A stretch of 37,122 nucleotides of DNA, from the NCBI GenBank assembly GCA_020849095.1, contig JADLGX010000520.1, positions 1 through 37,122 of the forward strand, in the 5' to 3' direction. The notes beneath the pieces are model-generated. The model was not told the DNA's origin. It saw nothing but the letters and a program-made list of their open reading frames with translations, and ran no database searches. The translations under genes were made by a program, and so were the position numbers. Numbering within the stretch: the first letter of the stretch is position 1; each line of letters starts with the position of its first letter. The DNA is from Candidatus Eiseniibacteriota bacterium. GTDB lineage: Bacteria; Eisenbacteria; RBG-16-71-46. Below, in pieces: positions 1 through 37,122 of the stretch.

Positions 1-349
1 TCAGCATGCCCGGGTGCTGGTGCTTCACGATCTCGTCGGTGGCCGCGACGATGAAGCGCATGTCCGGATCTTTGGTCTTGTTGAGCGGCGTGGGCACGCA
101 CACGATCACCGCGTCGGCCTCGGCCAAGACCGCCGGGTCCGCGGTGGCCGCGAGCCGCCGCGCCTTCACGTGGGGCGCCAGATCGGCGGTGGGGACGTCC
201 TGGATGTAGGACTCGCCGGCGTTGAGGAGGCGGACCTTCTCGCGGTTGCGCTCAAGGGCGGTGACCCTGAAGCCCGCGCGCAGCGACTCGGCGACCAGCG
301 GCAAGCCGACGTAGCCCGCGCCGATGACGACGACGTGCGCCGTCTTCAG
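1..349 (-). CDS. Nucleotide-sugar 6-dehydrogenase (WbpA/UDP-GlcNAc dehydrogenase-like), 3' part cut by window edge
   Basis: The first ~116 residues are visible; the rest lies left of position 1. The N-terminus has the dinucleotide fold of UDP-sugar 6-dehydrogenases, VVVIGAGYVGLPL (Gly-rich loop), then LLNAGESYIQDVP and VIVCVPTPLNKTKDPDM, typical of the WbpA/WbpO branch that oxidises UDP-HexNAc to the uronic acid using NAD+. No in-frame ATG exists near the fold. The best start is a CTG at 349 (LKTAHVVVIG) behind a purine-rich GAGAGA; a non-ATG start or a slightly longer N-terminus cannot be excluded. Its 6-oxidation would supply the uronic acid needed by the WlbA/B/C-like enzymes at 11230-14041. 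It lies downstream of the lasso precursor on the same strand, separated by a hairpin at 387-426. The family call is secure; substrate is inferred. Confidence 0.85.
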   Translation of the reverse strand, partial: MKTAHVVVIGAGYVGLPLVAESLRAGFRVTALERNREKVRLLNAGESYIQDVPTADLAPHVKARRLAATADPAVLAEADAVIVCVPTPLNKTKDPDMRFIVAATDEIVKHQHPGML

Positions 350-386
350 TGAGATTCTCTCGAAGAGGACCGCGATGGAGAAACCC

Positions 387-426
387 GGGCGCGCGCTACC
401 GAACACGCTCGGCCGCGCGCGGGCCC
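387..426 (-). terminator. Strong hairpin between lasso precursor and sugar dehydrogenase
   Basis: On the minus strand, GGGC-(cc)-GCGCGC-(gg)-CCGA, a six-base loop GCGTGT, then TCGG-(ta)-GCGCGC-GCCC, giving about 14 paired bases in three blocks. It is followed by GGGTTTCTCC, which is not a clean U-run. It may be a terminator or attenuator that ends the lasso transcript, or an mRNA-protecting stem that uncouples the precursor from the dehydrogenase gene. Function is inferred from position only. Confidence 0.4.
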
Positions 427-472
427 GACCGCCCCCCGCCTGGCCCACGGTCCGCCACGGCGACGGCGCTGC

Positions 473-622
473 CTAGCAAGACACAGCCCCGCCGAATCCG
501 CCGCCGTCGTCGCCGCAGTCGCCTCCGTTCGTAAGCTCGGACAATGTGCCGAGATCTCTGACCGCCGGAGGTTCATACACGGCCCGGGCGACCGGGTCGT
601 CGCTGCTCGATTCGTCCTGCAT
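473..622 (-). CDS. Lasso peptide precursor (leader plus Gly/Asp-rich core)
   Basis: A 49-residue ORF, ATG at 622 and TAG at 475-473, 26 nt after the cyclase stop. The leader contains YEPPAVRDLG (residues 16-25), which fits the lasso leader consensus Y-x2-P-x-L-x3-G with Val for Leu, followed by TLSELTNG. Thr31 is the conserved -2 Thr, so cleavage after Asn32 gives a 17-residue core GGDCGDDGGGFGGAVSC (33-49). Core position 7 is Asp, a suitable macrolactam acceptor for the Gly1 amine (7-residue ring). Cys4 and Cys17 could form a ring-tail disulfide. Ser16 is the only hydroxyl residue in the core. The adjacent RRE, peptidase, cyclase and kinase genes on the same strand support the call. The RBS is weak (AGCGGA about five bases upstream of ATG). 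Leader/core assignment is by family rules; ring size and disulfide are inference. Confidence 0.92.
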   Translation of the reverse strand: MQDESSSDDPVARAVYEPPAVRDLGTLSELTNGGDCGDDGGGFGGAVSC

Positions 623-648
623 TTTTGTCCGCTTCGTGATTTGCGCGC

Positions 649-2337
649 TCACACCGCACGTCGCTCGGCCCGTACGGTGCGCAGCGCTTGAGATATATTC
701 AAGAGCAGTGTGAGACGCAAGGCGTCACGGCTGTCGATTCGGTCCGGCGGCCGCGAACCCAGGGCCGGGGCCACGATTCTCGACAATTCCTGAGGAATCA
801 TCCGCCTCCAGCCGGTGGTGCTCGCCGGCTCCGTCCAGTTCTCCTTCGCCTCGCGAAGCAGGTGACTGTCCGGGACAAGCCCCCGGAGCGACTGACGGAG
901 TAGCTTCTTGGTTCCGGGTCCGATTCCCTCTGAGGGATGGCAATCGAAAGCCAGTTCCACGAGTTCGCGCGAAAGGAAGGGATAGACTCGGCGAACGCCC
1001 AGCGCGCTGGTGACCTCCCAGTTCTGTGCCACCGCCGTCTGAGCGGATTCGAGCCGTTTTGCAACGAACACCCGGGGGCGGGGGTCCAGTGCCAACGCGC
1101 GTCGCTGATCGCTCAGCAGGTCTCGGTACTCCGCTCGCAGCTCACTGCGAACGAACATCGGCAAGGACTCTGGCCGGTGCAGCGGAGCGCGTCCGATCCG
1201 AATGAGCGCTCGCCGGAACAGCCAGCCCAGGGCACTCCTTGGGCCGTTTGCGAGTTCTTCACGATGTCGCAGAAGGTCGGTGGGAGAAGTCGACAGGTCC
1301 CAATCTTCCTTCGTGAGTTCCGACCCAAGAAGATCGTCGCAGTACTCGCCTCCGCACAAGGCGCTGATCTCCCCAGCACGAACGACCTGTGGAAGCACAC
1401 ACAGCGCTGGGTTCGGCACCTGGAACACCTCCCGCGGCGCCCGTTCGACCTGCGCAAGGCGACCGCGAACTGAGTGCTCGAACTCCCAACTGTTTGCGAC
1501 GCTCGACTGGTAGCTCCCAACCAGCGAGCTGATTAGCCCCCGTGCGTTGGACTGAAAGGGCTCCATCGACGGAACAAACGACAAGGTCGAGAACCGTTTC
1601 CCAAGCGTTCCGGCGGCGAGTGCCAGCAGCGCAGACGAATCCACCCCCCCACTGAACGTGAGCAGTGTCCTTCCGCCGGGCTCGAACGCGGTCTCCAAGT
1701 TGCGGAGCAGGATGGTGCGGAGCTGTTTCTCGTGCGCTTCGGCCGCCTCGGCTGTGGGCCGCGAAGGCCGCGCCGTACTAGGGTCCCACCACCGCGAGCA
1801 TGACCAGCGGGCGCCGGCAGAGTGCGCGGCCTCTCCCATCGCGAGCATCTGCGTGTTTGTCAGAAACGTCCGGCGGTCCCCGAGCCAACCATGCATCGAG
1901 CAGCACGTCGCATTCACGAGTGGCTCGAGCTCGGGCTCGTCCGGCACGAAACGAGCGATCTCGCCAAGGCGCGAGGAGCAGGCTAGACGCCCCCTGGATT
2001 CCCACAAATAGATGGGGACGACCCCGGCGGCTGCACGCACCAGGTGCACCCCGCCGACGCTGTCGAAGTGGGCAAATCCGTAGTCGCCCTTCCCCGAACA
2101 CAGGAACGCTTGCCAGCCGGGTTCTCGAAGGCGTGCTTCCAGTTCCGCGTGTGCCACGTCGGGCTCGTTCTCCAGAAACACGAACTCGCCCAGTCGCGAG
2201 CGGGCCCTTCCCGAGCAGCCGACAAGCCAGGCCGAGGCTGAGCTCCCGACCCAATCGAACCGACGACTGCGCCGGAGATCTTCCTCCATGGCGCGCATTC
2301 CGCGCGGATCCGGATCGAAGTAGGCGAAGAACCTCAT
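649..2337 (-). CDS. Lasso peptide macrolactam cyclase (asparagine synthetase B-like, C protein)
   Basis: A 562-residue AsnB-family protein. The C-terminal synthetase half has the ATP-pyrophosphatase P-loop SGGVDSS (229-235) and the late motif YPFLSRELVELAF. In lasso systems this enzyme adenylates the side-chain carboxylate of core residue 7-9 and joins it to the N-terminal amine. The N-terminal glutaminase-like half begins MRFF and lacks the catalytic Cys2 of true glutamine-dependent asparagine synthetases, consistent with amide-ring formation rather than glutamine hydrolysis. The start ATG overlaps the kinase stop (ATGA), so the two are translationally coupled. The precursor gene follows 26 nt downstream. 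Given the neighbouring RRE, B2, kinase and precursor, a housekeeping asparagine synthetase or an exopolysaccharide-type AsnB is unlikely. Confidence 0.9.
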   Translation of the reverse strand: MRFFAYFDPDPRGMRAMEEDLRRSRRFDWVGSSASAWLVGCSGRARSRLGEFVFLENEPDVAHAELEARLREPGWQAFLCSGKGDYGFAHFDSVGGVHLVRAAAGVVPIYLWESRGRLACSSRLGEIARFVPDEPELEPLVNATCCSMHGWLGDRRTFLTNTQMLAMGEAAHSAGARWSCSRWWDPSTARPSRPTAEAAEAHEKQLRTILLRNLETAFEPGGRTLLTFSGGVDSSALLALAAGTLGKRFSTLSFVPSMEPFQSNARGLISSLVGSYQSSVANSWEFEHSVRGRLAQVERAPREVFQVPNPALCVLPQVVRAGEISALCGGEYCDDLLGSELTKEDWDLSTSPTDLLRHREELANGPRSALGWLFRRALIRIGRAPLHRPESLPMFVRSELRAEYRDLLSDQRRALALDPRPRVFVAKRLESAQTAVAQNWEVTSALGVRRVYPFLSRELVELAFDCHPSEGIGPGTKKLLRQSLRGLVPDSHLLREAKENWTEPASTTGWRRMIPQELSRIVAPALGSRPPDRIDSRDALRLTLLLNISQALRTVRAERRAV

Positions 2338-3236
2338 GCGTTTCGAACGGCGATGCCGACCTGTTCAGCAAGGGCAAAGTCGAAGGGCGGGGCGCGGCGG
2401 ACGTTCATCTTGTACACCGGAACGGTTCGCGCGAGTTCCGCGAGTCTTCGCGTCAGGAACTCCAAAACGCTCGGATCTCGCCAGCCCTGCACGCGGGGAT
2501 GCTTGAGCAGTTCCACAAGCGCCTCGGCACCGCGCAGGCGAACCGGGGCCGCATCCCTGTCCGAATAGCCCGGGACGATGACGGCGCGCAGCGGCAACGC
2601 TGCCAGCGTCGGAGGGGCAGGGGTCTCGAGGACGAGGCGCCCGTCGATCGACGAGCGACGCCTCCAGCTCGGCATCAGGTTCGCGACGCCGGCCGCTCCC
2701 TGCCTTATGCGAAGCCCGGTCGAACCCGGATGACAGATCGGTCCGCCTGGCGACTGCGACACACGAAGAACATCGTCGCCCACCAGCTGCAATCCAGTCG
2801 CACATGCGAGCGCAGCGAACGTCGACTTCCCCATCCCGCTCGACCCCGTGAATGCGACGACCCGACCCTGATGCTCAACGGCACTCGCGTGCAGGACCAG
2901 TTCCGCGCGCGCCAGGAGCGCGAGAGTCAACGCATTACCCGTGACGAGCAACGAGGTCAGCTCGAGGCTGGCGACCTGGGCGACCACCTCAATTCGAGTC
3001 GGGCTCACGCGGAAGTCAGCCAGCCCCGGGTAGTTCAGACGAAAGCCATCAGCAACGCGCCAGACCGAGTAGCCATCACCGTCGCCAAAACGAGCTGCGA
3101 CTTCGGTGGAGGGGAGGGCTGGCTGGTCGCTTCCCCCGAGTGTAACCGCGAGGTCCACGGTCGAGCCGACTCCCACGCCCGCGTCGAGCGGGATCTCGGA
3201 CTCGATTTCCAGACCGTGAATCCGGTAATTCCGCAT
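2334..3236 (-). CDS. HprK-like lasso peptide kinase
   Basis: A 300-residue protein related to the C-terminal kinase domain of HPr kinase. ELVLHASAV (about 112-120) precedes the Walker A loop GSSGMGKST (131-139), and an Asp-Asp pair (GDDVLRVS, about 153-160) follows. Homologues in kinase-type lasso clusters (paeninodin class) phosphorylate a Ser side chain near the precursor C-terminus; others belong to the HPr-rel-A system beside a PqqD protein and a nucleotidyltransferase. ATG 3236 was chosen because it lies 2 nt after the B2 stop and begins MRNYRIHGLEIES, whereas the longer open frame upstream is Arg/Pro-rich noise antisense to nothing useful. It overlaps the cyclase start by ATGA. The likely target is Ser48 of the precursor, the only hydroxyl residue in the core. 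Kinase fold is certain by motif; substrate is inferred. Confidence 0.88.
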   Translation of the reverse strand: MRNYRIHGLEIESEIPLDAGVGVGSTVDLAVTLGGSDQPALPSTEVAARFGDGDGYSVWRVADGFRLNYPGLADFRVSPTRIEVVAQVASLELTSLLVTGNALTLALLARAELVLHASAVEHQGRVVAFTGSSGMGKSTFAALACATGLQLVGDDVLRVSQSPGGPICHPGSTGLRIRQGAAGVANLMPSWRRRSSIDGRLVLETPAPPTLAALPLRAVIVPGYSDRDAAPVRLRGAEALVELLKHPRVQGWRDPSVLEFLTRRLAELARTVPVYKMNVRRAPPFDFALAEQVGIAVRNA

Positions 3237-3238
3237 GG

Positions 3239-3706
3239 CTACCGCAGCGCCGTGTATCCTGCGATGGTCGAGCCGCGCATTTCTGGGAGCGGCACCCCGT
3301 TGATTTCCACCCAGGCGTGGGCGGCGATTCCGCCGGGGCGCCGCGCGACGCCGATCTTGAGTCTTGGGCCGAACGCGCGGAGCAGCCCAGCAAGGACGAG
3401 TGAGCGTCGCAGGCATCGGCCACTCGGCGGCATGCGGCTGAAAATCGAGTCAACAACACGGACCACTGAATCGTGATTGGTCGCCAGGGCAGCCGCTCGC
3501 GTCTCTTGCTCCTGCCGGTCCTGCATCAGTCCAACTCCGAGGGCCCGTGCAAGGGTCGGAAGTCTCATCGTCCGCAGCCCAAGTTCTACAGCGGCGGTCA
3601 TGGCTACCGCGTGGAGTAGCGTGGACCGGTCATCGGGGCTCATTCGAGCGAATCTGCGTGCCGCGTGCGCCGCCCGGTGTGCGAAGTCACGCGCAGTCAC
3701 TCGCAT
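3239..3706 (-). CDS. Lasso peptide leader peptidase B2 (transglutaminase-like)
   Basis: A 155-residue protein with the B2 signature: Cys98 in GRCLRRSLVLAGLLR, then KIGVARR and His130 in AAHAWVEINGVPL, the Cys-His pair of transglutaminase-like cysteine proteases that cut the lasso leader after the -2 Thr residue pair. The usual third acidic residue is not obvious; Glu134 or Glu142 lie in the right area. The N-terminal half (LHAVAMTAAVELGLRTM) is the helical region normal for stand-alone B2 proteins. ATG 3706 lies inside the 3' end of the RRE gene (20-nt overlap) and the stop is 2 nt before the kinase ATG, so the four genes form one tightly coupled operon. Length matches the family. Confidence 0.92.
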   Translation of the reverse strand: MRVTARDFAHRAAHAARRFARMSPDDRSTLLHAVAMTAAVELGLRTMRLPTLARALGVGLMQDRQEQETRAAALATNHDSVVRVVDSIFSRMPPSGRCLRRSLVLAGLLRAFGPRLKIGVARRPGGIAAHAWVEINGVPLPEMRGSTIAGYTALR

Positions 3707-3977
3707 CCTCGAGCAGCCCGCGACCGGTCAGGTCCCCCAGGAGCCTCGCGTAGTCTCCTTCCACACGGTCTTGCTCGACCCCGAACTCCGTCGACACGCT
3801 CGCGCACACCTCGTCCGCGCCGAGGCCACTTCGAATCAGTTGCCACATCCTGGTCGCGGTTCGATTCAGCGCGAAGTAGTTGCCGGTTTGGAGATTCAGC
3901 AACACGGCCTCGCCGCCGACTTCCTCACTCACGACGTGAGACGGGACCTTCATGCAGGCGCGAGTTGGACGTGTCAC
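3687..3977 (-). CDS. PqqD-like RiPP recognition element (lasso B1)
   Basis: The PqqD/RRE winged-helix core is clear: GEAVLLNLQTGNYFALNRTA followed by TRMWQLI and a C-terminal helix ending GDLTGRGLLED. RREs bind the leader of the precursor (the Y-x2-P motif) and deliver it to B2. Two starts are possible. GTG 3977 has a GGAG seven bases upstream and its GTGA overlaps the stop of a 21-codon ORF, giving 96 residues. ATG 3953 gives 88 residues but has no recognisable RBS. I use 3977. It is the first gene of the lasso operon. No convincing promoter was found in 3978-4202 on this strand. Confidence 0.9.
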   Translation of the reverse strand: MTRPTRACMKVPSHVVSEEVGGEAVLLNLQTGNYFALNRTATRMWQLIRSGLGADEVCASVSTEFGVEQDRVEGDYARLLGDLTGRGLLEDASDCA

Positions 3978-4039
3978 GACACGACTCCGGCGGGAAGTTC
4001 CGATGGTCGGGCAGGGTGCACTACTTTCGGCCGCACCAT
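3974..4039 (-). CDS. Possible 21-codon leader ORF coupled to the RRE gene
   Basis: ATG 4039 with a close-set GGAAAG upstream encodes a 21-residue Val/Pro-rich peptide (MVRPKVVHPARPSELPAGVV...) whose TGA overlaps the GTG start of the RRE gene. The open frame continues upstream without an ATG to about position 4120. It lacks lasso leader or core features, so it is not a second precursor by the usual rules. It may be a translational-coupling ORF or chance in high-GC DNA. The rest of the 3978-4202 stretch holds nothing else convincing. Confidence 0.25.
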   Translation of the reverse strand: MVRPKVVHPARPSELPAGVVS

Positions 4040-4202
4040 TCTTTCCGATTGTGACAGCAGGCGTCGGAGGCTGGCAATCAGCCCGTGGGTGTTCGTTGCA
4101 TGGGATGCGACCGCGGTTCAGCCCGCGCGCCGAGCAAGGCTGAGAAATCGACGGCCCTGTGCCCGGCCGGGCCAACCGACTCGGCGGTCTACGGCATTCC
4201 CG

Positions 4203-4230
4203 TAGACACGCAACCCGTGCCTCGTATACT
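4203..4230 (+). promoter_or_regulatory. Sigma70-like promoter of the FG-GAP lipoprotein gene
   Basis: TAGACA at 4203-4208 (5 of 6 to TTGACA) and TATACT at 4225-4230 (5 of 6 to TATAAT), with a 16-bp spacer. Transcription would begin near 4237. A GGGAGG ribosome binding site (about 4249-4254) lies seven bases before ATG 4261. Start site is inferred. Confidence 0.6.
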
Positions 4231-4260
4231 ACCGCATCAGGGATTTTCCGGGAGGCCCGA

Positions 4261-7200
4261 ATGCGTCAACGTCTCTTCCTCTTGCTTGCGGCAGGCACTG
4301 TCGCGCTGGCTGGTTTTGCTGGTTGTGGGGACGGTGAGGAGGGTGGCAGCAGCGGCGGCGGAGGCGGCACTGGAGGCGACGGAGGCGGGCTGTGCCCGAC
4401 CGCATCGTTCACCGCACCAGCCGAGGGAGCCAAACTGGGCGCTCAGGACGACGCCGACGGCGATTGCTCCAACGGTCTCCAACTCGACGTGACGGTCGCG
4501 ACCAGCGCCGCGAGCGGGACGACTGCGGCCTTGCTCGCCGACGGACAGGAGGTCGGAACAGCGACCGCCGCAGGCGCGGTGCTCAAGTTCTCCAAGGTCA
4601 CCCTGCCGTCCAAAGCGTCAGTCGAGCTCACCGTTCGGTTCGGCGGAGCCGCTGCCTGCGACGAGGTAATTTCGGTCACGACCGACTGCGGCGCGCCGGG
4701 CTGCGAGATCGGCAAGCCAGTCCTTTCACCGACGCACCCCAAACTCAACGGAGTCCCGGTTCCCGAGGGCGGCGATCGGGCGAGCGCACCAGGCCAACAG
4801 TACCAGGTCGCTTTCGAGGTAACGACCGACGTTGATGACGGGCAGCCCGTCACACTGACGGTAGACGGAAAGGCATCGACCGCGGTCGCGCTCGCGGCGG
4901 CCGGCATTGCTTCATTTCCGGGCGTGACCTTGACTCCAGACGGAGATCACAAGGTTCAGGCGGTGTGCAAAGCCACGGGGGGCGAATCCGGGGCGAGCGC
5001 CGAAGTCACGTATCCGGTTGATACCATGGCCCCAGACCTCACCAACACCACGCCGGATGACGGCAAGTTCTTTGGCCCCACCGATGACTCAGATCCGGTG
5101 AAGAGTGGCTTGCAGTTCGAAGTCTGCGGGCAAACCACCGCCGCGGACGCGCTGGACCTCCCCGCGTCACTCGGCAGTGGTCAGAACAACTTCTGCGTCG
5201 GAATCGGAACGTCTACCCCGGTTTGCGCGCCTGCAAAGACAGCTGGCGTTGGCAGCGCAAACGGCGGCTGCGTCGACCTCGATTGTCCGGGCGGCGCGCC
5301 GTTCGACCTCACGGTCACGCTTCGCGACGACGCCGGAAACCCCACCGCCAAGACCATCAAGGGCGTTCGCTGCGCCTCGACGTTGCCGAGCGTGCAGGTG
5401 ATCGATCCGGTTGACGGAACCGGAGCCGACGTCACCAAGCACATCCTCGCAGCGTCGATGGTGCAGCCCAGAAAGGATCAGGACGCGACCAAGACGGGTT
5501 GCCAGTTCACTGTTTCGGCCTGCACTGACGTTAACGGCAAGGGCACGCTCTACGCCGGGGTTGGCACGCCGGTCGAGGTCGCGGGTCAGAAAGACATCCA
5601 GGCACAGGCCGCTTCGGCCGGCGACAACTGCCCAGCCAGCTACCCGTTCGTCATCAAGTTCGTGAATGCGGATCTCCCGGAGAGCGCCGAGACCGCGGCG
5701 AACGCCCTGCAAACGCCAACCTCCCTCTACGTCAAGGTGACGGACACCAGCACGGCGGTCGGCACGAGCCCGACGGTACAGGTTTGGGCCGACTGCACGG
5801 CGCCGACGATCACCGAGTGGACCCCCAATCCGCTGTGCGGAAAGCTGTACCAGAGCGCCAGCGACGTGACGCAGAACCTGATCCTGGGGTCCACGAACTC
5901 GCCGGTGGCGGTCACCATCACGAGCAGCGGCACACCTCAGAGTTACACCGAGCAGAGTTGGGCTCTGGGCTTCAGCAGTTTTGGCAACGTCACGTTCAAG
6001 CAGGGCACGAACGACGTCGTCGCCACTACGACGGAGCCGGTGGGCAACACCGGGGCACTCAAGTCCCCGTGCTCGGTGACGGTCGGGAACCCACCGATCG
6101 TGACGTGGACGAGCCCGACGCTGGCCACGGCGCTCAACGCAGCGACAGACGGGAACAGCGGGACCGCGGGCTGGCAAGGTACGCTCAGCGTTCAGACGAA
6201 CGTCGGCGGTTCTGGCGGCACTGTGACGTTCAAGGTGAACTGTGGCGGCACGGTAACCACGCTTGGAACGTCAAACATCGACGGCGCGGGCGTCGCCACG
6301 CTCGCCAATGCGACACTTCCGGAGTGCGCCTCCGCGACCATCACGGCAGAGACCAGCAACATCGCCGGAAAGGGCGTTGGGACCGCTTCGCTCGCGAACA
6401 AGCCGGTCGACACCGTCGTCCCGGGCGCCCCAACAGGCCTGGCCGTCGCGGTAAAGGATCGGAGGGCCACGAGCTTCACGCTCAGTTGGACCGCTCCGGC
6501 CGACAACGGGACGTCTGCAGTGGGTGGGTACCAGGTTCGCGTCTCGAAGGTCGCGATAACCGCGGGAAATTTTGATGCTGCCGAAGTTGTGGCTTTCCTG
6601 GGTGCTCCGAAGGCCCCGGGTCAGGCGGAGTCCCTCGAGGCAAACAGTCGCGTCATCGAGACCAACTACTACTTCGCCGTTGCGGCGACCGATGCGGCGG
6701 GAAACCGTGGCACCGTCGTCGCGACTGGCCCGTCGAAAGCGACTTTCAACCAGATTGTGCTGAAGTCGGGGACCACCAACGAGCAAATCGGCATCGCCAT
6801 CGACGCGTCTAGCAGCATCAACGGCGACGCGTTCACCGACCTGCTGGTGGGTGGGCGCAACGGCTACCACCTTTACATCTGGCTTGGGTCTGCGTCAGGC
6901 TACGGCGCGAACCCGGACGTCACCATAACGGGTGTCTCGGGCACTCGCTTCGGTCAGGGTGCTGCTGTCGTTGGCGACATCGATGGCGACTCGCTGCCAG
7001 ACATCGCCGTCGGGGCGCCGCTCGAAGCCGGCAAGGGAAGGGTATACATCTTCAAGGGACGTGCCACTTGGCCCGCCGCTCTGGCTCACACCCAGGCTGA
7101 CTACGTGGTCGACGTGGACGCGGCTGCTGACAGCAAGTTCACTGGGTCAGTGTTCGGGGCGATCATCACCCCGCTCGGCGACATCGATCAGGACGGCGCC

Positions 7201-8061
7201 GCTGACTTCGCTGCGAGTGCGTTCATCTATGGGGCCGGCCAAGGCTACGTCGCGATCGTGCGCGGAGTAACCTCCGGGAACGCCTTCCCGGCAACGACGA
7301 CCATCCCCGCCGCTGTGGGGACACGAGTGATCGCCGTCGTGGGCGACCCGGCCGTGCCCAAGGGCTGGTTCGGATCGCGCGTGGTTGGCCTCGGCCCCTA
7401 CTACTCTGGGAACCACCCCGCCATGGTCGTGTCCGCGCCGCCCGCGGGATTGGTCTACTCGTTCCAGGGCGACACCGGGCTGTCGGGAACGATTCTGGCG
7501 GCGAATGCCAAAGAGAAGTACACCGGCGTGGCGTCGTATCGGACCGGCCAGACTCTGTCGAATCTTGGCCCTGTCACGGCGGTCACCAGTCTCGGAGTGG
7601 GAGCGCCGGCGTCGCAGAGTTCGGCAGGCGGCGAAGCGCGGCTGTTCTACGGCAGCGCAGCGTCGCTATTTACGAATTCACCAGTTGTCATCACCAACTC
7701 CGTGGCCCAGAGCGTGGGCGACAATTTCTCCTATGCGCTGTTCGGAGGCGGCTTCTCGGGCTCGACCGTCAACGTGAGCCTCATTGGAGCCTCCGGGGTC
7801 GACGTGGGGTTCTCGTCGATCAAGCTTGCCGGGAACCCCGCCAAGCTGTACCTGGCGGAGGGCTCGAAACTCGGTGCTTCGGGGGACATTGTCAGTCTCG
7901 CTGACGTCGTCGTGGATCTTCCTGCCGACTGGGTTGGCTCGTCAGGCCAGAGCGGGCCGATCAAGGACATGAACAATGATGGCTACGCAGACATCGCACT
8001 GGGCGAACAGACCAACGGTGCGGTGAGCTCGTACGACGGCCGCGTCATCGTCCTCTGGTGA
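4261..8061 (+). CDS. Large FG-GAP / fibronectin III-type surface lipoprotein
   Basis: A 1266-residue secreted protein. Residues 1-22 are a lipoprotein signal peptide ([10 protein letters not shown]..., lipobox FAGC with Cys22) followed by a Ser/Gly-rich linker. The middle (about 40-710) is a string of Ig-like beta domains with paired Cys. A fibronectin III module starts near 715 ([11 protein letters not shown]...FTLSW). The C-terminal third (about 850-1266) is an FG-GAP/integrin-alpha-like propeller with calcium-type loops such as [32 protein letters not shown] and [17 protein letters not shown] 4261 is fixed by the GGGAGG site and the signal peptide. It is transcribed divergently from the lasso operon and stands alone between it and the polysaccharide operon. 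Likely an outer-membrane or surface adhesin/binding protein; the ligand is unknown. Confidence 0.85.
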
Positions 8062-8071
8062 GTGCCGTTCG

Positions 8072-8097
8072 AGGCCCCGGAGCCGACCCCGGGGCCT
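8072..8097 (+). terminator. Hairpin after the lipoprotein gene
   Basis: A perfect 9-bp inverted repeat, AGGCCCCGG / CCGGGGCCT with an 8-nt loop, starts 10 nt after the TGA of the lipoprotein gene. There is no downstream T-run, so it is either a weak intrinsic or a Rho-assisted terminator separating this gene from gmd. Confidence 0.5.
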
Positions 8098-8171
8098 GCC
8101 CGTTCGGCCTGCGACATCGAAGAACGCTCTCGCACATTAGGGCCTATATCGGCGTAGGCTACGACCCTGCC

Positions 8172-9200
8172 ATGCCCAAAGCGATCATCACCGGGATCAC
8201 CGGCCAAGACGGTTCTTACCTCGCGGAGCTTCTCCTTTCGAAGGGCTACGACGTCTGGGGCCTGGTTCGCCGTTCGTCGAGCTTCAACACCGCACGCATC
8301 GACCATTTGTACCAGGACCCGCATCACCGGGAAGTGAAGCTCCGGTTGGTGTACGGCGACCTCAACGACTCCACTTCACTGGCAAACGTCCTGGAAGAGG
8401 TGAAGCCCGACGAAGTTTACAACCTGGGCGCGCAGAGCCACGTACGGGTGAGCTTCGACATCCCCGAGTACACTGGCGAGATCAGCGGAATGGGGTCGGT
8501 GAGGCTTCTCGAGGCGATTCGCCGGCAGAACCTGAAGACTCGGTTTTACCAGGCGAGCTCGAGTGAGCTTTTCGGCAAGGTCCACGAGGTCCCACAGAAG
8601 GAGACCACGCCGTTCCACCCGCGGAGCCCCTACGCTGCTGCAAAGGCCTACGCCTACTACATCACGCTCAACTACCGCGAGGCGTACGGCATGTTCGCCG
8701 TCAACGGGATCCTCTTCAACCACGAGAGCCCACGCCGCGGCGAGACGTTCGTCACGCGGAAGATCACCCGCGGGGCAACGCGGATCAAGGTTGGCCTCCA
8801 GGACAAACTCTACATGGGCAACCTGGAGTCCAAGCGCGACTGGGGGTTTGCTGGCGACTACGTCGAGGGCATGTGGCGCATGTTGCAGACGCAAGAACCC
8901 GATGATTTCGTTCTTGCCACTGGGGAGACACACAGCGTGCGCGAGTTCGCCGAGAAGGTGTTTGCGTCGCTCGACTTGGACTACAAGCAGTACGTCGAGT
9001 ACGACGCCAAGTACGAGCGTCCGGCGGAAGTCGATCTGCTCTTGGGCGACTACGCCAAGGCCAAGACCAAGCTCGGATGGGAGCCGAAAGTCAGCTTCGA
9101 CGGGCTGGTGAAGATGATGGTCGATGCCGACTTGGTACTTGCGAAGGAAGAGAAGGCCCTCGCAGATCACAAGGAGCTCGTGCGACAGGGGCAGCAATGA
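8172..9200 (+). CDS. gmd: GDP-mannose 4,6-dehydratase
   Basis: A 342-residue extended SDR enzyme converting GDP-D-mannose to GDP-4-keto-6-deoxymannose. The NADP-binding loop is [34 protein letters not shown] and [12 protein letters not shown] carry the catalytic Ser/Thr-Tyr-Lys residues; [16 protein letters not shown] is the highly conserved Gmd substrate segment. ATG 8172 (MPKAIITG) was chosen by homology, as upstream in-frame sequence is not family-like. It is the first gene of the plus-strand operon. The stop overlaps the fcl start (ATGA), so the two GDP-fucose enzymes are coupled. Length and motifs match the family closely. Confidence 0.97.
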
Positions 9201-10141
9201 TCGACTGGGGACAGACCCGAGTCGTCGTCACAGGGGGTGCCGGCTTTCTCGGGCGCTTTGTCGTCGAAAAGCTTCAAGCACGCGGTGCAAAAGATGTGAT
9301 CGTGCCACGCTCGAAGGAGTTCGACCTGGTCGACGGCGACGCGGTGCGGAGGCTGCTTGCGGCGTCCAAGCCGCACCTGGTCATCCACCTCGCAGCGCGT
9401 GTCGGCGGCATCGGCGCGAATCGGGAGAACCCGGGCCGGTTCTTCTACGAGAACGCGATGATGGGCATCCAACTCTTGCACGAAAGCTGGAAGGCGGGCG
9501 TGAACAAGTTCGTCGCGTGTGGGACGATCTGCGCTTACCCGAAGTTCACGCCCGTCCCTTTTAGAGAAGAGGAAATCTGGAACGGCTATCCGGAGGAAAC
9601 GAACGCGCCGTATGGGATCGCCAAGAAAGTCATGAGCGTGCAGTCCGAAGGATACCGCGCGCAGTACGGCTTCAACTCGGTGGTCGTCTATCCGGTGAAC
9701 TTGTACGGCCCGGGCGACAACTTCGACTTGCAGGCGAGTCACGTGATTCCAGCAATGCTCCGCAAGTTCCATGAGGCGAAGTTGGCGAAGCGGGCGGAGG
9801 TGGTGCTGTGGGGCGACGGGTCACCGACCCGGGAGTTCTTCTACGTAGACGACTGCGCGGAAGGCATTGTGTTGGCTGCCGAGCGCTACGACTCGAGCGA
9901 GCCGATGAATCTCGGGTCCGGCGAGGAGATTTCCATCAAAGCGCTAGCCGAAAAGGTCCAGTCGCTGGTTGGCTACGAGGGGCATCTGGTCTGGGATCCC
10001 AGCAAGCCCAACGGGCAACCGCGGCGTCGGCTTGACGTTTCGAAGTCGCGGGCGCTTCTCGGCTTTCAGGCAGCGGTGGACCTCGATACCGGTCTTCGTC
10101 GGACCTACGATTGGATGCTGACCGACGCTTCCCAGCGATGA
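9197..10141 (+). CDS. fcl: GDP-L-fucose synthase (epimerase/reductase)
   Basis: A 314-residue SDR enzyme that completes GDP-L-fucose synthesis from the Gmd product (3,5-epimerisation and 4-reduction with NADPH). Motifs: [15 protein letters not shown] (NADP loop), [20 protein letters not shown], the catalytic Cys/Ser region [23 protein letters not shown] (Tyr-Lys), and [11 protein letters not shown] plus the C-terminal [11 protein letters not shown]. It overlaps gmd by ATGA. The GDP-fucose is probably used by the GT11-like transferase at 22498-23499 at the far end of the same operon. Confidence 0.96.
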
Positions 10142-10166
10142 ACGCGCCGCAGTCGAGGGGAGACTA

Positions 10167-11102
10167 GTGCGGCCCCGCGCTAGCGACTTGCACCCCCACG
10201 CGGTGGCCCAGGCATTGGCTCTGGAGGCCGAGTTGGCGCGCGTGTGTCGTTCGCTCTCGGCTGCGAGCATCCCTGTGATTGTGCTGAAGGGGGTGCCGCT
10301 GGCGCGAAGACTCCACGGTCGCCTCGGTCTTAGAAAGTCCGTCGATAACGACCTCTTGGTGCGGGAGGCCGACGTGGTAGTGACAGTGAATGTGTTGAGG
10401 GGTCTCGGCTACCGCGACCTGGATTCGCGCTCGCTGTCGGCGAGTCGCTCCTTCACGTTCCAGCACCCAATGGGGTACTCAGGACCTGCGGGCCGCCTGT
10501 TCGTAGAGGTTCACTGGAACGCGTTCACGCCGGATCTCTTCGCCGTTCCGGCGAGCCTGCAGTGGAGTCGCACCGAGGCGTTCGTCGTTCGGGAAGCGCC
10601 TGTCGTGGTCTTTGATCGTGCGATGACCTTGGTTCACCTCGCTGCGCACGCGGCTCAGCACTACCTGACTGAGCCGAGGATACTCCGCGACATCTCTGAG
10701 GCCTGGGCGCTCTGGCACAACGAGCTCGCGATGGGCGACCTGGTCGCGCTTGCGGATCGGACACAGACGCGCGAGGTGCTGGCCTGGGCGCTCCGCGCCT
10801 CGGGTGCGGCGCCCGGTGCGCTCGAGACGCCCCGCACTCGATGGTTCGCCGCCATGGCCCGCCCCAGCTGGCTTTCCCACCCAACGCCCGCGCGGCTGTA
10901 CTGCGGCATGATTCTTGCGCTTCTGATGGTGCGTCCGTCGAGGTTGCCACGGGCGCTTCTCCGGGGGGTCTTCCCGCCCGCCGCGCAGATGGATCTGATC
11001 TACCCTGGAACGGCGCCTCGTCGTCGTTGGCTGAGATACGCAGGCCGCCCATTTCGACCGCTGGCGCGAGTCCTCCGTGGGCGTGCTGCCCGCGAACGCT
11101 AG
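10167..11102 (+). CDS. Nucleotidyltransferase-family protein (PF14907-like, lasso/HPr-rel-A associated)
   Basis: A 311-residue protein. IPVIVLKGVPLARRLHG (about 35-51) followed by SVDNDLLV (58-65, Asp60 and Asp62 as the metal pair) is the signature of the uncharacterised nucleotidyltransferase group PF14907. Start GTG 10167 has a strong GAGGGGAG site. Members sit beside HprK-like kinases and PqqD proteins in HPr-rel-A sets and in some kinase-type lasso clusters; in one studied lasso case (pseudomycoidin, from memory) the enzyme adds hexose to the kinase-made phosphate. Here it sits in the sugar operon about 6 kb from the lasso kinase, on the other strand. It could act on the lasso peptide or independently on polysaccharide. 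Fold assignment is good; role is inference. Confidence 0.75.
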   Translation: MRPRASDLHPHAVAQALALEAELARVCRSLSAASIPVIVLKGVPLARRLHGRLGLRKSVDNDLLVREADVVVTVNVLRGLGYRDLDSRSLSASRSFTFQHPMGYSGPAGRLFVEVHWNAFTPDLFAVPASLQWSRTEAFVVREAPVVVFDRAMTLVHLAAHAAQHYLTEPRILRDISEAWALWHNELAMGDLVALADRTQTREVLAWALRASGAAPGALETPRTRWFAAMARPSWLSHPTPARLYCGMILALLMVRPSRLPRALLRGVFPPAAQMDLIYPGTAPRRRWLRYAGRPFRPLARVLRGRAARER

Positions 11103-11122
11103 CCGGCGAGCGGCGGCTTTCC

Positions 11123-11150
11123 GGCCGGTTTCGACTTCCAAGTCGCGGCC
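11123..11150 (+). terminator. Bulged hairpin in the gap between the nucleotidyltransferase and dehydrogenase genes
   Basis: GGCCG, a four-base bulge, CGACTT, CC, AAGTCG, CGGCC form an 11-bp stem 21 nt after the stop at 11102, without a T-run. It may be an attenuator or processing site inside the operon. The rest of the 127-bp gap contains TATACG near 11170 but no clear -35. Confidence 0.3.
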
Positions 11151-11229
11151 TAAGGGCTGCCGGCCGTGGTATACGCTCGCCGCCGGTGAACGCGCGCTGG
11201 GGCCCAGTGCACCATAAGGAACCTGAGGC

Positions 11230-12288
11230 ATGACAGAGAAACTCCGTGTCGGGCTCGTCGGTTGCGGACGAATCTCCACGAGGCACATCGAGGTCCTGAA
11301 GGCGATGGAGGACCTCGACGTGGTTGCGGTGTGCGACACGGCTCCCGGCCGAGCGGAGAATGCCGCGGTTGCAGCAAGTGCCCGCGCATATGGCGACCAC
11401 CTGGAGATGGCGCGCGCGGAGCGGTTGGATGTGGTGAGCATCCTGACCGAATCTGGATCGCACGCGCGGCTCGGAGCGGAGTTAGCGCCGCTCGTTGGCG
11501 CGCTGGTGGTGGAGAAGCCCATGGCGCTCACCCTCGACGATGCGGACCGATTGATCGAGACTTGCGAGCGCCACGGAACCCGGCTGTTCGTGGTCAAGCA
11601 GAACCGCTTCAACCCCGCCATCGTGCGGTTGCGCGAAGCGCTCGACGCCGGGCGCTTCGGCAAGCTTGTGATGGGCACCGTCCGGGTTCGGTGGTGCCGT
11701 ACGCAGCAGTACTACGACCAGGACACCTGGCGGGGAACATGGAAGGACGACGGCGGGGTGTTCACCAACCAGGCGAGTCACCACGTCGACCTCCTCCAGT
11801 GGCTGCTCGGCCCGGTGGAGAGTGTGATGGCGTACACTTCCTCTAGGCTCGTCGCCATCGAGACCGAGGATACCGGAGTTGCGATCATGCGCTTCTTGAA
11901 CGGTGCGCTTGGGGTGGTCGAGGCGACCACTGCCACCAGGCCACGCGATCTGGAAGGCAGCATCTCACTGCTTGGGGAGCGAGGCTCTGTCGTTGTCGGC
12001 GGGTTTGCGGTGAACCGTGTGGACACGTGGAACTTCGCGGAGCCTGAGTCGGGAGACACGGAGGCGGCCGGGGCTGCGACGGCGCCGCCGAACGTTTACG
12101 GGTTCGGCCACTACGCCTTCTACCGAGACGCGTTGGAGTGCATCTCCTCCGGTCGTCGAGCCATGCTGGACGGCATCGAAGGGCGAAAGTCGCTGGAACT
12201 GATCAACGCCATATACGAGTCTGCCGCGACTCACGCGGAAGTTCGTCTCAGGTATGTCCCGCGCGGTGTCAGGCTAGGCAGGCAGTGA
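11230..12288 (+). CDS. Gfo/Idh/MocA-family sugar 3-dehydrogenase (WlbA/WbpB-like)
   Basis: A 352-residue oxidoreductase. The N-terminal NAD loop is VGLVGCGRIS (7-16), the family motif VVEKPMAL lies at about 93-100, and FVVKQNRFNPAI and GGVFTNQASHHVDLLQWLLGP form the substrate/catalytic region with the conserved His-x3-Leu. WlbA/WbpB oxidises C3 of UDP-GlcNAcA, giving the 3-keto sugar aminated by WlbC/WbpE. An AAGGAACC-like site precedes ATG 11230. The stop overlaps the next start (TGATG). The gene order dehydrogenase-acetyltransferase-aminotransferase equals Bordetella wlbA-wlbB-wlbC, which supports the substrate call. Confidence 0.88.
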   Translation: MTEKLRVGLVGCGRISTRHIEVLKAMEDLDVVAVCDTAPGRAENAAVAASARAYGDHLEMARAERLDVVSILTESGSHARLGAELAPLVGALVVEKPMALTLDDADRLIETCERHGTRLFVVKQNRFNPAIVRLREALDAGRFGKLVMGTVRVRWCRTQQYYDQDTWRGTWKDDGGVFTNQASHHVDLLQWLLGPVESVMAYTSSRLVAIETEDTGVAIMRFLNGALGVVEATTATRPRDLEGSISLLGERGSVVVGGFAVNRVDTWNFAEPESGDTEAAGAATAPPNVYGFGHYAFYRDALECISSGRRAMLDGIEGRKSLELINAIYESAATHAEVRLRYVPRGVRLGRQ

Positions 12289-12929
12289 TGGATCTCGTTC
12301 GCGTGTTCCCGAACGTCCACCTTGGACCGGATGCTCAAGTGGACGACTTCGTCGTGCTCGGCCGACCTCCGCGGGGCCGCGGGCCGGGCGAGCTGCCTCT
12401 CGAAATAGGCGCCCGGTGCACGCTCCGGTCGCACACCGTGATCTACGCGGGGGCGCAGATCGGTGCCGACTTCCAGTCGGGGCATGGCGCGCTGGTTCGC
12501 GAGCAGACGGTGATCGGAGATGACTGCTCCATTGGCAGCGGGTGCGTCGTCGAGTTCCAAGTCACCATGGGCAACCGCGTTCGGTTGCACACGGGCGTCT
12601 TCGTGCCCGAGCACTCGGTGCTCGAGGACGGCGCATGGCTTGGCCCTCGGGTGGTGCTCACCAACGCCAAGTTCCCGCTGTCGTCCCGGGCCAAAGCGAC
12701 CCTCCGCGGCGTCCGCATCCAGAAGGACGCCAAGGTGGGCGCGAATGTGACCGTGCTACCCGGCGTGGTCGTCGGGGAGGGCGCGCTCGTGGGCGCCGGC
12801 GCCGTCGTCACGCGCGACGTGCCGGCTTGGGCCGTCGTCGCGGGCAATCCTGGCAAGGTCGTCGGCGACGTGCGCGAACTCCGCGACGTCGACACGGGAC
12901 GACCGGCATATCCCGGAGGTACACCATGA
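12288..12929 (+). CDS. Hexapeptide-repeat N-acetyltransferase (WlbB/WbpD-like)
   Basis: A 213-residue left-handed beta-helix acyltransferase with repeated [I/V]-G-x4 turns, e.g. IGADFQSGHGALVREQTVIGDDCSIG in part, VKVGANVTVLPGVVVG-type repeats and the C-terminal VVTRDVPAWAVVAGNPGKVVG typical of sugar O/N-acetyltransferases. Between a WlbA-like dehydrogenase and WlbC-like aminotransferase it is best read as the enzyme acetylating the 3-amino group of the UDP-2-acetamido-3-amino uronic acid. Its start overlaps the previous stop and its stop overlaps the next start (ATGA). Confidence 0.88.
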   Translation: MDLVRVFPNVHLGPDAQVDDFVVLGRPPRGRGPGELPLEIGARCTLRSHTVIYAGAQIGADFQSGHGALVREQTVIGDDCSIGSGCVVEFQVTMGNRVRLHTGVFVPEHSVLEDGAWLGPRVVLTNAKFPLSSRAKATLRGVRIQKDAKVGANVTVLPGVVVGEGALVGAGAVVTRDVPAWAVVAGNPGKVVGDVRELRDVDTGRPAYPGGTP

Positions 12930-14041
12930 GCGAGCGCATTCCGCTTGTCGATCTTCGAGCGCAGTACCAATCCATCCGAGCGGAGATGGACGAGGCAATC
13001 GGCCGAGTCGTCAGTCGCTGTGCCTTTATCCTCGGGGAAGAGGCCGAGGCGTTCGAAGCCGAGTTCGCGTCTTTCGTGGGCACTTCTCACTGCATCGGCG
13101 TCGGCAACGGAACGGACGCTCTAACGCTGGCCCTCCAAGCCTTGGGAATTGGTTCGGGTGACGAGGTGATCACCGTCTCGCTCACCTTCATCGCGACGGC
13201 AGAGGCGATCAGTGCCCTTGGCGCCATCCCCGTGTTCGTGGATGTGGCGCCCGACACTCTCCTGATGGACGTTGCTGCGGTCGAAAGAGCCATCACGCCG
13301 CGCACGCGCGCGATCATTCCGGTGCACCTCTACGGACAAGTCGTCGACATGGATCCGCTCCTGGAACTTGCCGCCAAAGCGAGCATCCCTGTCGTGGAGG
13401 ATGCAGCGCAAGCGCACGGGGCCACGTATCGCGGTCGTCGCGCCGGTTCCATGGGCCGTCTGGCGGCGTTCAGCTTCTATCCGGGCAAGAACCTCGGGGC
13501 GTACGGCGACGCTGGCGCCGTGGTCACCGCGGACCCGGAGCTGGCGCGGTGGGTTCGCAAGGCGCGGGACCACGGGCGGACCAGCAAGTACGCGCACGAC
13601 TTCGTTGGGCGCAATTCCCGTCTCGACGGCATCCAGGCCGCGGTCCTCCGCTGCAAGCTGCGCCACCTTGAGGGGTGGAACGCCGCGCGCAGGGCCCTTG
13701 CCGCCGAGTACGATCGCAGGCTCGCGGCGGTCGGCGGTGTGCGCCGGGTCGTGCGCCGCGCCGATGGCGACTCGGCGTGTCACCTGTACGTCGTCGAGGT
13801 GGATGGCCGTGACGAGGTCGTCGCGCGGCTGCGCGGGGCCGGGATCGAAGCCGGAGCGCATTACCCCATCCCGGTTCATCGCCAGGGCGCGTATTCGCAC
13901 ATCGAGGGCGTGGCGTTGCCGGTGACCGAAGCAGCGGCCGACCGCGTGCTGTCGTTGCCGTTGTACCCGGAGTTGAGTGCGGACGCGGCTGCTCGGGTGA
14001 CTGGGGCGATCGCTGCGACTGTCTGTGCGAGTGACCGCTAG
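12926..14041 (+). CDS. DegT/DnrJ/EryC1 PLP aminotransferase (WlbC/WbpE-like)
   Basis: A 371-residue sugar aminotransferase. IPLVDLRAQY at the N-terminus is the usual opening of this clade; VEDAAQAHGATY carries the PLP-binding Asp159; AFSFYPGKNLGAYGDAG contains the Schiff-base Lys188; HLYV and HYPIPVHRQ follow at the C-terminus. The WlbC/WbpE type aminates the 3-keto group of the UDP-uronic acid, using glutamate as donor. It overlaps the acetyltransferase by ATGA. A 12-nt gap separates it from the polymerase gene. Confidence 0.92.
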   Translation: MSERIPLVDLRAQYQSIRAEMDEAIGRVVSRCAFILGEEAEAFEAEFASFVGTSHCIGVGNGTDALTLALQALGIGSGDEVITVSLTFIATAEAISALGAIPVFVDVAPDTLLMDVAAVERAITPRTRAIIPVHLYGQVVDMDPLLELAAKASIPVVEDAAQAHGATYRGRRAGSMGRLAAFSFYPGKNLGAYGDAGAVVTADPELARWVRKARDHGRTSKYAHDFVGRNSRLDGIQAAVLRCKLRHLEGWNAARRALAAEYDRRLAAVGGVRRVVRRADGDSACHLYVVEVDGRDEVVARLRGAGIEAGAHYPIPVHRQGAYSHIEGVALPVTEAAADRVLSLPLYPELSADAAARVTGAIAATVCASDR

Positions 14042-14053
14042 CGAGGCTTCCCG

Positions 14054-15364
14054 ATGACGGACTGGCTGGCCGCCCTCTTCATCCTCAACGTCGTCCTTTG
14101 CCTCGCGTGGATGACCTATCTCTTTCGTGTGCTGAGCGCCCCCAGCCTCGTGGGGCTCACGTTCTTGATGATCGGGCTGCGCTATGGCGCAGCTGCCGTC
14201 TGGTACTGGCAGAACAACCCGAGCCTCCCCATTCCTATCCCGGGTTCGTTCCTGTATTTCTTGGGCGCCACGTTCCTGGGCTACACAGCGGGCGCGACCG
14301 TGGTCGCTTCGCTTCTCCAGTTTCGCCTTGGCGAAGCGCAGCGCCATTTCTTTTCCCAGATCACGGTCGTGGACGCGCGCGTGGTGCGATGGCCGGTCTT
14401 CGGTGCTGTGCTGGTGTTCTCGGTCGTCGCAGCTATCTACTACATCGGCGGCTCCGAGCGGACCGGCATCGAGATGCTCGTGAGCCACTCGCGCGAGGCG
14501 GTCACGCTTCGCGATTTCAGACAGGAAGTGGGCGCCACCAACCCGTTCAGCTACGTCGGCTTCCTGGCCGGGCAAGTGACGGGCCCGTTCCTCCTGATGA
14601 TCACAATCGCGATGTGGCTGCGCACGAGGGGCTTGGTCTGGGCCATGCTCGCGCTGGGGCTCGTGGTTCTGATCTTCCTTGCTGCCACGATGAGCCTGAG
14701 CAAAGCACCCATCATCGTCGTCGCGCTGTACGTGATGCTCGCGGTGTTTGTTGGGCGCTGGGACGGCGGCCGGGTCCGGCTGACGCACGTGGTGGCCCCG
14801 GCGGGCCTTGTCTTGGCGCTCGGCTCCTTGGGGTATGTCCTCACGTACGGAAAGAGCGCCGCGCACGCACTCGAGGACACCGTGGATCGCCTGGTCGTCG
14901 TGCCGCTCGTCTCAGTTCATGGATTCCTCCATGTTTATCCGGATCTCGTTCCGTTCCAAAACGGCTTGGGGATCGGGACAATTGCGAAGCTCGCGGACGT
15001 AAGCGGCTATGTTTCGCCGTCCCTCGTCGTCGGAACCGTGATCGCAGGCCAGGGCGTGTGTGCGGACTCAATTTGGTCAGTCGACCTTTGGGCGAACTTC
15101 GGCTGGCCGGGTGTCATCCTCGGCTCGGCAGGGGTGGGTGGTATTCTGGCGTTTCTCGAGTATTGGTGCCTGCTTCAGTCGAGGACAGTGGTGAGCGTTG
15201 CGGTGTACGCCTTCCTCCTGGGTGCTACAACCCGGCTGGCCGAGGGCTCCATCTTCACGATGCTGCTCAGCGGGGGCCTCGTGCTCGTGCCCGTGCTCGG
15301 GTGGTTTCTGGACCGCAGTTGGCACGCGAGAAAGACACTTGAACCGGCTGGAGCGTTTCGGTGA
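14054..15364 (+). CDS. Polytopic oligosaccharide repeat-unit polymerase (Wzy-like)
   Basis: A 436-residue inner-membrane protein with about 10-12 predicted hydrophobic spans, starting with LAALFILNVVLCLAWMTYLF and ending LVLVPVLGWFLDRSW. A long hydrophilic stretch between about 290 and 345 (DLVPFQNGLGIGTIAKLADV...) contains an NGLGIG loop resembling O-antigen polymerases of the oligosaccharide repeat unit polymerase type. No other family fits a single polytopic protein at this place in a Wzx/Wzy locus. Wzy sequence conservation is low, so the call rests on topology and context. A second, unrelated ligase/polymerase is at 29796-32330. Confidence 0.75.
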   Translation: MTDWLAALFILNVVLCLAWMTYLFRVLSAPSLVGLTFLMIGLRYGAAAVWYWQNNPSLPIPIPGSFLYFLGATFLGYTAGATVVASLLQFRLGEAQRHFFSQITVVDARVVRWPVFGAVLVFSVVAAIYYIGGSERTGIEMLVSHSREAVTLRDFRQEVGATNPFSYVGFLAGQVTGPFLLMITIAMWLRTRGLVWAMLALGLVVLIFLAATMSLSKAPIIVVALYVMLAVFVGRWDGGRVRLTHVVAPAGLVLALGSLGYVLTYGKSAAHALEDTVDRLVVVPLVSVHGFLHVYPDLVPFQNGLGIGTIAKLADVSGYVSPSLVVGTVIAGQGVCADSIWSVDLWANFGWPGVILGSAGVGGILAFLEYWCLLQSRTVVSVAVYAFLLGATTRLAEGSIFTMLLSGGLVLVPVLGWFLDRSWHARKTLEPAGAFR

Positions 15365-15528
15365 GTGCGCTGCGAGGGTCGTACGCTGCTGCTGGGATTA
15401 CATCCGGCGACGGCGTGTCGATTGCAGGGAGGCAAAGGCATCGGGGCAGCCGAGCGCTGTGTAGGACGCGACGGGCGCTGCTTCTTGACATCCTGAGGCA
15501 GCGCTTCCGAATCGAGAAGGACAAGCCC

Positions 15529-15645
15529 ATGGCTCATCTCAAGGGACCTGCGAAGAACGAGGTTCTCGACGACTTGATGAAGTCGGTAAGTACGCTCCGC
15601 GCGTTGGCCTTGGAACATCCACCAACCTCCGTCACCGAGGGCTAA
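15529..15645 (+). CDS. Small hypothetical protein, 38 residues
   Basis: ATG 15529 with a GAGAAGGA site eight bases upstream encodes MAHLKGPAKNEVLDDLMKS... ending HPPTSVTEG, a short helical Leu-rich segment with a polar tail. The same frame is open back to GTG 15361, whose GTGA overlaps the polymerase stop, so a 94-residue form is possible; but that extension is Arg-rich with poor codon bias, and the strong RBS favours the short form. It ends 3 nt before the FkbM methyltransferase start, so the two are probably cotranslated. I do not recognise it. It could be a modifier subunit or a peptide substrate; no lasso leader motif is present. Confidence 0.5.
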   Translation: MAHLKGPAKNEVLDDLMKSVSTLRALALEHPPTSVTEG

Positions 15646-15648
15646 TCA

Positions 15649-16359
15649 ATGGCATCATTGACATGGAAATACCGCGTTTACCGCGCGCTCAACGGGTTCC
15701 CCGCTATCGGGTCAGCCGTTGATCGCTTTCGGGACTGGAAGTCATTTCGCGAGTATTCGCAGCGTGGAACATTTTCTCAACATGGCGAAGACAGGTTCTT
15801 GCTCGACTACTTTGGTGACCATGTGGGAACCTACGTTGATATCGGTGCAAACCACCCGTTTCGCATTAGTAACACTTTCATGTTGTATCAGCGCGGCTGG
15901 CACGGCTTGGTTATCGATCCAATTCCCAATCAGATCGACGCGCAGCGTCGTTGGCGGCCGCGCGATACTCAACTGAACATCGCGGTGGGTCCCAGCGCTG
16001 AGACACTGAAGTTCTTCTACTTGTACCCCAGTGTACTGTCGACGTTTGATCCTCAGGTGGCCGAGCGCTACCTGGCGGATGGTTCTTTGCTTCGGGCAAC
16101 CTACGATGTTGAAGTTCGAACTTTGGCCACTGTGCTTTCGTCCTTCAACAATGGTCGGTGCGATCTGCTTTCCGTCGACACAGAGGGTTTCGATGCGCGG
16201 ATCCTGCAGAGCAATGACTGGGAACGGTATCGGCCGCGACTGGTGATCTTTGAGCGCAACGACGAGGGATCTCGTTGCGAGTCTTCCGAGTTGCTTCTCG
16301 CCAATAACTACCGTTTTGTTCAACAGTGTGGTTGCAACCATGTGTTCGAAGCGCAGTAG
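15649..16359 (+). CDS. FkbM-family methyltransferase
   Basis: A 236-residue SAM-dependent methyltransferase. Motif I is GTYVDIGANHPFRISNT; GLVIDPIPNQ and LLSVDTEGFDARILQ follow in the order expected for FkbM proteins, which O-methylate sugars in many surface glycans. By eye its codons end in A or T far more often than those of its neighbours, and it uses many TTT, GTT and AAT codons, which points to a recent outside origin. It likely methylates a sugar of the repeat unit. The acceptor is unknown. Confidence 0.88.
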   Translation: MASLTWKYRVYRALNGFPAIGSAVDRFRDWKSFREYSQRGTFSQHGEDRFLLDYFGDHVGTYVDIGANHPFRISNTFMLYQRGWHGLVIDPIPNQIDAQRRWRPRDTQLNIAVGPSAETLKFFYLYPSVLSTFDPQVAERYLADGSLLRATYDVEVRTLATVLSSFNNGRCDLLSVDTEGFDARILQSNDWERYRPRLVIFERNDEGSRCESSELLLANNYRFVQQCGCNHVFEAQ

Positions 16360-16404
16360 CCAGTCCCACTCGCCGTGTAGTAGGAGGCCGGAATATGGGG
16401 ACTC

Positions 16405-16447
16405 GCGAGCAAGCGGGCCGACCGCGCGGGTCGCCCGCGTCGCTCGC
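16405..16447 (+). terminator. Long three-block hairpin between FkbM and glycosyltransferase genes
   Basis: GCGAGC-(aa)-GCGGG-(c)-CGACC, a five-base loop, GGTCG-CCCGC-(gtc)-GCTCGC give 16 paired bases in the 145-bp gap 16360-16504. No U-run follows. It may be an attenuator, an RNA-stabilising element or a folded remnant. The gap otherwise contains no gene-like frame and only a GGTGGAG ribosome site for the next gene. Confidence 0.35.
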
Positions 16448-16504
16448 GTGGCGCTCAACGAGGCGGCTGCGGCAGGGTAGCCCCGGAAGGCCGGCGGTGG
16501 AGCG

Positions 16505-17635
16505 ATGAGGGTTCTCGTAGTCTGGGATTACCCGACCGCCTATGTGACGTCGGTCGCGGGGCGACTCGGTGCGGCTGTTGGATGCCAGTATTACGAACTT
16601 TTGACCGCGTTCTTAGATGATCAGTTTGGTTGGCCTGCCGCTGTCACGCGGCGGTTGGGCGCGCTCGGTGCGGACGTGGAGTTTCACTTCTGGAATGCCG
16701 AGTTCCTCACCAATGCTTGGGTGGCCGACAATGTCACCACGCGAGGCGCCCAAATGAGCCAGGACGATGCCCTGCGAGAGCATGCCCGACGCTTCCGACC
16801 GGATGTGGCGTGGATCGGCGGTGGTCCGGCCGCGGTGAATCGGACGCTAGCAGCCATCCGTTCCCTCACCCGAAAGGTCGTCCTCTGGATTGCATCGCCG
16901 CAGCCGCGGAAACTCCCGTTGCATAAAGTCGATCTCGTGCTCACGTCGCACTCGTGGTTTGTGGACCATTATTCGAGCCGCGGTCTGCGAGTGCAGAAGT
17001 TGTTGCCTGCGTTCGAAGAACGAATACTAGACGGCCTTCGCGATGCGCAGCGGGACCTTCCTCTCACGTTCGTCGGCGGACTCACCCGCGCTCATCGTGT
17101 TCGACTTCGGGCGCTCAAGCAGCTTGCGGGACAAACGCCCCTAGACCTATGGGGCACCTGTCTAACCCCGCCGTCGGACAGCGGCGGGCGTGCGCAGCTT
17201 CGAAGGCTGTGGTTTCGGTCGAGCGTCAGTACCCGCGATCTGATCTCGCGTTTCAGAGGACCAGCCTGGGGGATGGACCTCTATCGCGTTCTGGCTCGCT
17301 CCGTGCTGACTTTCAACTCCCACATCGATATCGCGCATCGGCAAGCTGGGAACATGAGGATGTTCGAAGCCACTGGGTGCGGCGCGGCACTTCTCACTGA
17401 GAGCTTTGAGAATCTCCACGAGTTGTTCGATCCGGAGACGGAAGTCATCGGGTACCGTTCGGAGCGCGAACTCGTCGAGAAGGCGAAGTTCTATGTCGAA
17501 CGCCCCGAACTCGCCCTGGCAATCGGGCAGGCAGGGCAACGGCGTGCGCTTCGCTCGCACAACACGGTTGTTCGCGCGGAGGAGCTGATGTCCCAATTCG
17601 GCACGGTCTTGACTCGAACGGGAGGCAGGCGATGA
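16505..17635 (+). CDS. CgeB-like glycosyltransferase (GT4/Glyco_trans_1_2 type)
   Basis: A 376-residue cytoplasmic GT-B protein. The N-terminus MRVLVVWDYPTAY begins a Rossmann half, DVAWIGGGPAAV and KVDLVLTSHSWFVDHY fit the middle of CgeB/DUF3880-type proteins, and the C-terminal half has MRMFEATGCGAALLTESFENLHELFDP, the E-x-glycan donor-binding region of Glyco_trans_1_2. It probably transfers one sugar of the repeat unit. It starts a run of seven genes coupled by 4-nt overlaps (stop/start ATGA or GTGA). The TGA overlaps the next ATG. Confidence 0.78.
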   Translation: MRVLVVWDYPTAYVTSVAGRLGAAVGCQYYELLTAFLDDQFGWPAAVTRRLGALGADVEFHFWNAEFLTNAWVADNVTTRGAQMSQDDALREHARRFRPDVAWIGGGPAAVNRTLAAIRSLTRKVVLWIASPQPRKLPLHKVDLVLTSHSWFVDHYSSRGLRVQKLLPAFEERILDGLRDAQRDLPLTFVGGLTRAHRVRLRALKQLAGQTPLDLWGTCLTPPSDSGGRAQLRRLWFRSSVSTRDLISRFRGPAWGMDLYRVLARSVLTFNSHIDIAHRQAGNMRMFEATGCGAALLTESFENLHELFDPETEVIGYRSERELVEKAKFYVERPELALAIGQAGQRRALRSHNTVVRAEELMSQFGTVLTRTGGRR

Positions 17636-18480
17636 ATCGAACTCTATGGAACGCTCTTAGAAAGAGCAAGCGCGCAGCGGAAGATGTCTTGTACCCCGTG
17701 TTCCTGGCGCGGGGTACTCGCCCTTGGAGTCTTGGGTATCAGACCCACAAGCGCCGAGAGATCGTCCGCGCAGTGCGCGAAGGGCTGTTTCGCGGTGGCG
17801 ATCTTGCCCCCGGCTACGGCCTGCACCTCGACGAGCGCGTCGTGGAATACCCGTGGTTCTTGTCTCGCCTCCCCGCGGGACCCGGGCGACTCTTGGACGC
17901 CGGGTCAGTGCTAAACCACAAGTTCCTGCTCGATCTTCCCGAGCTCCGCGAGAAGACCATCACCATCGCGACGCTTCAGCCTGAAGCGGAGGCGTTTTGG
18001 CACCGTGGCGTATCCTACGCGTTCACTGATCTGCGAGACACGTGCTTCAAGGACGCTTGCTTCGATTGGGTGGTTTGCGTTTCTACGCTGGAGCATATCG
18101 GGCTCGACAACGCTTTCCTCTACTCTCAGCGGCAGAAAGACAAGGAAGCTGCCCCTGATACCTACCTCCTTGCAGTTCGCGAGCTGAGACGCGTCGTTCG
18201 CAGCGGAGGCACGCTTTTCTTGTCCGTCCCGTTCGGTAGGTACGCAAACCACGGTTGGTTCCAAGTCTTCGACAAGCAAATGCTCGACCGTGTGATCGAC
18301 GTGTTTGCCCCGAGCGCGCACACAGCCGCGTTCTTCCGATACTCGGTGGACGGTTGGTCCCCCGCGCACGCCGAGGAGCTGAAGGACGCAACCTGTTTTG
18401 ACATCCATACGAGCCGCCGCCTCGACCCTGACCTGGCTGCGTCCGCCCGGGGGCTGGCATGCATCGAGCTCATTCGATGA
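17632..18480 (+). CDS. Class I SAM-dependent methyltransferase
   Basis: A 282-residue protein with a methyltransferase core: RLLDAGSVLNHKFLLDLP (motif I, slightly divergent), DLRDTCFKDACFDWVVCVSTLEHIGLDN (acidic loop and post-motif region) and RELRRVVRSGGTLFLSVPFG (motif after strand 5). It probably methylates a sugar of the glycan. The divergent motif I means inactive or atypical cofactor binding cannot be excluded. Coupled by ATGA overlaps to the genes on both sides. Confidence 0.8.
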   Translation: MNRTLWNALRKSKRAAEDVLYPVFLARGTRPWSLGYQTHKRREIVRAVREGLFRGGDLAPGYGLHLDERVVEYPWFLSRLPAGPGRLLDAGSVLNHKFLLDLPELREKTITIATLQPEAEAFWHRGVSYAFTDLRDTCFKDACFDWVVCVSTLEHIGLDNAFLYSQRQKDKEAAPDTYLLAVRELRRVVRSGGTLFLSVPFGRYANHGWFQVFDKQMLDRVIDVFAPSAHTAAFFRYSVDGWSPAHAEELKDATCFDIHTSRRLDPDLAASARGLACIELIR

Positions 18481-19049
18481 ACGCGAACTACCTCTTGAAG
18501 CGACTTCTGGGCCGCGCCACTTGTATTGTTGGAAGCGGCGCTGTGCTGCACTCTGAGGCAAGAGTCCGGAACCCCACGGGTGACTCCTCCGCAGTTAAGG
18601 TCGGTGAGTTCTCACACATCAAGGGTGAGTTGCTGGTTTTCTGGCACGGCGGACGCATCGAAATTGGTTCGTATTGCTTCCTTGGGCAACAGGCGAGGAT
18701 CTGGTCTGGTGCAGAGATCGTGATCGGTGACCGGACGCTAATTTCGCACAACGTCAACATCTTTGACAACCTGACCCACCCAACGAGCGCGCGCGCGCGG
18801 CATGAGCAGTTCAAGGCCGTGATCGGATTCGGACGACCCACGGATCAGGGACTTGGTTGCCGCCCCGTTCGGATCGGGTCGGACGTTCTGGTGGGGTGTG
18901 CGTCCATCATTCTGCGCGGGGTTACCGTTGGCAACGGCGCTATCATTGGCGCGGGTTCCGTGGTGGCGAACGACGTGCCAGCGTGGACAGTTGTGGCTGG
19001 TAACCCGGCGCGCCGCGTGCGGGAACTGGCCCCTGAGGACCGCTGGTGA
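18477..19049 (+). CDS. Hexapeptide-repeat O-acyltransferase
   Basis: A 190-residue left-handed beta-helix protein: VKVGEFSHIKGELLVFWHGG, IEIGSYCFLGQQARIWSG, IVIGDRTLISHNVNIFDN and the C-terminal VRIGSDVLVGCASIILRGVTVGNGAIIGAGSVVANDVPAW pattern (split into its hexads) place it among maltose/galactoside acetyltransferase-type enzymes. The internal HPTSARAR stretch is the catalytic loop region with His. It likely O-acetylates a sugar in the repeat unit. ATG 18477 overlaps the previous TGA; its own stop overlaps a GTG start. Confidence 0.85.
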   Translation: MNANYLLKRLLGRATCIVGSGAVLHSEARVRNPTGDSSAVKVGEFSHIKGELLVFWHGGRIEIGSYCFLGQQARIWSGAEIVIGDRTLISHNVNIFDNLTHPTSARARHEQFKAVIGFGRPTDQGLGCRPVRIGSDVLVGCASIILRGVTVGNGAIIGAGSVVANDVPAWTVVAGNPARRVRELAPEDRW

Positions 19050-20008
19050 GTGCGAGCGACACAGGCCGCGGTACCAAGCCGACCTTCCGTTCGCTACTCG
19101 TCACCGGCGCTCGAGGTTTCATTGGGCGTCACCTGGCGCGGAGCGCGGCTGCCGGCGGCTGGTGGGTGGCGGGCCTGGGCCACGGTGGGTTCCCCGACGC
19201 CGCGGAGTGGGGGCTCTCTCGCTGGCTCAACGCGGATGTGACCGGCGCGAACCTGGATCTGGTGGCGCGCGGAGCCGAACTCGACGCGCTCGTCCATTTG
19301 GCGGGCGGATCATCCGTTGCCGCGTCCCTTGAGGCACCGCTCGAGGACTTCGAGCGGACCGTCACCACCAGCGCGCGCCTGCTCGAATGGGTGCGCACGG
19401 CCGCCCCCCGCACACGAGTCGTTCTCGTGTCGAGCGCCGCGGTTTACGGCTCCGGGCACACGGGGCTCATCCCGGAGACCGCTCCGCAGTCGCCGAGCTC
19501 ACCCTACGGGTTCCACAAGTCGATAATGGAGCAGCTCGGGGCTTCATACCGCGGCAGCTACGGGTTGGATGTCGAGGTCGTGCGGCTCTTCTCGGTATAC
19601 GGACCAGGGCTGGCCAAGCAGCTGATTTGGGATCTGTCGCGGCGACTGGAAGCGGGCGCCAGCCGGCTCGAGCTGGCCGGGACGGGCGACGAGGCGCGCG
19701 ACTTCTTGCATGTGAGCGACGCGGTTCGGCTGCTCGTGCTCACGGCGAGCAGCGGCCAAAGCACTGATTGGGTGATGAACGGTGGCACAGGGACAGCCAC
19801 TCGTGTGCGTGAGATCGCAGCCCGTGTCGCCGAGGCTTTCGGCCGAGCGCACGTCGAACTCCTGTTCACTGGTGAGCGCCGAGCAGGTGATCCCGTGCAA
19901 TTGGTCGCAGATGTCGCGCGTGCTCGCGCGCGGGGTTTCGTGCCCGCCGTTACGCTCGAGGCCGGGCTTGCTGATACTCTTGCGAGCTACGGAGCCGCGC
20001 CTCGATGA
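19046..20008 (+). CDS. NAD-dependent epimerase/dehydratase (extended SDR)
   Basis: A 320-residue sugar-nucleotide enzyme. LLVTGARGFIGRHLA is the NAD loop, VLVSSAAVYGSG holds the catalytic Ser, SPYGFHKSIMEQ the Tyr-x3-Lys, and RLFSVYGPGLAKQL with ARDFLHVSDAVRLLVL follow in the usual order for UDP-sugar 4-epimerase-like enzymes. GTG 19046 overlaps the previous TGA. The substrate cannot be told from sequence; UDP-Glc/GlcNAc 4-epimerisation or a 6-deoxy ketosugar reduction are the likely choices. Confidence 0.85.
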   Translation: MSASDTGRGTKPTFRSLLVTGARGFIGRHLARSAAAGGWWVAGLGHGGFPDAAEWGLSRWLNADVTGANLDLVARGAELDALVHLAGGSSVAASLEAPLEDFERTVTTSARLLEWVRTAAPRTRVVLVSSAAVYGSGHTGLIPETAPQSPSSPYGFHKSIMEQLGASYRGSYGLDVEVVRLFSVYGPGLAKQLIWDLSRRLEAGASRLELAGTGDEARDFLHVSDAVRLLVLTASSGQSTDWVMNGGTGTATRVREIAARVAEAFGRAHVELLFTGERRAGDPVQLVADVARARARGFVPAVTLEAGLADTLASYGAAPR

Positions 20009-21183
20009 TCCGAGTCGCGTTCACGCTTGCGGGCGGCGCGGGGCACTGGACGGGTGGCTTCAACTACCTGACCAACCTCCTTCGCCTGCTCCGGCACTAC
20101 CGGTCGGCCCGGGTCGAACCCGTCGTGATGGTGGGCCCGGCGGTCAGTGTCGCCGATGCTGACGACCTCACGCTGGCCGTCGGTGCGCCTCCGGTGAGGG
20201 CGGACTGGATTGCCCGCCGCGCCCCGCGGGTCGCGCGGGCGCTGCTCACGGGGCGCGATGCGGTGGCCCGTAGGGCATTTCACGACCACGACATCGACGT
20301 GGTCTTCGAAGCGGGTGAGTACTTCGGTCCCCGCTTCGACTTGCCCACCGTCACCTGGGTTGCCGATTTCCAGAGCCACCACCTGCCCGAGATGTTCACG
20401 GCGCGGGCCCGGTGGCGGACCTATCTGGGCCGATACCTCCAGCTCGTTGGGCCGCGCATCATCTTGCTGTCTAGCGCGGACGCGCGCCGCGACTTCCGTC
20501 GGTTCTACCCCGGTGGCGCTGGGCGGGATCGGGTGGTCCCGTTTGCCGTCTTGCCGCCAGTACAACCTCCGCCCGACCTGTGCTTGGCGAAGCGCTACGG
20601 GCTACCAGAACGTTTCTTCTTTCTCCCCAACCAGTTCTGGAAGCACAAGAACCACGTTGTGGTCATTGATGCGCTGACTGCAGCCCGGCAGCGCTACCCC
20701 GAGATGGTCGTGGCAGCTTGTGGTAACCCGGCCGACCCTCGGCATCCGGGGCACTTCGACCGGCTCCGTGCAAGGGTTCGCCAGACTGGGCTCGACGCGG
20801 CGTTTCGAGTCCTCGGGATGATCCCACGAGAGGACGTGATCGGGCTGATGGAACTCTCGGTGGCGCTCGTGAACCCGTCGCTATTCGAGGGCTGGAGCAC
20901 CACCGTCGAAGAGGCGAAGTCACTGGGAGTGCCGCTGGTCCTGTCAGCCTTGCCGGTCCACCGCGAGCAAGCGCCGGAGCACGCGGCCTTCTTTGACCCC
21001 CACTCCCCGGAGTCCGCGGCCTCCGCCCTGTGCCGCGCGTGGGAGGCCGACGCAGTGCGCCCCGTGCAGCGGCGGGCAGGGGCTGTGGCCGCCGCCGAAG
21101 CGAACGCCGAGCGATTCGCCGATGGGATGGTGACTGTGTTCGAAGAGGCCTTGTCTCGCAGCGTGCGGCGGCGGCCTCAATGA
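20005..21183 (+). CDS. GT4-family glycosyltransferase
   Basis: A 392-residue GT-B transferase. The N-terminus IRVAFTLAGGAGHWTGGFNY has the Gly-rich acceptor-side loop. FFLPNQFWKHKNHVVVIDAL is the domain-linking motif of this subgroup, and SLFEGWSTTVEEAKSLGVPL contains the E-x7-E nucleotide-binding pair of GT4. It is coupled by ATGA to the SDR upstream and to the flippase downstream. Sugar donor unknown. Confidence 0.88.
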   Translation: MIRVAFTLAGGAGHWTGGFNYLTNLLRLLRHYRSARVEPVVMVGPAVSVADADDLTLAVGAPPVRADWIARRAPRVARALLTGRDAVARRAFHDHDIDVVFEAGEYFGPRFDLPTVTWVADFQSHHLPEMFTARARWRTYLGRYLQLVGPRIILLSSADARRDFRRFYPGGAGRDRVVPFAVLPPVQPPPDLCLAKRYGLPERFFFLPNQFWKHKNHVVVIDALTAARQRYPEMVVAACGNPADPRHPGHFDRLRARVRQTGLDAAFRVLGMIPREDVIGLMELSVALVNPSLFEGWSTTVEEAKSLGVPLVLSALPVHREQAPEHAAFFDPHSPESAASALCRAWEADAVRPVQRRAGAVAAAEANAERFADGMVTVFEEALSRSVRRRPQ

Positions 21184-22430
21184 ACGCCGCCGCATCTCGG
21201 TTCCAGGGCGCTCGCGCCTGGCTGGCGCGCGATCACGGCGCCAGCCTGATCGGCGTTGCCGCCGAGAACGCATTTAGCCTGGTTGGCTCTGTCTTAGTGG
21301 CGCGCCTGCTTTCGCCGGACGCTCGCGGCGAACTCGCTCGCTGGGTTTACTGGTCGGCGGTTGCGCTGGGCGTCGGGACGCTCGGCATGACCTCGGCGCT
21401 GCCGCAGTTGGTCGGTGGCGGGCGCCTAACCCTCGACGCCGTGCGGAGGCTCCTTCCCACACTCGCGCTGGGGCTCGTGCTCGTCGCCATCGCCGCTGGG
21501 ACCGTGCTAGCTCCGACCGCGTGCCCGACCGGGCCGTGCGCAGCCGGCTGGCGGTGGATGCTCTACTGCGGTGTTCCGGGGGGCATACTTGGAGCACTAG
21601 GCGCTGGGGTGCTGGTGGCTGCGTCCCGGATCAAAGTTCTGATGGTCACCCGAGCACTGGCGGCGGCGGGGAGGGTTGGAGCGATCGCAGCGCTGTTGAT
21701 AGTCGGCGTGCGCGATGCGACTGCTACCGCCATCGCGTTCGCGTTGCCGATGGGCGCCGCGGGCGTTACGCTTCTGGCCGCGACGCATCCGAGCTTGCGC
21801 CCGCCCGCGCGGGGCGCCCTGGTCACCGCGCTAGGGCGGGGGATGGCGGTCCACGCACCTGCGCTCGCTGCCATCGGGCTCACCATGGCAAACCAAGGCT
21901 GGGTCTATTCGCGGCTCCCCAGCGATGCCGGCGGTCTGTACGCCGTGGCCGCTGGGGCTGCAGCCACGCTCCAGGTGCTGAGCCTGGCGGAGCTCACCGC
22001 GAGCACCGTCCCGATGGCGCATCCTCAGTCGGGCTGGCGCGCCGTGCGGACCGCGCTGTGGCGCACCTCGAGTTGGTCTGTGGCCGGGGTCGTCGCCGGC
22101 GCGGTGGCTGCTCCCATCGCGGTCCCCTTAATCTACGGCGCTCCTTACGCGCCAGCCGTCGTGCCGTTCTGCATTCTGCTCGCCGCCAACGGCGCAGAAA
22201 ACGTAGCGCGAGTGGGACAGAGCGCGCTTCAGAGCCGCGGCCACCCGAAGACGGCGTGGGTCATCGACGTGGTGCGCGCCGCCACGTTGGGTGCCTGCAT
22301 GCTCGGGTTCGCCGTACGCGGTGGCATCGCGGCGGTGGCTTGGGCGACGCTCGCGTCCCAGGCGGCGGGCGCTGGGGTCGGCTTGCTCCTGCTCCGGTTC
22401 GCTCGGCGCCGGTCCTCGGTGGTTGCATAG
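21180..22430 (+). CDS. Wzx-type polysaccharide flippase (MOP/PST-like)
   Basis: A 416-residue polytopic membrane protein, with about 12 hydrophobic spans such as TLALGLVLVAIAAGTVLAP, VAGVVAGAVAAPIAVPLIYG and CMLGFAVRGGIAAVAWATLAS. The opening GASLIGVAAENAFSLVGSVLVARLLSPDARGELA matches the first helix and loop of O-antigen flippases (the segment RLLSP-x-x-RGE is frequent in Wzx-like proteins). It exports the lipid-linked repeat unit to the periplasm for Wzy polymerisation. ATG 21180 overlaps the previous TGA; a 67-bp gap with no gene separates it from the fucosyltransferase. Confidence 0.83.
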   Translation: MNAAASRFQGARAWLARDHGASLIGVAAENAFSLVGSVLVARLLSPDARGELARWVYWSAVALGVGTLGMTSALPQLVGGGRLTLDAVRRLLPTLALGLVLVAIAAGTVLAPTACPTGPCAAGWRWMLYCGVPGGILGALGAGVLVAASRIKVLMVTRALAAAGRVGAIAALLIVGVRDATATAIAFALPMGAAGVTLLAATHPSLRPPARGALVTALGRGMAVHAPALAAIGLTMANQGWVYSRLPSDAGGLYAVAAGAAATLQVLSLAELTASTVPMAHPQSGWRAVRTALWRTSSWSVAGVVAGAVAAPIAVPLIYGAPYAPAVVPFCILLAANGAENVARVGQSALQSRGHPKTAWVIDVVRAATLGACMLGFAVRGGIAAVAWATLASQAAGAGVGLLLLRFARRRSSVVA

Positions 22431-22497
22431 GGCAGGCATTGACGGCCATCGGCCAAGTTTGAGAACTTCCGCGCGTGGAAAGGTACGGGTCGGTCAC

Positions 22498-23499
22498 ATG
22501 ATTGAAGCAACTCTAAAGGCGCTTAGGCGGCGCACTGCCGAATTCGCGGCGTCGCGAAGGGTGCTTGCTGGCGTCGGCGTTTGCGAGCCCCTCTATGGCT
22601 ACCCCTCGATGGTGCGCGCCGGTCTAGGCCACATGATGGGCGCATGGGCTCGCTGCGTGGTGTGGACGCGGACGCACTCGGTTCCGATGCTGGCCCCTCA
22701 GTGGCGACAGTTCCGAATCGGGCCCTACCTTCGCCGGGAGCTCGACAAACGCTCCTACCACCCCCTCTTCACCAGCGACGGTTATGTTGACGGCGTGCCA
22801 CGCCTGGCGGCCATCGCACTGGCGCGCCGCGTGCCGGAGGCGGACGCGGAGGCCGCACTAGTGGCCGGTGGGCGTGGACCCACCCTGGTGGTGTTTCACG
22901 ACGACCTGGGTTGGGAAACCATGCGCAACCACCGAGACCTGCTCCTCTCGGAGCTTCTGCGCATCACCCGGCCGGAGTACGTTCGGCCAGCCCTCGTGCG
23001 CGAACCGTTCATCGGTGTCCACGTGCGCCGAGGTGACTTCACGCAAACAGCTGCGGAGGCCGCGCTGCGTGCCGGGCGCAAGAACCTGAGAACGCCCATC
23101 GAGTGGTATGCTGACGCGCTCACGTACCTTCGGTCGCGGCTCGGTGGCCAGCAGCCTGCGCGAGTATTCTCCGATGGCACCGACGCCGAGCTCGGGCCTC
23201 TTCTCGGCCTGCCTGCGGTCACTCGGGCGCCCAACCGCGAGGCCATCACGGACATCCTCGCCTTGTCGCAGGCCAGCGCGGTGGTCGCGTCGGGTTCGGG
23301 CTTCAGCCAGTGGGCGTGCTTCTTGGGGCAGGTACCCAGTCTCTGGTTTCCGGGTCAGCACCACTACGCACTCACCGCAGACGGGGAGCCGCCCCGCGAA
23401 CTCGAGTGGGAGCCGGGTCGGCATCTGCCCGACGTGTTCGTGGATGCGGTTTCGAGGAGATCGACCGCTCCGTCGTACCTCATGGCTCGTCTGCCATGA
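22498..23499 (+). CDS. GT11-like alpha-fucosyltransferase
   Basis: A 333-residue protein with GVHVRRGDF (173-181), the H-x-R-R-G-D motif that binds GDP-fucose in GT11 alpha-1,2-fucosyltransferases, and downstream RVFSDGTDAELGPLLGLP and ASGSGFSQWACFLGQVPSLWFPGQ, matching GT11 motifs II-III in order. It completes a set with gmd and fcl at the other end of the operon. Start ATG 22498 is chosen because upstream frame is not gene-like, though the RBS (GGAAAGG, 13 bases away) is distant. The gene ends 6 nt before the convergent amidotransferase. Confidence 0.78.
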   Translation: MIEATLKALRRRTAEFAASRRVLAGVGVCEPLYGYPSMVRAGLGHMMGAWARCVVWTRTHSVPMLAPQWRQFRIGPYLRRELDKRSYHPLFTSDGYVDGVPRLAAIALARRVPEADAEAALVAGGRGPTLVVFHDDLGWETMRNHRDLLLSELLRITRPEYVRPALVREPFIGVHVRRGDFTQTAAEAALRAGRKNLRTPIEWYADALTYLRSRLGGQQPARVFSDGTDAELGPLLGLPAVTRAPNREAITDILALSQASAVVASGSGFSQWACFLGQVPSLWFPGQHHYALTADGEPPRELEWEPGRHLPDVFVDAVSRRSTAPSYLMARLP

Positions 23500-23505
23500 C
23501 CAAGC

Positions 23506-24645
23506 TCACGTCGCGCGCACCAGCCTTTGCCGCGCACGGCGTGCCCACGACTTCGCGAGCACGCCCAGGTCCACGAGCCCGCGTGCGCCCGGGTAACGCT
23601 CGTGGGGCACGGGGGGGAGGGCGATCAGTGCCTCCAGCTCCTTGGGTGATACGCCGAGTTTCTTCGCGACGAAAGCCGTCTGGAGGCGCGCGGAATTCGC
23701 GTCGCATGCGGGGATCTGAAGCGCGGCGAGCGCGGAGTCCCGATTCAGGTGGCCGGCGACAATCTGACTTGATAGGTGCAGCCGGCGCTTGTCGAAACCG
23801 TAGCGTGCTGGCAGATACACCTCCTGGTAGAAACGCGTGAAACGCGACTCGTGGTGCTTCGAGCCGTAGTCTTTGAAGCCGTACTCGCGCTCCAGTTCTA
23901 GACGTGCGGCGTCCTTGTCGTAGTCGAGGAAATTCAGCGGGCGGTGGATTTCGAGTCGCCTGCTCACGCTCGTCCGCCAGATGTACTCGGTGACATCCAT
24001 GACGGGAAAGGTCTCGAGCGGCCGTGATCCGAAACGCCTGTGGATACCGCGGATGTGGCGGCCGTCCAGGTTCGGGTAGCCCCACCCCGGTAGACTGATG
24101 CACTCGCTGGCGAAATTGACGCCGCTGAGGAAGTGCCGAACGTTGAATGTCTCGGCCGTGCGATACAGCGTTGTGAAGAACGCGTGGTCCTGGGGGATGT
24201 CCTGGTTGAGCACCGACGCGCGCAGAAACGCCAGCTGGACGTCCCGCATCTCCTGCCACTCGACCACGTAGGTGTATAGGTCGAGCCCCAACGCCCGGAC
24301 CAAACGCTCGATGTTGTGGACGGCGGGCTCGGTGTTCCAGCCACCGTCCACGTGGATGGCCAACAAGCGCAAGCGGAAACGCGTCGCGAGCACGTGTGCC
24401 AGGTAGGCGCTGTCGGTGCCGCCACTCAGACCGATGATCGCGTCGTACGGGCGACGACGGCTCTCGCCAGCGATCTGTTCCGTCAGCATGCGAAGCCGGC
24501 GCTCGCCCTCCGCAGTCGGAAACCACTCGCTGCCCATGCGCGCTCGGGCATTGCGACAGCAGTCGCACTCTCCCCGTGCGTCGAAATCGAGTGTTGGGCC
24601 GGACTCGTCCATGACGCAGAATGTGCAGGCTCGACTCGGCTTCAC
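23506..24645 (-). CDS. N-acetyl sugar amidotransferase (WbpG/PseA/WbuX-like)
   Basis: A 379-residue ATP-pyrophosphatase-family enzyme. The P-loop is IIGLSGGTDSAYLAH (71-84). Cys7/Cys10 (ACTFC) and the cluster CDCC (27-30) form the zinc-like N-terminal motif of PseA/WbpG. With ammonia from the HisH/HisF2 pair it converts an acetamido sugar to an acetamidino (amidine) sugar, using ATP. GTG 24645 overlaps the HisF2 stop (GTGA). A longer upstream frame is antisense-type noise. It is the last gene of a four-gene minus-strand operon and converges on the fucosyltransferase. Confidence 0.92.
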   Translation of the reverse strand: MKPSRACTFCVMDESGPTLDFDARGECDCCRNARARMGSEWFPTAEGERRLRMLTEQIAGESRRRPYDAIIGLSGGTDSAYLAHVLATRFRLRLLAIHVDGGWNTEPAVHNIERLVRALGLDLYTYVVEWQEMRDVQLAFLRASVLNQDIPQDHAFFTTLYRTAETFNVRHFLSGVNFASECISLPGWGYPNLDGRHIRGIHRRFGSRPLETFPVMDVTEYIWRTSVSRRLEIHRPLNFLDYDKDAARLELEREYGFKDYGSKHHESRFTRFYQEVYLPARYGFDKRRLHLSSQIVAGHLNRDSALAALQIPACDANSARLQTAFVAKKLGVSPKELEALIALPPVPHERYPGARGLVDLGVLAKSWARRARQRLVRAT

Positions 24646-25409
24646 CAGGTTTCTCCGTTCGCCCGTGGCGAGGCGAGGTCCACCGTATCCGGGTAGGTGA
24701 TGAGCACGGCGCGCAGGCGGCCGATGAACACGAACGCGCTCCCCGAAGCCACCGCAGAGGCCCCGGCGCCAAGCCCAGCACGCAGGTGCGCCACATCGCC
24801 CGCCCCGCCGAGCGCCACGACCGGGACACCAACCGAATGTGCTACGGCAGATACCAGGCCGAGATCGTAGCCTTGCCCGCACCCATCGTGGTCGATGCTC
24901 TGTACCACGATCTCTCCGGCGCCTGCCTCGACGACCTGGCGAGCGAAGTCGATCGGGTTGTGTCCGAGGTCGAGTTGCCCGCGCCGGGAATGCACGCGGT
25001 ATCCATCGCGCCCGCTGCGCACGTCTACGCATGCTGCGACTGCCTGCGATCCGAAGACGTCGGCGATCCCGCGTACCAGTCCTGCGTCGGCGGCCGCTGT
25101 GCCAAGCAAGACCTTCTCCACACCCACTTTGAAGAGCGCTGCGGCGTCCTCGGTGCTTTGGACCCCGCCGCCATAGGTAAGCGGCATGAAGCACTCCGAC
25201 GCCAGCGCTCGCACGAAGTCCACCCGTGGGCGGCGGCCCTCGAGGGTAGCGCAGATGTCGAGCACACAGAGCTCGTCGACCTCCTTCTCGTTGAACAAGC
25301 GGATGACGTTGAAGGGGTCGCCCACGTACACTTCGTCCTTGAACCTCCGCGACTTGACGAGCCGGCGTCGGGAGTCGACGAGCAGGACAGGGATGACTCG
25401 AGGTCGCAT
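24642..25409 (-). CDS. HisF2/WbuZ-type acetamidino-sugar modification protein
   Basis: A 255-residue TIM-barrel protein related to the HisF cyclase subunit. MRPRVIPVLLVDSRRRLVKS is the WbuZ-style N-terminus; EVYVGDPFNVIRLFNEKEVDELCVLDI, LTYGGGV and VVALGGAGDVAHLR are the phosphate-binding segments. In the WbpG-HisH2-HisF2 system the HisF/HisH pair supplies ammonia, not imidazole glycerol phosphate, to WbpG. The ATG directly follows the HisH TAG. A true histidine-pathway HisF is unlikely because no other his genes are near. Confidence 0.9.
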   Translation of the reverse strand: MRPRVIPVLLVDSRRRLVKSRRFKDEVYVGDPFNVIRLFNEKEVDELCVLDICATLEGRRPRVDFVRALASECFMPLTYGGGVQSTEDAAALFKVGVEKVLLGTAAADAGLVRGIADVFGSQAVAACVDVRSGRDGYRVHSRRGQLDLGHNPIDFARQVVEAGAGEIVVQSIDHDGCGQGYDLGLVSAVAHSVGVPVVALGGAGDVAHLRAGLGAGASAVASGSAFVFIGRLRAVLITYPDTVDLASPRANGETW

Positions 25410-26024
25410 CTATGTGAGCTCCATGAACCGCTGCAAGAGGGCCATCCCGTGACGGTGGCTCTTCTCAGGATGGAACTGCACGCCGAAGACGCTGCCGCGT
25501 GCGACTGCCGCAGCGAACGTTCCGCCGTAGTCGCACCGGGCCGCGATGTCACGATCGTCATCGGGTTCGAGGCAGTAGCTGTGGCTGAAGTAGTAGCGCG
25601 GGACTTCGTTGCCCCCGGGAAAGAGCGCCGACGCGCGCGTAGGGCTGACCTCGCTCCAGCCCATGTGTGGCACCTTGACGCCCTCGTGCGGCGAGAGCTT
25701 GACGACATCGGCTGGGATCCACCCGAGCCCCCGCTCGCTGCGCTGTCCCTCGTCGCTGCTGCGGCCGAGAAGCTGCATCCCAAGACAGATCCCGAGCACC
25801 GGGGCACCGCGCGCGACGACTGCCTCCGTCAACGGCGCAACTAAGTCGAGCTCACGCAACCGTGCCATCGCCTGGTCGAACGCCCCGACACCCGGGAGGA
25901 TTAGGCGAGCCGCGCTGACGATGGATCGGGGGTCGCGGCTGGCCACAGCGTCATGGCCTAGGTGCTCGAGCATGTTGATTATGGCCCCCAAGTTGCCGAC
26001 GCCGTAGTCCACGACGATGTTCAT
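25410..26024 (-). CDS. hisH: HisH-type glutamine amidotransferase (WbuY-like)
   Basis: A 204-residue class I glutaminase. VLGICLGMQLLG carries the nucleophile Cys80; FHPEKSH supplies His185 and Glu187, completing the triad. The MNIVVDYGVGNLGAI start is the classic HisH opening. It releases ammonia for the neighbouring WbpG-like enzyme. The HisF2 gene follows with no gap. A 72-bp gap with no gene separates it from the upstream GT4. The RBS is not obvious. Confidence 0.92.
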   Translation of the reverse strand: MNIVVDYGVGNLGAIINMLEHLGHDAVASRDPRSIVSAARLILPGVGAFDQAMARLRELDLVAPLTEAVVARGAPVLGICLGMQLLGRSSDEGQRSERGLGWIPADVVKLSPHEGVKVPHMGWSEVSPTRASALFPGGNEVPRYYFSHSYCLEPDDDRDIAARCDYGGTFAAAVARGSVFGVQFHPEKSHRHGMALLQRFMELT

Positions 26025-26096
26025 TGCGGCGAGAGGCTAAAGCAAAGCTGGGGGGGCCAGCAACTTCCGTCGCTGAGGCCGCGCCACAACGAGGGA

Positions 26097-27317
26097 TCAC
26101 TGATCGCCGGCCAATGATGTGAAGAGCTCGAGATATCGGGCGATGACCCGGTCCGCCGAGAACTCCCGCTCAAACGCTGTGCGAGCGGCGACGCGGGCAA
26201 GCGCCGTATCTTGCAGCGCAAGGGCGTCCACCGCCCGTGCGAGCGCTTCGGGATCGCCGGCTGGCACCACTACCCCGCCCGCTCCCTGCACACATCGAGC
26301 CGTGTCCGAATCGGCGTCGACCGATGCAACCACGGGTCGGCCCGCTGCGAGGTACCCAACGACCTTGCTCGGCACGCTGGTGCGTCCCATGCCGGGCGCG
26401 AGCGTGACCAGTCCGATGTCGCCGGTGGCCTGGACCTCGGCCAGGCGGGACCGGGGCTGGAACGGCGAGAAAGTGACATTGGACACCCCGAGCGAAAGGG
26501 TTCGATTTCGAACGGCGTCGAGGGCCTCGCCGGCGCCGACGACGACGAACGCTACCCGCGAGTTCGCGGTGCGCGCAGCAGCCTCCGCCACGACGGTGGC
26601 CCCCGAGACGACGCCGACCGTGCCGGCGTATAGCACCACGAAGTCATTCAGACCGAGACCGAGCTCGCGTCGAAACGCGGTATCCCTCGACATCGGCATG
26701 ATTTCGTCTTCGCTCAACCAGACCGGGATCACCTCGAGCTTGCGTTCGGGGACTCCACGTGCTGAGAGGGTACGGCGGAAGCCTTCGGAAAGAACTACGA
26801 GCTTGTCCGCGGCGCGGTAGCCGGCCCGTTCTGCGAGCCGCGCCGCGGCGATGAGTTCACGACGCCGCAGCCGTCCCGATGCGACGGCAACGTCTGGGTA
26901 GATGTCGAAGACAACTGAGACCAGCTTCGCGCCGAACGGTCGTGCCACTGCTGCTCCGACCATCGGACCGCCCAGCGGCGGTCCGATGGTGACGACGACG
27001 TCCGGGCGGTCCGCGCGAGCGGCAGCGCAGGCCATGGCCAGGGACTGGCTCGCGAGAACGGCCGCGCGGGTCGGCGCATCGCGCCTCCTGCTCGTCGGGT
27101 GCCAGCACCTCAGTACCGTGACCCCGGCAAGCTCGCTGCGCGCGGACGCCCGCCCCCCAAACCCCTCATACACCTGTCCGCCTGGGTGGTGCGGGAGACC
27201 GCAAGCGACGGTGGCCCGGCCCCCGCCATCCACAACCGCGCGGGCGAGCTGCTGCGTCATGACCGCGGTTGGATGCGTTTCAGGCGGAAAGACCTGGGGC
27301 AGGAAGAGCACGTGCAC
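26097..27317 (-). CDS. GT4-family glycosyltransferase (WcaI/WbuB-like)
   Basis: A 406-residue GT-B transferase. VHVLFLPQVFPPETHPTA at the N-terminus is characteristic of the WcaI/WbuB group; FDIYPDVAVASG lies mid-protein; FVVLYAGTVG starts the donor domain; GLVTLAPGMGRTSVPSKVVGYLAAGRPV holds the acidic/Lys donor-binding loop. Starts at GTG 27317 or GTG 27335 are both possible; 27317 begins the fold. First gene of the acetamidino operon, so it may transfer the amidino sugar. Divergent from the GNAT-PGT gene across about 75 bp. Confidence 0.88.
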   Translation of the reverse strand: MHVLFLPQVFPPETHPTAVMTQQLARAVVDGGGRATVACGLPHHPGGQVYEGFGGRASARSELAGVTVLRCWHPTSRRRDAPTRAAVLASQSLAMACAAARADRPDVVVTIGPPLGGPMVGAAVARPFGAKLVSVVFDIYPDVAVASGRLRRRELIAAARLAERAGYRAADKLVVLSEGFRRTLSARGVPERKLEVIPVWLSEDEIMPMSRDTAFRRELGLGLNDFVVLYAGTVGVVSGATVVAEAAARTANSRVAFVVVGAGEALDAVRNRTLSLGVSNVTFSPFQPRSRLAEVQATGDIGLVTLAPGMGRTSVPSKVVGYLAAGRPVVASVDADSDTARCVQGAGGVVVPAGDPEALARAVDALALQDTALARVAARTAFEREFSADRVIARYLELFTSLAGDQ

Positions 27318-27392
27318 GCTCTGCCTGTCTAGCACGCCAGCTCGGTGCTTGACGCGGCAGACCCGGACGATGGATCTTCGGATGCCTGCCGC

Positions 27393-28625
27393 GTGACCGA
27401 AGCGCTCCACGTTCGCCCCGCCTCCTTGGACGATGCCGGCGCCCTCCAGCGTCTGCACGGCCGTGCGTTCCCCTCATTCTTCCTGACCACGCTTGGACCC
27501 CGTTTCCTCGAGCTGTTCTATGATCGCCTGATCCGCGATGGCGAGATTGTTCTGGTCATCGAGCTAGGGGGAGCCATGGCAGGTTTTGCGGCCGGGACAG
27601 CGCGCCCCCACGGGTTCTTCACACGGCTGCTCCGGCGAGATGCTTGGCGGTTCGCATCGGCGAGCGTGCCCGCCCTGGTGCGCCACCCCCGGATCGCGCC
27701 CCGGTTGTGGCGTGCGACCCGCCGTCCCGCGGAAGAGCGCGAGCGCCCGGAAGGCTTCGCCACGCTGCTCTCCATTGCGGTCGACCCTGGGCGGGCGCGC
27801 CATGGGCTTGGCGCCCGGTTGTTGGAAGCGTTCATCGCCGAGGCCAGAGCGCGTGGCGCCGCCGGATTGGACCTGACCACGGATTGCGACGAAAACGACG
27901 CGGTGAACGCGTTCTACCGTCGGAACGGGTTCTCCCTCCGCCGCGAGTTCACGACACCGGAGGGGCGTCGCATGAACGAGTACGAGATGCGCATCGACGA
28001 TGCGCGGCCGAGCCCTCCGCCGAAGCCCGCGCCTGGCCTGATCGCCAAGCGAGGCATCGACGTCGTCGCTGCCTCTGCCGGGCTGGCGACGTTGTTGCCG
28101 CTGCTTGTTCTGGTCGGCGCCGCGGTGCGGCTCGAGTCCCCTGGTCCCGCGCTGTTTCGGCAGGAGCGGGTGGGGCTCCGCGGCTCCCGATTCCGGCTGC
28201 TGAAGTTTCGGACCATGTGCGCCCGATCGCCTGGGCCACAAGTCACTGCTGCCGGGGACCCCCGCATCACGCGTCTTGGCCGTTTTCTGCGGCACTACAA
28301 GCTCGACGAACTGCCGCAGTTGATCAACGTGCTCGCCGGCGAGATGAGCCTCGTCGGTCCGCGGCCCGAAGTCCCGCGGTACGTCCAGCACTATCCGGAG
28401 CGTTGGCGCCGCGCGCTGACCGTGCGGCCAGGGCTCACCGACTTCGCCGCACTCGAGTTCCTGGACGAAGAGGCCATTCTTTCCCGAAGCCAGGACCCCG
28501 AACGAGCGTACGTGGAACAGGTCTTGCCGCGGAAGCTGGAACTCTACGAACGCTACCTTGCGGAACAGTCTCTGACCACCGACCTCCGTTTGATCGCGGA
28601 GACGCTTCGGCGCATCTGGAGGTGA
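27393..28625 (+). CDS. GNAT N-acetyltransferase fused to PglC/WcaJ-type phosphoglycosyl transferase
   Basis: A 410-residue two-domain protein. Residues 5-198 are a GNAT fold with the acetyl-CoA loop LSIAVDPGRARHGLGARLLEAF (126-147, R-x2-G-x-G) and NAFYRRNGF. A Pro-rich linker (205-215) leads to a monotopic phosphoglycosyl transferase: KRGIDVVAASAG with one re-entrant hydrophobic helix, SPGPALFRQERVG, FRLLKFRTM, the catalytic Asp305-Glu306 in YKLDELPQL, and GEMSLVGPRPE. The transferase moves sugar-1-phosphate from UDP-sugar to undecaprenyl phosphate. The GNAT half may acetylate the 4-amino sugar made by the PglE- and PglF-like neighbours, as WecD does for dTDP-Fuc4N. The frame is continuous with no stop or frameshift. 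GTG 27393 is the likely start (RBS weak). Confidence 0.9.
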   Translation: MTEALHVRPASLDDAGALQRLHGRAFPSFFLTTLGPRFLELFYDRLIRDGEIVLVIELGGAMAGFAAGTARPHGFFTRLLRRDAWRFASASVPALVRHPRIAPRLWRATRRPAEERERPEGFATLLSIAVDPGRARHGLGARLLEAFIAEARARGAAGLDLTTDCDENDAVNAFYRRNGFSLRREFTTPEGRRMNEYEMRIDDARPSPPPKPAPGLIAKRGIDVVAASAGLATLLPLLVLVGAAVRLESPGPALFRQERVGLRGSRFRLLKFRTMCARSPGPQVTAAGDPRITRLGRFLRHYKLDELPQLINVLAGEMSLVGPRPEVPRYVQHYPERWRRALTVRPGLTDFAALEFLDEEAILSRSQDPERAYVEQVLPRKLELYERYLAEQSLTTDLRLIAETLRRIWR

Positions 28626-28630
28626 TACTG

Positions 28631-29794
28631 GTGTCGCCCATGGACTTCCTGCCTTTTGCGCTTCCCGATATCACCGATCGCGAGATCGACGCGGTCGTCG
28701 CCGCGCTGCGGTCGGGTTGGATAACTACTGGTCCGCGTACCCGAGAATTCGAACAGAGGTTCTCCGCCGCGGCGGGCGGCGGCGAAGTCGTCATGGTCAA
28801 CTCGTGCACGGCGGCCATGCACCTCGCGCTCGAGGCGATTGGAATCCAGCCCGGTGACGAGGTCATCGTCCCAACCATGACTTTCGCCGCAACCGCGGAG
28901 GTGGTGCGCTATCTCGGCGCCACCCCAGTGCTGGTCGACGTGCTGGCCGCGGATCACAACATCGACCCGTTAGCGGTCGAGCGTGCCGTCACGTCGCGGA
29001 CGCGTGCAGTGATCCCTGTTCATTTCGCGGGCATGCCGTGCGACATCGATTCGGTCACTGACCTCGGACGCGCTCGCGGTCTAGTGGTCATAGATGACGC
29101 GGCGCATTGCTTCCCTTGCGAATACCGTGGGCGTCCCGTCGGCACGTGGGCGGATGTTACTGCTTTTTCGTTCTACGCGACCAAGACGATGACTACCGCG
29201 GAGGGCGGGGCGGCCGTGACCACGCGACCGGACTGGGCCGAGCGCATGCGCGTCATGTCTTTGCACGGAATCTCCAAGGACGCGTGGAAACGGTACTCCG
29301 TCGAGGGTTCTTGGTACTACGAGATCATCGCGCCTGGGTTCAAGTACAACATGACCGACATCGCCGCCGCGCTCGGCCTGGTTCAGCTCGAACGCGCAGA
29401 GGAGATGACCGATGCGCGCAGGCGTATCGCCGACCAATACGACTCTGCGTTCGCCGAGTCGGACACATTCGAAGTCATCCCGCGCCATGCGGACCGCGGG
29501 CATTCCCACCATCTCTACGTGCTCAAGCTTCGCCCGGGCGCGCTTCGGGTGGGTCGCGGTGAGGTGATCGAACGGCTGAAGCAGAGGGGCGTGGGCGCGT
29601 CGGTGCACTTCATTCCGCTTCACCTGCACCCGTACTACCGCGACCGGTTCGGCTATCGACCCGACAGCAATCCGATCGCCCTCGACCTGTTCGAGCGCAG
29701 CTTCTCGTTGCCCATTTACTCCCGCATGGCGACCGCCGACGTGCAACGTGTAGTGGAAGCAGTACTGGACATTGCGCGCGAAGGCCGCCGCTGA
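28631..29794 (+). CDS. DegT-family sugar aminotransferase (PglE-like)
   Basis: A 387-residue PLP aminotransferase. SGWITTGPRTREFEQRF is the typical opening, VVIDDAAHCFPCEY has the PLP-phosphate-side Asp, FSFYATKTMTTAEGGAAV holds Lys185, and VHFIPLHLHPYY closes the substrate pocket. The clade aminates 4-keto-6-deoxy UDP-GlcNAc (PglE/ArnB-type). GTG 28631 has GGAGG eight bases upstream, better placed than the ATG at 28640. It directly follows the GNAT-PGT gene (5-nt gap), so amination, acetylation and transfer to lipid are encoded in one transcript. Confidence 0.88.
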   Translation: MSPMDFLPFALPDITDREIDAVVAALRSGWITTGPRTREFEQRFSAAAGGGEVVMVNSCTAAMHLALEAIGIQPGDEVIVPTMTFAATAEVVRYLGATPVLVDVLAADHNIDPLAVERAVTSRTRAVIPVHFAGMPCDIDSVTDLGRARGLVVIDDAAHCFPCEYRGRPVGTWADVTAFSFYATKTMTTAEGGAAVTTRPDWAERMRVMSLHGISKDAWKRYSVEGSWYYEIIAPGFKYNMTDIAAALGLVQLERAEEMTDARRRIADQYDSAFAESDTFEVIPRHADRGHSHHLYVLKLRPGALRVGRGEVIERLKQRGVGASVHFIPLHLHPYYRDRFGYRPDSNPIALDLFERSFSLPIYSRMATADVQRVVEAVLDIAREGRR

Positions 29795-29795
29795 G

Positions 29796-32330
29796 TCACG
29801 GATTTCGCAGAATCGCTTGCCTCCGCGCAGCATCGAGCCGTCTCTCCAACTCCGGGTCGGGGCTTCGAAGCCGAAGCGCACGCTCGAGTGCCTCTGCCAC
29901 TTGTGAAGGGATGCCGAGATGCTCCGCAGCGTCCGCGACCTCCAGCCACCGGTCGGCGGTTGGTGCCTCGCGCACGGCGAGGCGGAAGTGCGTCAGCGCG
30001 CCGGCCCATGCCCCGCGCTTCGCCGCGAGCCGTCCGACCAACATCGCTGCTTGCGCGCAGACTTCGGTGTCTGCCCCACAACGAGCGCCCAGGTAGTCTC
30101 GCGCTGCCCGTTCAAGCGCAGAGTCGCTGACTGAGGCCGCGACTCTTGCCCGCGACTCGAGGCAGTCCTCCCGATCACGGGCTCGCGGGCACGCTGCTTC
30201 CAGCATTGCCTCTGCGCCTTCCGCATCACCCTCGAGCAGCAGGAGCTGGGCTTCGATCCGTACCCCCACGGAGTTCCCCGCGTCCGTCGCCGACAGCGTG
30301 CGAGCGTGGAGTCTCACGCGTGAGACGCAACTTGCGCGTTGGTCGCCGGCGCAGGGCGCCGTACTCGCCGACAGCGACGCGAGGAGCTCCGAAGCCATCG
30401 CCGAGTTCGCACCTCTGTCTTTAGGAGCGCGGGCCAGCGCTTCGGCGAGCAGTCTGTGCCGTCCCGTGCTTGCGGCTTCCAGGCCGGCCAGAGCCACGAG
30501 CACAGCGGCGCCTCCCGGGCCGGGAGGCGCGACGCTGACCCGCTCACCGATGTCTCGAGCCCAAGCGTTTGCGCGTCGCGAGACCGAGTCGGTGAGTCCT
30601 GGCTCGTGCTCCGCGGCCAGACGAAGCTCGAACAACGACTGCTTCGCCGCGCCACGGCTGCGCAAGACCTCGGCAAGCGCCAAGTGCGCGCGCCCGTTGA
30701 CAGGCGCGCGCTCGATAGCGCGTGCCAGCCAGGCCAACGCGGTCGGGCTCCTCTCGTCATGCGCAGCAAGCCCGGCCAGGAGCGGCAGGTAGCCGTCTCC
30801 GGGGTGGCGGAGGATGGCCCGACGAAGCTCCACCCCGAGGTTGGCGCGGTCAGTGTCGGATCGGGTCTCACTGGCGCGAGCATGAAGGCGATGAAGGCGT
30901 TGCCGGTCGGTGGCGAGGTCGTTCCAGCCGAAGACCGCCGCTCCCGTCACCGCACCGACCAGCGCCAGCGGTAGCGCACCGGACACCGCGAGCGCGACCC
31001 GTGTCTCGACAGCGACCGGGGTTCGGTGTTGGCCTCGCGCGCCCCACAACGCGCCCAGCACCGCGAAGAACCCGACCATGACGCCGGGGACCTCGAAGGC
31101 GAGGTCAACCAAGTTGTGGGCGACCAGTACCAGCAGGCCCACCCATGCGGCCGCTGCGGTCGAGTTGGAGGCGACGCCCAGAGGCCTCGGTCGCATGAGC
31201 CAAACCAAGAGCGCTGCTGCCAGCGCCGTGACGGGCAGCCCCCACTCGGTTGCCCACTGCGCAAGGAACGACTCCGCGTGTTGGAACCCCACTCCGCTAG
31301 AGCCCCGTTGAAACTCCGGAAACGTGCTGCCAAACGCGCCGCGACCCGCACCCAGCCAGGCAAAGCGCTGAGCCATGGGCACGGTCCATCGGATGATCTC
31401 GAGCTTCTCGAGCCCCGGGGTCAGGAGTTCGTGCCACACCGCCGGAGTCGCCGCAAGCAGGGCGAGCCCAGTGCCCGCTGCGAGCGCGCCGAGCGTTACC
31501 GCCGCCGCTATCCTTAGCGCGGTGCGCCTCCGACGGCGAGTGCCCGCAGCAATCGCACCGAGGAAGAGCATGCCGGAGGGAAGCAGCGCGACGCCCGCCC
31601 GCGACGCAGTGGTGACGCAGACGCCCACCAAGAGCGCTATGCCGGCGCCCAGTGCAAGGCGCTCTCCCGGACGCGCTCTGGCGGACGCCAGGAGCCCTGC
31701 GCCGCAGAAGGTTGACAGGTTCAGGTATCCCGCAAGATTGTTGGGGTTCAGCAGCGGTCCGACGTGCCACGGTGCCGCGGCGAACGTCGGCTGATACAAC
31801 CCAAAGACCCAGGTTGCGCCTGCAAGCCCGTGCGCAACGGTGACGAGGGCAGCGCTGACGCCTGTCACGAACACCATGGACAGCACGGTCCGCGCCCCCT
31901 CCCTCCGCGCGACGTGGATCGAGCACACGAAGACAGCGGAGTACAGAAACCATTTGAGACTCTCCACTACGGTTGCCCCAGGGTCCAACGAGATCGGCAT
32001 CCATGCAGGAGCCGGTGAACCGGCCGGGCCAAGCGCTCTCGACCAAATGTCCGCGTTGGGCGGAGCGATGGTCGCGAGCACCGCACCCGGGAGCGGAATT
32101 GCCTGGCCGAGCGTGTACGCTGCAAGGGCTGGCAGTGCGACCTGCGCCAATGAAACGCCTTTCACGCGCGGCTGGCGCCGTGTGCCGACCACCCCCGCAG
32201 CGGCAGCCGCTCCCAGCGCCAGCAACACGGGCAAGTGCACTGCTCCGATGGCCAGGACCGAGCCCCAAACCAAGACGGCCAGCGCGGTGGCCACAAGGCC
32301 GCCGTGCGCAACCGAACGCCCGGGCGTCAT
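29796..32330 (-). CDS. O-antigen ligase/polymerase-like membrane protein with TPR-like C-terminal half
   Basis: An 844-residue protein. Residues 10-460 contain about 11-12 membrane spans with GPLLNPNNLAGYLNLS and the loop SRAGVALLPSG, plus WLGAGRGAFGSTFPEFQ and HAESFLAQWATEWGLP, all in the order of O-antigen ligase/Wzy_C (PF04932) proteins; the conserved Arg and His in these loops are visible. The C-terminal half (about 480-844) is soluble and helical, with repeats such as ALAWLARAIERAP and ALTHFRLAVREAP, resembling TPRs. ATG 32330 is chosen so the first helix starts promptly; ATG 32405 or 32423 are alternatives. It may ligate or polymerise a glycan, or be a PilO-like glycan transferase. It lies convergently against the aminotransferase (1 nt apart). 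Confidence 0.85.
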   Translation of the reverse strand: MTPGRSVAHGGLVATALAVLVWGSVLAIGAVHLPVLLALGAAAAAGVVGTRRQPRVKGVSLAQVALPALAAYTLGQAIPLPGAVLATIAPPNADIWSRALGPAGSPAPAWMPISLDPGATVVESLKWFLYSAVFVCSIHVARREGARTVLSMVFVTGVSAALVTVAHGLAGATWVFGLYQPTFAAAPWHVGPLLNPNNLAGYLNLSTFCGAGLLASARARPGERLALGAGIALLVGVCVTTASRAGVALLPSGMLFLGAIAAGTRRRRRTALRIAAAVTLGALAAGTGLALLAATPAVWHELLTPGLEKLEIIRWTVPMAQRFAWLGAGRGAFGSTFPEFQRGSSGVGFQHAESFLAQWATEWGLPVTALAAALLVWLMRPRPLGVASNSTAAAAWVGLLVLVAHNLVDLAFEVPGVMVGFFAVLGALWGARGQHRTPVAVETRVALAVSGALPLALVGAVTGAAVFGWNDLATDRQRLHRLHARASETRSDTDRANLGVELRRAILRHPGDGYLPLLAGLAAHDERSPTALAWLARAIERAPVNGRAHLALAEVLRSRGAAKQSLFELRLAAEHEPGLTDSVSRRANAWARDIGERVSVAPPGPGGAAVLVALAGLEAASTGRHRLLAEALARAPKDRGANSAMASELLASLSASTAPCAGDQRASCVSRVRLHARTLSATDAGNSVGVRIEAQLLLLEGDAEGAEAMLEAACPRARDREDCLESRARVAASVSDSALERAARDYLGARCGADTEVCAQAAMLVGRLAAKRGAWAGALTHFRLAVREAPTADRWLEVADAAEHLGIPSQVAEALERALRLRSPDPELERRLDAARRQAILRNP

Positions 32331-32422
32331 CCGCACCGGTCCGTTGCTCCTGGGGATGGCGGCGTTCGCGGCGGATGAATCACGGTGACCCGGTGCGCAC
32401 CGCATGATAGACCAGGTCCCCA

Positions 32423-34663
32423 TTGAATTCCCCGAAGAATCCGACCTTTGCCGGAAGCCCAGCCCCGCAAGGAGGCGCGCCGCCCGGCGTGCTCGCTGTG
32501 CTGAGGACAGTGCGGAAGTTCTGGCTCACGGCGCTGGGCACAGCAGTTGCTGTTGCACTCGCGGTTACGTTCTACACGCTCGGTCAAACCCGCATCTTCG
32601 AGGCCAGCGCGACTATCCAGTTCGACCCCAATCCCCCGCGGCCGCTGGGGAAGAACGTCGATATGGTCGTGGACATGGGCGCGGGCACCTACTGGAACAA
32701 CCGCGAGTACTTCGAGACTCAGTACAAGATCCTCCAGTCTATGCGGGTTGCCCTCCCGGTTATCAAGCGCCTCGCGCTGCACCAAGACGCCAGCTTTCTG
32801 GCCAATCGTCCAGCAGGGGCCGCAGGCGCTTCGCCTGGAGTGAGCGAAGAAGAGGCCGCTGAAGTTCTCCGCACGCGCCTACGGGTCGAGCCTGTGAAAG
32901 ACAGCCGGCTAGCGTTCGTGCGATTCGCTGATGCCGACCCCAATCGTGCGCAGCGCGTGCTCTCCGCCGTTTTGGACACCTACGTGGACCAGAACCTCGA
33001 GTATGCGCGCGACTCGACCAGCTCGGCGGTAGACTGGCTGGGCGGGCAACTCGAGAAGATCCGAAAGGAGCTCGAAGACAACGAGCGCGCCCTCCATCAG
33101 TACAAGCTCGACAAGAACGTGCTCTCGCTGGACCCCGACGCCCAGTCCAACATGTTGCGCGAGGAAATGAAGCAGCTCAACGACGAGCTCACTTCCGTCC
33201 GCGCCAAGAAACAGGGTGTCAAGGCGCAGCGTGACGAGCTCCTGAAGGTTAAGGCGGAAAACCCTACGGAGCTGCCAGCAAACGAGCTGCTGCAGAGCCC
33301 GCTCCTTCAGCAGCTTCGCCAGCGATACGAGGACGCAGTGAGGGATCGGGCCGCGCTGATTGGCGCAGGCAAGGGTGCTGGGCATCCTGATGCTGCTGCG
33401 GCGGAAGCGCGGGTGAAGACGTCCCGTGCCGCCCTGTTGGCGGAGGTCAAGAACGTCCAGGGCGCGGTATCCCGCGAGTTCACGGCGGTGTCCAGGCAGG
33501 AGGCAGGTCTTTCAGGCCTCTTCGAGGCTTCCAAGCGGAGGGCGCTGGAGCTAAACCTGCTCGAGGTCGACTACAACCGGCTTCGCCGCACACGGGACCA
33601 CAGCGAGAAGCTCTACTCGCTGTTGCTCGAGCGGACCAAGGAGGGCGACCTCGCGCGGATGATGCAGGTCAACAACATCCGCGTGGTGGACCGCCCGCTA
33701 CCGCCGCGAAGCCATGTGCGCCCCCGAGTCCCGGTCAACATCGCGTTCGGTGTGCTCGGCGGGCTCGCCCTTGGCGTTCTTGCGGCGATGGCCCGCACGC
33801 TCCTCGACCGGACAGTGAAAACCCCCGACGACGTCGAGTCCGAAGTTGGGATGGTGTTCCTTGGCCTTCTTCCAGAGATCCGAGCGCCAGGCCTCGCTGC
33901 GGCGTACTCGCGACGCCAACGCAGGACGAGTGTCGTGAAGAACCCTGAGCTGGTCGTACACGAGTCTCCAGCCAGCGGTGTCGCGGAGGCCGCTCGCGCC
34001 ATCCGCACGAACCTGCTGTTCATGGCCCCGGACCAGCCGCTCCGAACGTTATTGGTCACCAGCCCCGCCCCATCAGAAGGGAAGACGACCGTTGCCACGA
34101 GCATCGCGATCGCAATGGCCCAGGCAGGGCAGCGGGTCGTGCTGATCGACTGCGATCTTCGCCGTCCGCGAATCCACCGCGTCTTCAAGCTGACTTTGGA
34201 CGTCGGGCTCACCTCCGCCGTAATCGAGGACATGGACGTGGAGGCGATATCCCGACCGACCGAAGTGCCGAACCTGTCGGTGATCCCGGCGGGTCCCCTC
34301 CCACCTAACCCGGCCGAGATTTTTCACAGCGAGCGGTTCAAGTCCACGCTGTCACGGATTGCGGAGCGCTTCGACCGCGTCATCATCGACTCCCCGCCGG
34401 TGGTCGCGGTCACCGACGCGACGGTACTATCCACGCTCGCGGATGGAGTCTTGTTGGTCTTGCGGGCTTTCGGCACCCAGAAGGACCTGGCGCGGCATGC
34501 CACACGTGCGATACGGGACGTGGGTGGAAATGTGGTCGGCGCTGTTCTCAACGCGGTGAATCTCGATCGCCACGAGTACAAGTACCATTATTACTACTAC
34601 CGTCGGGACGGGAAGTACTACTCGGAGGACGCGCAGCCACCGGATGGTCGCGCCGCAGCGTGA
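32423..34663 (+). CDS. Wzc-type chain-length determinant and BY-kinase
   Basis: A 746-residue protein fusing a Wzz-like periplasmic coiled-coil domain with a cytoplasmic tyrosine kinase. TM1 is at about 31-53 (RKFWLTALGTAVAVALAV), the coiled region 165-415, TM2 about 435-460. The kinase has Walker A SPAPSEGKTTVATS (about 546-559), Walker A' VLIDCDLRRP, and RVIIDSPPVVAVTDA (Walker B). The C-terminus has a Tyr cluster, HEYKYHYYYYRRDGKYYSED (715-734), the autophosphorylation region. It sets chain length of the Wzy-made polysaccharide. TTG 32423 has no strong RBS; GTG 32489 behind AAGGAGG is an alternative but removes part of the N-terminal tail. Divergent from the ligase; the 92-bp gap has no clear promoter. 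Confidence 0.92.
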   Translation: MNSPKNPTFAGSPAPQGGAPPGVLAVLRTVRKFWLTALGTAVAVALAVTFYTLGQTRIFEASATIQFDPNPPRPLGKNVDMVVDMGAGTYWNNREYFETQYKILQSMRVALPVIKRLALHQDASFLANRPAGAAGASPGVSEEEAAEVLRTRLRVEPVKDSRLAFVRFADADPNRAQRVLSAVLDTYVDQNLEYARDSTSSAVDWLGGQLEKIRKELEDNERALHQYKLDKNVLSLDPDAQSNMLREEMKQLNDELTSVRAKKQGVKAQRDELLKVKAENPTELPANELLQSPLLQQLRQRYEDAVRDRAALIGAGKGAGHPDAAAAEARVKTSRAALLAEVKNVQGAVSREFTAVSRQEAGLSGLFEASKRRALELNLLEVDYNRLRRTRDHSEKLYSLLLERTKEGDLARMMQVNNIRVVDRPLPPRSHVRPRVPVNIAFGVLGGLALGVLAAMARTLLDRTVKTPDDVESEVGMVFLGLLPEIRAPGLAAAYSRRQRRTSVVKNPELVVHESPASGVAEAARAIRTNLLFMAPDQPLRTLLVTSPAPSEGKTTVATSIAIAMAQAGQRVVLIDCDLRRPRIHRVFKLTLDVGLTSAVIEDMDVEAISRPTEVPNLSVIPAGPLPPNPAEIFHSERFKSTLSRIAERFDRVIIDSPPVVAVTDATVLSTLADGVLLVLRAFGTQKDLARHATRAIRDVGGNVVGAVLNAVNLDRHEYKYHYYYYRRDGKYYSEDAQPPDGRAAA

Positions 34664-34675
34664 GGGGGCTGGGCG

Positions 34676-36628
34676 ATGAAGCGAATAGCGCTGCGGACTT
34701 CCCAAGTCCTTGTCGATCTCGGGGTGCTCGCAACGGCGTTGCTGTTTGCGTTCGCGGCACGGTTCGACGGTCGCCTCAGCGACGACACGCTGAAGCGGTT
34801 GCTGTTTGTCATGCCCTACGTCGTGGGGTTTCAGTACTTGGTGCTGTTCGGCTTCGGGGTGCCTCGTTTCGTCTGGTCGTATACCAGCCTGCGCGAGGTT
34901 CGACAGATAGCACTGGCCCTCGGCACGAGTTCCGCCGTGCTCTTCGTTGCGCGAGTCCTCTCTCCCTACTTCTTGGACTACTCCTTTCGCGCTCGCTACG
35001 CCGCTTTGCCCATCGGTGTGATCGTCGGTGACTTCGCGCTCGCACTGCTCGGCGTTGCCGGCGTGCGCGCCTTGCGGCGAGTAGTTGGCGAGCGTGCGAA
35101 GCGAGCGGGCCTCGTGCAGCACGACACCCCACGCATCCCAACTCTCCTGGTGGGCGCCGGGCAGGCGGGCTCGCTGGTCGTCAAGGAAATCCTGTCGCGC
35201 CCTGAGCTGGGCATCGTGCCCGTGGGCTTCCTAGATGACGACGGCATGAAGCACGGCATGGCGATCCACGGTGTGAGGGTGCACGGCCTAGTGGAGTCCC
35301 TTGCCCAGCAGGCGGAGAAGCTCGGCGCCCAGCAGGTGGTGATCTCGATGGCGAGCGCGCCCGGCGACGCGGTACGTCGCGTGCTGGCCCTGGCGGAGAA
35401 AGCCCACCTTCCGGTGCGGATCATCCCCGGCATCTACGAGATCCTCGACGGCCGAGTGAATCTCTCGCGCTTGCGCGAGGTGTCGATCGAGGATTTGTTG
35501 GGTCGGGAGCCCGTGGTGCTGGATCACGCTGGCGTAGCGAGCTTCATCCGTGGGAAGCGCGTCTTGGTCACTGGAGCTGGGGGTTCGATCGGCAGCGAGC
35601 TGTGCCGCCAGATCGTAGCGTTCGAGCCAGAAAAACTGGTGCTCGTCGAGCGCAGTGAGTTTCACTTGTTCGAGATCCACGGGGAGCTGGCAGCCGCCCA
35701 CGGAGCGCGGGTCGTCCCTCGGATTGGAGACGTCTGCGATGCAGGAAGGCTGGCCTCCATTTTCGCGCGCGAACGTCCGCACGTCGTGTTTCACGCCGCG
35801 GCGCACAAGCACGTGCCCATGATGGAGTGGAACCCTGGTGAAGCCGTCAAGAACAACGTGTTCGGCACCCGCAACGTGGCTGACGCCGCCCACCGCGCTG
35901 GAGCTGACTCCTTCGTGCTGGTCAGCACAGACAAGGCTGTCAACCCGACATCGGTAATGGGAGCGACGAAGCGCGTTGGCGAAATGTACGTTCAAGCGCT
36001 GTCGCGCCGGTCATCCACGAAGTTCGTTGCGGTTCGGTTCGGCAATGTGCTCGGGTCGGCCGGGTCTGTCATCCCGACGTTCAGGAGGCAGATCGCCGCG
36101 GGTGGGCCCGTCACCGTGACTCATCCAGAGATGACGCGGTACTTCATGACGATCCCCGAGGCGTCGCAGCTGGTGATGCAGGCAGGCGCGCTGGGCAAGG
36201 GGGGCGAGATTTTCGTGCTCGATATGGGCAGCCCTGTGAAGATCGTCGATCTTGCGCGCGACATGGTCCGTCTGAGCGGGCTGGTCCCCGACGTAGATGT
36301 GAAGATCGAGTTCTCCGGCGTGCGTCCAGGCGAGAAGCTCTATGAGGAGCTGGCCTTCGACGAAGAGAAGATGGACAGGACACGCCACCCGAAGATCTTC
36401 GTGGGCCGGATCTCTCCGCGGGACCTCGACGAAGTCGCGTTCGACCTGGAAGTGCTGTCGACAGTTATGGGATCGGAGCAGGCAAAGGATGTGCGCGTCG
36501 CGCTCTCCAGGGTTGTGCCAGAAATGCGCGAGCCAGCCCGAGATCAGGACACGGCGCTTTCGTCCGAGCCAATGCCCGAGGCGACGTCTGTCAAATGCGT
36601 CGCGCGCCCGGCGATCGCGCGCGCTTGA
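34676..36628 (+). CDS. UDP-GlcNAc 4,6-dehydratase (WbpM/PglF/CapD-like)
   Basis: A 650-residue membrane-anchored enzyme. Four N-terminal hydrophobic spans lie in about 5-130 (e.g. DLGVLATALLFAFAARFDG, VMPYVVGFQYLVLFGFGV). A first Rossmann domain starts LLVGAGQAGSLVVKEI (about 157). The catalytic SDR domain has RVLVTGAGGSIGSELC (about 295) and VSTDKAVNPTSVMGATKRVGE (about 416-436), where Met replaces the SDR Tyr, the Ser-Met-Lys variant of PglF/WbpM. It makes the UDP-4-keto-6-deoxy sugar needed by the PglE-like aminotransferase. ATG 34676 has GGGGGCTGGGCG-type purines upstream and lies 12 nt after wzc-like. Confidence 0.95.
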   Translation: MKRIALRTSQVLVDLGVLATALLFAFAARFDGRLSDDTLKRLLFVMPYVVGFQYLVLFGFGVPRFVWSYTSLREVRQIALALGTSSAVLFVARVLSPYFLDYSFRARYAALPIGVIVGDFALALLGVAGVRALRRVVGERAKRAGLVQHDTPRIPTLLVGAGQAGSLVVKEILSRPELGIVPVGFLDDDGMKHGMAIHGVRVHGLVESLAQQAEKLGAQQVVISMASAPGDAVRRVLALAEKAHLPVRIIPGIYEILDGRVNLSRLREVSIEDLLGREPVVLDHAGVASFIRGKRVLVTGAGGSIGSELCRQIVAFEPEKLVLVERSEFHLFEIHGELAAAHGARVVPRIGDVCDAGRLASIFARERPHVVFHAAAHKHVPMMEWNPGEAVKNNVFGTRNVADAAHRAGADSFVLVSTDKAVNPTSVMGATKRVGEMYVQALSRRSSTKFVAVRFGNVLGSAGSVIPTFRRQIAAGGPVTVTHPEMTRYFMTIPEASQLVMQAGALGKGGEIFVLDMGSPVKIVDLARDMVRLSGLVPDVDVKIEFSGVRPGEKLYEELAFDEEKMDRTRHPKIFVGRISPRDLDEVAFDLEVLSTVMGSEQAKDVRVALSRVVPEMREPARDQDTALSSEPMPEATSVKCVARPAIARA

Positions 36629-36697
36629 GCCAAGTCCAGGGTGGACCCCCTCCGAGTTGGTCCCATGCTTGGGTGACCTCCACCGGACAGAACAGGC

Positions 36698-36840
36698 ATG
36701 AACACGACAGGGCTGGGCTTTGCGCTCGCGCTCATCTTGATCGTGAGTGCCTCGGTTGCCGATTGGCCAACGGCGCATCAGAACCCACGGCGCACGGGGG
36801 TCTCGGGACTTGGAATCAACATTGTCAAACCTGCCGCGTC
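36698..36840 (+). pseudogene. Broken start of a PQQ-propeller-like secreted protein
   Basis: ATG 36698 encodes a clear signal peptide (MNTTGLGFALALILIVSASVA) followed by DWPTAHQNPRRTGVSG, matching the opening of BamB/PQQ-type beta-propeller proteins (the W-P-x-x-x-x-x-x-R-T-G pattern). The expected propeller repeats do not follow: the frame becomes Arg/Ser-rich (VKPAASRRASARC...) and no other frame continues cleanly. The open frame runs on to the window edge but overlaps a convergent coding remnant. Likely a gene fragment or frameshifted pseudogene; the end coordinate is approximate. The remaining 36629-36985 gap shows nothing else convincing. Confidence 0.4.
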
Positions 36841-36985
36841 CCGGCGTGCTTCGGCTCGGTGTCTGAACCTCCCGCGGTCCCGTGGACATCGTGACTACTC
36901 CGCAAGTGCGGCGACTTGTGCCTTCAATTCGAACTCGACGAACGCCCCGGCGGCGCCGCCTGGCAAGCTCACGCCGGCCCGACCC

Positions 36986-37122
36986 TCATTCCTCTTCGAA
37001 CACCTCTCCGATGCTCTCCGCCGTGAACAGGCACTCGGCCCAGCGGTCCAGATCGCCGCTGGCTGCGCCCCGCAGACGCTTGGCCACCCCCGCGGGGACC
37101 CTTCCGAACTTCCGCCGCAAGA
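36986..37122 (-). CDS. C-terminus of a DUF4351-like protein, 5' part beyond window edge
   Basis: Minus-strand frame ending TGA at 36988-36986 encodes 44 residues, LRRKFGRVPAGVAKRLRG..., with DLDRWAECLFTAESIGEVFEEE. The pattern R-x-F-G-x-[VL]-P then L-x-x-W and a final A-x-S-[LI]-x-E-V-F matches the C-terminal DUF4351 domain found in many Rpn-type nuclease-like or hypothetical proteins. Upstream part and function are outside the window. Confidence 0.6.
   Translation of the reverse strand, partial: LRRKFGRVPAGVAKRLRGAASGDLDRWAECLFTAESIGEVFEEE

Follow-up and report, generated by a model that had tools for sequence, protein, structure and literature searches.

The window (the whole stretch of 37,122 nucleotides analysed, contig G000:C522 of its bin) carries near one end five genes on the minus strand in the order B1-B2-K-C-A, with A the last (Table 1). 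The strand of the first four genes and their order ahead of the small final ORF, already reported in the initial annotation, are confirmed here by profile matches. B1 and B2 overlap by 20 bp, B2 and K are separated by 2 bp, K and C overlap by 4 bp, and C and A meet as GTGA if a GTG start is used for A; junctions that overlap or are 2 bp apart make a single transcript likely. No terminator was found downstream of gene A, and the contig ends 472 bases beyond its stop, within a nucleotide-sugar-dehydrogenase-like ORF. Of the larger ORFs on the contig, whose translations were read by eye in a non-systematic way, none was recognised as encoding a transporter.

Table 1. Coordinates of the lasso-type operon in the window, of neighbouring ORFs, and of the loci with which it is compared.
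Locus	Feature	Position	Strand	Evidence or description
Window	B1, PqqD-type RiPP recognition element, ATG start	3687..3953	-	PF05402, E 9e-15
Window	B2, leader peptidase, transglutaminase-like	3239..3706	-	NF033537, 61.5 bits (cut-off 33); PF13471 over cut-off
Window	K, HPr-kinase-like protein	2334..3236	-	HprK-related models, E about 2e-7, below full-length cut-offs
Window	C, macrolactam cyclase, Asn-synthase type	649..2337	-	PF00733, 37.3 bits (cut-off 21); SGGVDSS motif
Window	A, putative lasso precursor, 49 aa, ATG start	473..622	-	NF033521, 28.1 bits (cut-off 19)
Window	Leader of A, 32 aa, ...YEPPAVRDLGTLSELTN	527..622	-	Tyr-17, Pro-14, Val-12, Gly-8, Thr-2
Window	Core of A, GGDCGDDGGGFGGAVSC, 17 residues	476..526	-	Predicted Gly1-Asp7 ring and Cys4-Cys17 pair
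Window	Large ORF	4159-8061	+	Reads as secreted lipoprotein with FG-GAP-like repeats
Window	Polysaccharide protein	34676-36628
L030	Candidate precursor, 36 aa	5356-5463	-	After C; cluster K-B1-B2-C
L030	C	5537-7744	-
L029	Candidate precursor	8091-8288	-
L029	C	8257-9972	-
L029	K (frame)	7123-8079	-
L029	B1	6486-6767	+
L029	B2	6680-7240	+
L013	Candidate precursor	3000-3188	+	Cyanobacterial (Komarekiella) lasso-type locus

Gene A is translated as the leader MQDESSSDDPVARAVYEPPAVRDLGTLSELTN followed by the core GGDCGDDGGGFGGAVSC, and is closed by a TAG codon (473-475). This bears out the ORF described in the initial annotation, with its 49 residues, its YEPPAVRDLG motif, the threonine at -2 and a 17-residue core containing eight glycines and three aspartates. 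Its labelling there as unannotated is a supposition. The accompanying remark that the gene is too short for common gene-finding cut-offs is doubtful, because its 150 nt lie above the usual minimum gene length in callers such as Prodigal. It is equally possible that translation begins at a GTG at 652, 10 codons upstream, giving a protein of 59 residues (473-652). The overlap of this GTG with the cyclase stop (GTGA) makes translational coupling of C and A possible. The GC content by codon position in gene A (0.68/0.54/0.76) matches that of the cyclase (0.67/0.53/0.74). A leader-plus-core pattern, drafted after the ORF had been seen, occurs once in the window and in none of 60 windows simulated with its dinucleotide composition.

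The enzymes encoded upstream include all those expected of a lasso cluster, namely B1 (PF05402), B2 (NF033537/PF13471) and an Asn-synthase-type cyclase over the PF00733 cut-off. B1 might also start at a GTG at 3977; its closest solved protein is TbiB1 (5v1u; E 1.1e-13). Cys98 and His130 of B2 are conserved in the B2 proteins of two other lasso loci. The cyclase diverges from the lasso cyclase models, giving only E 0.0013 with NF033535 and E 8e-16, below the cut-off, with TIGR01536. K carries a Walker A sequence GSSGMGKST followed by VGDD, and can be aligned with the kinases of two other lasso loci. An AlphaFold model of K built from three sequences matches the PEPCK/HPrK fold, and these matches are suggestive only, since the model is poor (mean pLDDT 54).

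The leader residues listed in Table 1 occupy the canonical lasso register, and both the YxxPx[L/V]...G motif and the threonine at -2 that characterize lasso precursors are present. The initial annotation had called for a search with a lasso-leader HMM. The NCBI curated model NF033521 (lasso_leader_L3, cut-off 19 bits) matches the 49-residue precursor at 28.1 bits (E=1.4e-6) and the 59-residue form at 27.6 bits. In a six-frame scan of the 4.48-Mb assembly that includes the window the precursor is the sole match over the cut-off (E=1.5e-5), the runner-up stretch reaching 10.5 bits, and the model has no match over its cut-off in any of 14 control genomes.

The canonical register of the leader places the start of the core at Gly1. 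With Asp7 the sole acid at positions 7-9, a 7-residue Gly1-Asp7 ring is predicted, and the pairing of a small first residue, usually Gly, with an Asp or Glu at 7-9 is that of lasso cores in general. Given this ring, Cys4 would lie within it and Cys17 in the tail, the arrangement of one ring and one tail cysteine that defines class III. Phe11 is the single bulky residue, so a stable thread would depend on a disulfide or on the small ring. The core ends Ser16-Cys17, and Ser16 is its only serine, threonine or tyrosine. The computed [M+H]+ is 1410.4685 for the lasso with a disulfide, and 1490.4348 if it is phosphorylated as well.

How general is this operon among related bacteria? It is absent from four genomes of the window's genus, and of 47 phylum genomes only 3, that of the window (G000) included, have a B2 over the cut-off. 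The other two, G001 (locus L030) and G042 (locus L029), are of the same class, and in both a gene for an HPr-kinase-like protein accompanies B1, B2 and C, with different cores. In G001 A again follows C in a cluster with a kinase, and the candidate precursor (...WERPELKVTPIEETL-AGLGPDDDGGGGLMS) has a Gly/Asp-rich core like that of the window, a C-terminal serine and a threonine at -2, with a leader that is off the canonical register. The candidate in G042 (...YSKPKVEEAGSVFSRTK-AVGVSPDDLLTTGSSL, with ...FSRTK before the core) has Tyr(-17), Pro(-14), Val(-12), Gly(-8) and Thr(-2), and its core ends Ser-Leu; a nucleotidyltransferase-like gene neighbours that cluster. Neither candidate is matched by NF033521 at E 0.01, and both are therefore proposals. 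Conservation of the leader, put forward in the initial annotation as a check on the ORF, thus holds for the motif at the level of the family (NF033521) and in the characterized lasso peptide 9401-LP1, and for the register in G042, but the register is absent in G001. The kinase of G001 matches that of the window over the P-loop half, and BLASTP gives no significant match between the two cyclases. The operons are not close orthologues, and lasso clusters look sporadic in the class. When the precursor was used to query the 47 phylum genomes only its own match was significant, and the core itself has no homologue that we could find.

Searches were extended to other sequence collections. Neither the cyclase nor B2 has a tblastn match among plasmids; the kinase has one partial match, to an archaeal plasmid, and the cyclase has none among viral contigs. 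Against genome contigs B2 identifies two cyanobacterial loci with B1/B2, one of which has a Gly/His-rich candidate core; no kinase was seen within the stretches of these loci that were read. The candidate precursor of the Komarekiella locus has an extremely His/Arg/Gly-rich C-terminal part (RRDHRHHRRRRRHGGGHGGHGGHGG). A second B2-like match within the window's own bin, in G000:C28 (35% over 92 aa, E 1e-3), lies below the thresholds of the B2 models and was dropped.

The contig sits oddly in its bin, and may be misbinned or a foreign island. Its GC content is about 65% vs about 70% in the bin, and its tetranucleotide profile correlates with those of sampled bin contigs at 0.42-0.47, where most bin contigs correlate mutually at 0.6-0.8. 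This signal is noisy, because segments of the window correlate poorly even among themselves (0.34-0.37). The polysaccharide protein listed in Table 1 has 46% identity to its best same-genus match, no better than to another copy within its own bin; class-level matches, at 42-43%, come close to the same-genus figure. The myxobacterial host suggested in the initial annotation is a guess. Two further contigs of the bin with Asn-synthase-family genes, G000:C234 and G000:C553 (L055, L056), are also compositional outliers with a GC content of about 64%, and are perhaps further misbinned or mobile islands. The translations of its larger ORFs make the rest of the contig read as an extracellular-polysaccharide cluster; this biosynthetic cluster comes after the large ORF at 4159-8061, which is divergent from the lasso operon.

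Comparison with characterized systems places the operon among lasso clusters of a familiar kind. The nearest is 9401-LP1, a type III lasso peptide of Streptomyces sp. ADI94-01 that has been produced and characterized, its disulfide demonstrated by mass spectrometry (PMC5974421). Its precursor is 42% identical to that of the window over 36 aa (E 6e-8 for the pair), with a near-identical leader VYEPPALEEIGGFAELTM (YEPPALEEIG...ELT) in identical register, a core of similar length (18 vs 17 residues) and a cysteine in the N-terminal region together with one at the C-terminus (Cys5/Cys18 vs Cys4/Cys17). It differs in having Ala1 and an aromatic core, and its cluster is described as A-D only, and so without a kinase. 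BI-32169, a class III peptide of 19 residues, likewise pairs ring Cys6 with C-terminal Cys19, but has a 9-residue ring and is rich in proline and tryptophan (PMC12427821). A 7-residue Gly1-Asp7 ring like that predicted here is named for huascopeptin in a title cited in PMC12427821, and xanthomonins I-III have a 7-residue macrolactam ring; both are reported as class II, without a disulfide.

Kinases are known from other clusters. As in the window, an HPr-kinase homologue adjoins the lasso genes in the paeninodin (PadeK) and pseudomycoidin (PsmK) clusters, but those enzymes act on a C-terminal serine, where the window core has a cysteine preceded by serine. The BsfA/BsfK system of Bradymonas sediminis (PMC10368454) resembles the window in being Gram-negative, with B1, B2, a kinase and a core that does not end in serine; it differs in its Ser3 target and Ile(-2), where the window has Asp3 and Thr(-2). 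BGC 482.1 of a soil metagenome (Acidobacteria; PMC9064862) resembles the window in having a kinase gene and A after C, its A genes likewise having come to light by manual annotation; its kinase is annotated as of the aminoglycoside-phosphotransferase family, it has two A genes, and its -2 residue is predicted to be Leu or Ser.

From its sequence and context, 473-622 is very probably a lasso precursor gene, the last of a B1-B2-K-C-A operon. We found no other reading that fits the leader match, the register, Thr(-2), Asp7 and the position after B1-B2-K-C, and the lasso interpretation is supported. Against it stand the poor scores of the cyclase on lasso models, a core with no homologue found and a single bulky residue, and the penultimate position of the serine. 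By analogy with known systems, B1 would bind the YxxPxV...G leader, B2 would cut after Thr-Asn, and C would activate Asp7 and join it to the Gly1 amine, giving a 7-residue macrolactam with the tail threaded through it. Cys4 in the ring and Cys17, the last residue, would then form a disulfide locking the tail, giving a class III lasso. The HPr-kinase-like protein would phosphorylate Ser16 on the linear precursor, aided by B1. This type of system is well known; what is unusual is a very glycine-rich predicted product that combines two cysteines and a small ring with a dedicated kinase.

PadeK-type kinases act on a C-terminal serine, which is strongly conserved wherever a cluster includes such a kinase, and BsfK phosphorylates core Ser3 (PMC10368454). 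The initial annotation does not remark that the window core lacks a final serine despite the kinase. The window has the HPr-kinase homologue of the paeninodin type without the C-terminal serine, and it lacks the BsfK-type combination of Ser/Thr at core position 3 with Ile/Val at -2. Since Ser16 is the only hydroxyl-bearing residue of the core, a kinase acting on a core hydroxyl must use it, and because those lasso kinases that we found with a known site use the C-terminal serine or Ser3, this site would be new. We give phosphorylation of Ser16 on the linear precursor, with the help of B1, roughly an even chance. It is a little short of evenly likely that the kinase leaves the core unmodified, acting on the leader, on another target, or lying idle; both established sites are absent from the core, and several serines and threonines make a site in the leader conceivable. 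Against an unmodified core, the kinase gene is flanked by B2 and C at overlapping junctions, Ser16 lies a single residue short of the usual site, and the candidate precursor of G042 likewise has a penultimate serine beside a kinase.

The Cys4-Cys17 disulfide of a class III lasso is reasonably probable. It is rather unlikely that the product is instead of class II, with its cysteines reduced or otherwise used and the thread held by the 7-residue ring and Phe11/Val15 alone. There is precedent in the xanthomonins, whose 7-residue rings reportedly hold with small plugs, and albusnodin, which has one cysteine, at the C-terminus, is counted as class II. A ring cysteine with a C-terminal cysteine is nevertheless the exact pairing of BI-32169 and 9401-LP1. 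We know of no tailoring of BI-32169.

Other readings fare much worse. If the core began at the preceding asparagine (NGGDCGDD...), an Asn1-Asp8 ring of eight residues would result, and metanodin does use Asn1 in its ring (PMC12670498); this start would put Leu at -2 and move Tyr to -16 and Pro to -13, outside the canonical register, so that we reject it as highly improbable. The combination of B1, B2 and C with an L3 leader is specific to lasso peptides, and a graspetide or another RiPP class is rejected on this ground. That the ORF arises by chance, the true precursor lying elsewhere or beyond the nearby contig end, might be argued from the absence of the core in relatives, but it is scarcely credible and is rejected in view of the match to the curated leader model, found nowhere else in the genome, the exact register, the coding-like composition and the position.

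With this precursor a poorly sampled lineage yields a concrete lasso cluster that lends itself to expression, and the gene is a further case of a small RiPP precursor gene spotted in the gap after a cyclase. Ring closure at Asp7, the class III disulfide and the phosphorylation of Ser16 are predictions open to testing rather than findings, and we regard the full combination, a disulfide-locked class III lasso with a Gly1-Asp7 ring, almost no bulky plugs and a phosphorylated Ser16, as a tentative and on balance unlikely outcome. We found no class III lasso with a kinase in the openly readable literature, a weak negative. If the combination is true, this would be, within the searchable literature, the first lasso of class III, with its disulfide, to be tailored by a kinase, and its phosphosite would be the first that is neither a C-terminal serine nor Ser3. 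The core offers a probe of site selection by lasso kinases on a peptide that ends in a residue other than serine, and of the minimum ring size and number of bulky residues in a disulfide-locked lasso.

Follow-up and report, generated by a model that had tools for sequence, protein, structure and literature searches.

The closest described systems are the kinase-type lasso peptide clusters of paeninodin and pseudomycoidin, in which PadeK-type kinases depend on four essential residues (His, Lys and Asp-Asp). PadeK phosphorylates a Ser, and PsmN, annotated as a nucleotidyltransferase, glycosylates the phosphoserine of pseudomycoidin and is needed for the one or two hexoses placed there (PMC9266682). 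For Bacilli, a 2026 report places kinase-type lasso clusters within capsular loci; these carry HprK kinases, NTP transferases and MsbA-like exporters, and lasso and exopolysaccharide genes rise together, with a function that is unknown (PMC13381572). Clusters in Butyrivibrio contain a kinase, a nucleotidyltransferase, a GT2 protein and EpsH (PMC7533575).

The window analysed here is the whole of one contig (C522, exactly 37122 bp). It contains a real and intact five-gene lasso operon, and this is a divergent lasso system of the kinase type.

Organization of the lasso operon

473–622, minus strand: lasso precursor, 49 aa from its ATG, last gene of the operon (NF033521, 27.6 bits, cut-off 19)
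649–2337, minus strand: AsnB-like macrolactam cyclase (C), 562 aa (PF00733, 37 bits, cut-off 21)
2334–3236, minus strand: HprK-like peptide kinase, 300 aa (HprK-related models)
3239–3706, minus strand: B2 leader peptidase, transglutaminase-like (PF13471, 59 bits; NF033537, 61.5 bits, cut-off 33)
3687–3953, minus strand: discrete RRE (B1), PqqD-like (PF05402, 53 bits)
4048–4077, minus strand: promoter-like site upstream of the RRE gene (consensus scan only)

The five genes span positions 473–3977 of the minus strand in the order RRE, B2, HprK-like kinase, AsnB-like cyclase and precursor, and their key catalytic motifs are intact. The B2 and RRE genes overlap by 20 nt, the kinase gene begins 2 nt after B2, and the cyclase start overlaps the kinase stop through ATGA. 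The precursor gene overlaps the cyclase stop if read from a GTG at 652 (473–652, 59 aa) and follows a 26-nt gap if read from the ATG at 622. With overlaps of 4–20 nt or 2-nt gaps, the genes look translationally coupled, and five independent family matches in a single operon whose start and stop codons are coupled exceed chance by far. A scan for terminator-like motifs inside the operon gave no more matches than in shuffled sequence. The re-derived coordinates agree with the sequence-only reading, which had described five contiguous minus-strand genes, most of them with overlaps or 2-nt gaps, and the family matches for these genes, together with the glycan genes on the contig, uphold its view that the polysaccharide locus contains a complete kinase-type lasso cluster.

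That reading had drawn the RRE gene from a GTG at 3977; the start at 3953 agrees with the solved lasso RRE TbiB1, whose alignment (2.8e-13) runs from the first residue, a Met. B2 has its Cys and His in place, with Glu where Asp is usual, and the matches to NF033537, PF13471 and TbiB1 identify a leader peptidase of the split B1 + B2 kind. HprK-related models match the kinase at about 2e-7, a weak result far under their own curated cut-offs. The protein is 32% identical to one kinase in genome G144, and H116, K137, D154 and D155 are invariant in an alignment with the kinases of loci L041 and L043, giving the His, Lys and Asp-Asp of an HprK-like kinase of the paeninodin type (PadeK).

The cyclase matches PF00733 and has the SGGVDSS motif of an AsnB-like macrolactam cyclase; it does not have the N-terminal Cys nucleophile that three MCG-type asparagine synthases in the comparison set retain. 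NCBIfam lasso cyclase models score under their cut-offs. In the tree it shares a long branch with the L042 cyclase, away from both the paeninodin-like cyclases and the asparagine synthases. The only close relatives recovered are those of L042/L053 and L054, at 34–35% identity (35% for L042). At 1e-15 the class of the bin gave none in its 46 other genomes, and no close ones turned up in 195 genomes of one phylum (Myxococcota-like, by a MYXO-CTERM-like protein) or on plasmids.

The precursor and its predicted core

Lasso precursors have as hallmarks a YxxPx leader, Thr at position −2, Gly1, and Asp or Glu at positions 7–9. The precursor here matches NF033521 and divides into the leader YEPPAVRDLGTLSELTN and the predicted core GGDCGDDGGGFGGAVSC, with the YxxPx motif, Thr at −2 in a T-N|G junction, Gly1, and an acidic residue at core position 7 (Asp7), as read from the sequence. 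If the usual 7–9 rule holds, ring closure by Gly1 is limited to Asp7. The lone hydroxyl residue in the core is Ser16, which leaves a kinase that acts on the core a single possible site. The core ends in VSC, with Ser next to last and not C-terminal as in the paeninodin type, and PadeA-family models do not match the window precursor; because the C-terminal Ser feature fails, the cluster is called a variant of that type. Ser is likewise next to last in the L042 core, GLPPIPSPDVNGLSA. Cys4 in the ring and Cys17 in the tail are candidates for a disulfide of the class III type. A kinase-type lasso cluster elsewhere in the bin's class (L016, G040:C14, 6353–6544) has a similar Gly/Asp-rich core, AGLGPDDDGGGGLMS, with Ser at the end.

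The Gly-rich core, with no bulky plug residue except Phe11, and the long cyclase branch would also suit a modified but unthreaded product made by the kinase and RRE, resembling the linear polyphosphorylated peptides (LPPs), with the cyclase acting otherwise or not at all. An RRE, an HprK-like kinase and an NTP transferase are common to LPP systems (PMC13381572). LPP clusters are without B2 and cyclase, however, and both are present here, intact and lasso-type; the leader moreover fits the lasso model, with its Thr at −2. An LPP-like product is improbable.

The polysaccharide neighbourhood and the PF14907 nucleotidyltransferase

1–448, minus strand: nucleotide-sugar dehydrogenase, N-terminal part, cut by the contig end (PF03721; TIGR03026)
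8172–10141, plus strand: gmd and fcl, GDP-mannose 4,6-dehydratase and GDP-L-fucose synthase-like (TIGR01472, 518 bits, over cut-off)
10203–11102, plus strand: PF14907 nucleotidyltransferase, PsmN-like candidate partner of the kinase, motifs intact
11230–36628, strand unspecified: polysaccharide genes (family matches)

The fcl-like gene matches NF047922 at 312 bits, under the cut-off. The region 11230–36628 encodes a Gfo/Idh dehydrogenase, hexapeptide acetyltransferases, DegT aminotransferases, glycosyltransferases, a flippase-like (Wzx-like) protein and Bac_transf, as well as WbuX/HisF2/HisH amidation proteins and Wzy-, Wzz- and CapD-like proteins; a wbp-like amino-sugar set lies at 11230–14041. 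At 23506–26024 a WbuX-like amidotransferase gene with HisF2- and HisH-like genes forms a sugar acetamidino (amidation) set. The earlier claim that the cluster is flanked by a sugar dehydrogenase and a glycan operon is borne out by the PF03721/TIGR03026 fragment and by the GDP-fucose, wbp-like and Wzx/Wzz-like genes. This glycan setting is real and is not new in kind, having already been reported in Bacilli (PMC13381572). The synteny of lasso and glycan genes, for which a comparison had been proposed, was not found to be conserved outside Bacilli: in a coarse test, divergent kinase-type lasso loci there had no excess of homologues of the window glycan genes over controls.

The PF14907 gene begins about 60 nt after gmd-fcl and belongs to that operon. 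Among loci chosen only for PF14907, an HprK-like kinase is nearby in 20/38 and an RRE in 17/38; controls without PF14907 at their centre had the kinase in 0/43 loci. The tree pairs the window protein with its counterpart at L018 (support 95/82), where the PF14907 gene starts a lasso operon, a placement that is unsure because of long branches. By analogy the window enzyme may do something PsmN-like, possibly with fucose. An RRE-PF14907-ABC-kinase arrangement is conserved at L156–L159, in four genomes that belong to the bin's class and, in three cases, to its family; B2, cyclase and radical SAM are missing there, and the system may be LPP-like.

With PsmN as precedent, a chemical link between peptide and glycan through the PF14907 enzyme of the gmd-fcl operon is plausible. 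Carried further, a phosphorylated lasso peptide would be joined through its phosphoserine to a sugar or surface glycan and stay at the cell surface. Such putative attachment, which the sequence-only reading had suggested as one option, is a possibility to which the position of PF14907 beside gmd-fcl, the PsmN precedent (single hexoses) and a contig without an exporter all point; no known case of a polysaccharide-bound lasso peptide was found, the glycan synteny is not conserved outside Bacilli, and surface retention of this kind is quite unlikely.

The FG-GAP lipoprotein and a second RiPP-like locus

4203–4230, plus strand: promoter-like site for the divergent FG-GAP neighbour (consensus scan)
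4261–8061, plus strand: divergent FG-GAP/Ig-repeat lipoprotein, 1266 aa, with a lipobox-like N-terminus (PF01839, PF13517)

The FG-GAP/Ig lipoprotein is a possible partner of the lasso cluster. A paralogue of the same length, 46% identical, is encoded on contig C437, within a second RiPP-like locus of the bin (L114, G000:C437, 2836–13506). This locus also encodes radical SAM, PqqD and PF14907 proteins, an HprK-like kinase and an ABC exporter, together with a small peptide that carries the motif YQRPQV, and NCBIfam matches place it close to GeoRSP systems. Homologues of the FG-GAP protein were found in 0/384 other genomes at 1e-25. A general association of FG-GAP proteins with RiPP loci was considered and dropped, as by homology it comprises just the window and C437. 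At L043 (10276–11721), an unrelated protein with FG-GAP-like repeats is encoded directly beside a kinase-type lasso cluster.

The double FG-GAP/RiPP association is the most unusual observation made here, and it stays a lead because it consists of two cases in one bin. The lasso and radical-SAM loci could be sister systems, each working with its own FG-GAP lipoprotein and PF14907 copies, whose modified peptide would not be secreted and would be anchored at the envelope surface through phosphoserine to glycan or lipoprotein, a very improbable arrangement.

Sequence origin

The host is uncertain because the codon usage of the window is foreign to the genome bin. In unmasked contigs of the bin, GC is close to 0.70 and GC3 lies mostly at 0.87–0.95, their own sugar loci included. 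GC3 is 0.62–0.83 in the window genes and about 0.79 on C437, compared with a bin value of 0.94, and a synonymous-codon test found 28/28 window genes tested and 9/9 C437 genes to be unlike the bin. In the same test the dehydrogenase fragment, of 115 codons, resembles the bin (+10.4 nats). Codon usage thus shifts sharply between 1–448 (bin-like) and 473–37122 (foreign), which leaves three origins for the block, namely a genomic island, a misbinned contig or a misjoin near position 450; statements on the rest of 'the genome' are weak for this reason. A native orthologue of the dehydrogenase was sought and rejected, the family's genes being just 50–56% identical over the fragment and in another context.

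The setting could therefore be in part an artefact of misbinning, or of a misjoin near 450 that made the dehydrogenase a false neighbour of the lasso genes. The codon and GC3 differences agree with this, as do the nulls for the cyclase (0/46 other class genomes) and the FG-GAP protein. A genomic island would nevertheless give an identical picture, a nucleotide-sugar dehydrogenase suits the wbp-like set, and the lasso, FG-GAP and glycan genes have a codon style in common, which makes them a coherent part of the contig. An artefact is somewhat unlikely.

Export

The sequence-only reading had the cluster without an exporter. This stands within the window, where family searches of the genes found no ABC transporter anywhere on the 37122-bp contig, ruling out one hidden among them; on the other side the contig stops within the dehydrogenase gene, 472 bp after the precursor, so the absence holds upstream only. 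A missing exporter also proves little, since the kinase-type lasso loci L016, L018 and L043 have none within their flanks. Isopeptidase-type lasso clusters are also exporter-less; the isopeptidase and TonB receptor genes of that type had no Pfam match among the scanned window genes. Exporter absence is here neither proven nor rare. A bin-wide search with the L042 exporter gave, as best matches, ABC exporters of 33–34% identity on contigs of bin-like composition, which are uninformative for the window cluster because the window looks foreign to the bin. Extension of the contig through the cut dehydrogenase was also tried and rejected, the bin's other two dehydrogenases being full length and of another type.

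The product may be an ordinary exported lasso peptide, acting in competition or signalling, with its ABC exporter past the contig end or at another place in the true host and its glycan proximity a result of shared horizontal transfer. Most of the kinase-type loci compared do have an MsbA/HepA-like exporter close by (L042, L045–L050, L052 and L054 among kinase-type and related loci), the contig stops just past the precursor, and the glycan synteny is not kept in divergent relatives. Set against these are 33 kb of upstream sequence without an exporter, the nucleotidyltransferase in the gmd-fcl operon, and the recurrence of co-localization with capsule loci in Bacilli (PMC13381572). This reading has a little less than an even chance.

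Proposed pathway

The best explanation as a whole, held with fair confidence, is a divergent kinase-type lasso pathway in which Ser16 is phosphorylated and perhaps then glycosylated. The RRE would bind the YxxPxV leader and B2 would cut two residues past the conserved Thr (SELTN|GG). The cyclase would close the ring between Gly1 and an acidic side chain; by its position Asp7 is the most likely partner, and it would give a seven-residue ring as in the xanthomonins. The kinase would phosphorylate Ser16 before or around cleavage and cyclization, and the Cys4-Cys17 disulfide could form. Hand calculation from the sequence predicts monoisotopic [M+H]+ values of 1410.47 for the disulfide-bearing lasso, 1490.43 once phosphate is added, and 1636.49 with both phosphate and a deoxyhexose. 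The phosphoserine is probably the substrate of the PF14907 enzyme, which may add a sugar from the glycan pool; both the phosphorylation and the transferase step are predicted, and likely. Export would go through an ABC transporter that lies off the contig or is shared with the C437 locus. L042 shares the RRE-B2-kinase-cyclase-precursor order and L054 is also related, in support of this pathway, as are the family matches and motifs of the five genes, the cyclase without the asparagine-synthase Cys, the pairing of PF14907 genes with HprK-like kinases, and the PadeK and PsmN precedents; the Ser that is not last, the weak HprK scores, the uncertain host, and a PF14907 gene 6 kb off on the other strand, with long branches behind its tree placement, count against it.

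The link between kinase-type lasso genes and surface polysaccharide, known in Bacilli, now extends to DNA that is not Bacilli-like. Two testable partners are added, the nucleotidyltransferase in the GDP-fucose operon and the FG-GAP lipoprotein with a paralogue beside a second RiPP locus, and they make the role of such peptides at the cell surface an easier question to attack.

Comparison with known systems

The window resembles the paeninodin (PadeK) and pseudomycoidin (PsmK, PsmN) systems (PMC9266682) in its split B1/B2, its HprK-like kinase with His-Lys-Asp-Asp, its cyclase, and a PF14907-type transferase in the neighbourhood. It differs in that the Ser is next to last where theirs is last, the precursor is the last gene in the operon, the cyclase shares its own deep branch with that of L042, the contig has no exporter, and the transferase lies 6 kb away in the gmd-fcl operon. 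With the lasso/LPP capsular clusters of Bacilli (PMC13381572) it shares kinase-type lasso genes inside a polysaccharide locus and a second RRE/kinase/transferase RiPP locus in apparently the same genome (here C437). Unlike those clusters, its sequence is not Bacilli-like, the second locus is radical-SAM and not SipW-type, FG-GAP lipoprotein genes lie beside both loci, and no MsbA-like exporter adjoins the lasso genes.

L042/L053 (MAG JAUQPW01, G144) and L054 (Ardenticatenia MAG JAUZRY01) have the kinase followed by the cyclase, as in the window, whereas an ABC exporter is close by in both, L054 also has a nearby transferase, and the core peptides differ. At the level of the predicted peptide, the possible seven-residue ring would resemble that of the xanthomonins and the possible ring-tail disulfide that of BI-32169 (class III), with sequences unrelated in both cases.

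Follow-up and report, generated by a model that had tools for sequence, protein, structure and literature searches.

The window analysed here is a stretch of 37,122 nucleotides from a genome of Candidatus Eiseniibacteriota bacterium (contig JADLGX010000520.1). At 27393..28625 (+) it carries a gene for a protein of 410 residues in which a GNAT N-acetyltransferase half is followed by a small monotopic phosphoglycosyl transferase (PGT) half. With a probability of about 0.7, this fusion protein would start polysaccharide assembly for its gene cluster as a bifunctional enzyme, the GNAT half acetylating the 4-amine of a sugar and the PGT half loading the sugar-phosphate. This assignment was made from the domains observed, their catalytic motifs, the neighbouring genes and the occurrence of unfused relatives in the same context.

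All 410 codons of the fusion gene lie in one open frame with no internal stops; GTG at 27393 is preferred as the start, since homologues begin there. Both domains are found by Pfam in this one frame, as the initial annotation had stated: Acetyltransf_1 (PF00583) at residues 33-180 (E 8.2e-13, 49.1 bits against a cut-off of 20.7) and Bac_transf (PF02397) at residues 219-408 (E 3e-52, 177 bits against a cut-off of 27). The GNAT half (27393..28007, +) was delimited by Pfam, homologue alignments and a model, the PGT half (28041..28625, +) by Pfam, motifs and a model, and a proline-rich linker (28008..28040, +) lies between the two complete domains. The limits first given for the domains, residues 5-198 and 217-410, agree with the homologue alignments and the models. 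Having a functional domain, here a GNAT at the N-terminus, fused to a PGT core, the protein falls among the bifunctional PGTs (Bi-PGTs), a class described in PMC10942596.

Folding of the GNAT half together with three relatives gave a GNAT fold (mean pLDDT 84.7, pTM 0.83) that matches GNAT chains with Z up to 18.4 and a Foldseek E of 1e-10; domain and fold thus both place this half in the GNAT superfamily. His22, FFL at 29-31, Gly138-x-Gly140 and Tyr175 each occur in at least 10 of the 11 members aligned, and Tyr175, by motif a putative general acid, and the G-x-G loop are kept in all 11, the window and genome G817 (see below) among them. The acetyl-CoA loop motif of GNATs is Q/RxxGxG; the Q/R position is Ala135 in the window protein and varies among its relatives. 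The fold searches did not reveal a substrate, the GNAT fold being one that fits many. PseH and WecD were not among the fold-search matches listed for the model, which proves nothing, and the listing of solved relatives by sequence had no chain of either name. The breadth of the fold and the alanine in place of the usual Q/R would suit a GNAT half acting elsewhere, on another sugar amine of the repeat unit, on the lipid-linked sugar once loaded or with another acyl donor, or serving as a non-catalytic membrane-proximal scaffold. Retention of Tyr175 and the G-x-G loop argues against this, as does the gene linkage described below, and such a role is considered improbable.

In the PGT half, the Asp305-Glu306 pair noted at the outset is present within the sequence DELPQ, and PRP occupies positions 323-325. 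An Asp-Glu dyad and a PRP motif are described for monotopic PGTs in PMC10653937. In a full-length model, the PGT half matches WbaP 8t53 (Z 21.2 over 158 residues) and PglC 8e37 (Z 20.1 over 177 residues) and includes a long predicted membrane helix at 216-248; the GNAT half of this model, built without GNAT relatives, is unreliable, and no domain arrangement is claimed from it. Hence Pfam domain, dyad and PRP, and PglC-like fold all indicate a monotopic PGT of the Bac_transf/PglC superfamily.

The PGT half is 48% identical to a PGT encoded next to an aminotransferase gene in a Parabacteroides capsule locus, and 49% identical to Shigella sonnei plasmid PGTs, presumably WbgY. The S. sonnei O antigen includes FucNAc4N, according to PMC4368438. 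Sequence similarity to PglC ends at residue 144 of the PGT half, and the C-terminal segment of this half is common to PGTs whose genes neighbour those of DegT aminotransferases. A tree was built of 20 PGTs, four of them other PGTs of the same genome. The window PGT and that of G817 are sisters in it (support 94/89). All seven PGTs that came from GNAT loci fall with these two in a clade (96/90), as does the Parabacteroides PGT, whereas those four fall outside.

The genes expected to supply the sugar are nearby. A DegT-type sugar aminotransferase gene (28631..29794, +) lies 5 bases downstream of the fusion gene, and a PglF-like UDP-GlcNAc 4,6-dehydratase is encoded at 34676..36628 (+), both in the positions assigned by the initial annotation. 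The best solved relative of the dehydratase is 5bju (E 2.8e-96), WlaL, which we take to be PglF; like the 5bju chain, the dehydratase has MGATK in place of YxxxK, an MxxxK variant.

In the proposed pathway, the dehydratase would convert UDP-GlcNAc to a 4-keto-6-deoxy sugar, and the aminotransferase would place an amine on C4 to give a UDP-2-acetamido-4-amino-2,4,6-trideoxyhexose, more likely with the galacto (AATGal) than the gluco configuration. The GNAT half would then transfer acetyl from acetyl-CoA to the 4-amine of the UDP-sugar, and the PGT half would transfer the sugar-1-phosphate to undecaprenyl phosphate via a covalent intermediate at Asp305. What we infer from the observations above is which substrates and which acyl group are used, whether the GNAT reaction precedes that of the PGT, and any channelling. 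To our knowledge, PseH and WecD are not joined to a PGT. PMC4363471 describes both as GNATs acting on a nucleotide-linked sugar, whose 4-amine they acetylate, as proposed for the GNAT half, and this step therefore has a precedent. PglF, WcfR and WcfS together gave lipid-linked AATGal in E. coli (PMC13063421), which is a direct precedent for every step but that of the GNAT.

The identity of the sugar was considered from the aminotransferase and the PGT. The aminotransferase scored 304 bits against ArnB, 287 against Spr1654 (E 2e-84), 164 against PseC and 91.5 against PglE, structures 2fn6 and 4ztc being taken by us as PseC and PglE, respectively. It is therefore not PglE-like, contrary to the initial annotation. 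Phe85 of the aminotransferase aligns with Tyr84 of Spr1654 (structure 6ewj, PMC5936713), Phe84 of PseC and Trp89 of ArnB, and the same source reports that the Trp-bearing ArnB accepts only a sugar without an N-acetyl group. Thus, the substrate is probably a 2-acetamido sugar, although the slightly higher score of ArnB, whose own sugar is without the N-acetyl group, speaks against the mechanism. The stereochemistry is read from the bit scores and this one pocket residue. Given these scores and the kinship of the PGT with the Parabacteroides and S. sonnei enzymes, a galacto sugar of the AATGal/FucNAc4N type appears more likely than the bacillosamine-type sugar initially proposed.

The same mechanism could operate with bacillosamine (gluco), the GNAT replacing PglD and the PGT replacing PglC. 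The PglF-like dehydratase, one of the parts of the original proposal that stood, and the PglC fold of the PGT half are in keeping with this, and PMC6959607 describes Neisseria PglB as joining the same two activities for diNAcBac. However, PglE scores lowest of the aminotransferases compared, sequence similarity to PglC is confined to part of the PGT half, and the PGT is close to enzymes of the Parabacteroides capsule locus and of S. sonnei, with its FucNAc4N-containing O antigen. Bacillosamine is therefore regarded as possible but unlikely, and the galacto sugar is retained below.

Outside the window's genome, the GNAT family was unfused in every case found. The first relatives, found by sequence alone, were those of genome G070, a Sulfitobacter plasmid and three Clostridia loci. 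Gene linkage was counted at 33 family loci and at 16 control loci around weakly matching GNATs, each extending up to about 10 kb per side where the contig or record allowed, with neighbours scored within 3 kb; the matches in G127 and G032 (the weakest of one genome search), G1198 and G1121 were left out of the count. At a profile E of 1e-40 or below, a DegT aminotransferase gene was within 3 kb in 10 of 11 loci and a PGT gene in 7 of 11. The corresponding numbers were 13/17 and 8/17 at 1e-22 or below and 14/33 and 10/33 for all family loci. No family locus (0/33) had a PGT fusion, and none of the 16 controls had an aminotransferase or PGT gene, one control giving no GNAT signal. These loci are not all independent: L043, L130 and L131 come from one genome and L170 and L172 from another, and five of the 33 (L036, L042, L043, L044 and L045) also served to build the GNAT profile.

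Aminotransferase linkage fades among the looser members of the profile, and at 17 of the 33 unfused loci both an aminotransferase and a PGT are lacking within 3 kb, which would fit a GNAT half with a role elsewhere. Against that role, the closest relatives are strongly linked to DegT aminotransferases. The idea that acetylation and loading are combined in one protein, put forward in the initial annotation, gains independent support from these unfused GNATs, since their genes adjoin those for DegT aminotransferases and PGTs.

At several loci, genes for the proposed pathway enzymes stand together. Runs of aminotransferase, PGT and GNAT genes occur in L044, L045, L130, L131 and L132, and L133 has the order dehydratase-aminotransferase-GNAT-PGT. 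On the Sulfitobacter plasmid (L042), genes for a dehydratase, GNAT, PGT and aminotransferase lie within about 6.5 kb; side by side are those for the dehydratase, the GNAT, the sugar transferase, a PIG-L deacetylase, a formyltransferase and the DegT aminotransferase. The presence of the deacetylase and formyltransferase in this GNAT cluster (12001-16042) suggests alternative N-acyl groups on the same sugar. The Sulfitobacter record was the only annotated one seen for the family, and it reads 'GNAT family N-acetyltransferase'. The uridine-binding motif reads GPRP in the window PGT but GTRP in the PGTs beside the GNAT in L044, L045, L131, L132 and L133 (Clostridia-type).

Separate counterparts of both halves are present in G817, a one-contig genome of the same domain as the window's genome. 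Its GNAT is the closest found (49-50% identical), as are its PGT (60%) and the aminotransferase encoded directly after the PGT (66%); further along are a dehydratase (45%) and a Wzc relative (37%). The unfused relatives of both halves and the aminotransferase lie within about 18 kb. There is no aminotransferase or PGT gene within 3 kb of the G817 GNAT gene, both being about 15 kb away. The GNAT gene is divergent from a gene for a GT4 glycosyltransferase that is 49% identical to the window GT4. This arrangement is as in the window, where the GT4 gene (26097..27317, -; start approximate) is divergent from the fusion gene. In the alignments, the end of the G817 GNAT is only a few residues from the start of the window linker, the G817 PGT starts about ten residues ahead of a shared KR, and neither gene carries the linker. 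Hence two genes of one pathway appear to have been joined cleanly in the fusion.

A second fusion of this kind was not found among the genomes searched (1532 over all searches), including four others of the same genus (0/4). Viral contigs searched gave no relatives, phages gave none, and no plasmid (0/1006 matching records) had a place covering at least 80% of the query. Matches to the GNAT profile were obtained in 13/385, 2/3, 3/3, 3/391, 4/7, 1/2, 4/195 and 10/398 genomes, samples that overlap and were searched with differing E-value limits; single-sequence GNAT searches covered 99 and 47 genomes. Apart from the window, the only frame of more than 400 residues among these profile matches that covers most of the GNAT was in G794 (443 residues), and it was without a PGT. 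BLAST of the window PGT against 27 loci from the 99-genome search (L009-L035) gave no matches, and one contig scan by narrow patterns returned three loci. Some genome searches scored 7 to 16 candidates per genome at first look, so misses are possible.

The question arises whether so rare a gene is an artefact, in which a misassembly or single-base error joined neighbouring GNAT and PGT genes. The window's genome is a draft of 629 contigs, the fusion is absent from the four congeners and the other genomes searched, and translation of a separate PGT might conceivably begin at an internal ATG (Met194 or Met199). Of the other two frames at the junction, one has stops and one does not. However, GC by codon position is even and continuous across the junction, and none of 136 junction 15-mers was seen again elsewhere in the window or at 11 other loci of the same genome; thus, no repeat is seen that would explain a misjoin. 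The join also sits between complete domains, with a linker found in neither G817 gene. An artefact is accordingly judged very improbable, since the continuous GC and the lack of a junction repeat give no support to a frameshift or misjoin. The doubt raised initially, that the fusion might be a rare artefact or a frameshift, was borne out in part: the fusion is rare, no second genome among those searched being found to carry it, but no sign of a frameshift or misjoin was seen.

Neisseria PglB carries its acetyltransferase as a C-terminal left-handed beta-helix domain, whereas the acetyltransferase of the fusion is an unrelated GNAT at the N-terminus, as the initial annotation had noted; the fusion is therefore outside the PglB family. 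The likeness is one of function: PMC6959607 describes PglB as combining 4-amine acetylation of a UDP-2-acetamido-4-amino-trideoxyhexose, there a gluco sugar, with loading onto undecaprenyl phosphate. The pathways of Campylobacter (PglF-PglE-PglD-PglC) and Bacillus (EpsC-N-M-L) share with the cluster the order of the four reactions, the dehydratase family and the PGT fold, but use an aminotransferase of another subfamily, and PglD of Campylobacter, a separate protein, is described as a left-handed beta-helix enzyme (PMC4363471). Also comparable are WcfR-WcfS of Bacteroides fragilis, where a PglF-type 4-keto sugar passes to a DegT aminotransferase and then to a PGT (PMC13063421), and Spr1654 of Streptococcus pneumoniae, where such a sugar passes to a DegT aminotransferase forming AATGal (PMC5936713). 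The likeness of WcfS to the fusion PGT is by description, PGT kinship having been measured on the Parabacteroides enzyme. In the Bacteroides polymers the 4-amine is free and a source of positive charge (PMC10167101), whereas the GNAT of the fusion would cap it. Mimivirus L142 joins a 4-amino-sugar N-acetyltransferase to a putative transferase of that sugar (PMC10117803), but its transferase is a glycosyltransferase and not a PGT.

In the literature searched, no GNAT-PGT fusion was found, and PMC12802240 mentions GNATs as proximity-labelling hits. A GNAT as N-terminal partner of a PGT is thus new within that literature; the network survey likeliest to list such fusions was outside its scope, and novelty in print is not established. 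It is tentatively suggested that the fusion is a convergent counterpart of Neisseria PglB, in which a member of a distinct GNAT family, specialised for capping the 4-amine of AATGal-type sugars, was fused to the N-terminus of the PGT so that only acetylated sugar reaches the membrane. If so, the primer of a zwitterionic polymer would become neutral, and sugar acetylation and membrane loading would have been joined on two or more occasions through unrelated acetyltransferases, an argument for selection on the coupling of these steps. This GNAT family would then receive a testable label, '4-amino-sugar N-acetyltransferase', and the gene would mark whether an AATGal-type primer is charged, as in immunomodulatory zwitterionic capsules, or capped.

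Between the aminotransferase and dehydratase genes, the window encodes a Wzy_C protein resembling O-antigen ligases/polymerases, which also matches TPR weakly (29796..32423, -), and a Wzc-like chain-length determinant with tyrosine autokinase (32423..34663, +). A hexapeptide acetyltransferase (18459-19049), which falls short of the cut-offs for the NCBIfam models listed, is encoded in the same cluster and could serve it in place of the GNAT half; another DegT aminotransferase gene is located at 12542-14041. At 24642-26024 (-), a HisH gene lies beside one for an AglZ/HisF2-type acetamidino-modification protein (299.7 bits against a cut-off of 310). No partner amidotransferase was recognised for this pair, from which the cluster may amidinate an N-acetyl sugar.

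Two further PGT loci were observed on other contigs of the same genome. On contig C295 (L037; 12212-13967), a second aminotransferase gene, its product 44% identical to that of the window, is followed by a PGT gene cut by the contig end. On contig C216 (L038; 6257-8842, -), a second PGT fusion is encoded, a PglF-like dehydratase of 861 residues ending in a Bac_transf domain (E 6e-28). This domain has Asp-Lys at the place of the catalytic Asp-Glu and PKP at that of PRP; judging from these replacements, it may be an inactive or regulatory PGT.
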